Source: a virus. From it: 44,117 nucleotides of DNA. The notes under the pieces are model-generated. The model was not told where the DNA came from, ran no database searches, and was given only the letters and a program-made list of their open reading frames with translations. Location: positions 1-44,117 of IMG/VR virus record IMGVR_UViG_3300024346_000136; one strand, given 5' to 3'. Below, one piece after another: positions 1 through 44,117 of this stretch. Both the position numbers and the translations under genes were made by a program. Positions within the stretch are counted from its first letter, which is position 1; every line of letters starts with the position of its first letter.

Positions 1-23
1 TATTTAAAATGCTACCTTTTTAG
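1..23 (+). CDS. 3' end of RusA-like resolvase gene (partial)
   Basis: The first 23 bases are the last codons and TAG stop of the gene that is complete at 31447-31788; they match 31766-31788 exactly. The window therefore opens inside the last gene of the rightward replication block, and everything after 31788 is a second pass through the genome. Confidence 0.85.
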
Positions 24-42
24 ACAAAATTCACTCTTTAAA

Positions 43-71
43 ATAGGATATTAATTTTAATCCTATATTTG
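43..71 (+). promoter_or_regulatory. Promoter with overlapping inverted-repeat operator upstream of the XRE gene
   Basis: TATATTTG at 64-71 fits the Bacteroidota -7 element TAnnTTTG. A perfect 7-bp inverted repeat, ATAGGAT (43-49) and ATCCTAT (60-66) separated by 10 bp, overlaps its left edge. The same arrangement is kept in the divergent second copy at 31808-31836. Inference: operator for the XRE protein encoded just downstream (autoregulation). No clear -33 element is visible at the usual spacing. Confidence 0.65.
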
Positions 72-88
72 AATAAATAACAAACCAA

Positions 89-292
89 ATGAGCGTAGAA
101 GAAGGATTACTAATTAGAAGATCAAGAAAGAAAAGTGGATATACTCAGCTAGAACTATGCAAGAAGCTAGGTCTAAGTCATGCCCCTATCAATCAAGTTG
201 AGAATGGATGGGAGTCAATCAGCCTTTTTAACCTGCGCATGATCTGTGAGGCTATAGGGTTAGAAGTAGTAATCAGAGAAAGGAATGGCTAG
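89..292 (+). CDS. XRE/Cro-CI family HTH regulator
   Basis: 67-residue protein that is almost entirely one helix-turn-helix domain: residues about 7-60 carry the XRE pattern (SRKKSGYTQLELCKKLGLS, then PINQVENG as recognition region). There is no dimerisation or protease-like C-terminal domain, so it resembles a small Cro-like regulator more than a CI repressor. It starts at ATG after an A-rich leader without Shine-Dalgarno, downstream of a TAnnTTTG promoter with an overlapping palindrome, which suggests autoregulation. It is the first gene of a rightward cluster and overlaps the next gene by 8 bases. No integrase is seen, so a lysogeny switch is not implied. Confidence 0.85.
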   Translation: MSVEEGLLIRRSRKKSGYTQLELCKKLGLSHAPINQVENGWESISLFNLRMICEAIGLEVVIRERNG

Positions 293-536
293 AACCCTGC
301 CCAAATCCAAGCTAGATTATTCTATTGAGATCCGCTATAAGGAATCAAGCGGTCAATGGTCTGCATGGATGAATAAAGGGAAAGGCAGCTTTCAAAGTAT
401 TGAGATAGTACAAAGGCAAATAAGACTTCTAGCGGCTTCATATTACGGCCGACAGAAGGAGATACGGTTTGAATGGAATGGATGGCTATGTGATTTTGCA
501 GGGCAGCCCACAGGCGAAGTAATAAGCCTGAAATGA
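285..536 (+). CDS. Small protein of unknown function
   Basis: 83 residues, not recognised. It is rich in aromatic and basic residues (GQWSAWMNKGKGSF at about 23-36, EIRFEWNGWLCDFAG near 59-73) and looks like a compact beta-rich fold. It overlaps the upstream XRE gene by 8 bases and the downstream sigma-like gene by 4 (ATGA), so it belongs to the same transcript. A divergent copy at 32150 keeps the reading frame with mainly conservative changes, supporting that it is a real gene. Confidence 0.7.
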   Translation: MARTLPKSKLDYSIEIRYKESSGQWSAWMNKGKGSFQSIEIVQRQIRLLAASYYGRQKEIRFEWNGWLCDFAGQPTGEVISLK

Positions 537-1018
537 AAGCGATTGGATGGCTATACGATCAGGAGTTCAAATATGTATTTCAGAACATAGGTAAAGACCT
601 ATGGGAAGATCTCAGGCAAGAGGTAGCGGTCATAGTCCTAGAGTACGATTCAGAAAAAATAAGGGAACTAGAAGCCAAAGGAAAGCAGGTTTTCAAGTTT
701 TGGATAGTTCGGATCTGCTGCAATCAAACTAATTCAAAGTACGGGAAGTTCGGAAGGCTTTACGGAAGCCTTATACCTGTGGAAGATATAATGAAATTTG
801 TAAAAGAAGAACAGCCAATCGATAATAGTCAAGAGGTAGCGGATGCGATAGCAAAGATAGTGCAGGGCTTGTATTGGTATGATCAAGAGATACTCAAGAT
901 GTATGTGGAACTAGGATCAGTCCGGAAGGTATCAAAGCAAACAGGCATTCCGCATACTTCAATTTTTATAACAATTAAAAAAATAAGATCATGTATCAAA
1001 TCGCAGTTGGTGTACTAG
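533..1018 (+). CDS. Sigma-70-like / sigma-factor-related DNA-binding protein
   Basis: 161 residues. The N-terminal part (about 10-37, with DLWEDLRQEVAVIVLEY) resembles the region 2 helix of small ECF-type sigma factors (D-L-x-Q-E), and the C-terminal 50 residues end in a helix-turn-helix resembling region 4 (SVRKVSKQTGIPHTSIFITI, then KKIRSCI). Known role of that fold: promoter recognition with host RNA polymerase. Inference: an early-encoded transcription factor that redirects host polymerase to phage genes. Similarity is judged by eye; a terminase-small-like or other HTH protein remains possible. The last 28 bases overlap the next gene. Confidence 0.55.
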   Translation: MKAIGWLYDQEFKYVFQNIGKDLWEDLRQEVAVIVLEYDSEKIRELEAKGKQVFKFWIVRICCNQTNSKYGKFGRLYGSLIPVEDIMKFVKEEQPIDNSQEVADAIAKIVQGLYWYDQEILKMYVELGSVRKVSKQTGIPHTSIFITIKKIRSCIKSQLVY

Positions 1019-1257
1019 GGTCGGTGGGGTTAACCCTGCTGTACTTTTACATCATAAATATTCCTGCTTTATTTACCAAGTTTACAAAGCGAAAACTAGT
1101 CAAGCCTTTTAGCTGCTCCTTTTGTATGTCCTTTTGGATCAGCCTATTTTATCTAGTCTTAAAAACGGATTTGCTTTCTGCAATATTTATAAGTAGCGCA
1201 GTCCCCTTTATTTACCTTTGGATTGAACAATATTTAACTAACAAATTTGAACTATGA
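991..1257 (+). CDS. Small membrane protein with CxxC motif (DUF1360-like)
   Basis: 88 residues with hydrophobic stretches at about 3-25, 46-58 and 62-80, and a CSFCMSFW motif near residue 42, which resembles the CPFC-x-x-x-W signature of DUF1360 membrane proteins. Function unknown. It overlaps its neighbours on both sides (28 bases upstream, ATGA downstream). The copy at 32856 differs over the first ~35 residues and is identical afterwards: the boundary of the identical block (position 1092) lies inside this gene. Confidence 0.65.
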   Translation: MYQIAVGVLGSVGLTLLYFYIINIPALFTKFTKRKLVKPFSCSFCMSFWISLFYLVLKTDLLSAIFISSAVPFIYLWIEQYLTNKFEL

Positions 1258-1607
1258 CACCAGAAGATTTAGAATTATTCAAGAAGCACATGCCCCTGTA
1301 CGAAAGCTACAAGAAGCATGCATTTATCCGTAATTATGACAAGGAAGTCTACACAGAATTAATCCACCTATACACTACCTATGTTTCACCTAAGCATAAC
1401 TTCAGCCATTGGTGCAGTAGCTGTCGGATGGAGTTAGTTAACTACTTGTATGGGTGGTACACGAACGAAGAAAATACTACTTGGTATCGGCAGCAAAGCG
1501 AAGAAAGTGCCGAAATATTGGAGGGGCTAGATGCGGCATTTGATGAAATAGAAAAGATAATTGAAAGCACTCCTGCAAAAAGAGGAAGAAAACCTAAAAC
1601 CACATAA
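1254..1607 (+). CDS. Unknown protein with AT-hook-like basic tail
   Basis: 117 residues, not recognised. Mostly helical in appearance, with a WCSSC cysteine pair near residue 53 and a basic end (AKRGRKPKTT) whose RGRKP resembles an AT-hook minor-groove binding motif. This hints at DNA binding but does not prove it. It starts at an ATGA overlap with the membrane protein gene and is followed after one base by the next start. Confidence 0.6.
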   Translation: MTPEDLELFKKHMPLYESYKKHAFIRNYDKEVYTELIHLYTTYVSPKHNFSHWCSSCRMELVNYLYGWYTNEENTTWYRQQSEESAEILEGLDAAFDEIEKIIESTPAKRGRKPKTT

Positions 1608-1608
1608 C

Positions 1609-1896
1609 ATGGACACCAAACCAAAAATAAGACTAGGCAACGGAAAGAAAAGAAGTGACTCTTGGCTGACTGCTGCGATATGCCTATCTGATTGCCATGC
1701 GCACGCCTACACCTACAACGGGAAGACTTATGTGAATGTGAATATCAACATTTTTGATAAGCCAAATGACTTCGGCAAGGATGTGGCTATTACCCTAAAC
1801 GATTACAAAAAGGAAGAAAATAACAATTCACAGGTTAACAAGATGCCTACTGCTCTTGCACCTGTACAGGAAGAAGAATACGATCTACCATTTTAA
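1609..1896 (+). CDS. Small protein with SSB-like acidic C-terminal tip
   Basis: 95 residues from the ATG at 1609, chosen because an in-frame upstream extension would lie entirely inside the previous gene. The centre (about 17-65) contains alternating hydrophobic residues typical of a small beta barrel (KTYVNVNINIFDKPNDFGKD), and the protein ends EEEYDLPF. Bacterial single-stranded-DNA-binding proteins end in a similar acidic tip (D-[LI]-P-F) that recruits replication and repair enzymes. Inference: small ssDNA-binding or SSB-tip-mimicking protein. No canonical SSB domain could be confirmed by eye. Confidence 0.5.
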   Translation: MDTKPKIRLGNGKKRSDSWLTAAICLSDCHAHAYTYNGKTYVNVNINIFDKPNDFGKDVAITLNDYKKEENNNSQVNKMPTALAPVQEEEYDLPF

Positions 1897-1907
1897 TAAA
1901 CCAAACC

Positions 1908-2102
1908 ATGTCAAACTTTCAATTAAATTTTAACAGCGAAAAAAAAGTGATCAGCATCACCCTTGACAATGAAGACGGAATCTTTGATCTCGCACATTTG
2001 TTTAAGAAGCTGCTAGACGATGCAGGGATCGCTAATAGCCTGGAAGAAAAGGACATCACACCTGTAGAACCTTTGCAAGTAGCCAACGAAAAACTAGACT
2101 AA
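1908..2102 (+). CDS. Small acidic protein, unknown
   Basis: 64 residues, not recognised. A beta-like start (FQLNFNSEKKVISITLD) is followed by a helix (LAHLFKKLLDDAGI) and an acidic tail. It is preceded by a typical A-rich leader (ataaaccaaacc then ATG) and its stop codon overlaps the start of the ParB-like gene by one base, so translation is probably coupled. Confidence 0.6.
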   Translation: MSNFQLNFNSEKKVISITLDNEDGIFDLAHLFKKLLDDAGIANSLEEKDITPVEPLQVANEKLD

Positions 2103-2725
2103 TGGAGATCAAGATCGTTAAGCTATCGGAGGTCAAGAGCAATCCAAATAACCCTAGGATTATCAAGGATGATAAGTTTAAAAAGCTAGTCAAATCTATT
2201 CAGGAGTTTCCAAAGATGCTTGAGATTAGGCCTATTGTGGTGAACGCTGATATGATAGTCCTAGGGGGAAACATGAGGCTAAAGGCCTGCAAGGAAGCAG
2301 GGCTGAAGGAAGTACCGGTGATCTTTGCGCATGACCTCACAGAGGAAGAACAGAAGCAGTTTATCATCAAGGACAATGTAGGCTTCGGTGAGTGGGACTG
2401 GGACATGATTGCTAATGAATGGGATGAATTAACACTAGAAGAATGGGGATTAGATCTTCCAATAGATGATAAGATAGATGAATTAGAAGAGGGTGAAACA
2501 TTAGATTTTGAACAGTCTGTTCAATTAATTCCGCCAAAAGAATATATTCTAATTATGGCAGATCCAAATTCTGAGGATTGGGAAGATTTAAAAAATGTTT
2601 TAAAGTTGAAAATGGTAAGGAGAGGAGGATATAAAGAAGGAAGCAAAGTAGATGCAATTAGTCTTGAACGGGTTTTATATTGGAATGATTTCAAAGAAAG
2701 ATATGCTGATAGCAATACCAAGTAA
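2102..2725 (+). CDS. ParB/Srx-like domain protein, partner of the downstream glycosyltransferase
   Basis: 207 residues. Residues 1-110 form a ParB-like nuclease/Srx domain: KIVKLSEVKSNPNNPR at the N-terminus and the GGNMRLKA motif (55-62) equivalent to the G-x-x-R active-site motif. The C-terminal third (about 145-200, with RRGGY and GSKVDA) is a separate conserved-looking region. ParB-like proteins of this kind occur in phages next to base-modifying enzymes and methyltransferases, where they are thought to act on nucleotides or DNA rather than in partition. G+C content drops sharply inside the gene near 2400, suggesting a recombination joint. It overlaps the next gene by 23 bases. Confidence 0.75.
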   Translation: MEIKIVKLSEVKSNPNNPRIIKDDKFKKLVKSIQEFPKMLEIRPIVVNADMIVLGGNMRLKACKEAGLKEVPVIFAHDLTEEEQKQFIIKDNVGFGEWDWDMIANEWDELTLEEWGLDLPIDDKIDELEEGETLDFEQSVQLIPPKEYILIMADPNSEDWEDLKNVLKLKMVRRGGYKEGSKVDAISLERVLYWNDFKERYADSNTK

Positions 2726-3419
2726 AAACAGAGCAGGAAAAACAACTACCAATAAAATACTGCCAAATATTGGTACTTTTTTTGTACCTGAAAGTGAATT
2801 ACATCAATACAACTACATAAAAAATGTAGTAGGTGTACCTAGTTCAGTTCAGGGAATAACTCAAACAAGGAATTGGATTTTAAAAAACACAGAAGAAAAG
2901 TGGGTAGTATTTCTTGATGATGATGCAAAATATGTAGGGTATACTGAAATGGGTAGAACTCAGGCAAAAAAGAAACATATTTCAGATGAAGGATTTTGGG
3001 CGGAAGAATTTGTCAAAGCATTTGATTTATGTGAACAATTAAATTTTAAAATGTGGGGTTTTAAAACTGAGGCAGCCCCTAGATCTGTTCATCCGTATAA
3101 ACCAATACTAATGAAAACCTATATAACTGCAAGTTGTATGGGAATGGTTAATGATGGAGAATTTTATTTTGATGAAAATTTTAAAGTAAAGGAAGACTAT
3201 GAAATATGCCTTAGACATATAGTCAAATATGGGGGTGTTCTTGGTATTAGATATGTTCATTGGGAAAATGAACATTGGAAAACTGAAGGAGGATGCAAAG
3301 ACTATAGGACTGTAGATATGGAAAGGGATGCAATAAAAAAACTAAATAAGTTGTATCCTGGAATGATCAGAAGTGCAAAAAGAAAGGCAAACACTTTTAC
3401 TATTCAATTAAACCTTTGA
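2703..3419 (+). CDS. TAGT-like DNA-base glycosyltransferase (GT-A fold)
   Basis: 238 residues from ATG 2703; an upstream in-frame start at 2652 lies deeper inside the ParB gene. It opens with a beta strand (MLIAIPSKNRAGK) and carries VVFLDDDAKYVG at 68-79, whose DDD (72-74) fits the metal/nucleotide-sugar DxD motif of GT-A glycosyltransferases; QTRNWIL (54-60) and EDYEICLR also fit the TET-associated glycosyltransferase family. Such enzymes are predicted to glycosylate modified bases in phage DNA, and they often sit beside ParB-like genes, as here. Strongly AT-rich compared with flanking genes. The acceptor base is not evident; no TET/JBP or hydroxymethylase gene was recognised in the window. 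Confidence 0.68.
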   Translation: MLIAIPSKNRAGKTTTNKILPNIGTFFVPESELHQYNYIKNVVGVPSSVQGITQTRNWILKNTEEKWVVFLDDDAKYVGYTEMGRTQAKKKHISDEGFWAEEFVKAFDLCEQLNFKMWGFKTEAAPRSVHPYKPILMKTYITASCMGMVNDGEFYFDENFKVKEDYEICLRHIVKYGGVLGIRYVHWENEHWKTEGGCKDYRTVDMERDAIKKLNKLYPGMIRSAKRKANTFTIQLNL

Positions 3420-3444
3420 CCAATATTGCACAAAAATAAACAAT

Positions 3445-3780
3445 ATGAAAAAGCCTGATAGATCCGTGATAGAGAAAGCAATTGTGAAGGCACTTGGTAA
3501 CCTTTCTACAGCCTCAAAGTCTTTGGGGGTAGAAAGGGCTACACTTTACAAATGGATTGAGCAGGAGGGCTTAGAAGAGGCTGTACAGGAAGGGAGAAAT
3601 AAGAGGCTTGACTTTGCCGAATCTATGCTCGATAAAGGGATGCTAGAGGGTAATATGACTGCGGTTATTTTTTACTTGAAAACACAGGGGAAATCTAGGG
3701 GCTATATCGAAAGACAGGAAATAACAGGCGCAGACGGGAAGAAACTATTTGAAGTAAAAATAGTTGATGACAGCAACTAG
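3445..3780 (+). CDS. Terminase small subunit
   Basis: 111 residues. An N-terminal helix-turn-helix (about 12-37, NLSTASKSLGVERATLYKWI) recognises DNA, and the C-terminal part contains FYLKTQGKSRGYIERQEI, a pattern frequent in terminase small subunits, followed by ITGADGKKL. Role: binds the packaging site and the large subunit. The stop codon lies 14 bases inside the next gene, which encodes the large subunit, confirming the pair. Confidence 0.8.
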   Translation: MKKPDRSVIEKAIVKALGNLSTASKSLGVERATLYKWIEQEGLEEAVQEGRNKRLDFAESMLDKGMLEGNMTAVIFYLKTQGKSRGYIERQEITGADGKKLFEVKIVDDSN

Positions 3781-4927
3781 TATCAAAACAAATAAGGTAT
3801 TCCGCCACCTTGAGAGTAGCAAATCAAAGATAGTAGTACAGCAAGGTGGCACTAGATCAGGGAAGACCTATAATATTCTTCTTTGGATTATTTTTTCATA
3901 CTGCCAAAGAAACGAAGGTAAGATTATCACAATATGCAGGAAGACCTACCCGGCTTTGAGGGGTACTGTCATGCGTGACTTCCTAACCATCCTGAAGGAT
4001 CACGAGATATACTCTGAAGATGACCACAGCAAGACAGCATCTGAATACAAGTTAAACAGCAACACGATAGAATTCATCTCACTTGATATGCCTCAAAAAA
4101 TCAGGGGTAGAAAGCGAGATCTACTTTTTTGTAATGAGGCTAATGAATTAACCTTTGAAGATTGGCAGCAGTTGCTTTTCCGTACAAATGAGAAGGTGAT
4201 CATTGACTTCAACCCTTCAGAGGAATTTCATTGGATATATGATCAGGTGCTACCTAGAAAGGATGTGGAATTCTATCAGACTACCTACAAGGATAACCCT
4301 TTCCTGGGGGCTGAGATCAAAGCAGAGATTGAAAGACTCAAGGAAATAGATGAAAACTATTGGAGGGTCTACGGCTTAGGAGAACGGGGGCAGGCTAGAT
4401 CCCTAGTATATACTTTCTCAACTACCAAAGAAATCCCAAAGGAAGCAAAGCTAGTAAGCTACGGCCTTGACTTTGGTTACTCAAGTGATCCTACTAGCTT
4501 GGTGAGAACCTACATTTTAGATGATAATATGTATGTCGATGAATTGTTATATCGCACAGGCATGACCAATCAGGACATAGCAAACGAAATGAAAGTATTG
4601 GGGTTAAATCGCAGTAATGAAATCTATGCCGATTCAGCAGAGCCGAAAAGTATTGAGGAGATATATAGGATGGGATGGAATGTAAAGCCTACCATTAAAG
4701 GATCTATCAACATAGGCATTGACATAATCAGGAGATACAAGCTGATCGCAACCGAAAGCAGCTTTAACCTGATCAAAGAATTAAGGAACTACAAATACAT
4801 AGAAGATAAAAACGGCTTACTAACCAACAAGCCTGTAGATAATTTCAATCACGCCTTGGATGCCCTGCGCTATTCGGTAGTCAATAAGATTTCAAAGAGT
4901 CATTTGGGCAGGTACTCCTTCAGATAA
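3767..4927 (+). CDS. Terminase large subunit (ATPase and nuclease)
   Basis: 386 residues from ATG 3767 (a TTG three bases upstream is also in frame). Walker A is GGTRSGKT at 27-34, Walker B LLFCNEA at 119-125. The C-terminal RNase H-like nuclease carries its acidic residues in YGLDFGYSSD (D235), IYADSAEP (D289) and NHALDALRY (D365). This is a complete motor that translocates DNA into the prohead and cuts it. Length is slightly short of the usual 400-500. It is separated from the portal gene by about 12.5 kb of tail genes, an uncommon order. Confidence 0.93.
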   Translation: MTATSIKTNKVFRHLESSKSKIVVQQGGTRSGKTYNILLWIIFSYCQRNEGKIITICRKTYPALRGTVMRDFLTILKDHEIYSEDDHSKTASEYKLNSNTIEFISLDMPQKIRGRKRDLLFCNEANELTFEDWQQLLFRTNEKVIIDFNPSEEFHWIYDQVLPRKDVEFYQTTYKDNPFLGAEIKAEIERLKEIDENYWRVYGLGERGQARSLVYTFSTTKEIPKEAKLVSYGLDFGYSSDPTSLVRTYILDDNMYVDELLYRTGMTNQDIANEMKVLGLNRSNEIYADSAEPKSIEEIYRMGWNVKPTIKGSINIGIDIIRRYKLIATESSFNLIKELRNYKYIEDKNGLLTNKPVDNFNHALDALRYSVVNKISKSHLGRYSFR

Positions 4928-4959
4928 AAACATCAAACCAATAAAATATATTTAAAGCC

Positions 4960-5562
4960 ATGTGGGACAAATTAACGGTCGGGCAGTTTATAACCTTGTA
5001 CGATATCGAGGTGAACGCAAATTTAAACATAATCGAGAAGCAGCAGAAAATGCTAGCGGTGATCGACGGTAAAAATGAGCGGGATTACGATGACTACAAG
5101 TACAGGGATTTAATCAAAGAGTATGGTGAAAAGCTATCTTTCTTTGATAATTTGCCTGAGACTAAGCCTGTCGACTATCTCCAAGTAGGGGATAACCGAT
5201 ACAAGTTTTGTTATGAAGTAAACGAAATCACGGCAGGGCAGTATATAGATATTCTAGCCTTTAGCGGTGAGATCATGCAGCTTAACAAGATTGCTGCCTG
5301 CTTCTTTCTACCCATGAAGGGCAAAAGATACCAAGGCTATGGGGTAGTGCCTCATGAGGTGGTGGCGGATGATTTGCTAGAAGCTAATTTCTTGCAAGTT
5401 TACGGGTGCATGCTTTTTTTTTGTCAATTATTCAACGAGTTAATAAGCAGTACCATAACCTCCTCAATCCAGAACAAGGAGATGGCGGAGAAGGCAGCCC
5501 GTTTATGGAACGTTGGGGGTGGGTATTTAGCACTAAACAGGTCGCAGACTTCAGCAATATAA
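4960..5562 (+). CDS. Tail assembly chaperone-like protein, zero-frame product
   Basis: 200 residues, starting MWDKLTVGQF. The body is helical and acidic, as in tail assembly chaperones; not a confident family match. Two features suggest a programmed frameshift gene like lambda G/GT: a T9 run (5414-5422) giving a T-TTT-TTT heptamer in the reading frame, and a second open frame (-1) that continues to 5687 with a well-formed sequence. The last ~15 residues of the zero frame (GGGYLALNRSQTSAI) look less protein-like than the -1 frame over the same bases. The identical second copy is at 36825. Confidence 0.65.
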   Translation: MWDKLTVGQFITLYDIEVNANLNIIEKQQKMLAVIDGKNERDYDDYKYRDLIKEYGEKLSFFDNLPETKPVDYLQVGDNRYKFCYEVNEITAGQYIDILAFSGEIMQLNKIAACFFLPMKGKRYQGYGVVPHEVVADDLLEANFLQVYGCMLFFCQLFNELISSTITSSIQNKEMAEKAARLWNVGGGYLALNRSQTSAI

Positions 5563-5687
5563 CGGTGAATCAAACCTACGATCTTAACGTGATCGAGTAC
5601 CTGAATTCATTAGCATATTTAAAGGATTATAACAAACACAAGGATTTAGAATATAAAAAATGGTCGTTGCAAGCCAAGCTAAAGTAG
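4960..5687 (+). CDS. -1 frameshift fusion of the tail assembly chaperone-like gene
   Basis: Predicted 242-residue product made by a -1 shift from the frame of 4960-5562 into the frame ending at 5687. Candidate slip sites are T-TTT-TTT at 5415-5421 and the G5 run in T-GGG-GGT at 5514-5520. Coding quality by eye favours the shift near the G run, because the zero frame still reads as a good helix up to EKAARLWN while the -1 frame reads WGWVFSTKQVADFSN and continues convincingly (NVIEYLNSLAYLKDYNKH). The extension overlaps the next gene by 28 bases. Both copies have the same bases, so a simple read error is less likely, though both come from one identical block. Confidence 0.55.
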
Positions 5688-6283
5688 ACGGTTTATTCAA
5701 TGTCAACGGGGTTAGATTAAACGCTAATCAATACATTCTCGATGTTGAGAATATGGCTGTTAATAATGTCAAAGATGCCATGCTAAAGCTAGGCGGAAAA
5801 ATTGTACTTAACCTAGCAAAGTATTCACCTAATGATCAAGGCACTCTAAACTCTTCTTATAAGGTGCTAGGAGTAAGTGAAACTAAGACAGGTTATAGGC
5901 TAGAAATTAGCGTAGGGGCTGAGTATTCAGATTACCAAGACAAAGGGGTAAAGGGTATTAAAAACACACGCAAGACCTACCCAAATGCAGAGGGCAGATA
6001 CTATCAATTTAAAACATATAGTATGCCTGTAGAAGCCTTGCAAAAATTAGAAGGGTGGATGAAAAGAAAAAATATGGAGATCGAAGCAACTAATTTAATT
6101 GAGGGGCGCAATATGCTACCACAGATTTCAAGTAGTGCAAAGCGATTAGCTTACTATATTAAAAAATACGGTATTGAAGGAAAGCAATTTATAAAAAAGT
6201 CAATCAATGAATCAATTCCAGATTTCAATGTTGATGTGCAATCCATTGGAGCAGACTCACTAACTTTAAGAATAAGCAAATGA
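5660..6283 (+). CDS. Tail completion / HK97 gp10-like protein
   Basis: 207 residues. The segment LEISVGAEYSDYQDKGVKG (about 82-100) is the region seen in HK97 gp10-like and related neck or tail completion proteins, where a beta strand precedes an x-Y-A/S-x-Y-x-x-x-G pattern. A second conserved-looking part is RLAYYIKKYGIEGKQFIKKS near the C-terminus. Likely at the head-tail junction. It overlaps the frameshifted chaperone-like frame upstream by 28 bases and the next gene by 4 (ATGA). Confidence 0.55.
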   Translation: MVVASQAKVDGLFNVNGVRLNANQYILDVENMAVNNVKDAMLKLGGKIVLNLAKYSPNDQGTLNSSYKVLGVSETKTGYRLEISVGAEYSDYQDKGVKGIKNTRKTYPNAEGRYYQFKTYSMPVEALQKLEGWMKRKNMEIEATNLIEGRNMLPQISSSAKRLAYYIKKYGIEGKQFIKKSINESIPDFNVDVQSIGADSLTLRISK

Positions 6284-7461
6284 TAACCCTAGTCCAACCT
6301 ACCAATAGTATCCTGCCTGCATTCAATCGTATCAACTACACGATCAGCAGCAACAACGCAAACCTATCAGGCTTCAAATATGTGGTGAAGGTTTTCAATA
6401 TTGCAAACGAGTTAATCACTCAGGCATTCTATGACTCCCCGGCTAACCCTGCGGATTCTGTCGAGTTTGATGTGAGCAAATTTGTATCTGTAAACTTTAC
6501 TTATTCAAGTGGATTCTATCAGGTAGCAACATCGGCTAGCAATACCAACATAATCAAAGGCTACTATCTTAAATGCTATGAATACTACGAGGTTGCAGGG
6601 GTGTTTCAGATCGTCTCAGCTTCAGAGGTGGTAAGTGCTACCAAGTATGCCTTGGCTGCTTCTTTGCCTTTGCTAGAAGAAAATAGTTTTGCTACGGATC
6701 TAAGTCAATACAACGGGGTAAGCAATACAAACTACCTACCACTAAGCGAATGGACTACGATCAAAGCAAGGGAAACCGATGCGACAATATTCGGCTTCCT
6801 TAATACAAACCTTTTGACTAACTGCGAACTACTAGTAACCTATGCAAATGCTACTACATCGACCTACTATATCACACCTGCTGCGGTTGCTACTCCAAGC
6901 GTCACCTACATACAGATAACACCTTTGACCTATGGGGGAAGCATCGACAATATTCAGGTCTTTGCAAATTGGAATAACGGATCAGCAAGGCGGGCAAAGT
7001 TTGCAACTATCTACATTCAGTCCTGCGGTAAATTTGACCCTATGCGCTTGGCTTACTTAAACAAGTACGGTGTTTATGACTTCTTTAATTTTGACCTAGT
7101 AAGCAAGACTACCTTTGATGTAGAAAAGAAAGGATACGAGAGGAACTACTCAGGTAGCATCTATGAAGCCGATGGGGTAAGGGTTAAAAATATCAATCCA
7201 ATCTACTACACAAAGGAAACCCAAAAGTGGAAGATCATAAGCGACTATTTAACGGATGCACAAGCCGAAATCCTGCGGGAGTTGTACTCGTCCCCTTTGG
7301 TATACATGAACTTGGTGAATGATAACTACATCAGCCCGTCATGGATACCTGCGAAGCCTACAGCGACCTCCTACGAGGTTAAAAAGACTGCGGTGGATAA
7401 AGTATTCAATATTGAACTAGACCTTGAATTTCAGCTTATAAACAATCGACAGGTAATATGA
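6280..7461 (+). CDS. Putative distal tail / minor tail protein
   Basis: 393 residues, beta-rich throughout with many Thr, Ser, Asn and aromatic residues and no catalytic motif that I recognise. It begins MITLVQPTNSILPAFNRINY. Position between a tail completion protein and the large hub-like protein, with ATGA overlaps on both sides, supports a baseplate or tail-tip role. Exact assignment (distal tail versus adaptor) is inference from order only. Confidence 0.5.
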   Translation: MITLVQPTNSILPAFNRINYTISSNNANLSGFKYVVKVFNIANELITQAFYDSPANPADSVEFDVSKFVSVNFTYSSGFYQVATSASNTNIIKGYYLKCYEYYEVAGVFQIVSASEVVSATKYALAASLPLLEENSFATDLSQYNGVSNTNYLPLSEWTTIKARETDATIFGFLNTNLLTNCELLVTYANATTSTYYITPAAVATPSVTYIQITPLTYGGSIDNIQVFANWNNGSARRAKFATIYIQSCGKFDPMRLAYLNKYGVYDFFNFDLVSKTTFDVEKKGYERNYSGSIYEADGVRVKNINPIYYTKETQKWKIISDYLTDAQAEILRELYSSPLVYMNLVNDNYISPSWIPAKPTATSYEVKKTAVDKVFNIELDLEFQLINNRQVI

Positions 7462-9635
7462 GCGCAAGACTATTTGTAGAAGGCTATGAAGCAGACACCC
7501 TTGGGGATATCGATGTTGAGTTTACCTTTTCGGTTGCAGATATTAGTGATATCGAGCGTAGAAATACTAGCTTTTCCAAGACTTTAACCCTACCAAGTAC
7601 TGCAAGAAATCAGCAGCTATTCGGGAACATCTTTGACATCTCAGTTTCAAATGATATCATAGTAGGGGCTAACATAGGTCAGAACTTTAATCCTGCAAAA
7701 CAGGCGAAAGCCCAAATCTTCTTGGATAACGTGAAGATCTTTGACGGTGTTTTAAGGATGTCTAAGATCAGCAACAAATCAGGGGACATAGTTTACGAGG
7801 TTAATATGTTTGGCAGGTTACGGGACATCCTAGATGCCTTGGGAGACCTTACCCTAGCAGATCTAAACTTTGATAACTATGACCACACCTACAATCAGGC
7901 AAATATTGAAGCAAGTTGGGCAAGAACAGAGTGGGTATCTGGGGCGCAGAACTATGTCTACCCTTTGGTCGATTACGGATACAGCGCAAACAACATAAAC
8001 TACCCTTTAAAAAACTTTAAGCCGGCAGTATTTGTAACCGAGATTCTAAAGAGAATATTTGAGGATGCAAAATTTGTTATTACTGCACCGATCTTTGAAT
8101 CCTTCTTTTTTAGGAAGCTAATTTTATTGACGGCAGAAAAGAATATCACTAGGGAAGTTCTAAATTTGCTAGATCAGAGAACAAACCTGCTTATTCAGAA
8201 CGTAACTTCTACACCTAGCTTTTCACAACTTTTAGTTTTTAATAGTGTGTCTGCACCTAGCTTTACGATTAGTAATGGAGGCACTAAATTTACTTACAAT
8301 AAAACTCAGGGTTTAAATACAGGTCTTAACTTTAATGTAAGCCTCAGTCTTACTTCTTTAGAAACCTTTACAAAGAATCAGTGGACTATAATTGTTTTAA
8401 AAAATGGGTCGCAAATTTTATCTGAAACCGAGTTAGTAACTATCGTACCATTAGGGGGAACATATACTTACAATTTTGCACTTAGCGGAGGAATAACCCT
8501 TGCATTAGGTGACTACTTTGAGATAAGGCTAACCGGTCAAGCTATTGGAGGAGGCGGTTATAATTCTAACATTCAGAATAGGGTAACAATAGCACCGGGA
8601 GGAGCGTTAAAGATTGGCAGTTCAATACCTGTGGCAGTCGATGTAGTAGAGGGTGACACGATGAAGATTAATTATACGATGCCGAAATCTATGAAGCAGC
8701 GGGACTTCCTCAAGTCTATTATCTCGATGTACAATTTGTACATAACTCAGGACAAGCTGCAAACCAACATACTCGAGATCATCCCATATAATGAGTTCTT
8801 TAAAACCTTTAAGAATGAGGCCATAGATTGGAGCGACAAGCTAGATGTATCCCAAGAGGTGATAATAACCCCTTTGAGCGAATTATCAGCAAAGGAATAT
8901 CGTCTTATGTTTGACGATGACAGCGACTATTGGAGTCAAAGCTATAAGACCAAATTCAATGAAGGATATGGGGAAAAACGGGAAGTAATTCCGAATGATT
9001 TTGTCACAGAAACCAAATCCGTGAAGGTAGTTTTTGCGCCTCCTGTTATGCGAGAAGAACTAGCAGGAAGGGTTATGGTTCACCTTTACAAAGTTGAAAA
9101 CAACGTAAAGATTCCAGACAACTTCAAGCCGAGAATAGTATTCTTTGCACCACAAACCCCCTGCCCTACAACTTGGCAGATTCAGTATGCAGCAGGTGCG
9201 GTGACCTATAACTCCTACCCCTATGCAGGTCACGTTAACAGTTTGACAGATCCTGCTTTTGATCAACTATTCCACTATCCAAAGGAGGTATATTTTGCTA
9301 TCGGGGCTTATCCTGAAAATTCAAACCTTTATACAGAGTACTACGATACCTTAATCACTTCGATAGGTGACAGGAACAGCAGGCTTTTACAGGGGTATTT
9401 CTATTTGACTCCAATGGATATTTCAAACTTGGATTTTAGGAAGATCATAAAAGTAGGCAATCACTTCTTTCAGTTGCAGAAGGTGGATAAGTACAACCCG
9501 ATTGCAAACGGGCTTAGTTATGTTTCATTATTCAAGATACTAGGGGAACTTGAGCCACAGGATTATGATTACATCCTTCTGGAGAATGACTTCTATATGT
9601 TACAAGAAAACGGGGTTAATAAGTTTTATATTTAA
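7458..9635 (+). CDS. Large tail protein, baseplate hub-like
   Basis: 725 residues. The start (MSARLFVEGYEADTLGDIDV, then RRNTSFSKTLTLPSTARN at about 35-52) resembles large structural proteins of Bacteroidota phages in which an R-x-x-x-x-S-K-T-x-x-L-P motif is common. A beta-rich insert covers about 245-400, then a helix-strand region (MKQRDFLKSIISMYNLYITQ at about 413-432) that resembles hub proteins. The end (YILLENDFYMLQEN) leads into the fibre gene 5 bases later. Tail-tip hub or fibre attachment is inferred. Confidence 0.55.
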   Translation: MSARLFVEGYEADTLGDIDVEFTFSVADISDIERRNTSFSKTLTLPSTARNQQLFGNIFDISVSNDIIVGANIGQNFNPAKQAKAQIFLDNVKIFDGVLRMSKISNKSGDIVYEVNMFGRLRDILDALGDLTLADLNFDNYDHTYNQANIEASWARTEWVSGAQNYVYPLVDYGYSANNINYPLKNFKPAVFVTEILKRIFEDAKFVITAPIFESFFFRKLILLTAEKNITREVLNLLDQRTNLLIQNVTSTPSFSQLLVFNSVSAPSFTISNGGTKFTYNKTQGLNTGLNFNVSLSLTSLETFTKNQWTIIVLKNGSQILSETELVTIVPLGGTYTYNFALSGGITLALGDYFEIRLTGQAIGGGGYNSNIQNRVTIAPGGALKIGSSIPVAVDVVEGDTMKINYTMPKSMKQRDFLKSIISMYNLYITQDKLQTNILEIIPYNEFFKTFKNEAIDWSDKLDVSQEVIITPLSELSAKEYRLMFDDDSDYWSQSYKTKFNEGYGEKREVIPNDFVTETKSVKVVFAPPVMREELAGRVMVHLYKVENNVKIPDNFKPRIVFFAPQTPCPTTWQIQYAAGAVTYNSYPYAGHVNSLTDPAFDQLFHYPKEVYFAIGAYPENSNLYTEYYDTLITSIGDRNSRLLQGYFYLTPMDISNLDFRKIIKVGNHFFQLQKVDKYNPIANGLSYVSLFKILGELEPQDYDYILLENDFYMLQENGVNKFYI

Positions 9636-9640
9636 GAATT

Positions 9641-11347
9641 ATGGCAGATAAGCGAATAAGTCAACTAGTAGATCGGGGCACGGTAGTTAATAACGATGTA
9701 GTACCTATCGTAGTAAGTGGGGCTACCACTACAAACAAGGCAACTATATCAAGTATTCAAACCTTCATGCAGGGTAACCTTGATCTAGGGGTTACTTCTG
9801 TAGGCATAACCATAGGTACTTCAGGAACAAATGTAAGTGTGACGGGGTCACCTGTGACAAGTTCTGGAAACATCACTATCAATATCCCTACTGCATCCGC
9901 TACTAATCGAGGGGCTTTGTCTTCTGCTGATTGGTCTACTTTTAACGGGAAGCAAAATGCTTTAACTAACCCAATCACAGGCACAGGGGCAACAGGTCAA
10001 GTAGCTTATTGGAATGGTACTAATTCTCAGACGGGAAGCAATAACCTATTTTGGGATAATGCTAATGTAAAGTTGGGCATAGGTACAAATACACCTGAAT
10101 CAACGGGTCTTACTATTGCAGGTGGAGGGATGATAGTTAGTCTTGATTCAGGTTCTGCTAGAAAAGTATTAGAACTTTATGCTACAAGTACAGGTGCAAA
10201 AGTATCTTCATCTTATGTCGGTGCTTCATCTTATGGTAGTTTAGAATTATTAACTTCAGGATTGCCAAGACTAACCATAGCCGACACGGGCGGTGTAACT
10301 TTGACAGGTGCTTTGAACGGGACTAGTGCTAGTTTTAGTGGGAATGGTTCTTTCGGTGGTGCTGCTGCAAATGTCAATCCTTTGTATGTTAAAACAGCAA
10401 CAGATAGTAACCTTAGAGTAACGGATGCCGCAGGAACTTTGCAAATAGCAGTTGTAAACGATGCAGTAAATGCTCATAGACCTTTTATGTTAGGCAACGG
10501 CTGGCTTAATTTTACTAACACAGGCGCGGCTACCTTCTCAAGTAGCGTGACGGCTAGCGGTTTACTATCTACTAATGATAGACTATATATGCCTGGAAAT
10601 CAACCAATTTCAAATTGGTTTTCAAGTAGTTTATCGGCGGGATATAGTTCGAGCAATGGATATGGTTGGGTAAATGGAGCGGGAAATCTAGTACTTGGAA
10701 CTGATGGTGTTGAACGAATGCGCATCACCTCGGCAGGCAACGTAGGCATCGGCACGGCTAGTCCTGTCACGGCATTGACAATATTTAATAATTCAAGCGG
10801 ATTAAGATTTCAAAATTCTACCACGGGCATCGGAAGTGGTGATGGTTCTGATTTATTTTTAGATGGAAGTGATTTTTATATTAGAAACATCGAAAGCGGG
10901 TTTATTGGTTTTGCAACTGCTAACACCGAACGAATGCGCATTACTTCGGTAGGCTATCTTCGTATGGCATCGGGAACGGGAGGTATCCAATTCAACGGAG
11001 ACACGGCAGCGGCTAATGCTTTAAATGATTATGAGGAGGGGACTTGGACACCGACAATTGGCGGAACTTGGATAACAAACCCAACAAGCTTATCAGGTCT
11101 ATATACAAAAATAGGGAACATGGTATATATTCGTTTAGAATTTACAGGCGGAGTAAAAGCCACTACTACTTCAGGATGGATTAATGGTTTACCTTTTAGT
11201 GGTGCAGTTGGTGGGGGTGGTACTGTCTCAAATGTAAGTGTTCAAAATAGAGGCATTGCACTTTTAGATAATAACACTAGAATTTGGTTAACTGAACTTG
11301 ATTTTCTTGGTTTAAGTACTAAGGTAATGGCATCGTATAGACTATAA
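9641..11347 (+). CDS. Tail fibre / receptor-binding protein, variant 1 (no S74 chaperone)
   Basis: 568 residues. The N-terminal 214 residues (start MADKRISQLVDRGTVVNNDV) are identical to the second-copy fibre and probably attach to the tail. The middle has collagen-free fibre repeats ending in variants of ERMRITSAGNVGIGTASP (about residues 357-374), with a second ERMRITS near 430. The C-terminal ~105 residues begin with YEEGTWTPTIGG and continue through YTKIGNMVYIRLEF, a tip domain found in many environmental phage fibres. No autocleavage domain is present. Divergence from the other variant starts at 10283. Role: host recognition at the cell surface. Confidence 0.75.
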   Translation: MADKRISQLVDRGTVVNNDVVPIVVSGATTTNKATISSIQTFMQGNLDLGVTSVGITIGTSGTNVSVTGSPVTSSGNITINIPTASATNRGALSSADWSTFNGKQNALTNPITGTGATGQVAYWNGTNSQTGSNNLFWDNANVKLGIGTNTPESTGLTIAGGGMIVSLDSGSARKVLELYATSTGAKVSSSYVGASSYGSLELLTSGLPRLTIADTGGVTLTGALNGTSASFSGNGSFGGAAANVNPLYVKTATDSNLRVTDAAGTLQIAVVNDAVNAHRPFMLGNGWLNFTNTGAATFSSSVTASGLLSTNDRLYMPGNQPISNWFSSSLSAGYSSSNGYGWVNGAGNLVLGTDGVERMRITSAGNVGIGTASPVTALTIFNNSSGLRFQNSTTGIGSGDGSDLFLDGSDFYIRNIESGFIGFATANTERMRITSVGYLRMASGTGGIQFNGDTAAANALNDYEEGTWTPTIGGTWITNPTSLSGLYTKIGNMVYIRLEFTGGVKATTTSGWINGLPFSGAVGGGGTVSNVSVQNRGIALLDNNTRIWLTELDFLGLSTKVMASYRL

Positions 11348-11359
11348 ACAAAAATAAAA

Positions 11360-11626
11360 ATGGCTTTAAAAGAAAAAACAATCATCGACAAAATAGAAAT
11401 ACTTGAAAGCAATGCAATTCAAGTAAGGACTGCAAATGTAATTGAGAAAGACGGGGCAGAAATTAGCCGTACCTTCCATCGCCATGTAGTCAATCCTAGC
11501 AATGACATCAGCGGAGAAGATGCCAAGGTGCAAGCGGTAGCAAATGCCGTTTGGACTGAGGAAATTATCGCTGCTTATTTACAATCACAAAACCAAAACC
11601 AAACACAAGATGAAAGTAACGCTTAA
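11360..11626 (+). CDS. Small fibre-associated protein, present only with fibre variant 1
   Basis: 88 residues. The core (KIEILESNAIQVRTANVI, then EISRTFHRHVVNPSND) resembles a small protein found near fibre genes in environmental phages; function unknown. In the second pass, the fibre gene is followed directly by the next small gene, so this gene is missing from variant 2 and appears to travel with the fibre tip. Its last 17 bases overlap the next ORF. Confidence 0.65.
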   Translation: MALKEKTIIDKIEILESNAIQVRTANVIEKDGAEISRTFHRHVVNPSNDISGEDAKVQAVANAVWTEEIIAAYLQSQNQNQTQDESNA

Positions 11627-11753
11627 CGAAGACCAAATCAAAATGCTAGAAGCATGGGCGCAAGAGTTGCCTACCAAGTACGGGATGTCCTTCATCCAAT
11701 TCCTAGCACAGCAAGTGCAGGAGCAGAACCCGAAGGAAGCAGAAACAGAATAA
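11610..11753 (+). CDS. Small conserved protein downstream of the fibre
   Basis: 47 residues from ATG 11610 (the longer in-frame reading lies inside the previous gene). Helical, starting MKVTLNEDQIKMLEAWAQEL. The start is supported by the second copy at 43851, where the ORF overlaps the other fibre gene by ATGA and begins at the same methionine with almost the same protein despite silent changes. Function unknown. Confidence 0.65.
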   Translation: MKVTLNEDQIKMLEAWAQELPTKYGMSFIQFLAQQVQEQNPKEAETE

Positions 11754-11758
11754 AACAT

Positions 11759-11778
11759 GGGGAATCAATCGATTCCCC
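11759..11778 (+). terminator. Hairpin between fibre cluster and tape measure
   Basis: GGGGAATC / GATTCCCC perfect 8-bp stem with a 4-base loop, 22 bases before the tape measure start. There is no T-run, so it may be a processing or pausing site instead of a terminator. In the second copy (43999-44019) the stem is conserved while the loop changes from AATC to AAAAC, which supports selection on the structure. Confidence 0.6.
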
Positions 11779-11800
11779 TAACCTTTAAAAACCCACACCA

Positions 11801-13864
11801 ATGGCTGAAGAAAATAAGATAATCCTTGACGCAGATGTCAAACCTTTAAAGAAACAATTAAAGGAGGCTACGCTAGAACTTCAAAACGCAAGGCAGAAGT
11901 TTGGAGATCTAAGTACGGAAGCCGTTAATGCTGCAAAGAAGGTAGCGGGTATCAGGGATAGTATTGAAGATGCAAACGAGCAGGCGCAACAGTTTGATCC
12001 GGGCAAAAGATTTCAGGCATTAACTACGGCAGCCTCCACAGCAGCAGGTGGAATAGCAGCAGCACAGGGGGCACTTGCTTTATTCGGTTCTGAAAGTAAA
12101 GATGTTGAAAAGGCTTTGCTAAAAGTACAGGGCGCAATGGCTTTGTCACAAGGGCTATCCCAACTGAAAGACATTGGAAAAGTAGGGGATCAGTTAACTA
12201 CTGCTTTCAAAGGATTAACCGTAGGGGTAAACGGATTCAAGAAGGCTTTGATATCTACAGGCATTGGTGCTTTGGTGGTAGCGGTCGGTCTATTAGTAGC
12301 CTATTGGGATGACATCCTAGCCTTAGTTGGCGGGGTATCTACAGAGCAAAAGAAACTAAACGAGGCTACAAAATTAGACCTTCAGGCACAGACTGATAAA
12401 CTAGATGCGATAGATGGGCAGGCTAACCAATTAAAGCTACAAGGAAAAACTGAAGAAGAAATCCTTGAAATGAAGATAGCCCAAACTGCTGAGGCTATAA
12501 TGGCAGCGGAAGTAAACCTACAGAATGCTAAAGCAACTAAACAAGCGCAGATAGATGCGTCCAAAAGAAACCAAGAAATATTAGCAGGGCTTTTAGCCTT
12601 TCTTTCTTTGCCTATTACTGCGATCCTTGGGACAGTTGATTTGATTAGTTCAGGATTAAAGCAGCTAGGGATACTAGAAGAGTCTACTACTTTGCTAGAT
12701 GATAGCACTAAATATCTTGCATCTTTTGTATTCGATCCTGAGAAGGTAGCAGCCGAAGGCGATCAGGTAATCAAAGAAGCGGAGGGAGCACTTAATAAAT
12801 TAAAGGAACAAAGCGCAGGCTTTACATTATCCCAACAGGAGGCACAAAAAGCAGCGGGAGAAAAGGCATCTGCGGAAAGAGAAAAGCAAAGCCAAAAAGA
12901 AGCGGAAGAACTAGCTAAGTCAAAAGAAGATGAAGCTAAGATGCTTGAAAAACAGGCACAAGATGAAGCAGCATTTCAAAAGCAACTAAACGACATTCGT
13001 ACAAAGACTAGACTTGATGGCATCAAAGATGAAAATGAAAAAGCTAGGCAACAGATTCTTGATGAATTTGAAAAACAAAGACAGGAGATTCTTCAAAATG
13101 ACAAACTAACTTCTGATCAAAGAACCATTCTTAAATTAGAATTAGCAACACAAGAACAGCAGGCACTAGCAGCATTTCAGCAAACCTTAGACGAAGCAAA
13201 TGCAATCAAAGAAATCGAAAAGCTAGATGCAGAAATGGTAAAGGCTGCAAATGATTTTAATTTACAAAAGGATTTTCTAGATCAAAAACAGGCTTTAATA
13301 GACTCCCAGTATGCAGCGGATCTGATTTCTCAAGCTGATTATAACGCAGCAACCGAAGCAAATACAGATGCTAGAATTGATTTAGATAAAAAAGAAAAAG
13401 AGGCTAAAATGGCAAATGCCTCTCAGATTGCAGGTCTACTTGGAAATCTATCAAGCCTAGTAGGAAAAGAAACGGCAGCAGGTAAGGCTTTTGCAGTTGC
13501 ACAGGCTACAATCGACACCTATCTATCAGCTAATAAAGCCTATCAGTCTATGGTAGGTATCCCTGTAGCAGGCCCTGCTTTGGCAGCAGTTGCAGCGGGT
13601 GTAGCTGTGGCGGGTGGAATAGCTAATGTTCGTAAGATCATGAGCACAAAAGTACCGGGAGGCGGTGGCGGTGTATCTGCCCCTTCTATTTCTGGTGCTG
13701 CTCCTGCGGTTACTTCAGCAGTTCCAACTTTGGGAACTAGCCCTGTGACTGCCTTGGGAACTATGATGCAGAACCAACCTCCAATCAGAGCCTATGTGGT
13801 AGAAAGCGAAGTGACAGGCACGCAGAAGCGGGTGGCCGATATTGAACGAAGGGCAGGCTTTTAA
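11801..13864 (+). CDS. Tape measure protein
   Basis: 687 residues. Long coiled-coil stretches rich in Ala, Gln, Glu and Lys (about 10-65 and 345-545), a membrane-like segment at about 148-172 (GIGALVVAVGLLVAYW), a further hydrophobic patch near 260-285, and an Ala/Gly-rich hydrophobic region near 585-615 (GPALAAVAAGVAVAGG). This is the classic tape measure layout: it sets tail length and is ejected into the host envelope. About 700 residues predicts a fairly short tail for a siphovirus. It lies after the fibre gene and not straight after the chaperone-like gene. Confidence 0.87.
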   Translation: MAEENKIILDADVKPLKKQLKEATLELQNARQKFGDLSTEAVNAAKKVAGIRDSIEDANEQAQQFDPGKRFQALTTAASTAAGGIAAAQGALALFGSESKDVEKALLKVQGAMALSQGLSQLKDIGKVGDQLTTAFKGLTVGVNGFKKALISTGIGALVVAVGLLVAYWDDILALVGGVSTEQKKLNEATKLDLQAQTDKLDAIDGQANQLKLQGKTEEEILEMKIAQTAEAIMAAEVNLQNAKATKQAQIDASKRNQEILAGLLAFLSLPITAILGTVDLISSGLKQLGILEESTTLLDDSTKYLASFVFDPEKVAAEGDQVIKEAEGALNKLKEQSAGFTLSQQEAQKAAGEKASAEREKQSQKEAEELAKSKEDEAKMLEKQAQDEAAFQKQLNDIRTKTRLDGIKDENEKARQQILDEFEKQRQEILQNDKLTSDQRTILKLELATQEQQALAAFQQTLDEANAIKEIEKLDAEMVKAANDFNLQKDFLDQKQALIDSQYAADLISQADYNAATEANTDARIDLDKKEKEAKMANASQIAGLLGNLSSLVGKETAAGKAFAVAQATIDTYLSANKAYQSMVGIPVAGPALAAVAAGVAVAGGIANVRKIMSTKVPGGGGGVSAPSISGAAPAVTSAVPTLGTSPVTALGTMMQNQPPIRAYVVESEVTGTQKRVADIERRAGF

Positions 13865-13875
13865 TATTTAAAGAC

Positions 13876-14928
13876 ATGATGGATAAATTACCACTTTATA
13901 AAATGTTTATTGCTGACGATTTCGAAGGCGAAGAGGAAGTAGACTTTGTAGCCTTGGTGGAAAGCCCTGCAATCCAAAGAAACTTTCTAGCCTTTGCGGA
14001 AGGTCTGCCACATTACACGGCAGACGGTGAACTATACACAGGGCCAACACATAAAGACGCAAGCGGTCGACTAATGACGGGGGCAGTTCATACAGAAGAT
14101 AGCGAGTACCTATATCACAAAGGAGAATTTAAAAGCTATGCCGACTATCCAGATGGGGTAAAAGGCAATGCAAAAAACGTTCTTGAATATACAGAAGCAA
14201 ATGGGTGGGGATCATGCGGTACTCCTGTAGGAAAGCAGCGGGCGAATCAACTAGCAAACGGTGAACCTATTTCTTTAGACACGATCCAGAGGATGTACAG
14301 CTACTTGAGTAGACATGAGGTAGATCTCGAATCTTCCACAGCCTACGGGGATGGGTGCGGAAAATTAATGTACGACGCATGGGGCGGAAAGGCTGCCCTT
14401 GGGTGGTCAAGAAACAAGCTAAGAGAACTGGGTCAATTAGAAGAAGATTTCAGCACTAAGCTAACCTTTGCGGTACAGGATGAAGACCAAAGAATTGTTA
14501 GTGGGCCTTTAATGATTGCCGATCTACCTATCTACCGAAAGGATGAAGAAGGCGAATACTATGTGATGTTCACAGGTGAGCAGATCAAGAAGATCGTGCA
14601 GCGGTTTTTCAAAAAAGGCTATCAGGCAAAGGTCAACATTGAACACGGCAAAAAGGCCGAAGGAGTTTATATGTTTGAAAGCTACATTATTGATAGGGAA
14701 AGAGGGGTTAACCCTCCTACAGGTTTTGAAGATGTGGCAGACGGGTCTTGGTTCGGTAGCTTCAAAGTAGAAAATGAGAAACTTTGGGGCGAAGTAAAAG
14801 CAGGGACTTTTAAAGGCTTCAGCGTAGAGGGTTTATTCCGTTACGAAAAGGCAGGAATGATCGTGCAAAAAGAAGAACAGATCATGTCACAAATTTTTAA
14901 AATTTTGAGTCAAATTGAACAAGAATAA
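13876..14928 (+). CDS. XkdF-like prohead protease with an inserted conserved module
   Basis: 350 residues. The N-terminal start (DFVALVESPAIQRNFLAF at about 23-40) and the C-terminal half (from about 195: KLTFAVQDEDQRIVSGPLMI, DLPIYR, EYYVMFTGEQI, VNIEHG) match the pattern of XkdF-type phage serine proteases that process head proteins. Between them (about 45-190) lies an extra module with WGSCGTPVGKQRANQLANGE and YGDGCGKLMYDAWGG, which I cannot assign but which looks like a conserved domain with several Cys/Gly residues. Position before scaffold and capsid fits head maturation. Confidence 0.7.
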   Translation: MMDKLPLYKMFIADDFEGEEEVDFVALVESPAIQRNFLAFAEGLPHYTADGELYTGPTHKDASGRLMTGAVHTEDSEYLYHKGEFKSYADYPDGVKGNAKNVLEYTEANGWGSCGTPVGKQRANQLANGEPISLDTIQRMYSYLSRHEVDLESSTAYGDGCGKLMYDAWGGKAALGWSRNKLRELGQLEEDFSTKLTFAVQDEDQRIVSGPLMIADLPIYRKDEEGEYYVMFTGEQIKKIVQRFFKKGYQAKVNIEHGKKAEGVYMFESYIIDRERGVNPPTGFEDVADGSWFGSFKVENEKLWGEVKAGTFKGFSVEGLFRYEKAGMIVQKEEQIMSQIFKILSQIEQE

Positions 14929-14948
14929 CTAACTAAATATTTACAATT

Positions 14949-15533
14949 ATGAACGCAAAAGAAGCACTAGTACAGATTAAGCAACTTCTGTTCTCAGAAG
15001 CAGAAAAGAAAGTAGCCTTCGCTTTGGTAGAAGGTAAGCTAGTAGATGGCACAGCGGTTGCCTACGATCTTGAGGCAGGTGATATTTTCGTAATTGGTGA
15101 AGATGGGGTTCAGATCCCTGCACCTGTTGGAGAACATCAACTAGAAAGCGGTGAAATCGTAATCGTAACTGAAGCAGGTAAAATCGCAGAGGTTAAAAGC
15201 GGTGAGCCAAAAGTAGAAATCGAAATCGAAGCAGCGGAAGTACCAGCTGAAGATGAGCCTAAGAAGGATGAGGCTATGGCCAAATTCGAAGAGGCCATGG
15301 GATACCTTGAAAAAAAGGTAGAAGAACTAAGCGCAAAAGTTAAGGCGATGGAAGACAAAGCAGAAGATGTGAAAGAAGCGGTGAAACTATCTGCTGAGAT
15401 TCTTGAATCATTTGCAAAAGAGCCAAGCGACAAAGCAATCACTGCTCCTAACCAATTTGCAAAGCAATTAAAAACAGAAAAAAACGATAGATATAACAAC
15501 CTTCAAAAAGCATTTTCAACACTTAAAAAATAA
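14949..15533 (+). CDS. Scaffold-like protein upstream of capsid
   Basis: 194 residues. The first ~80 residues are beta-like (EAGDIFVIGEDGVQIPAPVG), and the remainder is an acidic linker followed by a coiled coil (about 110-155, AKFEEAMGYLEKKVEELSAK) and a basic end. Position directly before the capsid gene and the composition fit a scaffolding protein; the beta domain also recalls head decoration proteins. Start ATG 14949 follows an A/T-rich leader. Confidence 0.6.
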   Translation: MNAKEALVQIKQLLFSEAEKKVAFALVEGKLVDGTAVAYDLEAGDIFVIGEDGVQIPAPVGEHQLESGEIVIVTEAGKIAEVKSGEPKVEIEIEAAEVPAEDEPKKDEAMAKFEEAMGYLEKKVEELSAKVKAMEDKAEDVKEAVKLSAEILESFAKEPSDKAITAPNQFAKQLKTEKNDRYNNLQKAFSTLKK

Positions 15534-15539
15534 ACGACA

Positions 15540-16496
15540 ATGGCATTAGACCTTTCAGCATTAACTAACTATGTAAAAGAGAACGAATTGCAGTTGACTT
15601 CAGCTGCTATCTTCTCAGCAAAAACAGCTTCTTTGATTGAAGCACTTGGCAACGTTCAGGTGGGTATCAAATCCGCTGAGACTATCAACATCATGACTAC
15701 CGATGCGGTATTCCAAGCAGGTGGTACTTGTGGATTTAATTCTTCAGGAACTACTACTATCACACAGAGAACCATTACAGTAGGTAAAATCAAAGTACAA
15801 GAAAGCATCTGCCCTAAGGCATTTGAAGCTAAGTACACTCAGAAGGCTTTGAGAGAAGGATCTACCTATGACTACATGGCTTACGGTGCTGAATTCTCTG
15901 CACAGAAAGTAGAGCGCATTGGTGCTGCTTTGGAAACTGCTATTTGGCAGGGGGATACAGGAAGCGGAAACGCTCAACTTAACAAATTCATGGGCTTTGG
16001 TACAATCATCAACGCTCTAGGTTTTGGTGGTGCAGGTGATCCTATCAATGGAAACTCTGCCAATGTTACTACATTGACTACTTCTACTGTAATCGCTGCT
16101 GTTGATGCAGTATTCCTTGCACTTCCTGCTGCCCTTTTGGACAAAACAGATGTAGTAATCTTCTGCGGTAATGATACTTTCAGAGAATATGTGATTGCCT
16201 TGAGAAATGGTAACCTATTCCACTATCCTGTAGATGCTGCAAACATGGAATTGATCGTACCAGGAACAAATGTGAAGTTGATCGGTGTGAACGGATTGAA
16301 CGGAACTGACTACCTAGTAGGATTGTCTATGTCTAATATGTACCTAGGTACTGACCTTTTGAATGAGCAAGATCGCTTCGAACTGTTCTATGCAAAAGAG
16401 GCGGACGAAATGAGATTTGTAGTTGAGTTCAAGCTAGGTGTACAACTTGCCTTCCCTGACGAAGTAGTGTTCTGGAAGAAGTACGTTGCGCCTTAA
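15540..16496 (+). CDS. Major capsid protein (HK97-fold)
   Basis: 318 residues. Typical capsid composition with no Trp/Cys motif and segments expected for the fold: a helical N-terminal arm, TITQRTITVGKIKVQESICP (extended strand region, about 75-95), EFSAQKVERIGAALETAIWQ (spine helix, about 119-138), and a C-terminal ending FPDEVVFWKKYVAP. It follows the scaffold-like gene by 6 bases and is followed by a strong hairpin, consistent with high expression. Confidence 0.82.
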   Translation: MALDLSALTNYVKENELQLTSAAIFSAKTASLIEALGNVQVGIKSAETINIMTTDAVFQAGGTCGFNSSGTTTITQRTITVGKIKVQESICPKAFEAKYTQKALREGSTYDYMAYGAEFSAQKVERIGAALETAIWQGDTGSGNAQLNKFMGFGTIINALGFGGAGDPINGNSANVTTLTTSTVIAAVDAVFLALPAALLDKTDVVIFCGNDTFREYVIALRNGNLFHYPVDAANMELIVPGTNVKLIGVNGLNGTDYLVGLSMSNMYLGTDLLNEQDRFELFYAKEADEMRFVVEFKLGVQLAFPDEVVFWKKYVAP

Positions 16497-16504
16497 ATAA
16501 AATC

Positions 16505-16528
16505 GGGGAAGATGGTTGCGTCTTCCCC
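16505..16528 (+). terminator. Hairpin after the capsid gene
   Basis: GGGGAAGA / TCTTCCCC 8-bp perfect stem with an 8-base loop, 8 bases after the capsid stop codon. No long T-run follows (ttcactttataa). Likely a partial terminator or an mRNA-stabilising end that lets capsid be expressed above downstream genes. Similar GGGGAA/TTCCCC stems occur at 11759. Confidence 0.6.
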
Positions 16529-16552
16529 TTCACTTTATAAAATTATAAAAAT

Positions 16553-17056
16553 ATGCCTTGTGCTTTAACTCAATCTTACACGCTTGATTGCAAAGATTCT
16601 ATCGGCGGTTTAACGGCCGTATTCTTCGCACCTTATGAAGATTTGAACGTGGTAACTGTAGCAGCCGGAGTAGTGACTACTTTAACTATGGATGCAGGTA
16701 AGAAGTTTTACAGATATGACCTTGTAAAAGAATCTTCAAACTTTGCAGAGGCTGTAAATACCAACGTGCAAAATGGTACTATTTTCTATACCCAAACACT
16801 CGAAATTATTCTTAACAAATTGCAGGTAAATACCAGAAACGAAATTGTGCTTTTGGGAAAAAACAGAGTTGCAGCTATTGCAGTAGATAACAACGGGGAA
16901 AATTGGTTTTTGGGAATAGGTTATGGTTTGGATCTAACAGGTGGAGGTAGTGCTTCAGGTACTGCTTTTGGTGATAGATCAGGATATACTTTGACCTTCA
17001 CAGGTAACGAGAAAGAACTCTGTCCAAAAGTGACAGCAGTCATTCCTATCGTCTAA
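16553..17056 (+). CDS. Major tail tube protein (putative)
   Basis: 167 residues. Starts MPCALTQSYTLDCKDSIGG. The middle (NGTIFYTQTLEIILNKLQVN, about 74-93) and the end (AFGDRSGYTLTFTGNEKELC) fit the beta-barrel tail tube proteins of siphoviruses, which polymerise around the tape measure. Its location right after the capsid and between two hairpins suggests an abundantly expressed structural protein. Confidence 0.62.
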   Translation: MPCALTQSYTLDCKDSIGGLTAVFFAPYEDLNVVTVAAGVVTTLTMDAGKKFYRYDLVKESSNFAEAVNTNVQNGTIFYTQTLEIILNKLQVNTRNEIVLLGKNRVAAIAVDNNGENWFLGIGYGLDLTGGGSASGTAFGDRSGYTLTFTGNEKELCPKVTAVIPIV

Positions 17057-17087
17057 TAATATTTGGTTTATAGGTTAGATGTGAAAG

Positions 17088-17116
17088 CACCCTCGGTTCT
17101 GGGGGTGTTTTTTTTT
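17088..17116 (+). terminator. Rho-independent terminator after tail tube gene
   Basis: CACCC (17088-17092) pairs with GGGTG (17103-17107), extended by neighbouring G residues, followed at once by nine T (17108-17116). It ends the capsid/tube transcript. Confidence 0.75.
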
Positions 17117-17150
17117 GTGTACATGGGTGGCTGTTTTTGTATTTATAATT

Positions 17151-17510
17151 ATGGTGATAATTACGAAGGGTTCAAATAGTGTAATCTATATCCCCTTATT
17201 TGATAAGCGACTTACGAGCAGCAATAGCTATATCTTTTTATTTGAGCATGAGGTAACAAAGGAGCAAGTAACCTTGACTCTTAGCGATACTAGCCCATTC
17301 AAAGAAAGGTATTCAAAATTTGCCATCACTCAGGCATCATTTACCACAGGCACTGTTGGGTTCTGGAGGTATAACGTTACTCAATCGGGAAGCGGTAGTA
17401 CAGTAATCGCCACAGGCAAAATGGAATTGACGGCAGTTAATTTGTCAACTGCGGGAGTGGTGAGATATAACGGGTACAATGGTAATTATAAAACATATAC
17501 CACAACATGA
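17151..17510 (+). CDS. Small structural protein, unknown
   Basis: 119 residues from ATG 17151, chosen because the longer reading starts with TTG inside the upstream terminator. Beta-rich (SNSYIFLFEHEVTKEQVTLT, then FWRYNVTQSG near residue 75), similar in style to small virion proteins of Bacteroidota phages. Its stop overlaps the portal start (ATGA), so it is translated together with the portal. Confidence 0.55.
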   Translation: MVIITKGSNSVIYIPLFDKRLTSSNSYIFLFEHEVTKEQVTLTLSDTSPFKERYSKFAITQASFTTGTVGFWRYNVTQSGSGSTVIATGKMELTAVNLSTAGVVRYNGYNGNYKTYTTT

Positions 17511-19519
17511 TAAAATTTCTAAAATTTGACGATGTGCCTTTGCCTATTTACAAGGAAGTAAAGGGGAAAGACTACATTTTTTATGGTGAGCGGAATGACT
17601 ACCCTAACTACCTACTCAGGATCTACAATAACAGCGCAAAGCATAACGCAATTGTCACTGGGAAGGTAGACTACATCTGCGGTAACGGGTGGACTGTGAA
17701 GGCTGAAGACGAAATGCAGAAGGCCAAAGCCTTTGGAATTATTGATCGGGTAAACACCAAAGAAGAAAGCCTAAACGAAGTCACTAACAAGCTTGTCACG
17801 GACTTAACTATTTTCGGGGGATACTATCTACAGGTGATATGGACTAAGGCCACAGGCGAGATCGCAGAACTATACCATGTAGATTACTACAAGGTAAGAA
17901 CAAACGCAGACAATAGCGAGTTTTATGTCTCAGATAATTGGATCAAAAACGATAATGTAAATCCTCGGCCTGATTACGAAACTTACCCGGCTTTTAATCC
18001 TAACAATACCACAGGAACTCAAATACTTTACTTTAAAGAATATCGTGCGGGGGTAAATACCTACTCTTTGCCTGACTATCGGGGGGCTATCAGCTATATC
18101 GAACTAGATATAAGCATAGGTGAGTACCACTTGAACACCATAAACAACGGGATGTTCTCAAGTAAGCTAATTAACTTAAACGGGGGCAAGGTAAGCCAAG
18201 AGGAAGAAGACAGAATCGAGCGACAATTCCAAAACAAATTTAGCGGAAGCAAAAATGCGGGTAAGTTTATGCTAGCGTTTAACGATAGTAAAGAGAACGA
18301 ACCTTCCATCATTGACCTATCAGGTACTGAACTTGACAAGCAATTTGACCTGCTTAATAAGAGCGTACAGCAGGAGATTTTTACAGGTCACAAGATCACA
18401 AGCCCTATGCTTTTTGGTGTTAAAACTGAAGGACAATTAGGGGGCAGAAGCGAAATGCGGGAAGCCTATCAGCTATTCCAGAACACCTATGTAAATGCAA
18501 AGCAAAGAGCGATTGAAGAGACGGTTAATTACCTTTTTAAGTTCAATGACATCATTGCTGATCTTGAATTAAAACCTACCGAGCCTATCTCTTTTGAATT
18601 TAGCGAGGCGATCATCTCAGCTAACATGACTCAGGATGAGATCAGAGAAAAGCTAGGCCTTGCACCTATCGAGAAGAAAGAAACCGCAGGAGCGCAGGAC
18701 ATCATCAATTCATTGAACAGCTTATCGCCTTTGATTGCTACCAAGGTAGTAGAAAGCATGGATGTAAACGAACTCCGCAGCTTGATCGGGTTACCTTCAC
18801 GTTCTGAAATTGTAACCCCTGAGAACATAGGCGAAGCACCTGCCCCTACTACTGTAGAAACTATTCAACTTTCATGCAGCCATACAGAAAAGGACGATGA
18901 AATCCTTAGCTACTTTGAAGGAAAAGGGGTGAGCAAAAGCAAGTTTAAAATCATCCAGAATGACAGGCTAGTTTTTAACAGCATGGATGAATTTGTGAAG
19001 CAGGATCTATTTGCTGAATACCTTTTGAATGAGGTGCAGAAAAAAATCATAACTCAGATCCAAAGAAATGAGAATGTGACCGTGCCACAAATCGCCAAGG
19101 CGGTAGGTATAGATGAAGCTTCTGTGATCTCAAGAATCAACACCTTGATAGATGATCAGGTTCTAGTAGAAAAAATCAGCCGTGAAGGATTGATCACAAG
19201 ATCCGTAACCCGTACAGGTGAGGCGGCTATTAAAAGGCTTCAACCTGTGACTTCATTCAAGGTGCTATACAGCTATGAAGAAAGGCCAAACGTACCAGCA
19301 GCAGCTAGCGGAAGCCGTCCCCTTTGCGAGAAACTATACAAGGGTGGCGATAGCCTTTTATTTACCCGTGAAGAAATCCAAAACATCTCAAACCAACTAG
19401 GCTATTCCGTTTTTCAGCTTTGCGGTGGATGGTATACTAACCCAAATACAGGGGTAAGGACACCGTTCTGCCGTCATGAGTGGAGACGCAATGTAGTAGT
19501 AGAAAAGACATCACGATGA
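17507..19519 (+). CDS. Portal protein with winged-helix and Cys-containing C-terminal extension
   Basis: 670 residues. Residues 1 to about 430 fit a phage portal: YGERNDYPNYLLRIYNNS, HNAIVTGKVDYICGNG, then the stem/helix region (QEIFTGHKITSPMLFGVKTE). After a Pro/Thr linker (about 440-455) comes a winged-helix-like segment (about 505-575, with TVPQIAKAVGIDEASVISRI) and a final ~75 residues beginning GSRPLCEKLY and ending CRHEWRRNVVVEK. That end resembles the C-terminus of MuF/SPP1 gp7-like head proteins, so this may be a portal fused with a minor head protein module. No separate MuF gene is seen. Confidence 0.8.
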   Translation: MIKFLKFDDVPLPIYKEVKGKDYIFYGERNDYPNYLLRIYNNSAKHNAIVTGKVDYICGNGWTVKAEDEMQKAKAFGIIDRVNTKEESLNEVTNKLVTDLTIFGGYYLQVIWTKATGEIAELYHVDYYKVRTNADNSEFYVSDNWIKNDNVNPRPDYETYPAFNPNNTTGTQILYFKEYRAGVNTYSLPDYRGAISYIELDISIGEYHLNTINNGMFSSKLINLNGGKVSQEEEDRIERQFQNKFSGSKNAGKFMLAFNDSKENEPSIIDLSGTELDKQFDLLNKSVQQEIFTGHKITSPMLFGVKTEGQLGGRSEMREAYQLFQNTYVNAKQRAIEETVNYLFKFNDIIADLELKPTEPISFEFSEAIISANMTQDEIREKLGLAPIEKKETAGAQDIINSLNSLSPLIATKVVESMDVNELRSLIGLPSRSEIVTPENIGEAPAPTTVETIQLSCSHTEKDDEILSYFEGKGVSKSKFKIIQNDRLVFNSMDEFVKQDLFAEYLLNEVQKKIITQIQRNENVTVPQIAKAVGIDEASVISRINTLIDDQVLVEKISREGLITRSVTRTGEAAIKRLQPVTSFKVLYSYEERPNVPAAASGSRPLCEKLYKGGDSLLFTREEIQNISNQLGYSVFQLCGGWYTNPNTGVRTPFCRHEWRRNVVVEKTSR

Positions 19520-20109
19520 GCGCAAATGTACTAATGATTTCGGAGCAGTCCTTCAAGGATTTCACTGTAGCTTCCGCAAATATTGACCTGAAAAATGTAA
19601 CTCAGGTGATCAAGATGACTCAGGATAGGTATATCCATCCGATCTGCGGAACTGCACTTTATGATAAGATCCTTTCTTTGATCCTAGCGGGTACAATTAC
19701 TAGCGGAGGGAATGCAGTCTACAAAACTTTACTAGATAGCTATCTAACGGACACCCTTTTTAATTATGTGCTAGGTGAATTGCCGATGGCTATGCAGTAC
19801 AAATTTGTGAATAAGGGAGTAGTGAAACGCAAGAGCGAGAACATCACAGAGCCTACCTTTGCAGAGTTGCAATCGATTAGCCAATACTACAAAGGGTACG
19901 CTGAATGGTATGCGGAAAGATGTATTAACTACCTATGTGCAAACAACACCCTGTATCCTGAGTACTTGAATCCGGGTAGTGATGTGACTACGATCCAGCC
20001 TGTGAGCAATCAATACAAGGTAGCTATCAACTTGGGCAGTGGGGACTATGAAGATTACAGGCCATATTCAGAAAGATACCAAGGTAACCGCTACAAAAAA
20101 CCATTCTAA
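19516..20109 (+). CDS. Head-tail connector / head completion protein (DUF6712-like)
   Basis: 197 residues from ATG 19516 (ATGA overlap with portal). MISEQSFKDFTVASANIDLK followed by IKMTQDRYIHPICGTALYDK is the typical start of head completion proteins in Bacteroidota phages, a helical ring under the portal. The C-terminus ends YQGNRYKKPF. Position directly after the portal supports this. Confidence 0.68.
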   Translation: MSANVLMISEQSFKDFTVASANIDLKNVTQVIKMTQDRYIHPICGTALYDKILSLILAGTITSGGNAVYKTLLDSYLTDTLFNYVLGELPMAMQYKFVNKGVVKRKSENITEPTFAELQSISQYYKGYAEWYAERCINYLCANNTLYPEYLNPGSDVTTIQPVSNQYKVAINLGSGDYEDYRPYSERYQGNRYKKPF

Positions 20110-20111
20110 AA

Positions 20112-20243
20112 ATGGCTTACAGCAAGAACGAAAAGAAACTAAAAGAATTCTTATCCAAACAAGATGACCCTAGCAAATCTAGTAGCAAAATTAAAAGCAA
20201 TCCAAGAAGCACATCCGATGATTCGGACATTCGGAGAGGGTGA
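20112..20243 (+). CDS. Small basic ORF overlapping the tail terminator gene
   Basis: 43 residues, ATG 20112 to TGA 20241-20243: MAYSKNEKKLKEFLSK then a Ser/Lys-rich end. It starts 2 bases after the connector stop and overlaps the next gene by 80 bases in another frame. It could be a real small protein or simply carry coupled translation to the next gene. Confidence 0.4.
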   Translation: MAYSKNEKKLKEFLSKQDDPSKSSSKIKSNPRSTSDDSDIRRG

Positions 20244-20601
20244 TATTTATGACTACACAGACAACGGGGGTGAAATTGTCTACCCTGTTTTTTGGACGGT
20301 TGTAAGACCTTCGCAGTATTCAAATACTACTATGCGCTACAGGTTGGTGCTTCTATTTGCGGATCTACTTACCGAAGATAAAAGCAATAGGCTTCAAGTT
20401 CAAAGCGATCAGCTTCTTGTGGCCTTGGATGTTTTGGCAAAGCTAAAATTAGATAATACCTATTCGTTTAATACACCTCCACAGGCATCAGTTGAATTCT
20501 TCCAAGAGCGCTTCGATGACTTTGCAGCAGGGGTGAGTATTGATATCGAAATCACTGCACCAATACCTTTAAACCTTTGTCAAATACCTGTAATCGCTTA
20601 A
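20164..20601 (+). CDS. Tail terminator / neck protein (putative)
   Basis: 145 residues. Pattern of a beta-strand-rich tail terminator: YPVFWTVVRPSQYSNTTMRY, VLLFADLLTEDKSNRLQVQS, and a C-terminal strand with ERFDDFAAGVSIDIEITAPI. These residues recur in terminator-like proteins of Bacteroidota phages. It follows the connector gene, where tail-closing proteins are expected. Confidence 0.6.
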   Translation: MTLANLVAKLKAIQEAHPMIRTFGEGDIYDYTDNGGEIVYPVFWTVVRPSQYSNTTMRYRLVLLFADLLTEDKSNRLQVQSDQLLVALDVLAKLKLDNTYSFNTPPQASVEFFQERFDDFAAGVSIDIEITAPIPLNLCQIPVIA

Positions 20602-20603
20602 CC

Positions 20604-20798
20604 ATGACCATGATCGAAAAAGATGCTGTCGGCATACCTTCTACTTTAATAGCCATATTTGCAAACGTGACCACTATAGCAGGTCTTCAATTTGTAAACG
20701 TGATTTTTACTTTGATCATTTCGATCCTGTCAATCGTTTACTTAATTTATAAAATAGGTAACGAAAGAAAAAAGAATAAAGACAATGGCAAAAGCTAA
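20604..20798 (+). CDS. Small membrane protein, holin-like candidate 1
   Basis: 64 residues from ATG 20604. Hydrophobic segments at about 12-27 and 29-49 (FTLIISILSIVYLIYKI) followed by a basic tail (GNERKKNKDNGKS), a common holin layout. Located just ahead of a second small membrane protein and the endolysin. Confidence 0.5.
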   Translation: MTMIEKDAVGIPSTLIAIFANVTTIAGLQFVNVIFTLIISILSIVYLIYKIGNERKKNKDNGKS

Positions 20799-20910
20799 GG
20801 CGGTAGCGCAGATCAAAATTACCTTTGGCAAAAGGCGAAACGGTAAGGCAAAAAAAAGCTATTCAAAAGCATTAAACAAACCTAAAAAATACAGGGGACA
20901 GGGAAGATGA
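20785..20910 (+). CDS. Very basic 41-residue protein
   Basis: ATG 20785 to TGA 20908-20910. Highly basic and lacking acidic residues (KITFGKRRNGKAKKSYSKAL, then KKYRGQGR). It overlaps the preceding gene by 14 bases and the following one by 4 (ATGA), so it fits the operon. I infer a nucleic-acid-binding or minor virion protein; function unknown. Confidence 0.55.
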   Translation: MAKAKAVAQIKITFGKRRNGKAKKSYSKALNKPKKYRGQGR

Positions 20911-21137
20911 AAAAGTTTTTGGATTGGGCAAAAGGATTTTTAAGTGAAGGCGGTGAAGCATCTAGCAAAAGGCTTGTTGGTGTAATTAGCGCAATCGCTT
21001 TGTCTTATACCCTTATAAGAAATCAAAACGAACCTTTAGTCTATTCGGTTGCTGCCCTGTCTGCTGCTGCTTTGGGGATTACGGCTGCCGAAAAGATATT
21101 TAAAAAACCTACAGACAAAAATGAAAATCAGTCCTAA
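20907..21137 (+). CDS. Holin-like membrane protein
   Basis: 76 residues with two hydrophobic segments (about 24-38, VGVISAIALSYTLI; about 46-61, YSVAALSAAALGITAA) and charged ends (WAKGFLSEGGEASSKR; KKPTDKNENQS). Short, two-segment and immediately before the endolysin gene (overlap of 17 bases), it is the best holin candidate here. Confidence 0.6.
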   Translation: MKKFLDWAKGFLSEGGEASSKRLVGVISAIALSYTLIRNQNEPLVYSVAALSAAALGITAAEKIFKKPTDKNENQS

Positions 21138-21582
21138 TTTAAACCTTGCCGAAATAACCAGGAGCGATACGGCCAAGCGTCACGGCATTGACAACACACC
21201 AACGGCCGAGCATTTGGAAAATTTTAAGTTACTAGCGGACAAAGTTTTTGAGCCAATAAGGGAGCATTTTAAAACGCCTATTTTTATTTCTAGCGGTTAC
21301 AGATCAAAAGCTTTAAATGATTTTATAAAAGGAAGCGCAAGCTCCCAGCATTGCAAAGGCCAAGCCATTGACATCGACATGGACGGCAGCAACGGCGAAG
21401 TTACCAACAGGATGGTTTTTGATTATATAAAAAATAAGCTTGATTTTGACCAGTTGATTTGGGAGTTTGGAACGGATTTTAATCCTGACTGGGTCCACGT
21501 TAGCTATTCTAAAACAGGAAATAGAAAGCAAAAGCTGAAGGCCGTACGGTCTGGAGGTAAAACCACCTATCTACCTATTTAA
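21121..21582 (+). CDS. Endolysin, M15-family peptidase
   Basis: 153 residues from ATG 21121 (the longer reading runs inside the holin gene). Zinc-binding pattern of M15A peptidases: SSQHCKGQAIDID gives H77 and D84, and WVHVSY gives H126; ISSGYRSKALN at 57-67 is also typical. It cuts the D-Ala/L-Ala peptide bonds of peptidoglycan crosslinks to release progeny. No signal peptide is visible, so export needs a holin. The gene ends at the start base of the next. Confidence 0.85.
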   Translation: MKISPNLNLAEITRSDTAKRHGIDNTPTAEHLENFKLLADKVFEPIREHFKTPIFISSGYRSKALNDFIKGSASSQHCKGQAIDIDMDGSNGEVTNRMVFDYIKNKLDFDQLIWEFGTDFNPDWVHVSYSKTGNRKQKLKAVRSGGKTTYLPI

Positions 21583-22463
21583 TGGAACTAACCAAAATTG
21601 CAAGGAATGTGCATTGCCTTTCCCTAAGCAAGGAGGAAAACAGAGTAGCCCTTTTGTCTGACATTCATTGGGATAATCCAAAGTGTGACAGGGAGATGCT
21701 CAAGCGACATCTTGACTACTGCCTAGAAAATCAGATACCTATCTTCATTAATGGGGATTTCTTCTGCTGTATGCAGGGGCGCATGGATCGCAGAAGCAAC
21801 AAATCAGACATAAGACCTGAACACAATAATGCAAAGTATTTGGATAGTATAGTAGAAACTGCTGTAGAATGGTGGTCACCCTATGCGCACCTTTTGACTG
21901 TGATCGGGTACGGTAATCATGAAACCTCGATAATCAAGTATCAAGAAACCGACATCCTTCAGAGATTTGTAGATCTATTTAACTACAAAAATAAAAGCAA
22001 TGTCTTCACGGGTGGATATGGCGGGTGGATGGTTCTTAAATATGAAATAAGGCCTACAACTTCAATGACAAAAAATTTAAAGTACCATCATGGTGCAGGC
22101 GGGGGTGGAATAGTCACCAAGGGTGCTATTAACTTGACAAGGGCTTTAGAAACCTATGAAAATATGGACATCTTTGTGATGGGTCACATACATGAGAACT
22201 CAAGCCGTAACGATGTAAGGGATACCCTTCAGTATAATCAAGGTAAAAGGTTATATGAATTACAACAGAAGCAGATTCACCTAGCTATCACGGGAACATA
22301 CAAAGAAGAATATGGAGATGGTAGTCAAGGGTGGCACATTGAAAGAGGCGCACCCGTTAAGCCTGTAGGCGGTAGAATTTTAACTTTGAACGGTAGAAGA
22401 CTTGTAGTAGATGGTTCAGACAATTACGATGTTTTAATTGATTCCCAAAAGTTCCCACTATGA
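21582..22463 (+). CDS. Calcineurin-like metallophosphoesterase
   Basis: 293 residues with the complete motif set: LLSDIHWD (D27, H29), INGDFF (D59), GYGNHET (N112, H113), HH (169-170) and MGHIHE (H202, H204). The two-metal site is intact, so it is probably active, on nucleic acid or nucleotides. Overlaps the next gene by ATGA. Substrate unknown; phage homologues include nucleases of the SbcD type and phosphatases. Confidence 0.8.
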   Translation: MELTKIARNVHCLSLSKEENRVALLSDIHWDNPKCDREMLKRHLDYCLENQIPIFINGDFFCCMQGRMDRRSNKSDIRPEHNNAKYLDSIVETAVEWWSPYAHLLTVIGYGNHETSIIKYQETDILQRFVDLFNYKNKSNVFTGGYGGWMVLKYEIRPTTSMTKNLKYHHGAGGGGIVTKGAINLTRALETYENMDIFVMGHIHENSSRNDVRDTLQYNQGKRLYELQQKQIHLAITGTYKEEYGDGSQGWHIERGAPVKPVGGRILTLNGRRLVVDGSDNYDVLIDSQKFPL

Positions 22464-22681
22464 AAGCAGTACTAGAATTTGATTTGCCTGAAGATAATAC
22501 AGATTTTCAAGCAGCCATAAATGGCCACAATTATAAAAGTGCTATATGGGACTTTGATCAATTGCTTAGATCAGAGATGAAGTACAAAGAACTAGGTGAT
22601 GACACCTATAAGGCTTATGACTATTGCCGAAAGGAATTGCGAAAAATACTTGAGCAGGATAATTTATTTATAGAGCAGTGA
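22460..22681 (+). CDS. Small acidic helical protein, unknown
   Basis: 73 residues. Begins MKAVLEFDLPEDNTDFQAAI and continues with AIWDFDQLLRSEMKYK, a pattern seen in many phage small proteins without known function. Overlaps genes on both sides. Confidence 0.6.
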   Translation: MKAVLEFDLPEDNTDFQAAINGHNYKSAIWDFDQLLRSEMKYKELGDDTYKAYDYCRKELRKILEQDNLFIEQ

Positions 22682-23229
22682 TGGAATTTTCGACAGATAA
22701 CCAAAAAATCAGAATAGCAATTTTAGCTTTTATTGCAGGAGTGATCTTAGCTTTTGTGGTATTCCCTAGACCTGAAGTAGAGACTGTCTACAAGTTTGAA
22801 ACGAAGGTAGAAACAGACACAATTTACACTCGTGTAGTGGACACAGTTTATGTGCCAAAAATAAGTATAAAATCACACTTTCTTAGGGATACAATCCTAA
22901 AAGATTATCAGCCTAAAATAAGCTTGTTTAAGACCTCTATTCCTTCAGAGTATGGAAGTACCCATGTGAGTGGTGAAGTCTTGGGAGAAGTCCTAAAAAT
23001 GACTGCTATCAATGATTTCAAGATTCCTGTGGTGACCAACACAATCACCAACACAGAAACCAAAACAATATTGCAGAAAGCTAAGGGGATCTACCTAGGT
23101 GCAGGGGTGAATTCCCTTCTTGATCCTAGTGTAAAAGTTTCCTATCTGGACAATAAATATTTATTCCAATACGGATATCAACCCGTGACTAAAATTCACA
23201 CCTTGGGAATATCTAAAAAGCTATTCTAG
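22681..23229 (+). CDS. Membrane-anchored protein, spanin-like candidate
   Basis: 182 residues from ATG 22681 (a GTG three bases upstream is also in frame). A single N-terminal membrane segment (about 11-29, IRIAILAFIAGVILAFVVF) precedes a periplasm-like region with many V/T-D-T repeats (VETDTIYTRVVDTVYVP), then a beta-rich C-terminal domain. Its position after the endolysin suggests a role in lysis or the envelope, but no lipobox is seen. Confidence 0.5.
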   Translation: MEFSTDNQKIRIAILAFIAGVILAFVVFPRPEVETVYKFETKVETDTIYTRVVDTVYVPKISIKSHFLRDTILKDYQPKISLFKTSIPSEYGSTHVSGEVLGEVLKMTAINDFKIPVVTNTITNTETKTILQKAKGIYLGAGVNSLLDPSVKVSYLDNKYLFQYGYQPVTKIHTLGISKKLF

Positions 23230-23230
23230 T

Positions 23231-23476
23231 ATGTGGATTGAAATCGATGTAATGCTAGCAGGTAGCACTATGGATTGGAAAGAACTAGGGCTTGAGGTAA
23301 AGCACGAATTTGTAAGGCGAATGGTAAGGGTAGATGATATTGCCTATGTTCAGGAATTAGTGAATGATATTCAGATTATCTACTTCTACGATAAAACCTC
23401 CTGTTTAATTAGGGGTAGCTATACTGAGATAAGGGATGAACTGCTTCACTTAGATCAGGAAGGGCAGCTAGACTAA
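23231..23476 (+). CDS. Unknown protein, last gene of the rightward late block
   Basis: 81 residues, not recognised; beta-alpha-like (IQIIYFYDKTSCLIRGSYTE near residue 48-67). Followed by a hairpin that separates the rightward block from the leftward operon. Confidence 0.55.
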   Translation: MWIEIDVMLAGSTMDWKELGLEVKHEFVRRMVRVDDIAYVQELVNDIQIIYFYDKTSCLIRGSYTEIRDELLHLDQEGQLD

Positions 23477-23494
23477 TTCGGTTTTTTTCCGAAT
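23476..23494. terminator. Hairpin between convergent gene blocks
   Basis: ATTCGG (23476-23481) and CCGAAT (23489-23494) form a perfect 6-bp stem around a T7 loop. It lies between convergent transcripts, so it may act in both directions, though the T-run is in the loop and not after the stem. Confidence 0.45.
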
Positions 23495-23519
23495 AACTGC
23501 ATAAATTTTTACACAAAGT

Positions 23520-23720
23520 CTACTCCTTTTTTTTTACAATATCCTGAAGCTGATTCCAAACGCTTTCTGCATTTGCTCCCCAAAAATAATCACACTTACC
23601 GTCTTTGATAGGGGCTTCCATAAAGTAGCTTTGATAGTCCCCTGCCTTGGCTGTGAACCTGTAGCATTTTTCTTTGTGGGGACAGTTTGTCCCCGGGCAC
23701 ATGGTTATATCTGGACTCAT
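23520..23720 (-). CDS. Cys-containing small protein, unknown
   Basis: 66 residues. Cysteines at 8, 13, 19 and 43 (MCPGTNCPHKEKCYRFTAK) could bind zinc. The family is recurrent in Bacteroidota phages and genomes as far as I recall, but its function is not known. Last gene of the leftward block. Confidence 0.6.
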   Translation of the reverse strand: MSPDITMCPGTNCPHKEKCYRFTAKAGDYQSYFMEAPIKDGKCDYFWGANAESVWNQLQDIVKKKE

Positions 23721-23793
23721 ATTTCATTCATTAAGTTTATTTTTTCTCTTTAATGCGTAGGATATCTTACATTCTATACCCTTTTTGTAAACT

Positions 23794-24090
23794 CTACTTT
23801 ACTTTATCCTGAATCTTTAGCAGGACTAGGTAGCCTATCAGATCATTGATAACATCTTCATCATCCTTTTCTAAGCTGCCGTTCTTTATTCTTTTTAGTT
23901 TGTCATCTATCCTTACCAATAGTCCTTCTTTTGCGGACAACTGACTGAATACTCCCAAGGGTTGAAGGGCAGAATTGCCGTACTTAATATTTTTGTTGAT
24001 CAGGAGTTCACGGATTTCTAGCAGATACGCAGATACTTGAAAGGCAAAATCATCCATAGATAGGAATTCTAGTTTTTCAAAAGTTTTCAT
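23794..24090 (-). CDS. Nmad1 / DUF1599-like protein (nucleotide-modification associated)
   Basis: 98 residues. LLINKNIKYGNSALQPLGVF (about 30-49), RIDDKLKRI (60-68) and DEDVINDLIGYLVLL (77-91) follow the pattern K-N-x-x-Y-G, R-x-x-x-K-L-x-R and D-x-x-x-D-L-x-x-Y of DUF1599 (Nmad1), a helical domain related to MazG/dUTPase-like pyrophosphatases and predicted to occur in DNA modification gene clusters. Likely acts on nucleotides. Together with the ParB/TAGT genes it supports a modified-base lifestyle, but it is 20 kb away and MazG-like house-cleaning is also possible. Confidence 0.6.
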   Translation of the reverse strand: MKTFEKLEFLSMDDFAFQVSAYLLEIRELLINKNIKYGNSALQPLGVFSQLSAKEGLLVRIDDKLKRIKNGSLEKDDEDVINDLIGYLVLLKIQDKVK

Positions 24091-24182
24091 TTAATCAGGT
24101 ATTCATAAATGGCTATAATGATCAGGGCAAAGATAAGGGATAAGCCTACTACTCTCAAGAAGGATTTAGACTGCTGATTCAT
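24087..24182 (-). CDS. 31-residue single-span membrane peptide
   Basis: Leftward ORF from ATG 24182: MNQQSKSFLRVVGLSLIFAL then IIIAIYEYLIK. One membrane segment after a short basic N-terminus. Its start lies inside the end of the upstream gene and its stop overlaps the next start by 4 bases (ATGA), which supports that it is translated. Confidence 0.55.
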   Translation of the reverse strand: MNQQSKSFLRVVGLSLIFALIIIAIYEYLIK

Positions 24183-24417
24183 GGAACTCTTTAAAGGATC
24201 TGAACCTATCCCCTTTTAAGTATTGACTGCTGCGAAATTTAGATCTACCCTTCTTGACTAGGCAGCCATCCTCAAATAAGATGTAAAATTCATTTTCAGC
24301 TATGGCTTGATTAATAGAAACATAGTCTATCCACCATTCCGTAGGCTTTCGATTTTCGTCTATCACTCTGGAGGCTTTGCCAAAGCCAAACGGGTTAATG
24401 ATCTCGCTTTCTTCCAT
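24166..24417 (-). CDS. Unknown protein, first gene of the leftward operon
   Basis: 83 residues from ATG 24417 (MEESEIINPFGFGKASRVID); an upstream in-frame start at 24471 would add a hydrophobic stretch that I consider unlikely. Contains KPTEWWIDYVSINQAIAENE and a basic C-terminus. Not recognised. Confidence 0.55.
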   Translation of the reverse strand: MEESEIINPFGFGKASRVIDENRKPTEWWIDYVSINQAIAENEFYILFEDGCLVKKGRSKFRSSQYLKGDRFRSFKEFHESAV

Positions 24418-24569
24418 TGTTTTTTCTTGCAAGTTATAGGGTAAAAAACACAGGTTTAAAAAAAATCTCACTTTTTGTTGAAAATATTTTCTAAAAAGTT
24501 TTTTATTCTAATTTATTTATAAGATATTTGATTCATCAAACAGGGACATCTAACCAAAACACAAACAAA
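24418..24569. promoter_or_regulatory. Divergent intergenic region
   Basis: 152 bases between leftward and rightward operons, very AT-rich. GATATTTG at 24523-24530 is one base off the TAnnTTTG -7 consensus and lies 40 bases before the rightward start. No good leftward promoter match is seen. Likely the early control region for both operons. Confidence 0.4.
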
Positions 24570-24803
24570 ATGGAAAATTTAAACGCATCAGAAAGACTAG
24601 CTTACATTCACGGAACACTTCTTAACTACGATTGGGAATGTAAATTGAAGCAATACAACGGAAGATTTTGGTTCTTCTCAATGAACACAGGAGTTCACTC
24701 AATCGATCAAGAATCAAATGTAGAATATAAGACTCTTAGATATGAGGAACTACCCGAAAGAGTAAAAAGACATTGGGAAGGATTTCTAGAAAATCAAGGA
24801 TAA
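24570..24803 (+). CDS. Small protein, unknown
   Basis: 77 residues from ATG 24570, preceded by an A-rich leader (aacacaaacaaa). Contains WECKLKQYNGRFWFFSMNTG. First gene of the rightward early/replication block and bounded by a strong terminator, so it can be expressed alone. Confidence 0.55.
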   Translation: MENLNASERLAYIHGTLLNYDWECKLKQYNGRFWFFSMNTGVHSIDQESNVEYKTLRYEELPERVKRHWEGFLENQG

Positions 24804-24810
24804 ACCAAAA

Positions 24811-24826
24811 GCCCCCGAAAGGGGGC
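24811..24826 (+). terminator. Strong hairpin with GAAA tetraloop
   Basis: GCCCCC / GGGGGC perfect 6-bp stem closed by GAAA, 7 bases after the stop codon at 24803. Followed by atactttaaa. Likely terminator or transcript-stabilising end. Confidence 0.65.
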
Positions 24827-24847
24827 ATACTTTAAACCCTAAAAAAA

Positions 24848-25099
24848 ATGAATGACTCAGAAAATTACTTCGACAAAGAAATCACATTTACCCATGAAGG
24901 TCAAGACTACCTGTGGATCGGTGACTACACAATCGAAACTTTCGGTGAAGAGGAAAGCGAATGGGCTCCCCCCTATGGGGAAATGGAAGTCAAGATAGAT
25001 CACACGCAAAGCCTTACATCCTATGAGCATGGCTTCGATGTTATCCCTACTCCTGCAATAATGGAGGCACTAGAATTAGAAATTGAAAGAAATTATTAA
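24848..25099 (+). CDS. Acidic small protein, unknown
   Basis: 83 residues, strongly acidic (GEEESEWAPPYGEMEVKIDH). An acidic early phage protein can mimic DNA, but no specific motif supports this. Precedes the recombination gene. Confidence 0.5.
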   Translation: MNDSENYFDKEITFTHEGQDYLWIGDYTIETFGEEESEWAPPYGEMEVKIDHTQSLTSYEHGFDVIPTPAIMEALELEIERNY

Positions 25100-25120
25100 C
25101 AAACCAAACCAAAAAAACAA

Positions 25121-25672
25121 ATGCAAAAATCAGAAAGTATCCAGAACCTTACGCAAGGCCTAGCCAAGTTTCACGCAATGGTAGGGAGGATAAGCAAGGA
25201 CGCTAAGAACCCGTTCTTCAAAAGTAACTACGCTAGCCTTCCGCATATCATTACAGAGGTCGCAGAACCTTTGGAAAAGGCGGGGCTAATCCTTAGCCAA
25301 TTCCCAAACGGGGACGGCCTTACTACTATGCTAATCCATGCAGAAAGCGGTGAGTTCATATCAGCTACTTACACGCTTCAGGTAGTAAGGCAGAACGATC
25401 CACAGGCACAGGGATCTGCAATCAGCTACGCAAGGAGATATGCAATTACAAGCGTTCTAAACCTAGCCATATCAGATGACGATGCAGAAGCAGCAATGCG
25501 ACCGGTAAGGCAGGCACCCGCACCTAGCAAGGTACCCCCTACAGAAGCGCAGTTTGCCGGGATAGTTCAGTACTTGAATGGAACTCCAGAGCAGCAGAAG
25601 ACAGCCAAGGAGGCACTAAAAAAATACACGTTAACGAAAGATCAAACAGAAATACTAGACGGCTTATTATGA
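25121..25672 (+). CDS. ERF-family single-strand annealing protein
   Basis: 183 residues. The N-terminal ~125 residues carry the ERF pattern: LAKFHAMVGRISKDAKNPFF, KSNYASLPHI, EPLEKAGL, and GSAISYARRYAITSVLNLAI. ERF proteins anneal complementary single strands during phage recombination and genome circularisation. The C-terminal tail (about 130-183) is a Pro/Ala linker and a helical domain. Followed by an ATGA-overlapping gene and a Gp157-like gene, the usual early recombination set. Confidence 0.85.
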   Translation: MQKSESIQNLTQGLAKFHAMVGRISKDAKNPFFKSNYASLPHIITEVAEPLEKAGLILSQFPNGDGLTTMLIHAESGEFISATYTLQVVRQNDPQAQGSAISYARRYAITSVLNLAISDDDAEAAMRPVRQAPAPSKVPPTEAQFAGIVQYLNGTPEQQKTAKEALKKYTLTKDQTEILDGLL

Positions 25673-25914
25673 ATATTGTAAATGTACTTGTACCAAATGC
25701 GTACAAATTGAAAAAAAGAAAGGATGGTACTTTTATATCTGTAATTGTAGATGAAGAAATAGATCCCTTTAATGTAGAATTTATAGGCGGTGAATGTATC
25801 GAAATAGATACAAATGAAATGGCCTACATTACCTTGTCAATAGATAACCTTTACCAGATTATTGATTTGATTGAAGCAGCAGAATACAAATACTCTAAAC
25901 AAAGGAAAAAATGA
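25669..25914 (+). CDS. Unknown small protein between ERF and Gp157-like genes
   Basis: 81 residues, beta-rich (FISVIVDEEIDPFNVEFIGG) with a basic end (KYSKQRKK). Overlaps both neighbours by 4 bases (ATGA), so part of the recombination operon. Not recognised. Confidence 0.6.
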   Translation: MNIVNVLVPNAYKLKKRKDGTFISVIVDEEIDPFNVEFIGGECIEIDTNEMAYITLSIDNLYQIIDLIEAAEYKYSKQRKK

Positions 25915-26393
25915 AACTATACGAAATCACCAATGAGGCGCAGTATCTAGCTGCGCTTCTTGAAACTGAAGAACTCACACCTGAACTAGAATTAGAACTG
26001 CTGATTAATCAGGAGCAGTTACAGATTAAAGGCATTAACTATGCTAAGGTGATCAGCAACTACCAAGGGGAAAGCGACCAGATAGACGCTGAAATTAAGC
26101 GACTGAAGGCCATGAAAGAAAGCCGAGATAAGAAGGTTACATGGCTGACCGAAAGCCTCAAGAATGCCATGCTAGTAAGCGGAATCGAAAAGATAGAATC
26201 ACCCTTGTTTAAGATATCACTAAGAAGATCCGAAGCCGTGGAGGTAGATGTAGTAGAAGCCCTGCCTAGTTCATTCCAGAATGCCAAGACCGTAGTAACT
26301 GCGGATAAGATGGCGATCAAAGAAGCAATCAAAAAAGGTGAGACTGTATTTGGTGCTAGAATTATTGAGAACTTTAACCTCCAAATAAAATGA
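25911..26393 (+). CDS. Siphovirus Gp157-like protein
   Basis: 160 residues. The N-terminal part is helical and acidic (ELTPELELELLINQEQLQIK), then a coiled coil with basic residues (IDAEIKRLKAMKESRDKKVT, about 58-77) and the FKISLRRSEAVEVD segment (about 101-114), as in the Gp157 family found beside ERF/RecT genes. Suspected recombination accessory protein. Ends with an ATGA overlap. Confidence 0.75.
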   Translation: MKLYEITNEAQYLAALLETEELTPELELELLINQEQLQIKGINYAKVISNYQGESDQIDAEIKRLKAMKESRDKKVTWLTESLKNAMLVSGIEKIESPLFKISLRRSEAVEVDVVEALPSSFQNAKTVVTADKMAIKEAIKKGETVFGARIIENFNLQIK

Positions 26394-26749
26394 AAAATAC
26401 ACAAATGGAAAATGTAGTTTTTACCGCTATAGATATTGATAGCCTAATTGAAAAAATAGCAAAAAAGGTTTTATTAATTATTGAAACCTCAATTGAAAAT
26501 CACAATCAACAAACTGAATATAAAGATTTATTAAATACCCCTTTGACTTCTCTTGATATTAGCATTCGGGCTTTTAATGTTTGTAGAAATGCAGATATAA
26601 AAACACTAGGTCAATTAGCATCTATAAAAAGAGCTGAACTTGTAAAAATGAGAAATTGTGGAAGACATTCAATAATTGAGTTGGAAAATCTTTTAAATAA
26701 ATACCATTTAACTTTTGGAATGAATTTATATAAATACGGAATCAAATGA
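26390..26749 (+). CDS. RNA polymerase alpha C-terminal domain mimic
   Basis: 119 residues. Residues 47-119 match the C-terminal domain of RpoA: LLNTPLTSLDISIRAFN, TLGQLASIKRAELVKMRNCG, RHSIIELENLL and an ending TFGMNLYKYG, the last close to Bacteroidota RpoA ends. In E. coli terms the DNA-contacting R265, N268, G296 and S299 correspond to R60, N63, G91 and S94, so UP-element binding may be kept. The first ~45 residues are an unrelated helix that might dimerise or bind polymerase. AT-rich compared with neighbours, so probably acquired. Inference: alters host transcription. Confidence 0.75.
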   Translation: MKNTQMENVVFTAIDIDSLIEKIAKKVLLIIETSIENHNQQTEYKDLLNTPLTSLDISIRAFNVCRNADIKTLGQLASIKRAELVKMRNCGRHSIIELENLLNKYHLTFGMNLYKYGIK

Positions 26750-26892
26750 GCAACTATCTATACCTAGGAAAATTCATCAAGCGACCTGGAGACCTAGCCC
26801 CTAAGGGGGTGAAGTCTACCTACCAAACTGAAAAACTACCATTCAACGAAACATTCGAAAGAATATGGCAGCTTGCAAGCATGAAGCCCTAG
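26746..26892 (+). CDS. 48-residue protein, unknown
   Basis: ATG 26746 (ATGA overlap with the preceding gene) to TAG. Sequence MSNYLYLGKFIKRPGDLAPK then TEKLPFNETFERIWQ. The last 28 bases overlap the next gene. Likely translated by coupling; no family recognised. Confidence 0.5.
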   Translation: MSNYLYLGKFIKRPGDLAPKGVKSTYQTEKLPFNETFERIWQLASMKP

Positions 26893-27194
26893 TTCCTCTA
26901 GTTCGGGAACTATACACGCAAGGCCACACCAAGCACGAGATAGCGGAGATCATGGGGGTGCGGATAACTTCAGTTAATTACATCCTGTACCACATCCTAG
27001 AAGTATCTACAAATAACCCTAGGGCTAACCTAGTCAATGAGATGCCGAGGGAAATAGTCAATAGGGTGATAACCCTGTCCTGTTGGGGATATTCTAAGAA
27101 AGAAATAGCTGAAGATCTAGAAATCAATTTCAAGCTAGTGGCGGATCTAGTCAAGGAGGCTACGGATAAAAAATTAATTCAAAAATATTTGTGA
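26865..27194 (+). CDS. HTH protein with two helix-turn-helix repeats
   Basis: 109 residues. Two HTH-like segments: HTKHEIAEIMGVRITSVNYI (about 21-40) and YSKKEIAEDLEINFKLVADL (about 75-94), like tandem sigma-region-4/resolvase type motifs. A DNA-binding regulator of the early region is likely; target unknown. Confidence 0.65.
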   Translation: MAACKHEALVPLVRELYTQGHTKHEIAEIMGVRITSVNYILYHILEVSTNNPRANLVNEMPREIVNRVITLSCWGYSKKEIAEDLEINFKLVADLVKEATDKKLIQKYL

Positions 27195-27201
27195 TAAAGT
27201 A

Positions 27202-27231
27202 TTGCATATTCTAAACTATTGTTTAGATTTG
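27202..27231 (+). promoter_or_regulatory. Promoter with overlapping palindromic operator
   Basis: TTG at 27202-27204 and TAGATTTG at 27224-27231 form a -33/-7 pair with 19 bases between, fitting Bacteroidota promoters. CTAAAC-TATT-GTTTAG (27211-27226) is a perfect 6-bp inverted repeat overlapping the -7 element, a likely repressor site. Sequence differs from the operator at 43-66, so another regulator is implied. Confidence 0.6.
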
Positions 27232-27261
27232 TATATCAAATAACTCTAACCCTTTCACACT

Positions 27262-27438
27262 ATGAAAATTTTAACAAACACATCCGGAAGCAAAGCAGTA
27301 AAAATCAGCAAAGATGCTACAGGAAGATTCAGAGCGTTCTACGTTCAGTTCTTTCAGGGCATGGATCAGGTGCTGCTAGCAAAAGACTTTTCAAATATCA
27401 AGAACGCAGAGAAGTGGGCTGCTAAAATCCTTAACTAA
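27262..27438 (+). CDS. 58-residue basic protein, unknown
   Basis: ATG 27262 to TAA 27436-27438, starting MKILTNTSGSKAVKISKDAT with a hydrophobic/aromatic centre (FRAFYVQFFQG) and ending KNAEKWAAKILN. The protein looks like a compact fold, and another open frame over the same bases looks worse. It has its own promoter and a following hairpin. Confidence 0.6.
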   Translation: MKILTNTSGSKAVKISKDATGRFRAFYVQFFQGMDQVLLAKDFSNIKNAEKWAAKILN

Positions 27439-27444
27439 ACCAAT

Positions 27445-27456
27445 GCCCTTCGGGGC
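27445..27456 (+). terminator. Short hairpin with TTCG loop
   Basis: GCCC-TTCG-GGGC, 6 bases after the stop codon of the previous gene, followed by TTTACTTT. Small terminator or stabilising hairpin. Confidence 0.55.
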
Positions 27457-27471
27457 TTTACTTTCTACACT

Positions 27472-27573
27472 ATGAAAAAAGCACTTCAGATCACAGGCAA
27501 AATCATCTACACGATCCTAGCCTTGTCACCCATCTTTGCCCTTGGCTATATGCTAGGCCTTAAATTATTGTAA
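27472..27573 (+). CDS. 33-residue membrane peptide
   Basis: ATG 27472: MKKALQITGKIIYTILALSP then IFALGYMLGLKLL. One long hydrophobic helix after a basic start. Function unknown. Confidence 0.5.
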   Translation: MKKALQITGKIIYTILALSPIFALGYMLGLKLL

Positions 27574-27593
27574 ACTAAAAACCAAAATCCAAA

Positions 27594-27899
27594 ATGGAAA
27601 ATCTAACGATCAAAACCCTCAAGTCTGTAGAAGTAGAAGCAGACTTCACCCTATCTACCTACTTTACTATTAGCAAGTACACATACTACAAGCTGTTAGA
27701 TGATAAAACCTGCCTAGCGGTGACCTATTACCCGAACAGCCTAAAAAATATTTTTGCTCTGGAGTTATTCCCAAACATCAGGGTAGAAAATATCAGGTAT
27801 GTGCAGTATATCATTAAGGAAGAAAATTATCAGGAGATCACAGAAGAAGAATTTGTCACAAATCTAAATGAGTGTAAAAAATTTATATCAGCCCTATGA
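27594..27899 (+). CDS. Unknown protein
   Basis: 101 residues, not recognised. Tyr- and Thr-rich (FTLSTYFTISKYTYYKLLDD), acidic end. Preceded by an A-rich leader (aaaccaaaatccaaa) and overlapping the next gene by ATGA. Confidence 0.55.
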   Translation: MENLTIKTLKSVEVEADFTLSTYFTISKYTYYKLLDDKTCLAVTYYPNSLKNIFALELFPNIRVENIRYVQYIIKEENYQEITEEEFVTNLNECKKFISAL

Positions 27900-28102
27900 A
27901 ATCGACCGACTCACAAACTGCACTAATAAAAGGATGGCTATTAAATGGCAAATCCATTACTCAGCTAGATGCTTTAAATATGTTTGGCTGCTTCAGACTT
28001 GCTGCTAGGATCGCTAACATCCGGGAAGAAGGCTTTGACATAGTTACGGACATGATCACCGTAAACGATAAGAGGGTAGCAAATTATCGCCTATCAAAAT
28101 GA
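27896..28102 (+). CDS. HTH_39-like helix-turn-helix protein
   Basis: 68 residues: IKGWLLNGKSITQLDALNMF, then GCFRLAARIANIREEGFDIV. This follows the pattern of the HTH_39 family (I-L-x-x-L-x-x-G-x-[IS]-T-x-x-x-A-L-x-x-F-G-x-x-R-L-A-x-R-I). Common in phage early regions; regulator or replication helper. Confidence 0.7.
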   Translation: MKSTDSQTALIKGWLLNGKSITQLDALNMFGCFRLAARIANIREEGFDIVTDMITVNDKRVANYRLSK

Positions 28103-28248
28103 GAAGAAGGAATCTAACTGAATACGAGAAGATAGTCATCTTTGAAAAATGGCAGGATCGAGTGCCTACAAAGGTGATAGCTATGGAGATGGGGGTGAGT
28201 TATATGTGCATTTTTAATCAATTAAAAAAACGCTGTTTAGTAGGATAA
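28099..28248 (+). CDS. 49-residue small HTH-like protein
   Basis: ATG 28099 (ATGA overlap with previous gene) to TAA 28246-28248. MRRRNLTEYEKIVIFEKWQD then TKVIAMEMGVSYMCIFNQL, which resembles the DNA-recognition part of a HTH. Small regulator likely. Confidence 0.5.
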   Translation: MRRRNLTEYEKIVIFEKWQDRVPTKVIAMEMGVSYMCIFNQLKKRCLVG

Positions 28249-28262
28249 TTGGAAAAAAGTTT

Positions 28263-28270
28263 TATATTTG
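28263..28270 (+). promoter_or_regulatory. Promoter -7 element before the replication initiator
   Basis: TATATTTG matches TAnnTTTG. Only a TTG 12 bases upstream is near, which is closer than the usual spacing, so the -33 element is unclear. It would start a transcript through the leader RNA below and into the initiator gene. Confidence 0.5.
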
Positions 28271-28276
28271 AAAATC

Positions 28277-28362
28277 GAATCATTCCTGTGTGGAAGCAAG
28301 CATGATTCCAAAAGGTTTATTTTAACCTAGCCCGACAGTCTTCCACCTGTTGGGCTTTTTTA
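28277..28362 (+). ncRNA. Candidate leader RNA or small RNA ending in a terminator
   Basis: About 85 bases between a TAnnTTTG element and a strong terminator, with no ORF. The terminator loop sequence CTTCCAC (28340-28346) is the exact complement of GTGGAAG (28290-28296), so a loop-to-leader pairing (pseudoknot or antitermination switch) is possible. Function inferred only; initiator synthesis may be controlled by attenuation. Confidence 0.4.
28329..28360 (+). terminator. Intrinsic terminator/attenuator before the initiator gene
   Basis: AGCCCGACAG (28329-28338) and CTGTTGGGCT (28347-28356) form a 10-bp stem with one G-T pair and an 8-base loop, followed directly by a T-run (28356-28361). It lies 13 bases before the ATG at 28373, so transcription into the replication genes would need read-through. 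Confidence 0.75.
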
Positions 28363-28372
28363 TTTTCAAAAA

Positions 28373-29086
28373 ATGAGCGGATGGATTAAAGTACACAGGC
28401 AACTTCAAGATCATTGGGTTTGGTCTAAGCCTGAATACCTAAAATGGTGGCTAGATATTTTGATGTCTGCTAACATAGAACCAAAGAAGGTTTTGATCAA
28501 GGGACAACTTCTAGAAGTGAATAGGGGTGAGGTCATATACTCCTACGAAACTTGGGCAAATAGATGGAAAATCAACAAATCTAAGGTTTTAAGGTTTTTG
28601 AAAATGCTTGAAAAAGATTCAATGATTGTGTTAAAAAGTGAAACGGTAACAACACGGCTAACTATCTGTAAGTATGATACTTACCAAGGTGAGCGAAACG
28701 ATAGTGAAACGCAAGTGAAACGCACACGGAACGCAAGTGAAACGCAAGTGAAACCAACTAAAGAAGTAAAAGAATTAGAGAAGGAAATAAGTAAGGAGAC
28801 ATTTATCTCTTTGGATGAAGTAGAGGTAGAGATGGCAAAGGAAAAGCCAATGCATAGACCATTCTTCAGTAGAATGCAGGAGATATATAACCTAGATGAA
28901 AAGAAAATAAATGAAGCCTTTAAGAATTGGAAGATCCTGAAAGAAGGAGAAGCCATGACTATAGGCAAAGCACAGAACTCCTTCAATCTCTACCTGAAGA
29001 ATAATGCAAGTACAGGATACAGCGGAAGTACAGAAGTACAATCACCTAAGTATCCGAAGTCAACTATAGAAAATAATTGGTGGTAA
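28373..29086 (+). CDS. Replication initiator / DnaD-like protein with internal iterons
   Basis: 237 residues. The N-terminal ~100 residues form a winged-helix replisome-organiser-like domain (MSGWIKVHRQLQDHWVWSKP, ETWANRWKINKSKVLRFLKM). A low-complexity centre (about 100-145, SETQVKRTRNA) is encoded by tandem 11-bp DNA repeats, which would be the origin. A C-terminal helical domain (about 165-215) may load the helicase encoded 300 bases further. The layout resembles lambda O. Length fits small phage initiators. Confidence 0.75.
   Translation: MSGWIKVHRQLQDHWVWSKPEYLKWWLDILMSANIEPKKVLIKGQLLEVNRGEVIYSYETWANRWKINKSKVLRFLKMLEKDSMIVLKSETVTTRLTICKYDTYQGERNDSETQVKRTRNASETQVKPTKEVKELEKEISKETFISLDEVEVEMAKEKPMHRPFFSRMQEIYNLDEKKINEAFKNWKILKEGEAMTIGKAQNSFNLYLKNNASTGYSGSTEVQSPKYPKSTIENNWW
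28692..28757 (+). repeat. Six tandem 11-bp iterons, candidate replication origin
   Basis: Units: 28692-28702 AGCGAAACGAT, 28703-28713 and 28714-28724 and 28736-28746 AGTGAAACGCA, 28725-28735 CACGGAACGCA (degenerate), 28747-28757 AGTGAAACCAA. The spacing is exactly one helical turn and is not a multiple of 3, so the repeat is driven by the DNA and not by the protein. Located inside the initiator gene as in lambda ori. Confidence 0.7.
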
Positions 29087-29087
29087 G

Positions 29088-29396
29088 ATGAAAGCGGAAG
29101 ATCTACAGAAAATGAATGACTTGAATAGGGATATTTGGGGCATGATAGTACAGGCACAACAAACTAAGAATTGGGCTTTGATGGAAGTCAACTTGAAAAG
29201 GCTGTACTCCTTACAAAAAAAGTATATTAATCTTATCAATATCATGGATTATGAAGTGAAAGGAACTACCTTGATGCTTCAAGATGAAATACGGGTGAGG
29301 AATCAATTTGAAAAGCAATGGTTTAAGGATGTAGCTACTAGATCAGGAAGCTATCAGGATATGAAAGAGAATATAGATAAACACTTCCCTACATGA
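29088..29396 (+). CDS. Unknown helical protein between initiator and helicase
   Basis: 102 residues, mostly helical (LNRDIWGMIVQAQQTKNW, LKRLYSLQKKYINLINIMDY). Sits between initiator and helicase with an ATGA overlap to the helicase, the usual place of a helicase loader, but no AAA+ motif is present. Confidence 0.55.
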   Translation: MKAEDLQKMNDLNRDIWGMIVQAQQTKNWALMEVNLKRLYSLQKKYINLINIMDYEVKGTTLMLQDEIRVRNQFEKQWFKDVATRSGSYQDMKENIDKHFPT

Positions 29397-30457
29397 AAAA
29401 GAAAATAGAAAAGATCTTTGACCTAGACTTCTGTGAGGCATCTATCAAAACTTTTGCAGGGCAGAGAGACTCAATGCTACAGAACTTCAGGAAGGGTAAG
29501 GAGGCAGGATCAAAGACCTATGTAAGGGATCTAGATCAAATCAGTAATGGAGGGATACAAAATAAAATGTGGTCATGGAAGGCAGGAGAATTTAATCTGT
29601 GGACAGGATATAACAATGAAGGTAAAAGCCAATTCCTAATTTTTCTTTGTGTATTGAAGGCAATAAATGAGGGTTGGAAGTTTGCCTTCTTCAGCCCTGA
29701 GAATTACCCACCAGATGAATTCTTTGATGACATAATCCACACGATCATAGGAAAAAGCACAGATAGATTTTATAAGAACTTTGATGTAAGTGAGCAGGAA
29801 TACTTGAAGGCTTTTGACATGGTGAAGGACTCATTCTTCTTTGTCTACCCTGAGAAGAATGGAATACCTGATTTCACAATAGATCAGATTGAAAGCGTAT
29901 TTGAATACCTAGTCTGGGAGAAGGATGTCAAGGCGGTAGTGGTAGATCCCTATATCAAAATCAGGCACGAGATAACAGCTGGAGAGCCTGAGCACTTGTA
30001 TGCTTCTAGGTTTATGATGGATCGGATAAACTTTACACGGAAAAACAATGTATCCTATCATTTAGTCATGCACCAAACTACACCTAGGAAAGAGAAAGAT
30101 GGGAACTACCCTCCACCTTCCCTATACCAAATCAAAGGTGGTGGAACATTTGCAGATAGTACGGATAATTCTATCTCTGTATGGAGACCTAACAGGGCTA
30201 CTGATCCAAATGATACCACAGTAATCATCAAAACGGATAAGATCAAGAAGCAGAAACTAGTAGGGATACCCTTTGAAATCACCATAGACTTCAATAGAAA
30301 GAAAAATAGGTACATGGGGAAGGATGGCTTTGACTACTTTGATAATGCAAAAAAAGTAACCGGTTCAGAACCGGTTCAAGAACCAAGAGTGGAGAAGTTC
30401 CACAGAACGGGACTAGAAGATTTTGAATTCAATCAAGAAACTATAACACCATTTTAA
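29393..30457 (+). CDS. DnaB-like replicative helicase (RecA-fold ATPase)
   Basis: 354 residues. GYNNEGKS at 72-79 is Walker A, AVVVDPYIKI around residue 182-191 is Walker B, and HLVMHQTTPRK plus GGGTFADSTDNSISVWRPNR are the later motifs of DnaB/Twinkle helicases. The N-terminal part is short, without a primase domain; a primase is not seen in the window, so host primase may be used. The C-terminus (EFNQETITPF) ends acidic-hydrophobic, similar to SSB tips. Confidence 0.8.
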   Translation: MKKKIEKIFDLDFCEASIKTFAGQRDSMLQNFRKGKEAGSKTYVRDLDQISNGGIQNKMWSWKAGEFNLWTGYNNEGKSQFLIFLCVLKAINEGWKFAFFSPENYPPDEFFDDIIHTIIGKSTDRFYKNFDVSEQEYLKAFDMVKDSFFFVYPEKNGIPDFTIDQIESVFEYLVWEKDVKAVVVDPYIKIRHEITAGEPEHLYASRFMMDRINFTRKNNVSYHLVMHQTTPRKEKDGNYPPPSLYQIKGGGTFADSTDNSISVWRPNRATDPNDTTVIIKTDKIKKQKLVGIPFEITIDFNRKKNRYMGKDGFDYFDNAKKVTGSEPVQEPRVEKFHRTGLEDFEFNQETITPF

Positions 30458-30468
30458 AAAAAATAGAC

Positions 30469-31272
30469 ATGGAAATTAATAGGATATATAATGAAAGTAA
30501 TCTTGAAACCATGAAAAGGATGCCTGATAATTACATAGATTTGACTGTAACTTCACCACCTTATGATGACTTGCGTGATTATAATGGTTATTCTTTCCCG
30601 TTTGAAGAAATAGCATTTCAACTTTTTAGAGTTACAAAAATCGGGGGTGTTTTGGTTTGGGTTGTAGGTGATGCTGTAGTAAATGGATCAGAAACAGGCT
30701 CTTCTTTTAAGCAAGTTTTATTCTTTAAGGAATGCGGTTTTAATATTCATGATACCATGATTTATTCAAAAACTCCTAGTTTCCCTGCTAAAAATGGAGA
30801 TAAAAGATATTCTCAGGCTTTTGAATATATGTTTATTTTAAGCAAAGGAAGTCCAAAAACTGTCAATTTATTGCAGGACAGAAAAAATAAATGGGGAGGT
30901 CATCAATCATGGGGTAATGCTTCTGTTAGATTAAAGAATGGAGAGATAAAAGAAAAGGATAAAATCAATGTTCAGGAATATGGGTATAGGTTTAATATCT
31001 GGGAATATGCTACAGGGAAAGGAAATACTACCAGAGATGAAATAGCCTTTCAGCATCCTGCAATGTTCCCCGAAAAATTAGCAGAAGACCATATTTTAAC
31101 CTGGAGCAATGAGAATGATTTAGTCTATGATTGTTTTGGTGGAAGTGGCACTACTGCTAAAATGGCTAATAAATGGCGAAGGAATTGGATACTTTCAGAA
31201 ATAAGTTCTGAATATGTTGAAATAGCAAAAAAAAGAATAGAACCATATTTATCACAGACTACATTATTCTAA
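30469..31272 (+). CDS. DNA methyltransferase, N4-cytosine/N6-adenine class
   Basis: 267 residues. TSPPY at 28-32 is the catalytic motif IV and FGGSGTT at 223-229 the SAM-binding motif I, in the beta-type order (catalytic first). Target may be A(N6) or C(N4). No restriction enzyme is adjacent, so it is probably a solitary protective or regulatory methylase. AT-rich compared with the helicase gene, and a second AT-rich gene after the ParB/TAGT cassette, so probably acquired. Confidence 0.8.
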   Translation: MEINRIYNESNLETMKRMPDNYIDLTVTSPPYDDLRDYNGYSFPFEEIAFQLFRVTKIGGVLVWVVGDAVVNGSETGSSFKQVLFFKECGFNIHDTMIYSKTPSFPAKNGDKRYSQAFEYMFILSKGSPKTVNLLQDRKNKWGGHQSWGNASVRLKNGEIKEKDKINVQEYGYRFNIWEYATGKGNTTRDEIAFQHPAMFPEKLAEDHILTWSNENDLVYDCFGGSGTTAKMANKWRRNWILSEISSEYVEIAKKRIEPYLSQTTLF

Positions 31273-31273
31273 T

Positions 31274-31450
31274 ATGAAAAAGATAATTAAGAGTTTTACA
31301 CCTTCAAAGCAGGATCTTTTCAGCATACAGACTACGCTGCTTTCAATCTTTGCGCTGATCACATTTGACTTTGACTGTGGCCTGTGGTTCATTTTTATCG
31401 TAGCCGGGGTTACGATAGGAATGGATTTTGTTTATAAGGCCTGCAAATGA
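31274..31450 (+). CDS. 58-residue membrane protein
   Basis: ATG 31274 to TGA 31448-31450. MKKIIKSFTPSKQDLFSIQT followed by two hydrophobic segments (LLSIFALITFDFD and LWFIFIVAGVTIGM). Stop overlaps the next start (ATGA), supporting translation. Function unknown. Confidence 0.6.
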   Translation: MKKIIKSFTPSKQDLFSIQTTLLSIFALITFDFDCGLWFIFIVAGVTIGMDFVYKACK

Positions 31451-31788
31451 TTCAATTCAAGATAAATGAAAAGCCCCTTTCAGTAAACCTAGCATGGCAA
31501 GGCAAACGATTTAAAACACCTGCCTACAAGGACTATGAAAAGGGAATAATCTTAAGGATGCCCATGGCTAAGATTGAAAACGATCAGATGCTGAGGGTAG
31601 AATTTTTCTTTGGGTTCAGCAACAAGGCAAGCGATCTGGACAACCCGGTCAAGCTATTGATGGACATAGCGCAAAAGAAGTACGGCTTTGATGACAAGAT
31701 GGTTTTTGAGTTGAATGTAAGGAAGTGCTTAGTGAAGAAAGGAGAAGATTTTATCAGCATGGGGATATTTAAAATGCTACCTTTTTAG
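31447..31788 (+). CDS. RusA-like Holliday junction resolvase
   Basis: 113 residues. SVNLAWQGKRFKTPAYKDYE near the N-terminus and KASDLDNPVKLLMD (60-73) plus GFDDKMVFEL (80-89) carry the acidic residues of RusA (D63, D65, D73, D82/D83). Resolves four-way junctions in replicating/recombining phage DNA before packaging. Last gene of the replication block; its end is repeated at window position 1-23. Confidence 0.8.
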   Translation: MIQFKINEKPLSVNLAWQGKRFKTPAYKDYEKGIILRMPMAKIENDQMLRVEFFFGFSNKASDLDNPVKLLMDIAQKKYGFDDKMVFELNVRKCLVKKGEDFISMGIFKMLPF

Positions 31789-31807
31789 ACAAAATTAACC
31801 TATAAAA

Positions 31808-31836
31808 ATAGGATATTAATTTTAATCCTATATTTG
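31808..31836 (+). promoter_or_regulatory. Second-copy XRE promoter/operator
   Basis: ATAGGAT (31808-31814) and ATCCTAT (31825-31831) with a TATATTTG -7 element (31829-31836), exactly as at 43-71, while the flanking bases differ. Conservation between strains supports the operator. Confidence 0.65.
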
Positions 31837-31853
31837 AAGAAATAACAAACCAA

Positions 31854-32060
31854 ATGAGCGTACAAGAAGGACTATTAATTAGAAAATCAAGAAAGAAAAG
31901 CGGGTATACGCAGCTAGAACTATGCAAGAAGCTAGGCTTATCTCATGCACCTATCAATCAGGTGGAGAACGGATGGGAGTCTATAAGCCTGTTTAATCTT
32001 AGAATGATCTGTGAGGCTGTAGGTCTGGAGGTAGTGATTAAAGAAAAAAGGGAAGGCTAA
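31854..32060 (+). CDS. XRE regulator, second-strain allele
   Basis: 68 residues; differs from the 89-292 protein by a few mostly conservative changes (E4Q, R11K, I to V near residue 56 and the C-terminal KEKREG) and by many silent changes. The HTH is intact. Unlike the first copy, it is separated from the next gene by an ~89-base intergenic region. Confidence 0.85.
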   Translation: MSVQEGLLIRKSRKKSGYTQLELCKKLGLSHAPINQVENGWESISLFNLRMICEAVGLEVVIKEKREG

Positions 32061-32149
32061 GTGATCCCACCTGCCTACAAATGGGATGTGAGTTGTTAGT
32101 AGGTAGCCTTTCTTATTACGGCATAAATGCCACAAATAGAAAATAGAAA
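32061..32149 (+). other. Strain-specific intergenic insertion with hairpins
   Basis: In the first copy the XRE gene overlaps the next gene; here about 100 bases are added. CTGCCTAC (32071-32078) and GTAGGTAG (32099-32106) can pair (one G-T) around a 20-base loop, and GGCA-taaa-TGCC (32120-32131) is a small hairpin. No ORF. Possible terminator/attenuator that separates XRE from the operon. Confidence 0.5.
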
Positions 32150-32401
32150 ATGGCTAGAGGGCTGCCCAAATCGCAACTAGATTATTCACTTGAGATCCGC
32201 TACAAGCTTTCAAGCGGTGAGTGGTCTGCATGGATGAATAAGGGAAAAGGATGCTTTCAAAGTATTGAGATAGTACAAAGGCAGATAAGACTCCTTGCAG
32301 CCTCATATTATGGCCGTCAGAAGGAAATCAGGTTTGAATGGAATGGATGGCTTTGTGATTTTGCAGGGCTTCCCACAGGCGAAGTAATCAGCCTGAAATG
32401 A
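32150..32401 (+). CDS. Second-strain allele of the 285-536 protein
   Basis: 83 residues, same length; differs at several positions (for example MARG versus MART, LSSGEW versus ESSGQW, GCF versus GSF). Start context differs because of the upstream insertion, which confirms the ATG. Function unknown. Confidence 0.7.
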   Translation: MARGLPKSQLDYSLEIRYKLSSGEWSAWMNKGKGCFQSIEIVQRQIRLLAASYYGRQKEIRFEWNGWLCDFAGLPTGEVISLK

Positions 32402-32883
32402 AAGCGATCGGATGGCTATATGATCAGGAGTTTAAATATGTATTTCAGAATATAGGTAAGGATCTATGGGAAGATCTTAGGCAGGAGGTGGCGGTGATCG
32501 TGCTAGAATACGATGCCAATAAATTGCAGGAACTAGAAGCCAAGGGAAAGCAGGTATTTAAGTTCTGGATAGTTCGGATCTGCTGCAATCAAACGAATAG
32601 CAAATATGGGAAGTTCGGCAGGCTATACGGAAGCCTTCTACCGGTGGAGGATATTATGAAATTTGTGAAGGAAGAACACCCAATAGATAACAGTCAAGAG
32701 GTAGCCGATGCGATAGCAAAGATAGTTCAGGGCTTATATTGGTATGATCAGGAGATCCTGAGAATGTATGTGGAACTTGGTTCAGTCAGGAAGGTATCAA
32801 AGCAAACAGGCATTCCGCACACTTCAATTTTTATAACAATTAAAAAAATTAGATCATGTATCAAATCGCAGTTAGTGTATTAG
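32398..32883 (+). CDS. Sigma-like protein, second-strain allele
   Basis: 161 residues; differences concentrate in the linker (ANKLQ versus SEKIR) while the putative region-2 and region-4-like helices are unchanged, consistent with a conserved function. Confidence 0.55.
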   Translation: MKAIGWLYDQEFKYVFQNIGKDLWEDLRQEVAVIVLEYDANKLQELEAKGKQVFKFWIVRICCNQTNSKYGKFGRLYGSLLPVEDIMKFVKEEHPIDNSQEVADAIAKIVQGLYWYDQEILRMYVELGSVRKVSKQTGIPHTSIFITIKKIRSCIKSQLVY

Positions 32884-33122
32884 GGGCAATCGGGATAACC
32901 CTGATCTATTTCTACATTCTAAACTTTCCTAAATTTTTTAAGGAAGTCACAGGCAAAAAACTAGTCAAGCCTTTTAGCTGCTCCTTTTGTATGTCCTTTT
33001 GGATCAGCCTATTTTATCTAGTCTTAAAAACGGATTTGCTTTCTGCAATATTTATAAGTAGCGCAGTCCCCTTTATTTACCTTTGGATTGAACAATATTT
33101 AACTAACAAATTTGAACTATGA
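32856..33122 (+). CDS. CxxC membrane protein, second-strain allele
   Basis: 88 residues; residues before about 36 differ (VSVLGAIGITLIYFYILNF), residues after are identical because the identical block begins at 32957. The CxxC motif is unchanged. Confidence 0.65.
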   Translation: MYQIAVSVLGAIGITLIYFYILNFPKFFKEVTGKKLVKPFSCSFCMSFWISLFYLVLKTDLLSAIFISSAVPFIYLWIEQYLTNKFEL

Positions 33123-33472
33123 CACCAGAAGATTTAGAATTATTCAAGAAGCACATGCCCCTGTACGAAAGCTACAAGAAGCATGCATTTATCCGTAATT
33201 ATGACAAGGAAGTCTACACAGAATTAATCCACCTATACACTACCTATGTTTCACCTAAGCATAACTTCAGCCATTGGTGCAGTAGCTGTCGGATGGAGTT
33301 AGTTAACTACTTGTATGGGTGGTACACGAACGAAGAAAATACTACTTGGTATCGGCAGCAAAGCGAAGAAAGTGCCGAAATATTGGAGGGGCTAGATGCG
33401 GCATTTGATGAAATAGAAAAGATAATTGAAAGCACTCCTGCAAAAAGAGGAAGAAAACCTAAAACCACATAA
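33119..33472 (+). CDS. AT-hook-tailed unknown protein (second copy)
   Basis: Identical to 1254-1607. Confidence 0.6.
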   Translation: MTPEDLELFKKHMPLYESYKKHAFIRNYDKEVYTELIHLYTTYVSPKHNFSHWCSSCRMELVNYLYGWYTNEENTTWYRQQSEESAEILEGLDAAFDEIEKIIESTPAKRGRKPKTT

Positions 33473-33473
33473 C

Positions 33474-33761
33474 ATGGACACCAAACCAAAAATAAGACTA
33501 GGCAACGGAAAGAAAAGAAGTGACTCTTGGCTGACTGCTGCGATATGCCTATCTGATTGCCATGCGCACGCCTACACCTACAACGGGAAGACTTATGTGA
33601 ATGTGAATATCAACATTTTTGATAAGCCAAATGACTTCGGCAAGGATGTGGCTATTACCCTAAACGATTACAAAAAGGAAGAAAATAACAATTCACAGGT
33701 TAACAAGATGCCTACTGCTCTTGCACCTGTACAGGAAGAAGAATACGATCTACCATTTTAA
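33474..33761 (+). CDS. SSB-tip-like small protein (second copy)
   Basis: Identical to 1609-1896. Confidence 0.5.
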   Translation: MDTKPKIRLGNGKKRSDSWLTAAICLSDCHAHAYTYNGKTYVNVNINIFDKPNDFGKDVAITLNDYKKEENNNSQVNKMPTALAPVQEEEYDLPF

Positions 33762-33772
33762 TAAACCAAACC

Positions 33773-33967
33773 ATGTCAAACTTTCAATTAAATTTTAACA
33801 GCGAAAAAAAAGTGATCAGCATCACCCTTGACAATGAAGACGGAATCTTTGATCTCGCACATTTGTTTAAGAAGCTGCTAGACGATGCAGGGATCGCTAA
33901 TAGCCTGGAAGAAAAGGACATCACACCTGTAGAACCTTTGCAAGTAGCCAACGAAAAACTAGACTAA
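33773..33967 (+). CDS. Small acidic protein (second copy)
   Basis: Identical to 1908-2102. Confidence 0.6.
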   Translation: MSNFQLNFNSEKKVISITLDNEDGIFDLAHLFKKLLDDAGIANSLEEKDITPVEPLQVANEKLD

Positions 33968-34590
33968 TGGAGATCAAGATCGTTAAGCTATCGGAGGTCA
34001 AGAGCAATCCAAATAACCCTAGGATTATCAAGGATGATAAGTTTAAAAAGCTAGTCAAATCTATTCAGGAGTTTCCAAAGATGCTTGAGATTAGGCCTAT
34101 TGTGGTGAACGCTGATATGATAGTCCTAGGGGGAAACATGAGGCTAAAGGCCTGCAAGGAAGCAGGGCTGAAGGAAGTACCGGTGATCTTTGCGCATGAC
34201 CTCACAGAGGAAGAACAGAAGCAGTTTATCATCAAGGACAATGTAGGCTTCGGTGAGTGGGACTGGGACATGATTGCTAATGAATGGGATGAATTAACAC
34301 TAGAAGAATGGGGATTAGATCTTCCAATAGATGATAAGATAGATGAATTAGAAGAGGGTGAAACATTAGATTTTGAACAGTCTGTTCAATTAATTCCGCC
34401 AAAAGAATATATTCTAATTATGGCAGATCCAAATTCTGAGGATTGGGAAGATTTAAAAAATGTTTTAAAGTTGAAAATGGTAAGGAGAGGAGGATATAAA
34501 GAAGGAAGCAAAGTAGATGCAATTAGTCTTGAACGGGTTTTATATTGGAATGATTTCAAAGAAAGATATGCTGATAGCAATACCAAGTAA
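33967..34590 (+). CDS. ParB-like protein (second copy)
   Basis: Identical to 2102-2725, including the base-composition break inside the gene. Confidence 0.75.
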   Translation: MEIKIVKLSEVKSNPNNPRIIKDDKFKKLVKSIQEFPKMLEIRPIVVNADMIVLGGNMRLKACKEAGLKEVPVIFAHDLTEEEQKQFIIKDNVGFGEWDWDMIANEWDELTLEEWGLDLPIDDKIDELEEGETLDFEQSVQLIPPKEYILIMADPNSEDWEDLKNVLKLKMVRRGGYKEGSKVDAISLERVLYWNDFKERYADSNTK

Positions 34591-35284
34591 AAACAGAGCA
34601 GGAAAAACAACTACCAATAAAATACTGCCAAATATTGGTACTTTTTTTGTACCTGAAAGTGAATTACATCAATACAACTACATAAAAAATGTAGTAGGTG
34701 TACCTAGTTCAGTTCAGGGAATAACTCAAACAAGGAATTGGATTTTAAAAAACACAGAAGAAAAGTGGGTAGTATTTCTTGATGATGATGCAAAATATGT
34801 AGGGTATACTGAAATGGGTAGAACTCAGGCAAAAAAGAAACATATTTCAGATGAAGGATTTTGGGCGGAAGAATTTGTCAAAGCATTTGATTTATGTGAA
34901 CAATTAAATTTTAAAATGTGGGGTTTTAAAACTGAGGCAGCCCCTAGATCTGTTCATCCGTATAAACCAATACTAATGAAAACCTATATAACTGCAAGTT
35001 GTATGGGAATGGTTAATGATGGAGAATTTTATTTTGATGAAAATTTTAAAGTAAAGGAAGACTATGAAATATGCCTTAGACATATAGTCAAATATGGGGG
35101 TGTTCTTGGTATTAGATATGTTCATTGGGAAAATGAACATTGGAAAACTGAAGGAGGATGCAAAGACTATAGGACTGTAGATATGGAAAGGGATGCAATA
35201 AAAAAACTAAATAAGTTGTATCCTGGAATGATCAGAAGTGCAAAAAGAAAGGCAAACACTTTTACTATTCAATTAAACCTTTGA
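34568..35284 (+). CDS. TAGT-like glycosyltransferase (second copy)
   Basis: Identical to 2703-3419. Confidence 0.68.
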   Translation: MLIAIPSKNRAGKTTTNKILPNIGTFFVPESELHQYNYIKNVVGVPSSVQGITQTRNWILKNTEEKWVVFLDDDAKYVGYTEMGRTQAKKKHISDEGFWAEEFVKAFDLCEQLNFKMWGFKTEAAPRSVHPYKPILMKTYITASCMGMVNDGEFYFDENFKVKEDYEICLRHIVKYGGVLGIRYVHWENEHWKTEGGCKDYRTVDMERDAIKKLNKLYPGMIRSAKRKANTFTIQLNL

Positions 35285-35309
35285 CCAATATTGCACAAAA
35301 ATAAACAAT

Positions 35310-35645
35310 ATGAAAAAGCCTGATAGATCCGTGATAGAGAAAGCAATTGTGAAGGCACTTGGTAACCTTTCTACAGCCTCAAAGTCTTTGGGGGTAGAAA
35401 GGGCTACACTTTACAAATGGATTGAGCAGGAGGGCTTAGAAGAGGCTGTACAGGAAGGGAGAAATAAGAGGCTTGACTTTGCCGAATCTATGCTCGATAA
35501 AGGGATGCTAGAGGGTAATATGACTGCGGTTATTTTTTACTTGAAAACACAGGGGAAATCTAGGGGCTATATCGAAAGACAGGAAATAACAGGCGCAGAC
35601 GGGAAGAAACTATTTGAAGTAAAAATAGTTGATGACAGCAACTAG
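35310..35645 (+). CDS. Terminase small subunit (second copy)
   Basis: Identical to 3445-3780. Confidence 0.8.
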   Translation: MKKPDRSVIEKAIVKALGNLSTASKSLGVERATLYKWIEQEGLEEAVQEGRNKRLDFAESMLDKGMLEGNMTAVIFYLKTQGKSRGYIERQEITGADGKKLFEVKIVDDSN

Positions 35646-36792
35646 TATCAAAACAAATAAGGTATTCCGCCACCTTGAGAGTAGCAAATCAAAGATAGTA
35701 GTACAGCAAGGTGGCACTAGATCAGGGAAGACCTATAATATTCTTCTTTGGATTATTTTTTCATACTGCCAAAGAAACGAAGGTAAGATTATCACAATAT
35801 GCAGGAAGACCTACCCGGCTTTGAGGGGTACTGTCATGCGTGACTTCCTAACCATCCTGAAGGATCACGAGATATACTCTGAAGATGACCACAGCAAGAC
35901 AGCATCTGAATACAAGTTAAACAGCAACACGATAGAATTCATCTCACTTGATATGCCTCAAAAAATCAGGGGTAGAAAGCGAGATCTACTTTTTTGTAAT
36001 GAGGCTAATGAATTAACCTTTGAAGATTGGCAGCAGTTGCTTTTCCGTACAAATGAGAAGGTGATCATTGACTTCAACCCTTCAGAGGAATTTCATTGGA
36101 TATATGATCAGGTGCTACCTAGAAAGGATGTGGAATTCTATCAGACTACCTACAAGGATAACCCTTTCCTGGGGGCTGAGATCAAAGCAGAGATTGAAAG
36201 ACTCAAGGAAATAGATGAAAACTATTGGAGGGTCTACGGCTTAGGAGAACGGGGGCAGGCTAGATCCCTAGTATATACTTTCTCAACTACCAAAGAAATC
36301 CCAAAGGAAGCAAAGCTAGTAAGCTACGGCCTTGACTTTGGTTACTCAAGTGATCCTACTAGCTTGGTGAGAACCTACATTTTAGATGATAATATGTATG
36401 TCGATGAATTGTTATATCGCACAGGCATGACCAATCAGGACATAGCAAACGAAATGAAAGTATTGGGGTTAAATCGCAGTAATGAAATCTATGCCGATTC
36501 AGCAGAGCCGAAAAGTATTGAGGAGATATATAGGATGGGATGGAATGTAAAGCCTACCATTAAAGGATCTATCAACATAGGCATTGACATAATCAGGAGA
36601 TACAAGCTGATCGCAACCGAAAGCAGCTTTAACCTGATCAAAGAATTAAGGAACTACAAATACATAGAAGATAAAAACGGCTTACTAACCAACAAGCCTG
36701 TAGATAATTTCAATCACGCCTTGGATGCCCTGCGCTATTCGGTAGTCAATAAGATTTCAAAGAGTCATTTGGGCAGGTACTCCTTCAGATAA
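35632..36792 (+). CDS. Terminase large subunit (second copy)
   Basis: Identical to 3767-4927; motifs as described there. Confidence 0.93.
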   Translation: MTATSIKTNKVFRHLESSKSKIVVQQGGTRSGKTYNILLWIIFSYCQRNEGKIITICRKTYPALRGTVMRDFLTILKDHEIYSEDDHSKTASEYKLNSNTIEFISLDMPQKIRGRKRDLLFCNEANELTFEDWQQLLFRTNEKVIIDFNPSEEFHWIYDQVLPRKDVEFYQTTYKDNPFLGAEIKAEIERLKEIDENYWRVYGLGERGQARSLVYTFSTTKEIPKEAKLVSYGLDFGYSSDPTSLVRTYILDDNMYVDELLYRTGMTNQDIANEMKVLGLNRSNEIYADSAEPKSIEEIYRMGWNVKPTIKGSINIGIDIIRRYKLIATESSFNLIKELRNYKYIEDKNGLLTNKPVDNFNHALDALRYSVVNKISKSHLGRYSFR

Positions 36793-36824
36793 AAACATCA
36801 AACCAATAAAATATATTTAAAGCC

Positions 36825-37427
36825 ATGTGGGACAAATTAACGGTCGGGCAGTTTATAACCTTGTACGATATCGAGGTGAACGCAAATTTAAACATAATCG
36901 AGAAGCAGCAGAAAATGCTAGCGGTGATCGACGGTAAAAATGAGCGGGATTACGATGACTACAAGTACAGGGATTTAATCAAAGAGTATGGTGAAAAGCT
37001 ATCTTTCTTTGATAATTTGCCTGAGACTAAGCCTGTCGACTATCTCCAAGTAGGGGATAACCGATACAAGTTTTGTTATGAAGTAAACGAAATCACGGCA
37101 GGGCAGTATATAGATATTCTAGCCTTTAGCGGTGAGATCATGCAGCTTAACAAGATTGCTGCCTGCTTCTTTCTACCCATGAAGGGCAAAAGATACCAAG
37201 GCTATGGGGTAGTGCCTCATGAGGTGGTGGCGGATGATTTGCTAGAAGCTAATTTCTTGCAAGTTTACGGGTGCATGCTTTTTTTTTGTCAATTATTCAA
37301 CGAGTTAATAAGCAGTACCATAACCTCCTCAATCCAGAACAAGGAGATGGCGGAGAAGGCAGCCCGTTTATGGAACGTTGGGGGTGGGTATTTAGCACTA
37401 AACAGGTCGCAGACTTCAGCAATATAA
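36825..37427 (+). CDS. Tail assembly chaperone-like protein, zero frame (second copy)
   Basis: Identical to 4960-5562; the T9 run is at 37279-37287. Confidence 0.65.
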   Translation: MWDKLTVGQFITLYDIEVNANLNIIEKQQKMLAVIDGKNERDYDDYKYRDLIKEYGEKLSFFDNLPETKPVDYLQVGDNRYKFCYEVNEITAGQYIDILAFSGEIMQLNKIAACFFLPMKGKRYQGYGVVPHEVVADDLLEANFLQVYGCMLFFCQLFNELISSTITSSIQNKEMAEKAARLWNVGGGYLALNRSQTSAI

Positions 37428-37552
37428 CGGTGAATCAAACCTACGATCTTAACGTGATCGAGTACCTGAATTCATTAGCATATTTAAAGGATTATAACAA
37501 ACACAAGGATTTAGAATATAAAAAATGGTCGTTGCAAGCCAAGCTAAAGTAG
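36825..37552 (+). CDS. -1 frameshift fusion (second copy)
   Basis: Identical to 4960-5687; candidate slip sites at 37280-37286 (T-TTT-TTT) and 37379-37385 (T-GGG-GGT). Confidence 0.55.
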
Positions 37553-38148
37553 ACGGTTTATTCAATGTCAACGGGGTTAGATTAAACGCTAATCAATACA
37601 TTCTCGATGTTGAGAATATGGCTGTTAATAATGTCAAAGATGCCATGCTAAAGCTAGGCGGAAAAATTGTACTTAACCTAGCAAAGTATTCACCTAATGA
37701 TCAAGGCACTCTAAACTCTTCTTATAAGGTGCTAGGAGTAAGTGAAACTAAGACAGGTTATAGGCTAGAAATTAGCGTAGGGGCTGAGTATTCAGATTAC
37801 CAAGACAAAGGGGTAAAGGGTATTAAAAACACACGCAAGACCTACCCAAATGCAGAGGGCAGATACTATCAATTTAAAACATATAGTATGCCTGTAGAAG
37901 CCTTGCAAAAATTAGAAGGGTGGATGAAAAGAAAAAATATGGAGATCGAAGCAACTAATTTAATTGAGGGGCGCAATATGCTACCACAGATTTCAAGTAG
38001 TGCAAAGCGATTAGCTTACTATATTAAAAAATACGGTATTGAAGGAAAGCAATTTATAAAAAAGTCAATCAATGAATCAATTCCAGATTTCAATGTTGAT
38101 GTGCAATCCATTGGAGCAGACTCACTAACTTTAAGAATAAGCAAATGA
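37525..38148 (+). CDS. Tail completion protein (second copy)
   Basis: Identical to 5660-6283. Confidence 0.55.
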   Translation: MVVASQAKVDGLFNVNGVRLNANQYILDVENMAVNNVKDAMLKLGGKIVLNLAKYSPNDQGTLNSSYKVLGVSETKTGYRLEISVGAEYSDYQDKGVKGIKNTRKTYPNAEGRYYQFKTYSMPVEALQKLEGWMKRKNMEIEATNLIEGRNMLPQISSSAKRLAYYIKKYGIEGKQFIKKSINESIPDFNVDVQSIGADSLTLRISK

Positions 38149-39326
38149 TAACCCTAGTCCAACCTACCAATAGTATCCTGCCTGCATTCAATCGTATCAA
38201 CTACACGATCAGCAGCAACAACGCAAACCTATCAGGCTTCAAATATGTGGTGAAGGTTTTCAATATTGCAAACGAGTTAATCACTCAGGCATTCTATGAC
38301 TCCCCGGCTAACCCTGCGGATTCTGTCGAGTTTGATGTGAGCAAATTTGTATCTGTAAACTTTACTTATTCAAGTGGATTCTATCAGGTAGCAACATCGG
38401 CTAGCAATACCAACATAATCAAAGGCTACTATCTTAAATGCTATGAATACTACGAGGTTGCAGGGGTGTTTCAGATCGTCTCAGCTTCAGAGGTGGTAAG
38501 TGCTACCAAGTATGCCTTGGCTGCTTCTTTGCCTTTGCTAGAAGAAAATAGTTTTGCTACGGATCTAAGTCAATACAACGGGGTAAGCAATACAAACTAC
38601 CTACCACTAAGCGAATGGACTACGATCAAAGCAAGGGAAACCGATGCGACAATATTCGGCTTCCTTAATACAAACCTTTTGACTAACTGCGAACTACTAG
38701 TAACCTATGCAAATGCTACTACATCGACCTACTATATCACACCTGCTGCGGTTGCTACTCCAAGCGTCACCTACATACAGATAACACCTTTGACCTATGG
38801 GGGAAGCATCGACAATATTCAGGTCTTTGCAAATTGGAATAACGGATCAGCAAGGCGGGCAAAGTTTGCAACTATCTACATTCAGTCCTGCGGTAAATTT
38901 GACCCTATGCGCTTGGCTTACTTAAACAAGTACGGTGTTTATGACTTCTTTAATTTTGACCTAGTAAGCAAGACTACCTTTGATGTAGAAAAGAAAGGAT
39001 ACGAGAGGAACTACTCAGGTAGCATCTATGAAGCCGATGGGGTAAGGGTTAAAAATATCAATCCAATCTACTACACAAAGGAAACCCAAAAGTGGAAGAT
39101 CATAAGCGACTATTTAACGGATGCACAAGCCGAAATCCTGCGGGAGTTGTACTCGTCCCCTTTGGTATACATGAACTTGGTGAATGATAACTACATCAGC
39201 CCGTCATGGATACCTGCGAAGCCTACAGCGACCTCCTACGAGGTTAAAAAGACTGCGGTGGATAAAGTATTCAATATTGAACTAGACCTTGAATTTCAGC
39301 TTATAAACAATCGACAGGTAATATGA
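38145..39326 (+). CDS. Distal/minor tail protein (second copy)
   Basis: Identical to 6280-7461. Confidence 0.5.
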   Translation: MITLVQPTNSILPAFNRINYTISSNNANLSGFKYVVKVFNIANELITQAFYDSPANPADSVEFDVSKFVSVNFTYSSGFYQVATSASNTNIIKGYYLKCYEYYEVAGVFQIVSASEVVSATKYALAASLPLLEENSFATDLSQYNGVSNTNYLPLSEWTTIKARETDATIFGFLNTNLLTNCELLVTYANATTSTYYITPAAVATPSVTYIQITPLTYGGSIDNIQVFANWNNGSARRAKFATIYIQSCGKFDPMRLAYLNKYGVYDFFNFDLVSKTTFDVEKKGYERNYSGSIYEADGVRVKNINPIYYTKETQKWKIISDYLTDAQAEILRELYSSPLVYMNLVNDNYISPSWIPAKPTATSYEVKKTAVDKVFNIELDLEFQLINNRQVI

Positions 39327-41500
39327 GCGCAAGACTATTTGTAGAAGGCTATGAAGCAGACACCCTTGGGGATATCGATGTTGAGTTTACCTTTTCGGTT
39401 GCAGATATTAGTGATATCGAGCGTAGAAATACTAGCTTTTCCAAGACTTTAACCCTACCAAGTACTGCAAGAAATCAGCAGCTATTCGGGAACATCTTTG
39501 ACATCTCAGTTTCAAATGATATCATAGTAGGGGCTAACATAGGTCAGAACTTTAATCCTGCAAAACAGGCGAAAGCCCAAATCTTCTTGGATAACGTGAA
39601 GATCTTTGACGGTGTTTTAAGGATGTCTAAGATCAGCAACAAATCAGGGGACATAGTTTACGAGGTTAATATGTTTGGCAGGTTACGGGACATCCTAGAT
39701 GCCTTGGGAGACCTTACCCTAGCAGATCTAAACTTTGATAACTATGACCACACCTACAATCAGGCAAATATTGAAGCAAGTTGGGCAAGAACAGAGTGGG
39801 TATCTGGGGCGCAGAACTATGTCTACCCTTTGGTCGATTACGGATACAGCGCAAACAACATAAACTACCCTTTAAAAAACTTTAAGCCGGCAGTATTTGT
39901 AACCGAGATTCTAAAGAGAATATTTGAGGATGCAAAATTTGTTATTACTGCACCGATCTTTGAATCCTTCTTTTTTAGGAAGCTAATTTTATTGACGGCA
40001 GAAAAGAATATCACTAGGGAAGTTCTAAATTTGCTAGATCAGAGAACAAACCTGCTTATTCAGAACGTAACTTCTACACCTAGCTTTTCACAACTTTTAG
40101 TTTTTAATAGTGTGTCTGCACCTAGCTTTACGATTAGTAATGGAGGCACTAAATTTACTTACAATAAAACTCAGGGTTTAAATACAGGTCTTAACTTTAA
40201 TGTAAGCCTCAGTCTTACTTCTTTAGAAACCTTTACAAAGAATCAGTGGACTATAATTGTTTTAAAAAATGGGTCGCAAATTTTATCTGAAACCGAGTTA
40301 GTAACTATCGTACCATTAGGGGGAACATATACTTACAATTTTGCACTTAGCGGAGGAATAACCCTTGCATTAGGTGACTACTTTGAGATAAGGCTAACCG
40401 GTCAAGCTATTGGAGGAGGCGGTTATAATTCTAACATTCAGAATAGGGTAACAATAGCACCGGGAGGAGCGTTAAAGATTGGCAGTTCAATACCTGTGGC
40501 AGTCGATGTAGTAGAGGGTGACACGATGAAGATTAATTATACGATGCCGAAATCTATGAAGCAGCGGGACTTCCTCAAGTCTATTATCTCGATGTACAAT
40601 TTGTACATAACTCAGGACAAGCTGCAAACCAACATACTCGAGATCATCCCATATAATGAGTTCTTTAAAACCTTTAAGAATGAGGCCATAGATTGGAGCG
40701 ACAAGCTAGATGTATCCCAAGAGGTGATAATAACCCCTTTGAGCGAATTATCAGCAAAGGAATATCGTCTTATGTTTGACGATGACAGCGACTATTGGAG
40801 TCAAAGCTATAAGACCAAATTCAATGAAGGATATGGGGAAAAACGGGAAGTAATTCCGAATGATTTTGTCACAGAAACCAAATCCGTGAAGGTAGTTTTT
40901 GCGCCTCCTGTTATGCGAGAAGAACTAGCAGGAAGGGTTATGGTTCACCTTTACAAAGTTGAAAACAACGTAAAGATTCCAGACAACTTCAAGCCGAGAA
41001 TAGTATTCTTTGCACCACAAACCCCCTGCCCTACAACTTGGCAGATTCAGTATGCAGCAGGTGCGGTGACCTATAACTCCTACCCCTATGCAGGTCACGT
41101 TAACAGTTTGACAGATCCTGCTTTTGATCAACTATTCCACTATCCAAAGGAGGTATATTTTGCTATCGGGGCTTATCCTGAAAATTCAAACCTTTATACA
41201 GAGTACTACGATACCTTAATCACTTCGATAGGTGACAGGAACAGCAGGCTTTTACAGGGGTATTTCTATTTGACTCCAATGGATATTTCAAACTTGGATT
41301 TTAGGAAGATCATAAAAGTAGGCAATCACTTCTTTCAGTTGCAGAAGGTGGATAAGTACAACCCGATTGCAAACGGGCTTAGTTATGTTTCATTATTCAA
41401 GATACTAGGGGAACTTGAGCCACAGGATTATGATTACATCCTTCTGGAGAATGACTTCTATATGTTACAAGAAAACGGGGTTAATAAGTTTTATATTTAA
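39323..41500 (+). CDS. Hub-like tail protein (second copy)
   Basis: Identical to 7458-9635. Confidence 0.55.
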   Translation: MSARLFVEGYEADTLGDIDVEFTFSVADISDIERRNTSFSKTLTLPSTARNQQLFGNIFDISVSNDIIVGANIGQNFNPAKQAKAQIFLDNVKIFDGVLRMSKISNKSGDIVYEVNMFGRLRDILDALGDLTLADLNFDNYDHTYNQANIEASWARTEWVSGAQNYVYPLVDYGYSANNINYPLKNFKPAVFVTEILKRIFEDAKFVITAPIFESFFFRKLILLTAEKNITREVLNLLDQRTNLLIQNVTSTPSFSQLLVFNSVSAPSFTISNGGTKFTYNKTQGLNTGLNFNVSLSLTSLETFTKNQWTIIVLKNGSQILSETELVTIVPLGGTYTYNFALSGGITLALGDYFEIRLTGQAIGGGGYNSNIQNRVTIAPGGALKIGSSIPVAVDVVEGDTMKINYTMPKSMKQRDFLKSIISMYNLYITQDKLQTNILEIIPYNEFFKTFKNEAIDWSDKLDVSQEVIITPLSELSAKEYRLMFDDDSDYWSQSYKTKFNEGYGEKREVIPNDFVTETKSVKVVFAPPVMREELAGRVMVHLYKVENNVKIPDNFKPRIVFFAPQTPCPTTWQIQYAAGAVTYNSYPYAGHVNSLTDPAFDQLFHYPKEVYFAIGAYPENSNLYTEYYDTLITSIGDRNSRLLQGYFYLTPMDISNLDFRKIIKVGNHFFQLQKVDKYNPIANGLSYVSLFKILGELEPQDYDYILLENDFYMLQENGVNKFYI

Positions 41501-41505
41501 GAATT

Positions 41506-43854
41506 ATGGCAGATAAGCGAATAAGTCAACTAGTAGATCGGGGCACGGTAGTTAATAACGATGTAGTACCTATCGTAGTAAGTGGGGCTACCACTACAAA
41601 CAAGGCAACTATATCAAGTATTCAAACCTTCATGCAGGGTAACCTTGATCTAGGGGTTACTTCTGTAGGCATAACCATAGGTACTTCAGGAACAAATGTA
41701 AGTGTGACGGGGTCACCTGTGACAAGTTCTGGAAACATCACTATCAATATCCCTACTGCATCCGCTACTAATCGAGGGGCTTTGTCTTCTGCTGATTGGT
41801 CTACTTTTAACGGGAAGCAAAATGCTTTAACTAACCCAATCACAGGCACAGGGGCAACAGGTCAAGTAGCTTATTGGAATGGTACTAATTCTCAGACGGG
41901 AAGCAATAACCTATTTTGGGATAATGCTAATGTAAAGTTGGGCATAGGTACAAATACACCTGAATCAACGGGTCTTACTATTGCAGGTGGAGGGATGATA
42001 GTTAGTCTTGATTCAGGTTCTGCTAGAAAAGTATTAGAACTTTATGCTACAAGTACAGGTGCAAAAGTATCTTCATCTTATGTCGGTGCTTCATCTTATG
42101 GTAGTTTAGAATTATTAACTTCAGGATTGCCAAGACTAACCATAGCCTCCACAGGCGGTGTAACTTTGACAGGTGCTTTGAACGGGACTAGCGCTACTTT
42201 TAGTGGATTGCTAACTGCGATCCCAACGGCAACAACTTTGGTAAGAGCAGCTACTTTTGGCAATACTTCAACAAATGCTTTATCTGCTGCATCTATTGGT
42301 TTTAATTTAGGTGGTGGTGATTTTGGTGCAATAGAGGTAGGTTACAATAGCAATAGTCCATACATGGATTTCAAGGTAGGTGCTTCATTGACTCAATCAT
42401 TAAGACTAGCCTCAACAGGCGCGGCTACCTTCTCAAGCAGTGTGGATGTTTATACCAATTTGGTAACTACAGGCAATGGGTCAAGTAGTGTGTTGACAAT
42501 GTTCAATACCACAGGCACAACTGATGGAGCAGCGATTGGCTATAATACGGCAATGAGATTTGGCACAGTTACAGGTGTAAATGCAGCAGGATTTACCGAA
42601 CGAATGCGTATTACTAGCGGCGGCAACGTAGGCATCGGCACGGCTAGTCCTGCGGCTAAACTTGATGTGAGAACAGGGGTTGCGGGAGCATTGGTAAACT
42701 TTACGGATGGGGTGGCGCAGACATTCCAAGTAAGCACAACAAGCACGGGAATAGATATTTCAAATCCGAACTCGGGATATATATCTTTTTCGAATACTTC
42801 CGAACGTATGCGAATCACCTCAAGCGGCAACGTTGGGATTGGCACGGCTAGTCCTACATCTTTATCGGGATACATACTTCAAACAATAAATGGTGCATCA
42901 GGTTCATTTACTGAATATCAAGAAAATGGAACTAACACATTTCGAGTAGGTTCAGATATTGGAGCAGGTGGATTCTTATTTACACAAGGGGCTTTACCAA
43001 TTAGATTCGGGACAAATGGAAGCGAAAGAATTAGAATCACTTCCGCGGGTCTTGTTGGCATAGGAACGAGTAGTCCGGCCGATTCCCTTCACATAGCATA
43101 CAATGGGGCGGCATCTTATTCCGCGGCTTTATGGACAAATTCAAGTTCAACGGCGAATCTTTATGTAGGTGTTGCGGGTAGTGGTGTAGCAAATACATCA
43201 TTGAGAAACAACGCCTATGTAATGAATGCCTCGGCTTCGGCTTTGGTTCTTGGTACATCGGACAACGAAAGAATGCGCATCACTTCGGGGGGGGTTGTTC
43301 TTGTAAATAGAACTACTACTTTAAACAATGGCTTTTTTGAAGTAAACGGAGACGGATCGAGATCGGGTGTGGCTTGTAATCAAATATCAACTGCTTCATC
43401 GGCTCAAATTTATTTCAGTAATCCAAACGGAATAGTAGGTTCCATTTTCTCAAGTGGATCTGCTACTTCTTATAATACATCATCCGACTACAGATTAAAG
43501 GAAAATGTAAATCCCGTACAAAATGCACTTTCTGTATTGACTCAGTTAAAGCCTTGCACTTTCAATTTCATTGCAGATGCAGATGAAGAGGTAATGGGCT
43601 TTATTGCTCACGAGGTGCAGGAGGTAATCCCTCAAGCGGTAACGGGTGAAAAGGATGGATTCAAAATTAAAGAAGTAGAGGTATCCCCTGCGGAACTAGA
43701 TGAAGAAGGAAACATCATCACAGAGGCGGTAATTGAAGAGAAAGAAATACCTGTTTACCAAGGCATTGACCATTCCAAACTAGTGCCTCTTTTGGTGGCA
43801 GCAATACAAGAACTTAAAACAGAAATAGATTCACTTAAAAACCAAATGCAATGA
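41506..43854 (+). CDS. Tail fibre, variant 2 with C-terminal S74 intramolecular chaperone
   Basis: 782 residues. Residues 1-214 are identical to the variant 1 fibre; after 42147 the sequence differs. The shaft has at least four ERMRITS/ERIRITS-x-G-x-VGIGT-type repeats (bases near 42599, 42803, 43025, 43268). Residues 659-782 form an S74 peptidase/chaperone: SSDYRLKENVNPVQNALSVL, FIAHEVQEVIPQAV, and a final coiled coil (LVPLLVAAIQELKTEIDSLK). Known role: the domain folds the trimeric fibre and then cuts itself off before the Ser of SSDYRLKEN. Variant 1 lacks it. Confidence 0.82.
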   Translation: MADKRISQLVDRGTVVNNDVVPIVVSGATTTNKATISSIQTFMQGNLDLGVTSVGITIGTSGTNVSVTGSPVTSSGNITINIPTASATNRGALSSADWSTFNGKQNALTNPITGTGATGQVAYWNGTNSQTGSNNLFWDNANVKLGIGTNTPESTGLTIAGGGMIVSLDSGSARKVLELYATSTGAKVSSSYVGASSYGSLELLTSGLPRLTIASTGGVTLTGALNGTSATFSGLLTAIPTATTLVRAATFGNTSTNALSAASIGFNLGGGDFGAIEVGYNSNSPYMDFKVGASLTQSLRLASTGAATFSSSVDVYTNLVTTGNGSSSVLTMFNTTGTTDGAAIGYNTAMRFGTVTGVNAAGFTERMRITSGGNVGIGTASPAAKLDVRTGVAGALVNFTDGVAQTFQVSTTSTGIDISNPNSGYISFSNTSERMRITSSGNVGIGTASPTSLSGYILQTINGASGSFTEYQENGTNTFRVGSDIGAGGFLFTQGALPIRFGTNGSERIRITSAGLVGIGTSSPADSLHIAYNGAASYSAALWTNSSSTANLYVGVAGSGVANTSLRNNAYVMNASASALVLGTSDNERMRITSGGVVLVNRTTTLNNGFFEVNGDGSRSGVACNQISTASSAQIYFSNPNGIVGSIFSSGSATSYNTSSDYRLKENVNPVQNALSVLTQLKPCTFNFIADADEEVMGFIAHEVQEVIPQAVTGEKDGFKIKEVEVSPAELDEEGNIITEAVIEEKEIPVYQGIDHSKLVPLLVAAIQELKTEIDSLKNQMQ

Positions 43855-43991
43855 AAGTAACACTAACAGAAGACCAAATCAAAATGCTAGAAGCATGGGC
43901 GCAAGAGTTGCCTACTAAGTACGGGATGTCCTTCATCCAATTCCTAGCACAGCAAGTGCAGGAGCAGAACCCGAAGGAAGAAGCAGAGTAG
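43851..43991 (+). CDS. Small conserved protein after the fibre, second-strain allele
   Basis: 46 residues, counterpart of 11610-11753 with silent and few coding changes (start MKVTLTEDQIKMLEAW). It begins in an ATGA overlap with the fibre gene. The 88-residue gene that precedes it in variant 1 is absent here. Confidence 0.65.
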   Translation: MKVTLTEDQIKMLEAWAQELPTKYGMSFIQFLAQQVQEQNPKEEAE

Positions 43992-43998
43992 TAAACAT

Positions 43999-44019
43999 GG
44001 GGAATCAAAACGATTCCCC
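43999..44019 (+). terminator. Hairpin before tape measure, second-strain version
   Basis: GGGGAATC / GATTCCCC stem conserved from 11759-11778 with a changed loop (AAAAC). Confidence 0.6.
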
Positions 44020-44041
44020 TAACCTTTAAAAACCCACACCA

Positions 44042-44117
44042 ATGGCTGAAGAAAATAAGATAATCCTTGACGCAGATGTCAAACCTTTAAAGAAACAATT
44101 AAAGGAGGCTACGCTAG
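44042..44117 (+). CDS. Tape measure protein, 5' end only (cut by window)
   Basis: The first 25 codons match 11801 onwards (MAEENKIILDADVKPLKKQL). The gene continues beyond the window. Confidence 0.8.
   Translation, partial: MAEENKIILDADVKPLKKQLKEATL

What the first reader, a model, noticed from the sequence alone, without database searches (positions are those of the whole stretch)
2102..3419. ParB-like plus TAGT-like glycosyltransferase: candidate DNA hypermodification cassette
A ParB/Srx-like protein with the GGNMR motif overlaps a GT-A glycosyltransferase with an FLDDD motif. This pairing is described for phages with glycosylated or otherwise modified bases. No TET/JBP or hydroxymethylase was recognised, so the acceptor base and the enzyme that prepares it are unknown; this could be a new variant of such a system.
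Basis: partly seen in the sequence, partly recalled or inferred. Interest (0 to 1): 0.8.

Follow-up and report, generated by a model that had tools for sequence, protein, structure and literature searches.

The report
Swappable phage DNA-glycosylation cassette lacking hydroxylase
Just before its DNA-packaging genes, a small phage carries a two-gene insert (a ParB-like nucleotide-binding protein and a sugar-transferring enzyme) in a slot where close relatives carry other DNA-modifying enzymes or nothing, so it very probably attaches sugar to phage DNA to evade host defences, although the enzyme that normally prepares DNA for a sugar is missing.

Summary
ORF 2102-2725 is ParB_N (PF02195) and the next gene is a TET-associated glycosyltransferase (TAGT, PF20691; predicted GT-A fold). 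Its likely start is 2703, not 2652, giving a 23-nt overlap kept in 32 of 36 distinct relatives. The pair is a clean 1,327-bp presence/absence insert (2103-3429) between a 64-aa gene and terminase. In phages whose large terminase is 90% or more identical, this slot is empty or holds one ParB-headed DNA-modification cassette: N6/N4 methylase, Mom, C5 methylase, TET+TAGT, TET+FkbM, TET+ADDT-like, two TAGTs, or an ABC-GNAT fusion. DNA homology to most of these relatives breaks near 2461, inside ParB. The downstream ParB tail accompanied this GT clade in 37 of 37 distinct ParBs and no other cargo (0 of 82). No TET/JBP, thymidylate-synthase/hydroxymethylase or C5-methylase was found in 19 records with a stand-alone TAGT. 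ParB and GT are the only gene families shared by all nine genomes compared, including Streptococcus phage Javan291. Best reading: a self-contained, exchangeable DNA-glycosylation module. Acceptor base, sugar and activity are unproven; direct glycosylation of a canonical base is the most novel reading left open. New variant of a known kind.

The parts
2103..3429 (+). Whole cassette: 1,327 bp present here and replaced by about 6 bp in empty-site relatives such as L136
   Evidence: left flank homology runs up to the TAA of the 64-aa gene (2102), right flank resumes at 3430, 15 bp before the TerS start
2102..2461 (+). ParB_N (ParB-CTPase fold) domain, GGNMR box at 2264-2278; constant part shared with other cargo types
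   Evidence: PF02195 E 7.9e-8; DNA homology of 80-86% to phages with other cargo ends at 2455-2470 in most comparisons, at 2424-2430 in L066 and L071; G56, R59, A62 invariant in 26 ParBs
2462..2725 (+). GT-specific C-terminal tail of the ParB protein; proposed dock for the GT
   Evidence: tail profile matches 37/37 distinct ParBs that precede this GT clade and 0/82 with other cargo; kept on a divergent ParB_N in L042; GC 31% against 45% for the N-domain. AlphaFold model of the tail is of low confidence
2703..3419 (+). TAGT-family GT-A glycosyltransferase (238 aa), DDD at 2916-2924, KEDY around residue 165, GG at residues 196-197
   Evidence: PF20691; AlphaFold pLDDT 88, pTM 0.87; Foldseek to viral TAGT proteins E about 1e-15, TM about 0.8; start from conserved 23-nt overlap
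1908..2102 (+). 64-aa gene of unknown function, conserved left border of the slot
   Evidence: present in filled and empty relatives
3445..3780 (+). terminase small subunit-like gene, right border of the slot
   Evidence: phrog_309 terminase small subunit E 5e-6
3764..4927 (+). terminase large subunit
   Evidence: PF04466 E 8.9e-20
33967..35284 (+). Second copy of the ParB + GT cassette, due to the contig covering its genome about 1.4 times
   Evidence: offset 31,865; identical sequence
30469..31272 (+). Separate N6/N4 DNA methylase; considered as partner and set aside
   Evidence: PF01555 E 3.5e-39; absent from the other stand-alone-TAGT records tested and present in two empty-slot phages

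Best explanation
A self-contained, exchangeable two-gene module that glycosylates phage DNA. Shown here by comparison: a ParB_N-headed insert at a hotspot just upstream of the terminase genes, whose occupants in close relatives are DNA-modification enzymes; a GT-specific ParB tail and GT that exchange as one block onto a resident ParB_N domain; overlapping genes; no hydroxylating enzyme found in the same phages. Inferred: the ParB_N domain binds an NTP and loads or positions the complex on DNA, its tail docks the GT, and the GT moves a sugar from a host nucleotide-sugar onto bases of replicated phage DNA before packaging, shielding it from restriction enzymes or CRISPR nucleases. Because no partner enzyme is shared among the phages that carry it, the acceptor is most simply a group already present in ordinary DNA (for example an exocyclic amine); this last step is the least certain (about 0.35-0.4), and the confidence below is for DNA glycosylation as such.
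For: Families: PF02195 and PF20691, GT-A fold and closest viral structures mostly named TAGT or glycosyltransferase. Slot contents in relatives with same terminase: N6_N4 methylase fused to ParB, Mom, C5 methylase, TET+TAGT, TET+FkbM, TET+ADDT-like protein, two TAGTs, ABC-GNAT, or nothing. Census of 54 non-redundant loci: 26 filled, 28 empty. Clean empty site. Exchange breakpoint near 2461 and GC drop from 45% to 31-32%. Tail-GT linkage 37/37 against 0/82 and 36/36 adjacency. Only ParB and GT are common to nine genomes carrying the pair, including a Streptococcus prophage. Neighbours swap while the pair stays: for example L014 has ParB 76%, GT 82%, TerL 21%. Catalytic-type residues kept across TET-linked and stand-alone TAGTs. 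Literature: T6-type TAGT is reported to add a second glucose to glucosyl-hmC DNA (PMC13216743); a ParB-like ATPase (DpdB) serves the DNA base modification system Dpd (PMC12839542); phage ParB folds are fused to DNA methylases, and ParB-methyltransferase fusions can bind ATP (PMC12704722).
Against: No biochemical or mass-spectrometric evidence. The characterised TAGT (T6) acts on a sugar already on DNA, not on a bare base. TAGT is close in fold to GT2-type enzymes acting on teichoic acid, proteins and nucleoside 3'-OH, so fold does not fix the substrate. TET absence rests on profile searches; a wholly novel hydroxylase, or a host one, would be missed. The ParB model is poor (pLDDT 69.5), so docking by the tail is untested.
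Confidence: 0.72

Rival explanations
1. Same DNA-glycosylating role, but the acceptor hydroxyl is made by another enzyme: a host oxygenase or an unrecognised phage gene prepares a hydroxymethyl or hydroxyl base and the TAGT finishes it, as in classical TAGT systems.
For: Characterised phage DNA glycosyltransferases use a hydroxyl acceptor (established knowledge of T-even phages; PMC13216743, PMC13390438). TET-linked TAGTs occur in the same slot.
Against: No third gene family is shared by the nine genomes with the pair; TET, C5 methylase and thymidylate-synthase/hydroxymethylase families not found in 19 records; the GT clade is separate from the TET-linked TAGTs sampled (98/96 support), and related pairs occur in a Streptococcus prophage and a Planctomycetota MAG, which makes one shared host enzyme less likely.
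Confidence: 0.33
2. The GT modifies something other than DNA, such as a capsid or terminase protein or a host surface glycan, and its place beside ParB and terminase is an accident of late-gene organisation.
For: GT-A relatives with solved structures mostly act on glycans, teichoic acid or proteins; adjacency to terminase.
Against: Exchange in the same slot with methylases, Mom, TET and ADDT, the constant ParB_N head on all of them, and best viral structural matches of TAGT type.
Confidence: 0.1
3. ParB and GT act separately: ParB is a partition or nuclease protein and only happens to precede the GT.
For: ParB_N proteins have partition, nuclease and regulatory roles elsewhere (PMC5512222).
Against: Invariant adjacency and conserved overlap, tail specific to this GT clade, fusion of the same ParB_N to methylases in sister phages, no ParA found among the Pfam-scanned window proteins.
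Confidence: 0.06

Closest known systems
T6-type TAGT (beta-glucosyl-HMC-alpha-glucosyltransferase, PF20691) of T-even phages
   Same: Same Pfam family and GT-A fold; Foldseek TM 0.78 to the Klebsiella phage PKO111 homologue
   Different: T6 TAGT works after hydroxymethylase and alpha-GT; neither companion was found here, and the gene is paired with a ParB protein
TET/JBP + TAGT cassettes of phages
   Same: Same kind of slot and same ParB_N head in sister phages (L065, L138, L072, L166, L111)
   Different: No TET/JBP in the window or in 18 other stand-alone-TAGT records; different GT clade and different ParB tail
Phage ParB-N6/N4 methylase fusions (PMC12704722; phrog_498)
   Same: Same ParB_N domain (about 67-85% identical) and same place before terminase
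   Different: The effector here is a separate overlapping GT gene, not a fused methylase
Mom (PF25680), adenine modification of phage Mu
   Same: Occupies the same ParB-headed slot as a single enzyme in sister phages (L058, L061, L097)
   Different: Different enzyme and chemistry
DpdB of the Dpd 7-deazaguanine DNA modification system
   Same: A ParB-like ATPase working with a DNA base-modifying enzyme (PMC12839542)
   Different: Partner is a TGT-type base exchanger, not a glycosyltransferase; homology beyond ParB_N not tested

Membership tests
TAGT (PF20691) | Pfam profile above curated cut-off | tested here: met
   40.1 bits against 27.5
TAGT (PF20691) | GT-A fold with DxD-type metal motif | tested here: met
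   Model pLDDT 88; Foldseek viral TAGT TM about 0.8; Z 13-15 to GT-A enzymes; DDD 72-74 invariant in 22 relatives
TAGT (PF20691) | Glycosylates a modified base in DNA | not testable with these tools
   needs LC-MS or enzyme assay
TET/JBP-dependent glycosylation system | TET/JBP dioxygenase (PF12851) in the cassette or phage | tested here: not met
   0 of 19 stand-alone-TAGT records; 5 of 5 positive controls found
T-even hmC glucosylation system | dCMP hydroxymethylase (thymidylate synthase family PF00303) | tested here: not met
   no match over the cut-off in any record; found in nine control genomes
ParB-CTPase fold proteins | ParB_N profile and conserved P-motif arginine | tested here: met
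   PF02195; R59 invariant in 26 sequences; sequence matches to Spo0J, Noc and ParB structures
ParB-CTPase fold proteins | NTP binding or hydrolysis | not testable with these tools
   would need DRaCALA or similar
Canonical ParABS partition ParB | ParB HTH DNA-binding domain and neighbouring parA | tested here: not met
   only PF02195 found in the protein above cut-off; no ParA in the Pfam-scanned window ORFs
ParB-headed DNA-modification slot (defined here) | ParB_N gene between the 64-aa gene and TerS, with a modification enzyme | tested here: met

The most novel reading that the evidence does not exclude
A two-gene system glycosylates a canonical DNA base directly, without prior hydroxylation, and does so as one allele of a terminase-linked hotspot in which a constant ParB_N loader is recombined with different DNA-modifying effectors, each with its own docking tail.
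Probability: 0.35. Interest if true: 0.85.

Novelty: new variant of a known kind. Interest (0 to 1): 0.66.

Why it matters
If true, phages attach sugar to DNA with two genes and no hydroxylase, which would imply a nucleoside not seen before and a simple tool for labelling DNA. The hotspot also offers natural comparison sets: phages with near-identical terminases that differ in one modification cassette, so the effect of each modification on defence could be compared directly. It bears on an open point in PMC13216743, where 288 of 753 phages with T-even-type GT homologues have TAGTs without any known companion GT.

Tried and rejected
The window's own N6/N4 methylase as obligate partner: sporadic, so rejected. 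Genome-contig scan for hosts gave only two metagenome-assembled genomes (unnamed bacterium; Planctomycetota), so the host is unknown. The genome search with PF20691 missed the TAGT in the window itself, so negatives from that tool are weighted by their positive controls. Sequence search of solved structures with the GT profile found nothing. The ParB tail could not be given a fold: low-confidence model and only a weak match (E 0.036) to the ParB tail of L078, whose TAGT is of the sister clade. Phage tblastn with the GT found only Streptococcus phage Javan291. Paper searches found no description of a ParB plus lone TAGT cassette or of this slot; the 2013 survey of DNA base modification systems (10.1093/nar/gkt573) is not held, so prior description of part of this is possible.

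Full report
What is there. ORF 2102-2725 encodes a 207-aa ParB_N protein and the next gene a TAGT-family glycosyltransferase; both pass Pfam's curated cut-offs, and the GT also matches phrog_842, annotated beta-glucosyl-HMC-alpha-glucosyltransferase. The ORF list starts the GT at 2652, but relatives share an ATG at 2703 giving a 23-nt overlap with ParB: 50 of 56 loci, 32 of 36 distinct proteins. The genes downstream are TerS-like and TerL. The contig is about 1.4 turns of a ~31.9-kb genome, so the pair occurs again at 33967-35284; relatives of 31.6-32.3 kb agree with this size.

The GT. An AlphaFold model from 22 relatives has pLDDT 88 and pTM 0.87. Its best viral structural matches are TAGT proteins (E about 1e-15, TM about 0.8), and they include the beta-glucosyl-HMC-alpha-glucosyltransferase of Klebsiella phage PKO111. 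PDB matches are GT-A enzymes, with Z up to 15. DDD 72-74, KEDY and GG 196-197 are conserved in the clade, and D73, D74, D165 and GG also in TET-linked TAGTs. A tree of 52 TAGTs puts 40 sequences of the window's type in one clade (98/96), apart from TET-linked TAGTs and from a sister group that includes Javan291; several long branches make the deeper joins unsure.

The pair is a unit. In the viral collection every distinct relative with upstream sequence has the same ParB tail directly before the GT (36 of 36), while the terminase beyond ranges from over 90% identical to undetectable. In nine genomes or partial records, including Streptococcus phage Javan291, ParB and GT are the only two families present in all. 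Synonymous changes far exceed replacement changes (dN about 0.06, dS about 0.9 for the closest).

The slot. Scanning with ParB and with TerL gave relatives that keep the 64-aa gene on the left and TerS-TerL on the right. Between them lies either nothing or one cassette headed by the same ParB_N. Cargo found by Pfam in this slot, in close and more distant relatives: N6_N4 methylase fused to ParB; Mom; C5 methylase; TET_JBP with TAGT; TET_JBP with FkbM-type methyltransferase; TET_JBP with an ADDT-family protein; a histidine-phosphatase/cytidylyltransferase with TAGT; PAPS-reductase/DUF3440 with a second ParB; an ABC-ATPase/GNAT fusion; and two TAGTs. Among 54 non-redundant loci with TerL 90% or more identical, 26 were filled and 28 empty. 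Comparison with an empty site (L136) gives the borders: 2103-3429 here against about 6 bp there. Cultured Bacteroides phage BS-TP3 shows the same order with a methyltransferase.

Where the exchange happens. DNA homology to phages with other cargo ends at window 2455-2470 in most comparisons (2424-2430 in L066 and L071), and where the right flank is shared it mostly resumes at 3421-3431. GC falls from 45% in the ParB N-domain to 31% in the tail and 32% in the GT, although this contrast is clear only in close relatives. A profile of the tail matches 37 of 37 distinct ParBs preceding this GT clade and 0 of 82 with other cargo or none. In L042 the tail and GT follow a divergent ParB_N; in a Planctomycetota MAG (L202) the tail follows a protein with no Pfam ParB_N match. 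So the moving unit here is tail plus GT, joined to a resident ParB_N.

The missing enzyme. TET_JBP was found in 5 of 5 controls and 0 of 19 stand-alone-TAGT records; C5 methylase in 2 of 2 controls and 0 of 19; thymidylate synthase/hydroxymethylase in none above cut-off. Many of these records may be fragments. The window, which covers its genome more than once, was scanned in its main ORFs and shows only one further modification gene, an N6/N4 methylase at 30469-31272. That gene is absent from the other stand-alone-TAGT records tested and present in two empty-slot phages, so it is unlikely to be required.

How it probably works. ParB_N would bind an NTP (R59, which corresponds to the P-motif arginine whose substitution abolishes binding in other ParB-fold proteins, PMC12704722, is invariant), load on DNA and carry the GT by its tail. 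The GT would transfer a sugar from a host nucleotide-sugar to phage DNA late in infection. That DNA is the target is inferred from the slot's other occupants; that no hydroxylase is needed is inferred from its absence. The second inference is much weaker than the first, because every DNA glycosyltransferase known to me uses a hydroxyl acceptor.

What is known. TAGTs without other GTs are on record as unexplained (PMC13216743), and fusions of phage ParB folds to methylases are described (PMC12704722). From memory, ParB neighbours of phage TET genes were mentioned in the 2013 survey of DNA modification systems, which I could not read. I found no description of the ParB-tail plus lone TAGT pair or of the exchange slot in the papers searched.

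Noticed in passing
window 1-44117 (284-10341 against 32149-42206): The contig runs about 1.4 times round a ~31.9-kb genome; the repeat is identical over about 9 kb but its arms differ (87-94%), which suggests two co-assembled strains or variants.
   Followed up: partly
window 9641-11347 and 41506-43854: Two alleles of a tail-fibre-like gene (568 and 782 aa) in the two turns; the longer one ends in what looks like an S74-type intramolecular chaperone domain (by eye), the shorter one does not.
   Followed up: partly
window 26390-26749: Phage protein of 119 aa with an RNA polymerase alpha C-terminal domain (PF03118, E 7e-14).
   Followed up: no
L081, L090, L096, L110, L117, L120, L176 (ORF after ParB, about 356 aa): ABC-ATPase/GNAT fusion as sole cargo of the ParB slot: a possible uncharacterised DNA-modifying acyltransferase.
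   Followed up: no
L070 3488-5300 and L073: Histidine phosphatase/cytidylyltransferase fusion next to a TAGT after ParB (L070); perhaps makes its own CDP-activated donor.
   Followed up: no
L199 3217-4673: ParB followed by two different TAGTs and no TET, suggesting two-step sugar addition.
   Followed up: partly
L068 7572-9662 and L071 6507-8851: ADDT-family (amino acid:DNA transferase) protein or its relative beside TET_JBP after ParB: candidate amino-acid hypermodification.
   Followed up: partly
L069 and L111 (contigs G018, G019, about 32 kb): TET_JBP phages without a recognisable C5 cytosine methylase, so their TET may act on thymine or on host-made 5mC.
   Followed up: partly
L077 703-3665: PAPS-reductase/DUF3440 protein with a second ParB_N protein in the slot, resembling an IbrA/IbrB-like pair (from memory).
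   Followed up: no
L170 around 380 and L179 around 1070: Phages with an empty ParB slot carry a TAGT of the cytidylyltransferase-linked type several kb upstream, a possible second modification locus.
   Followed up: no
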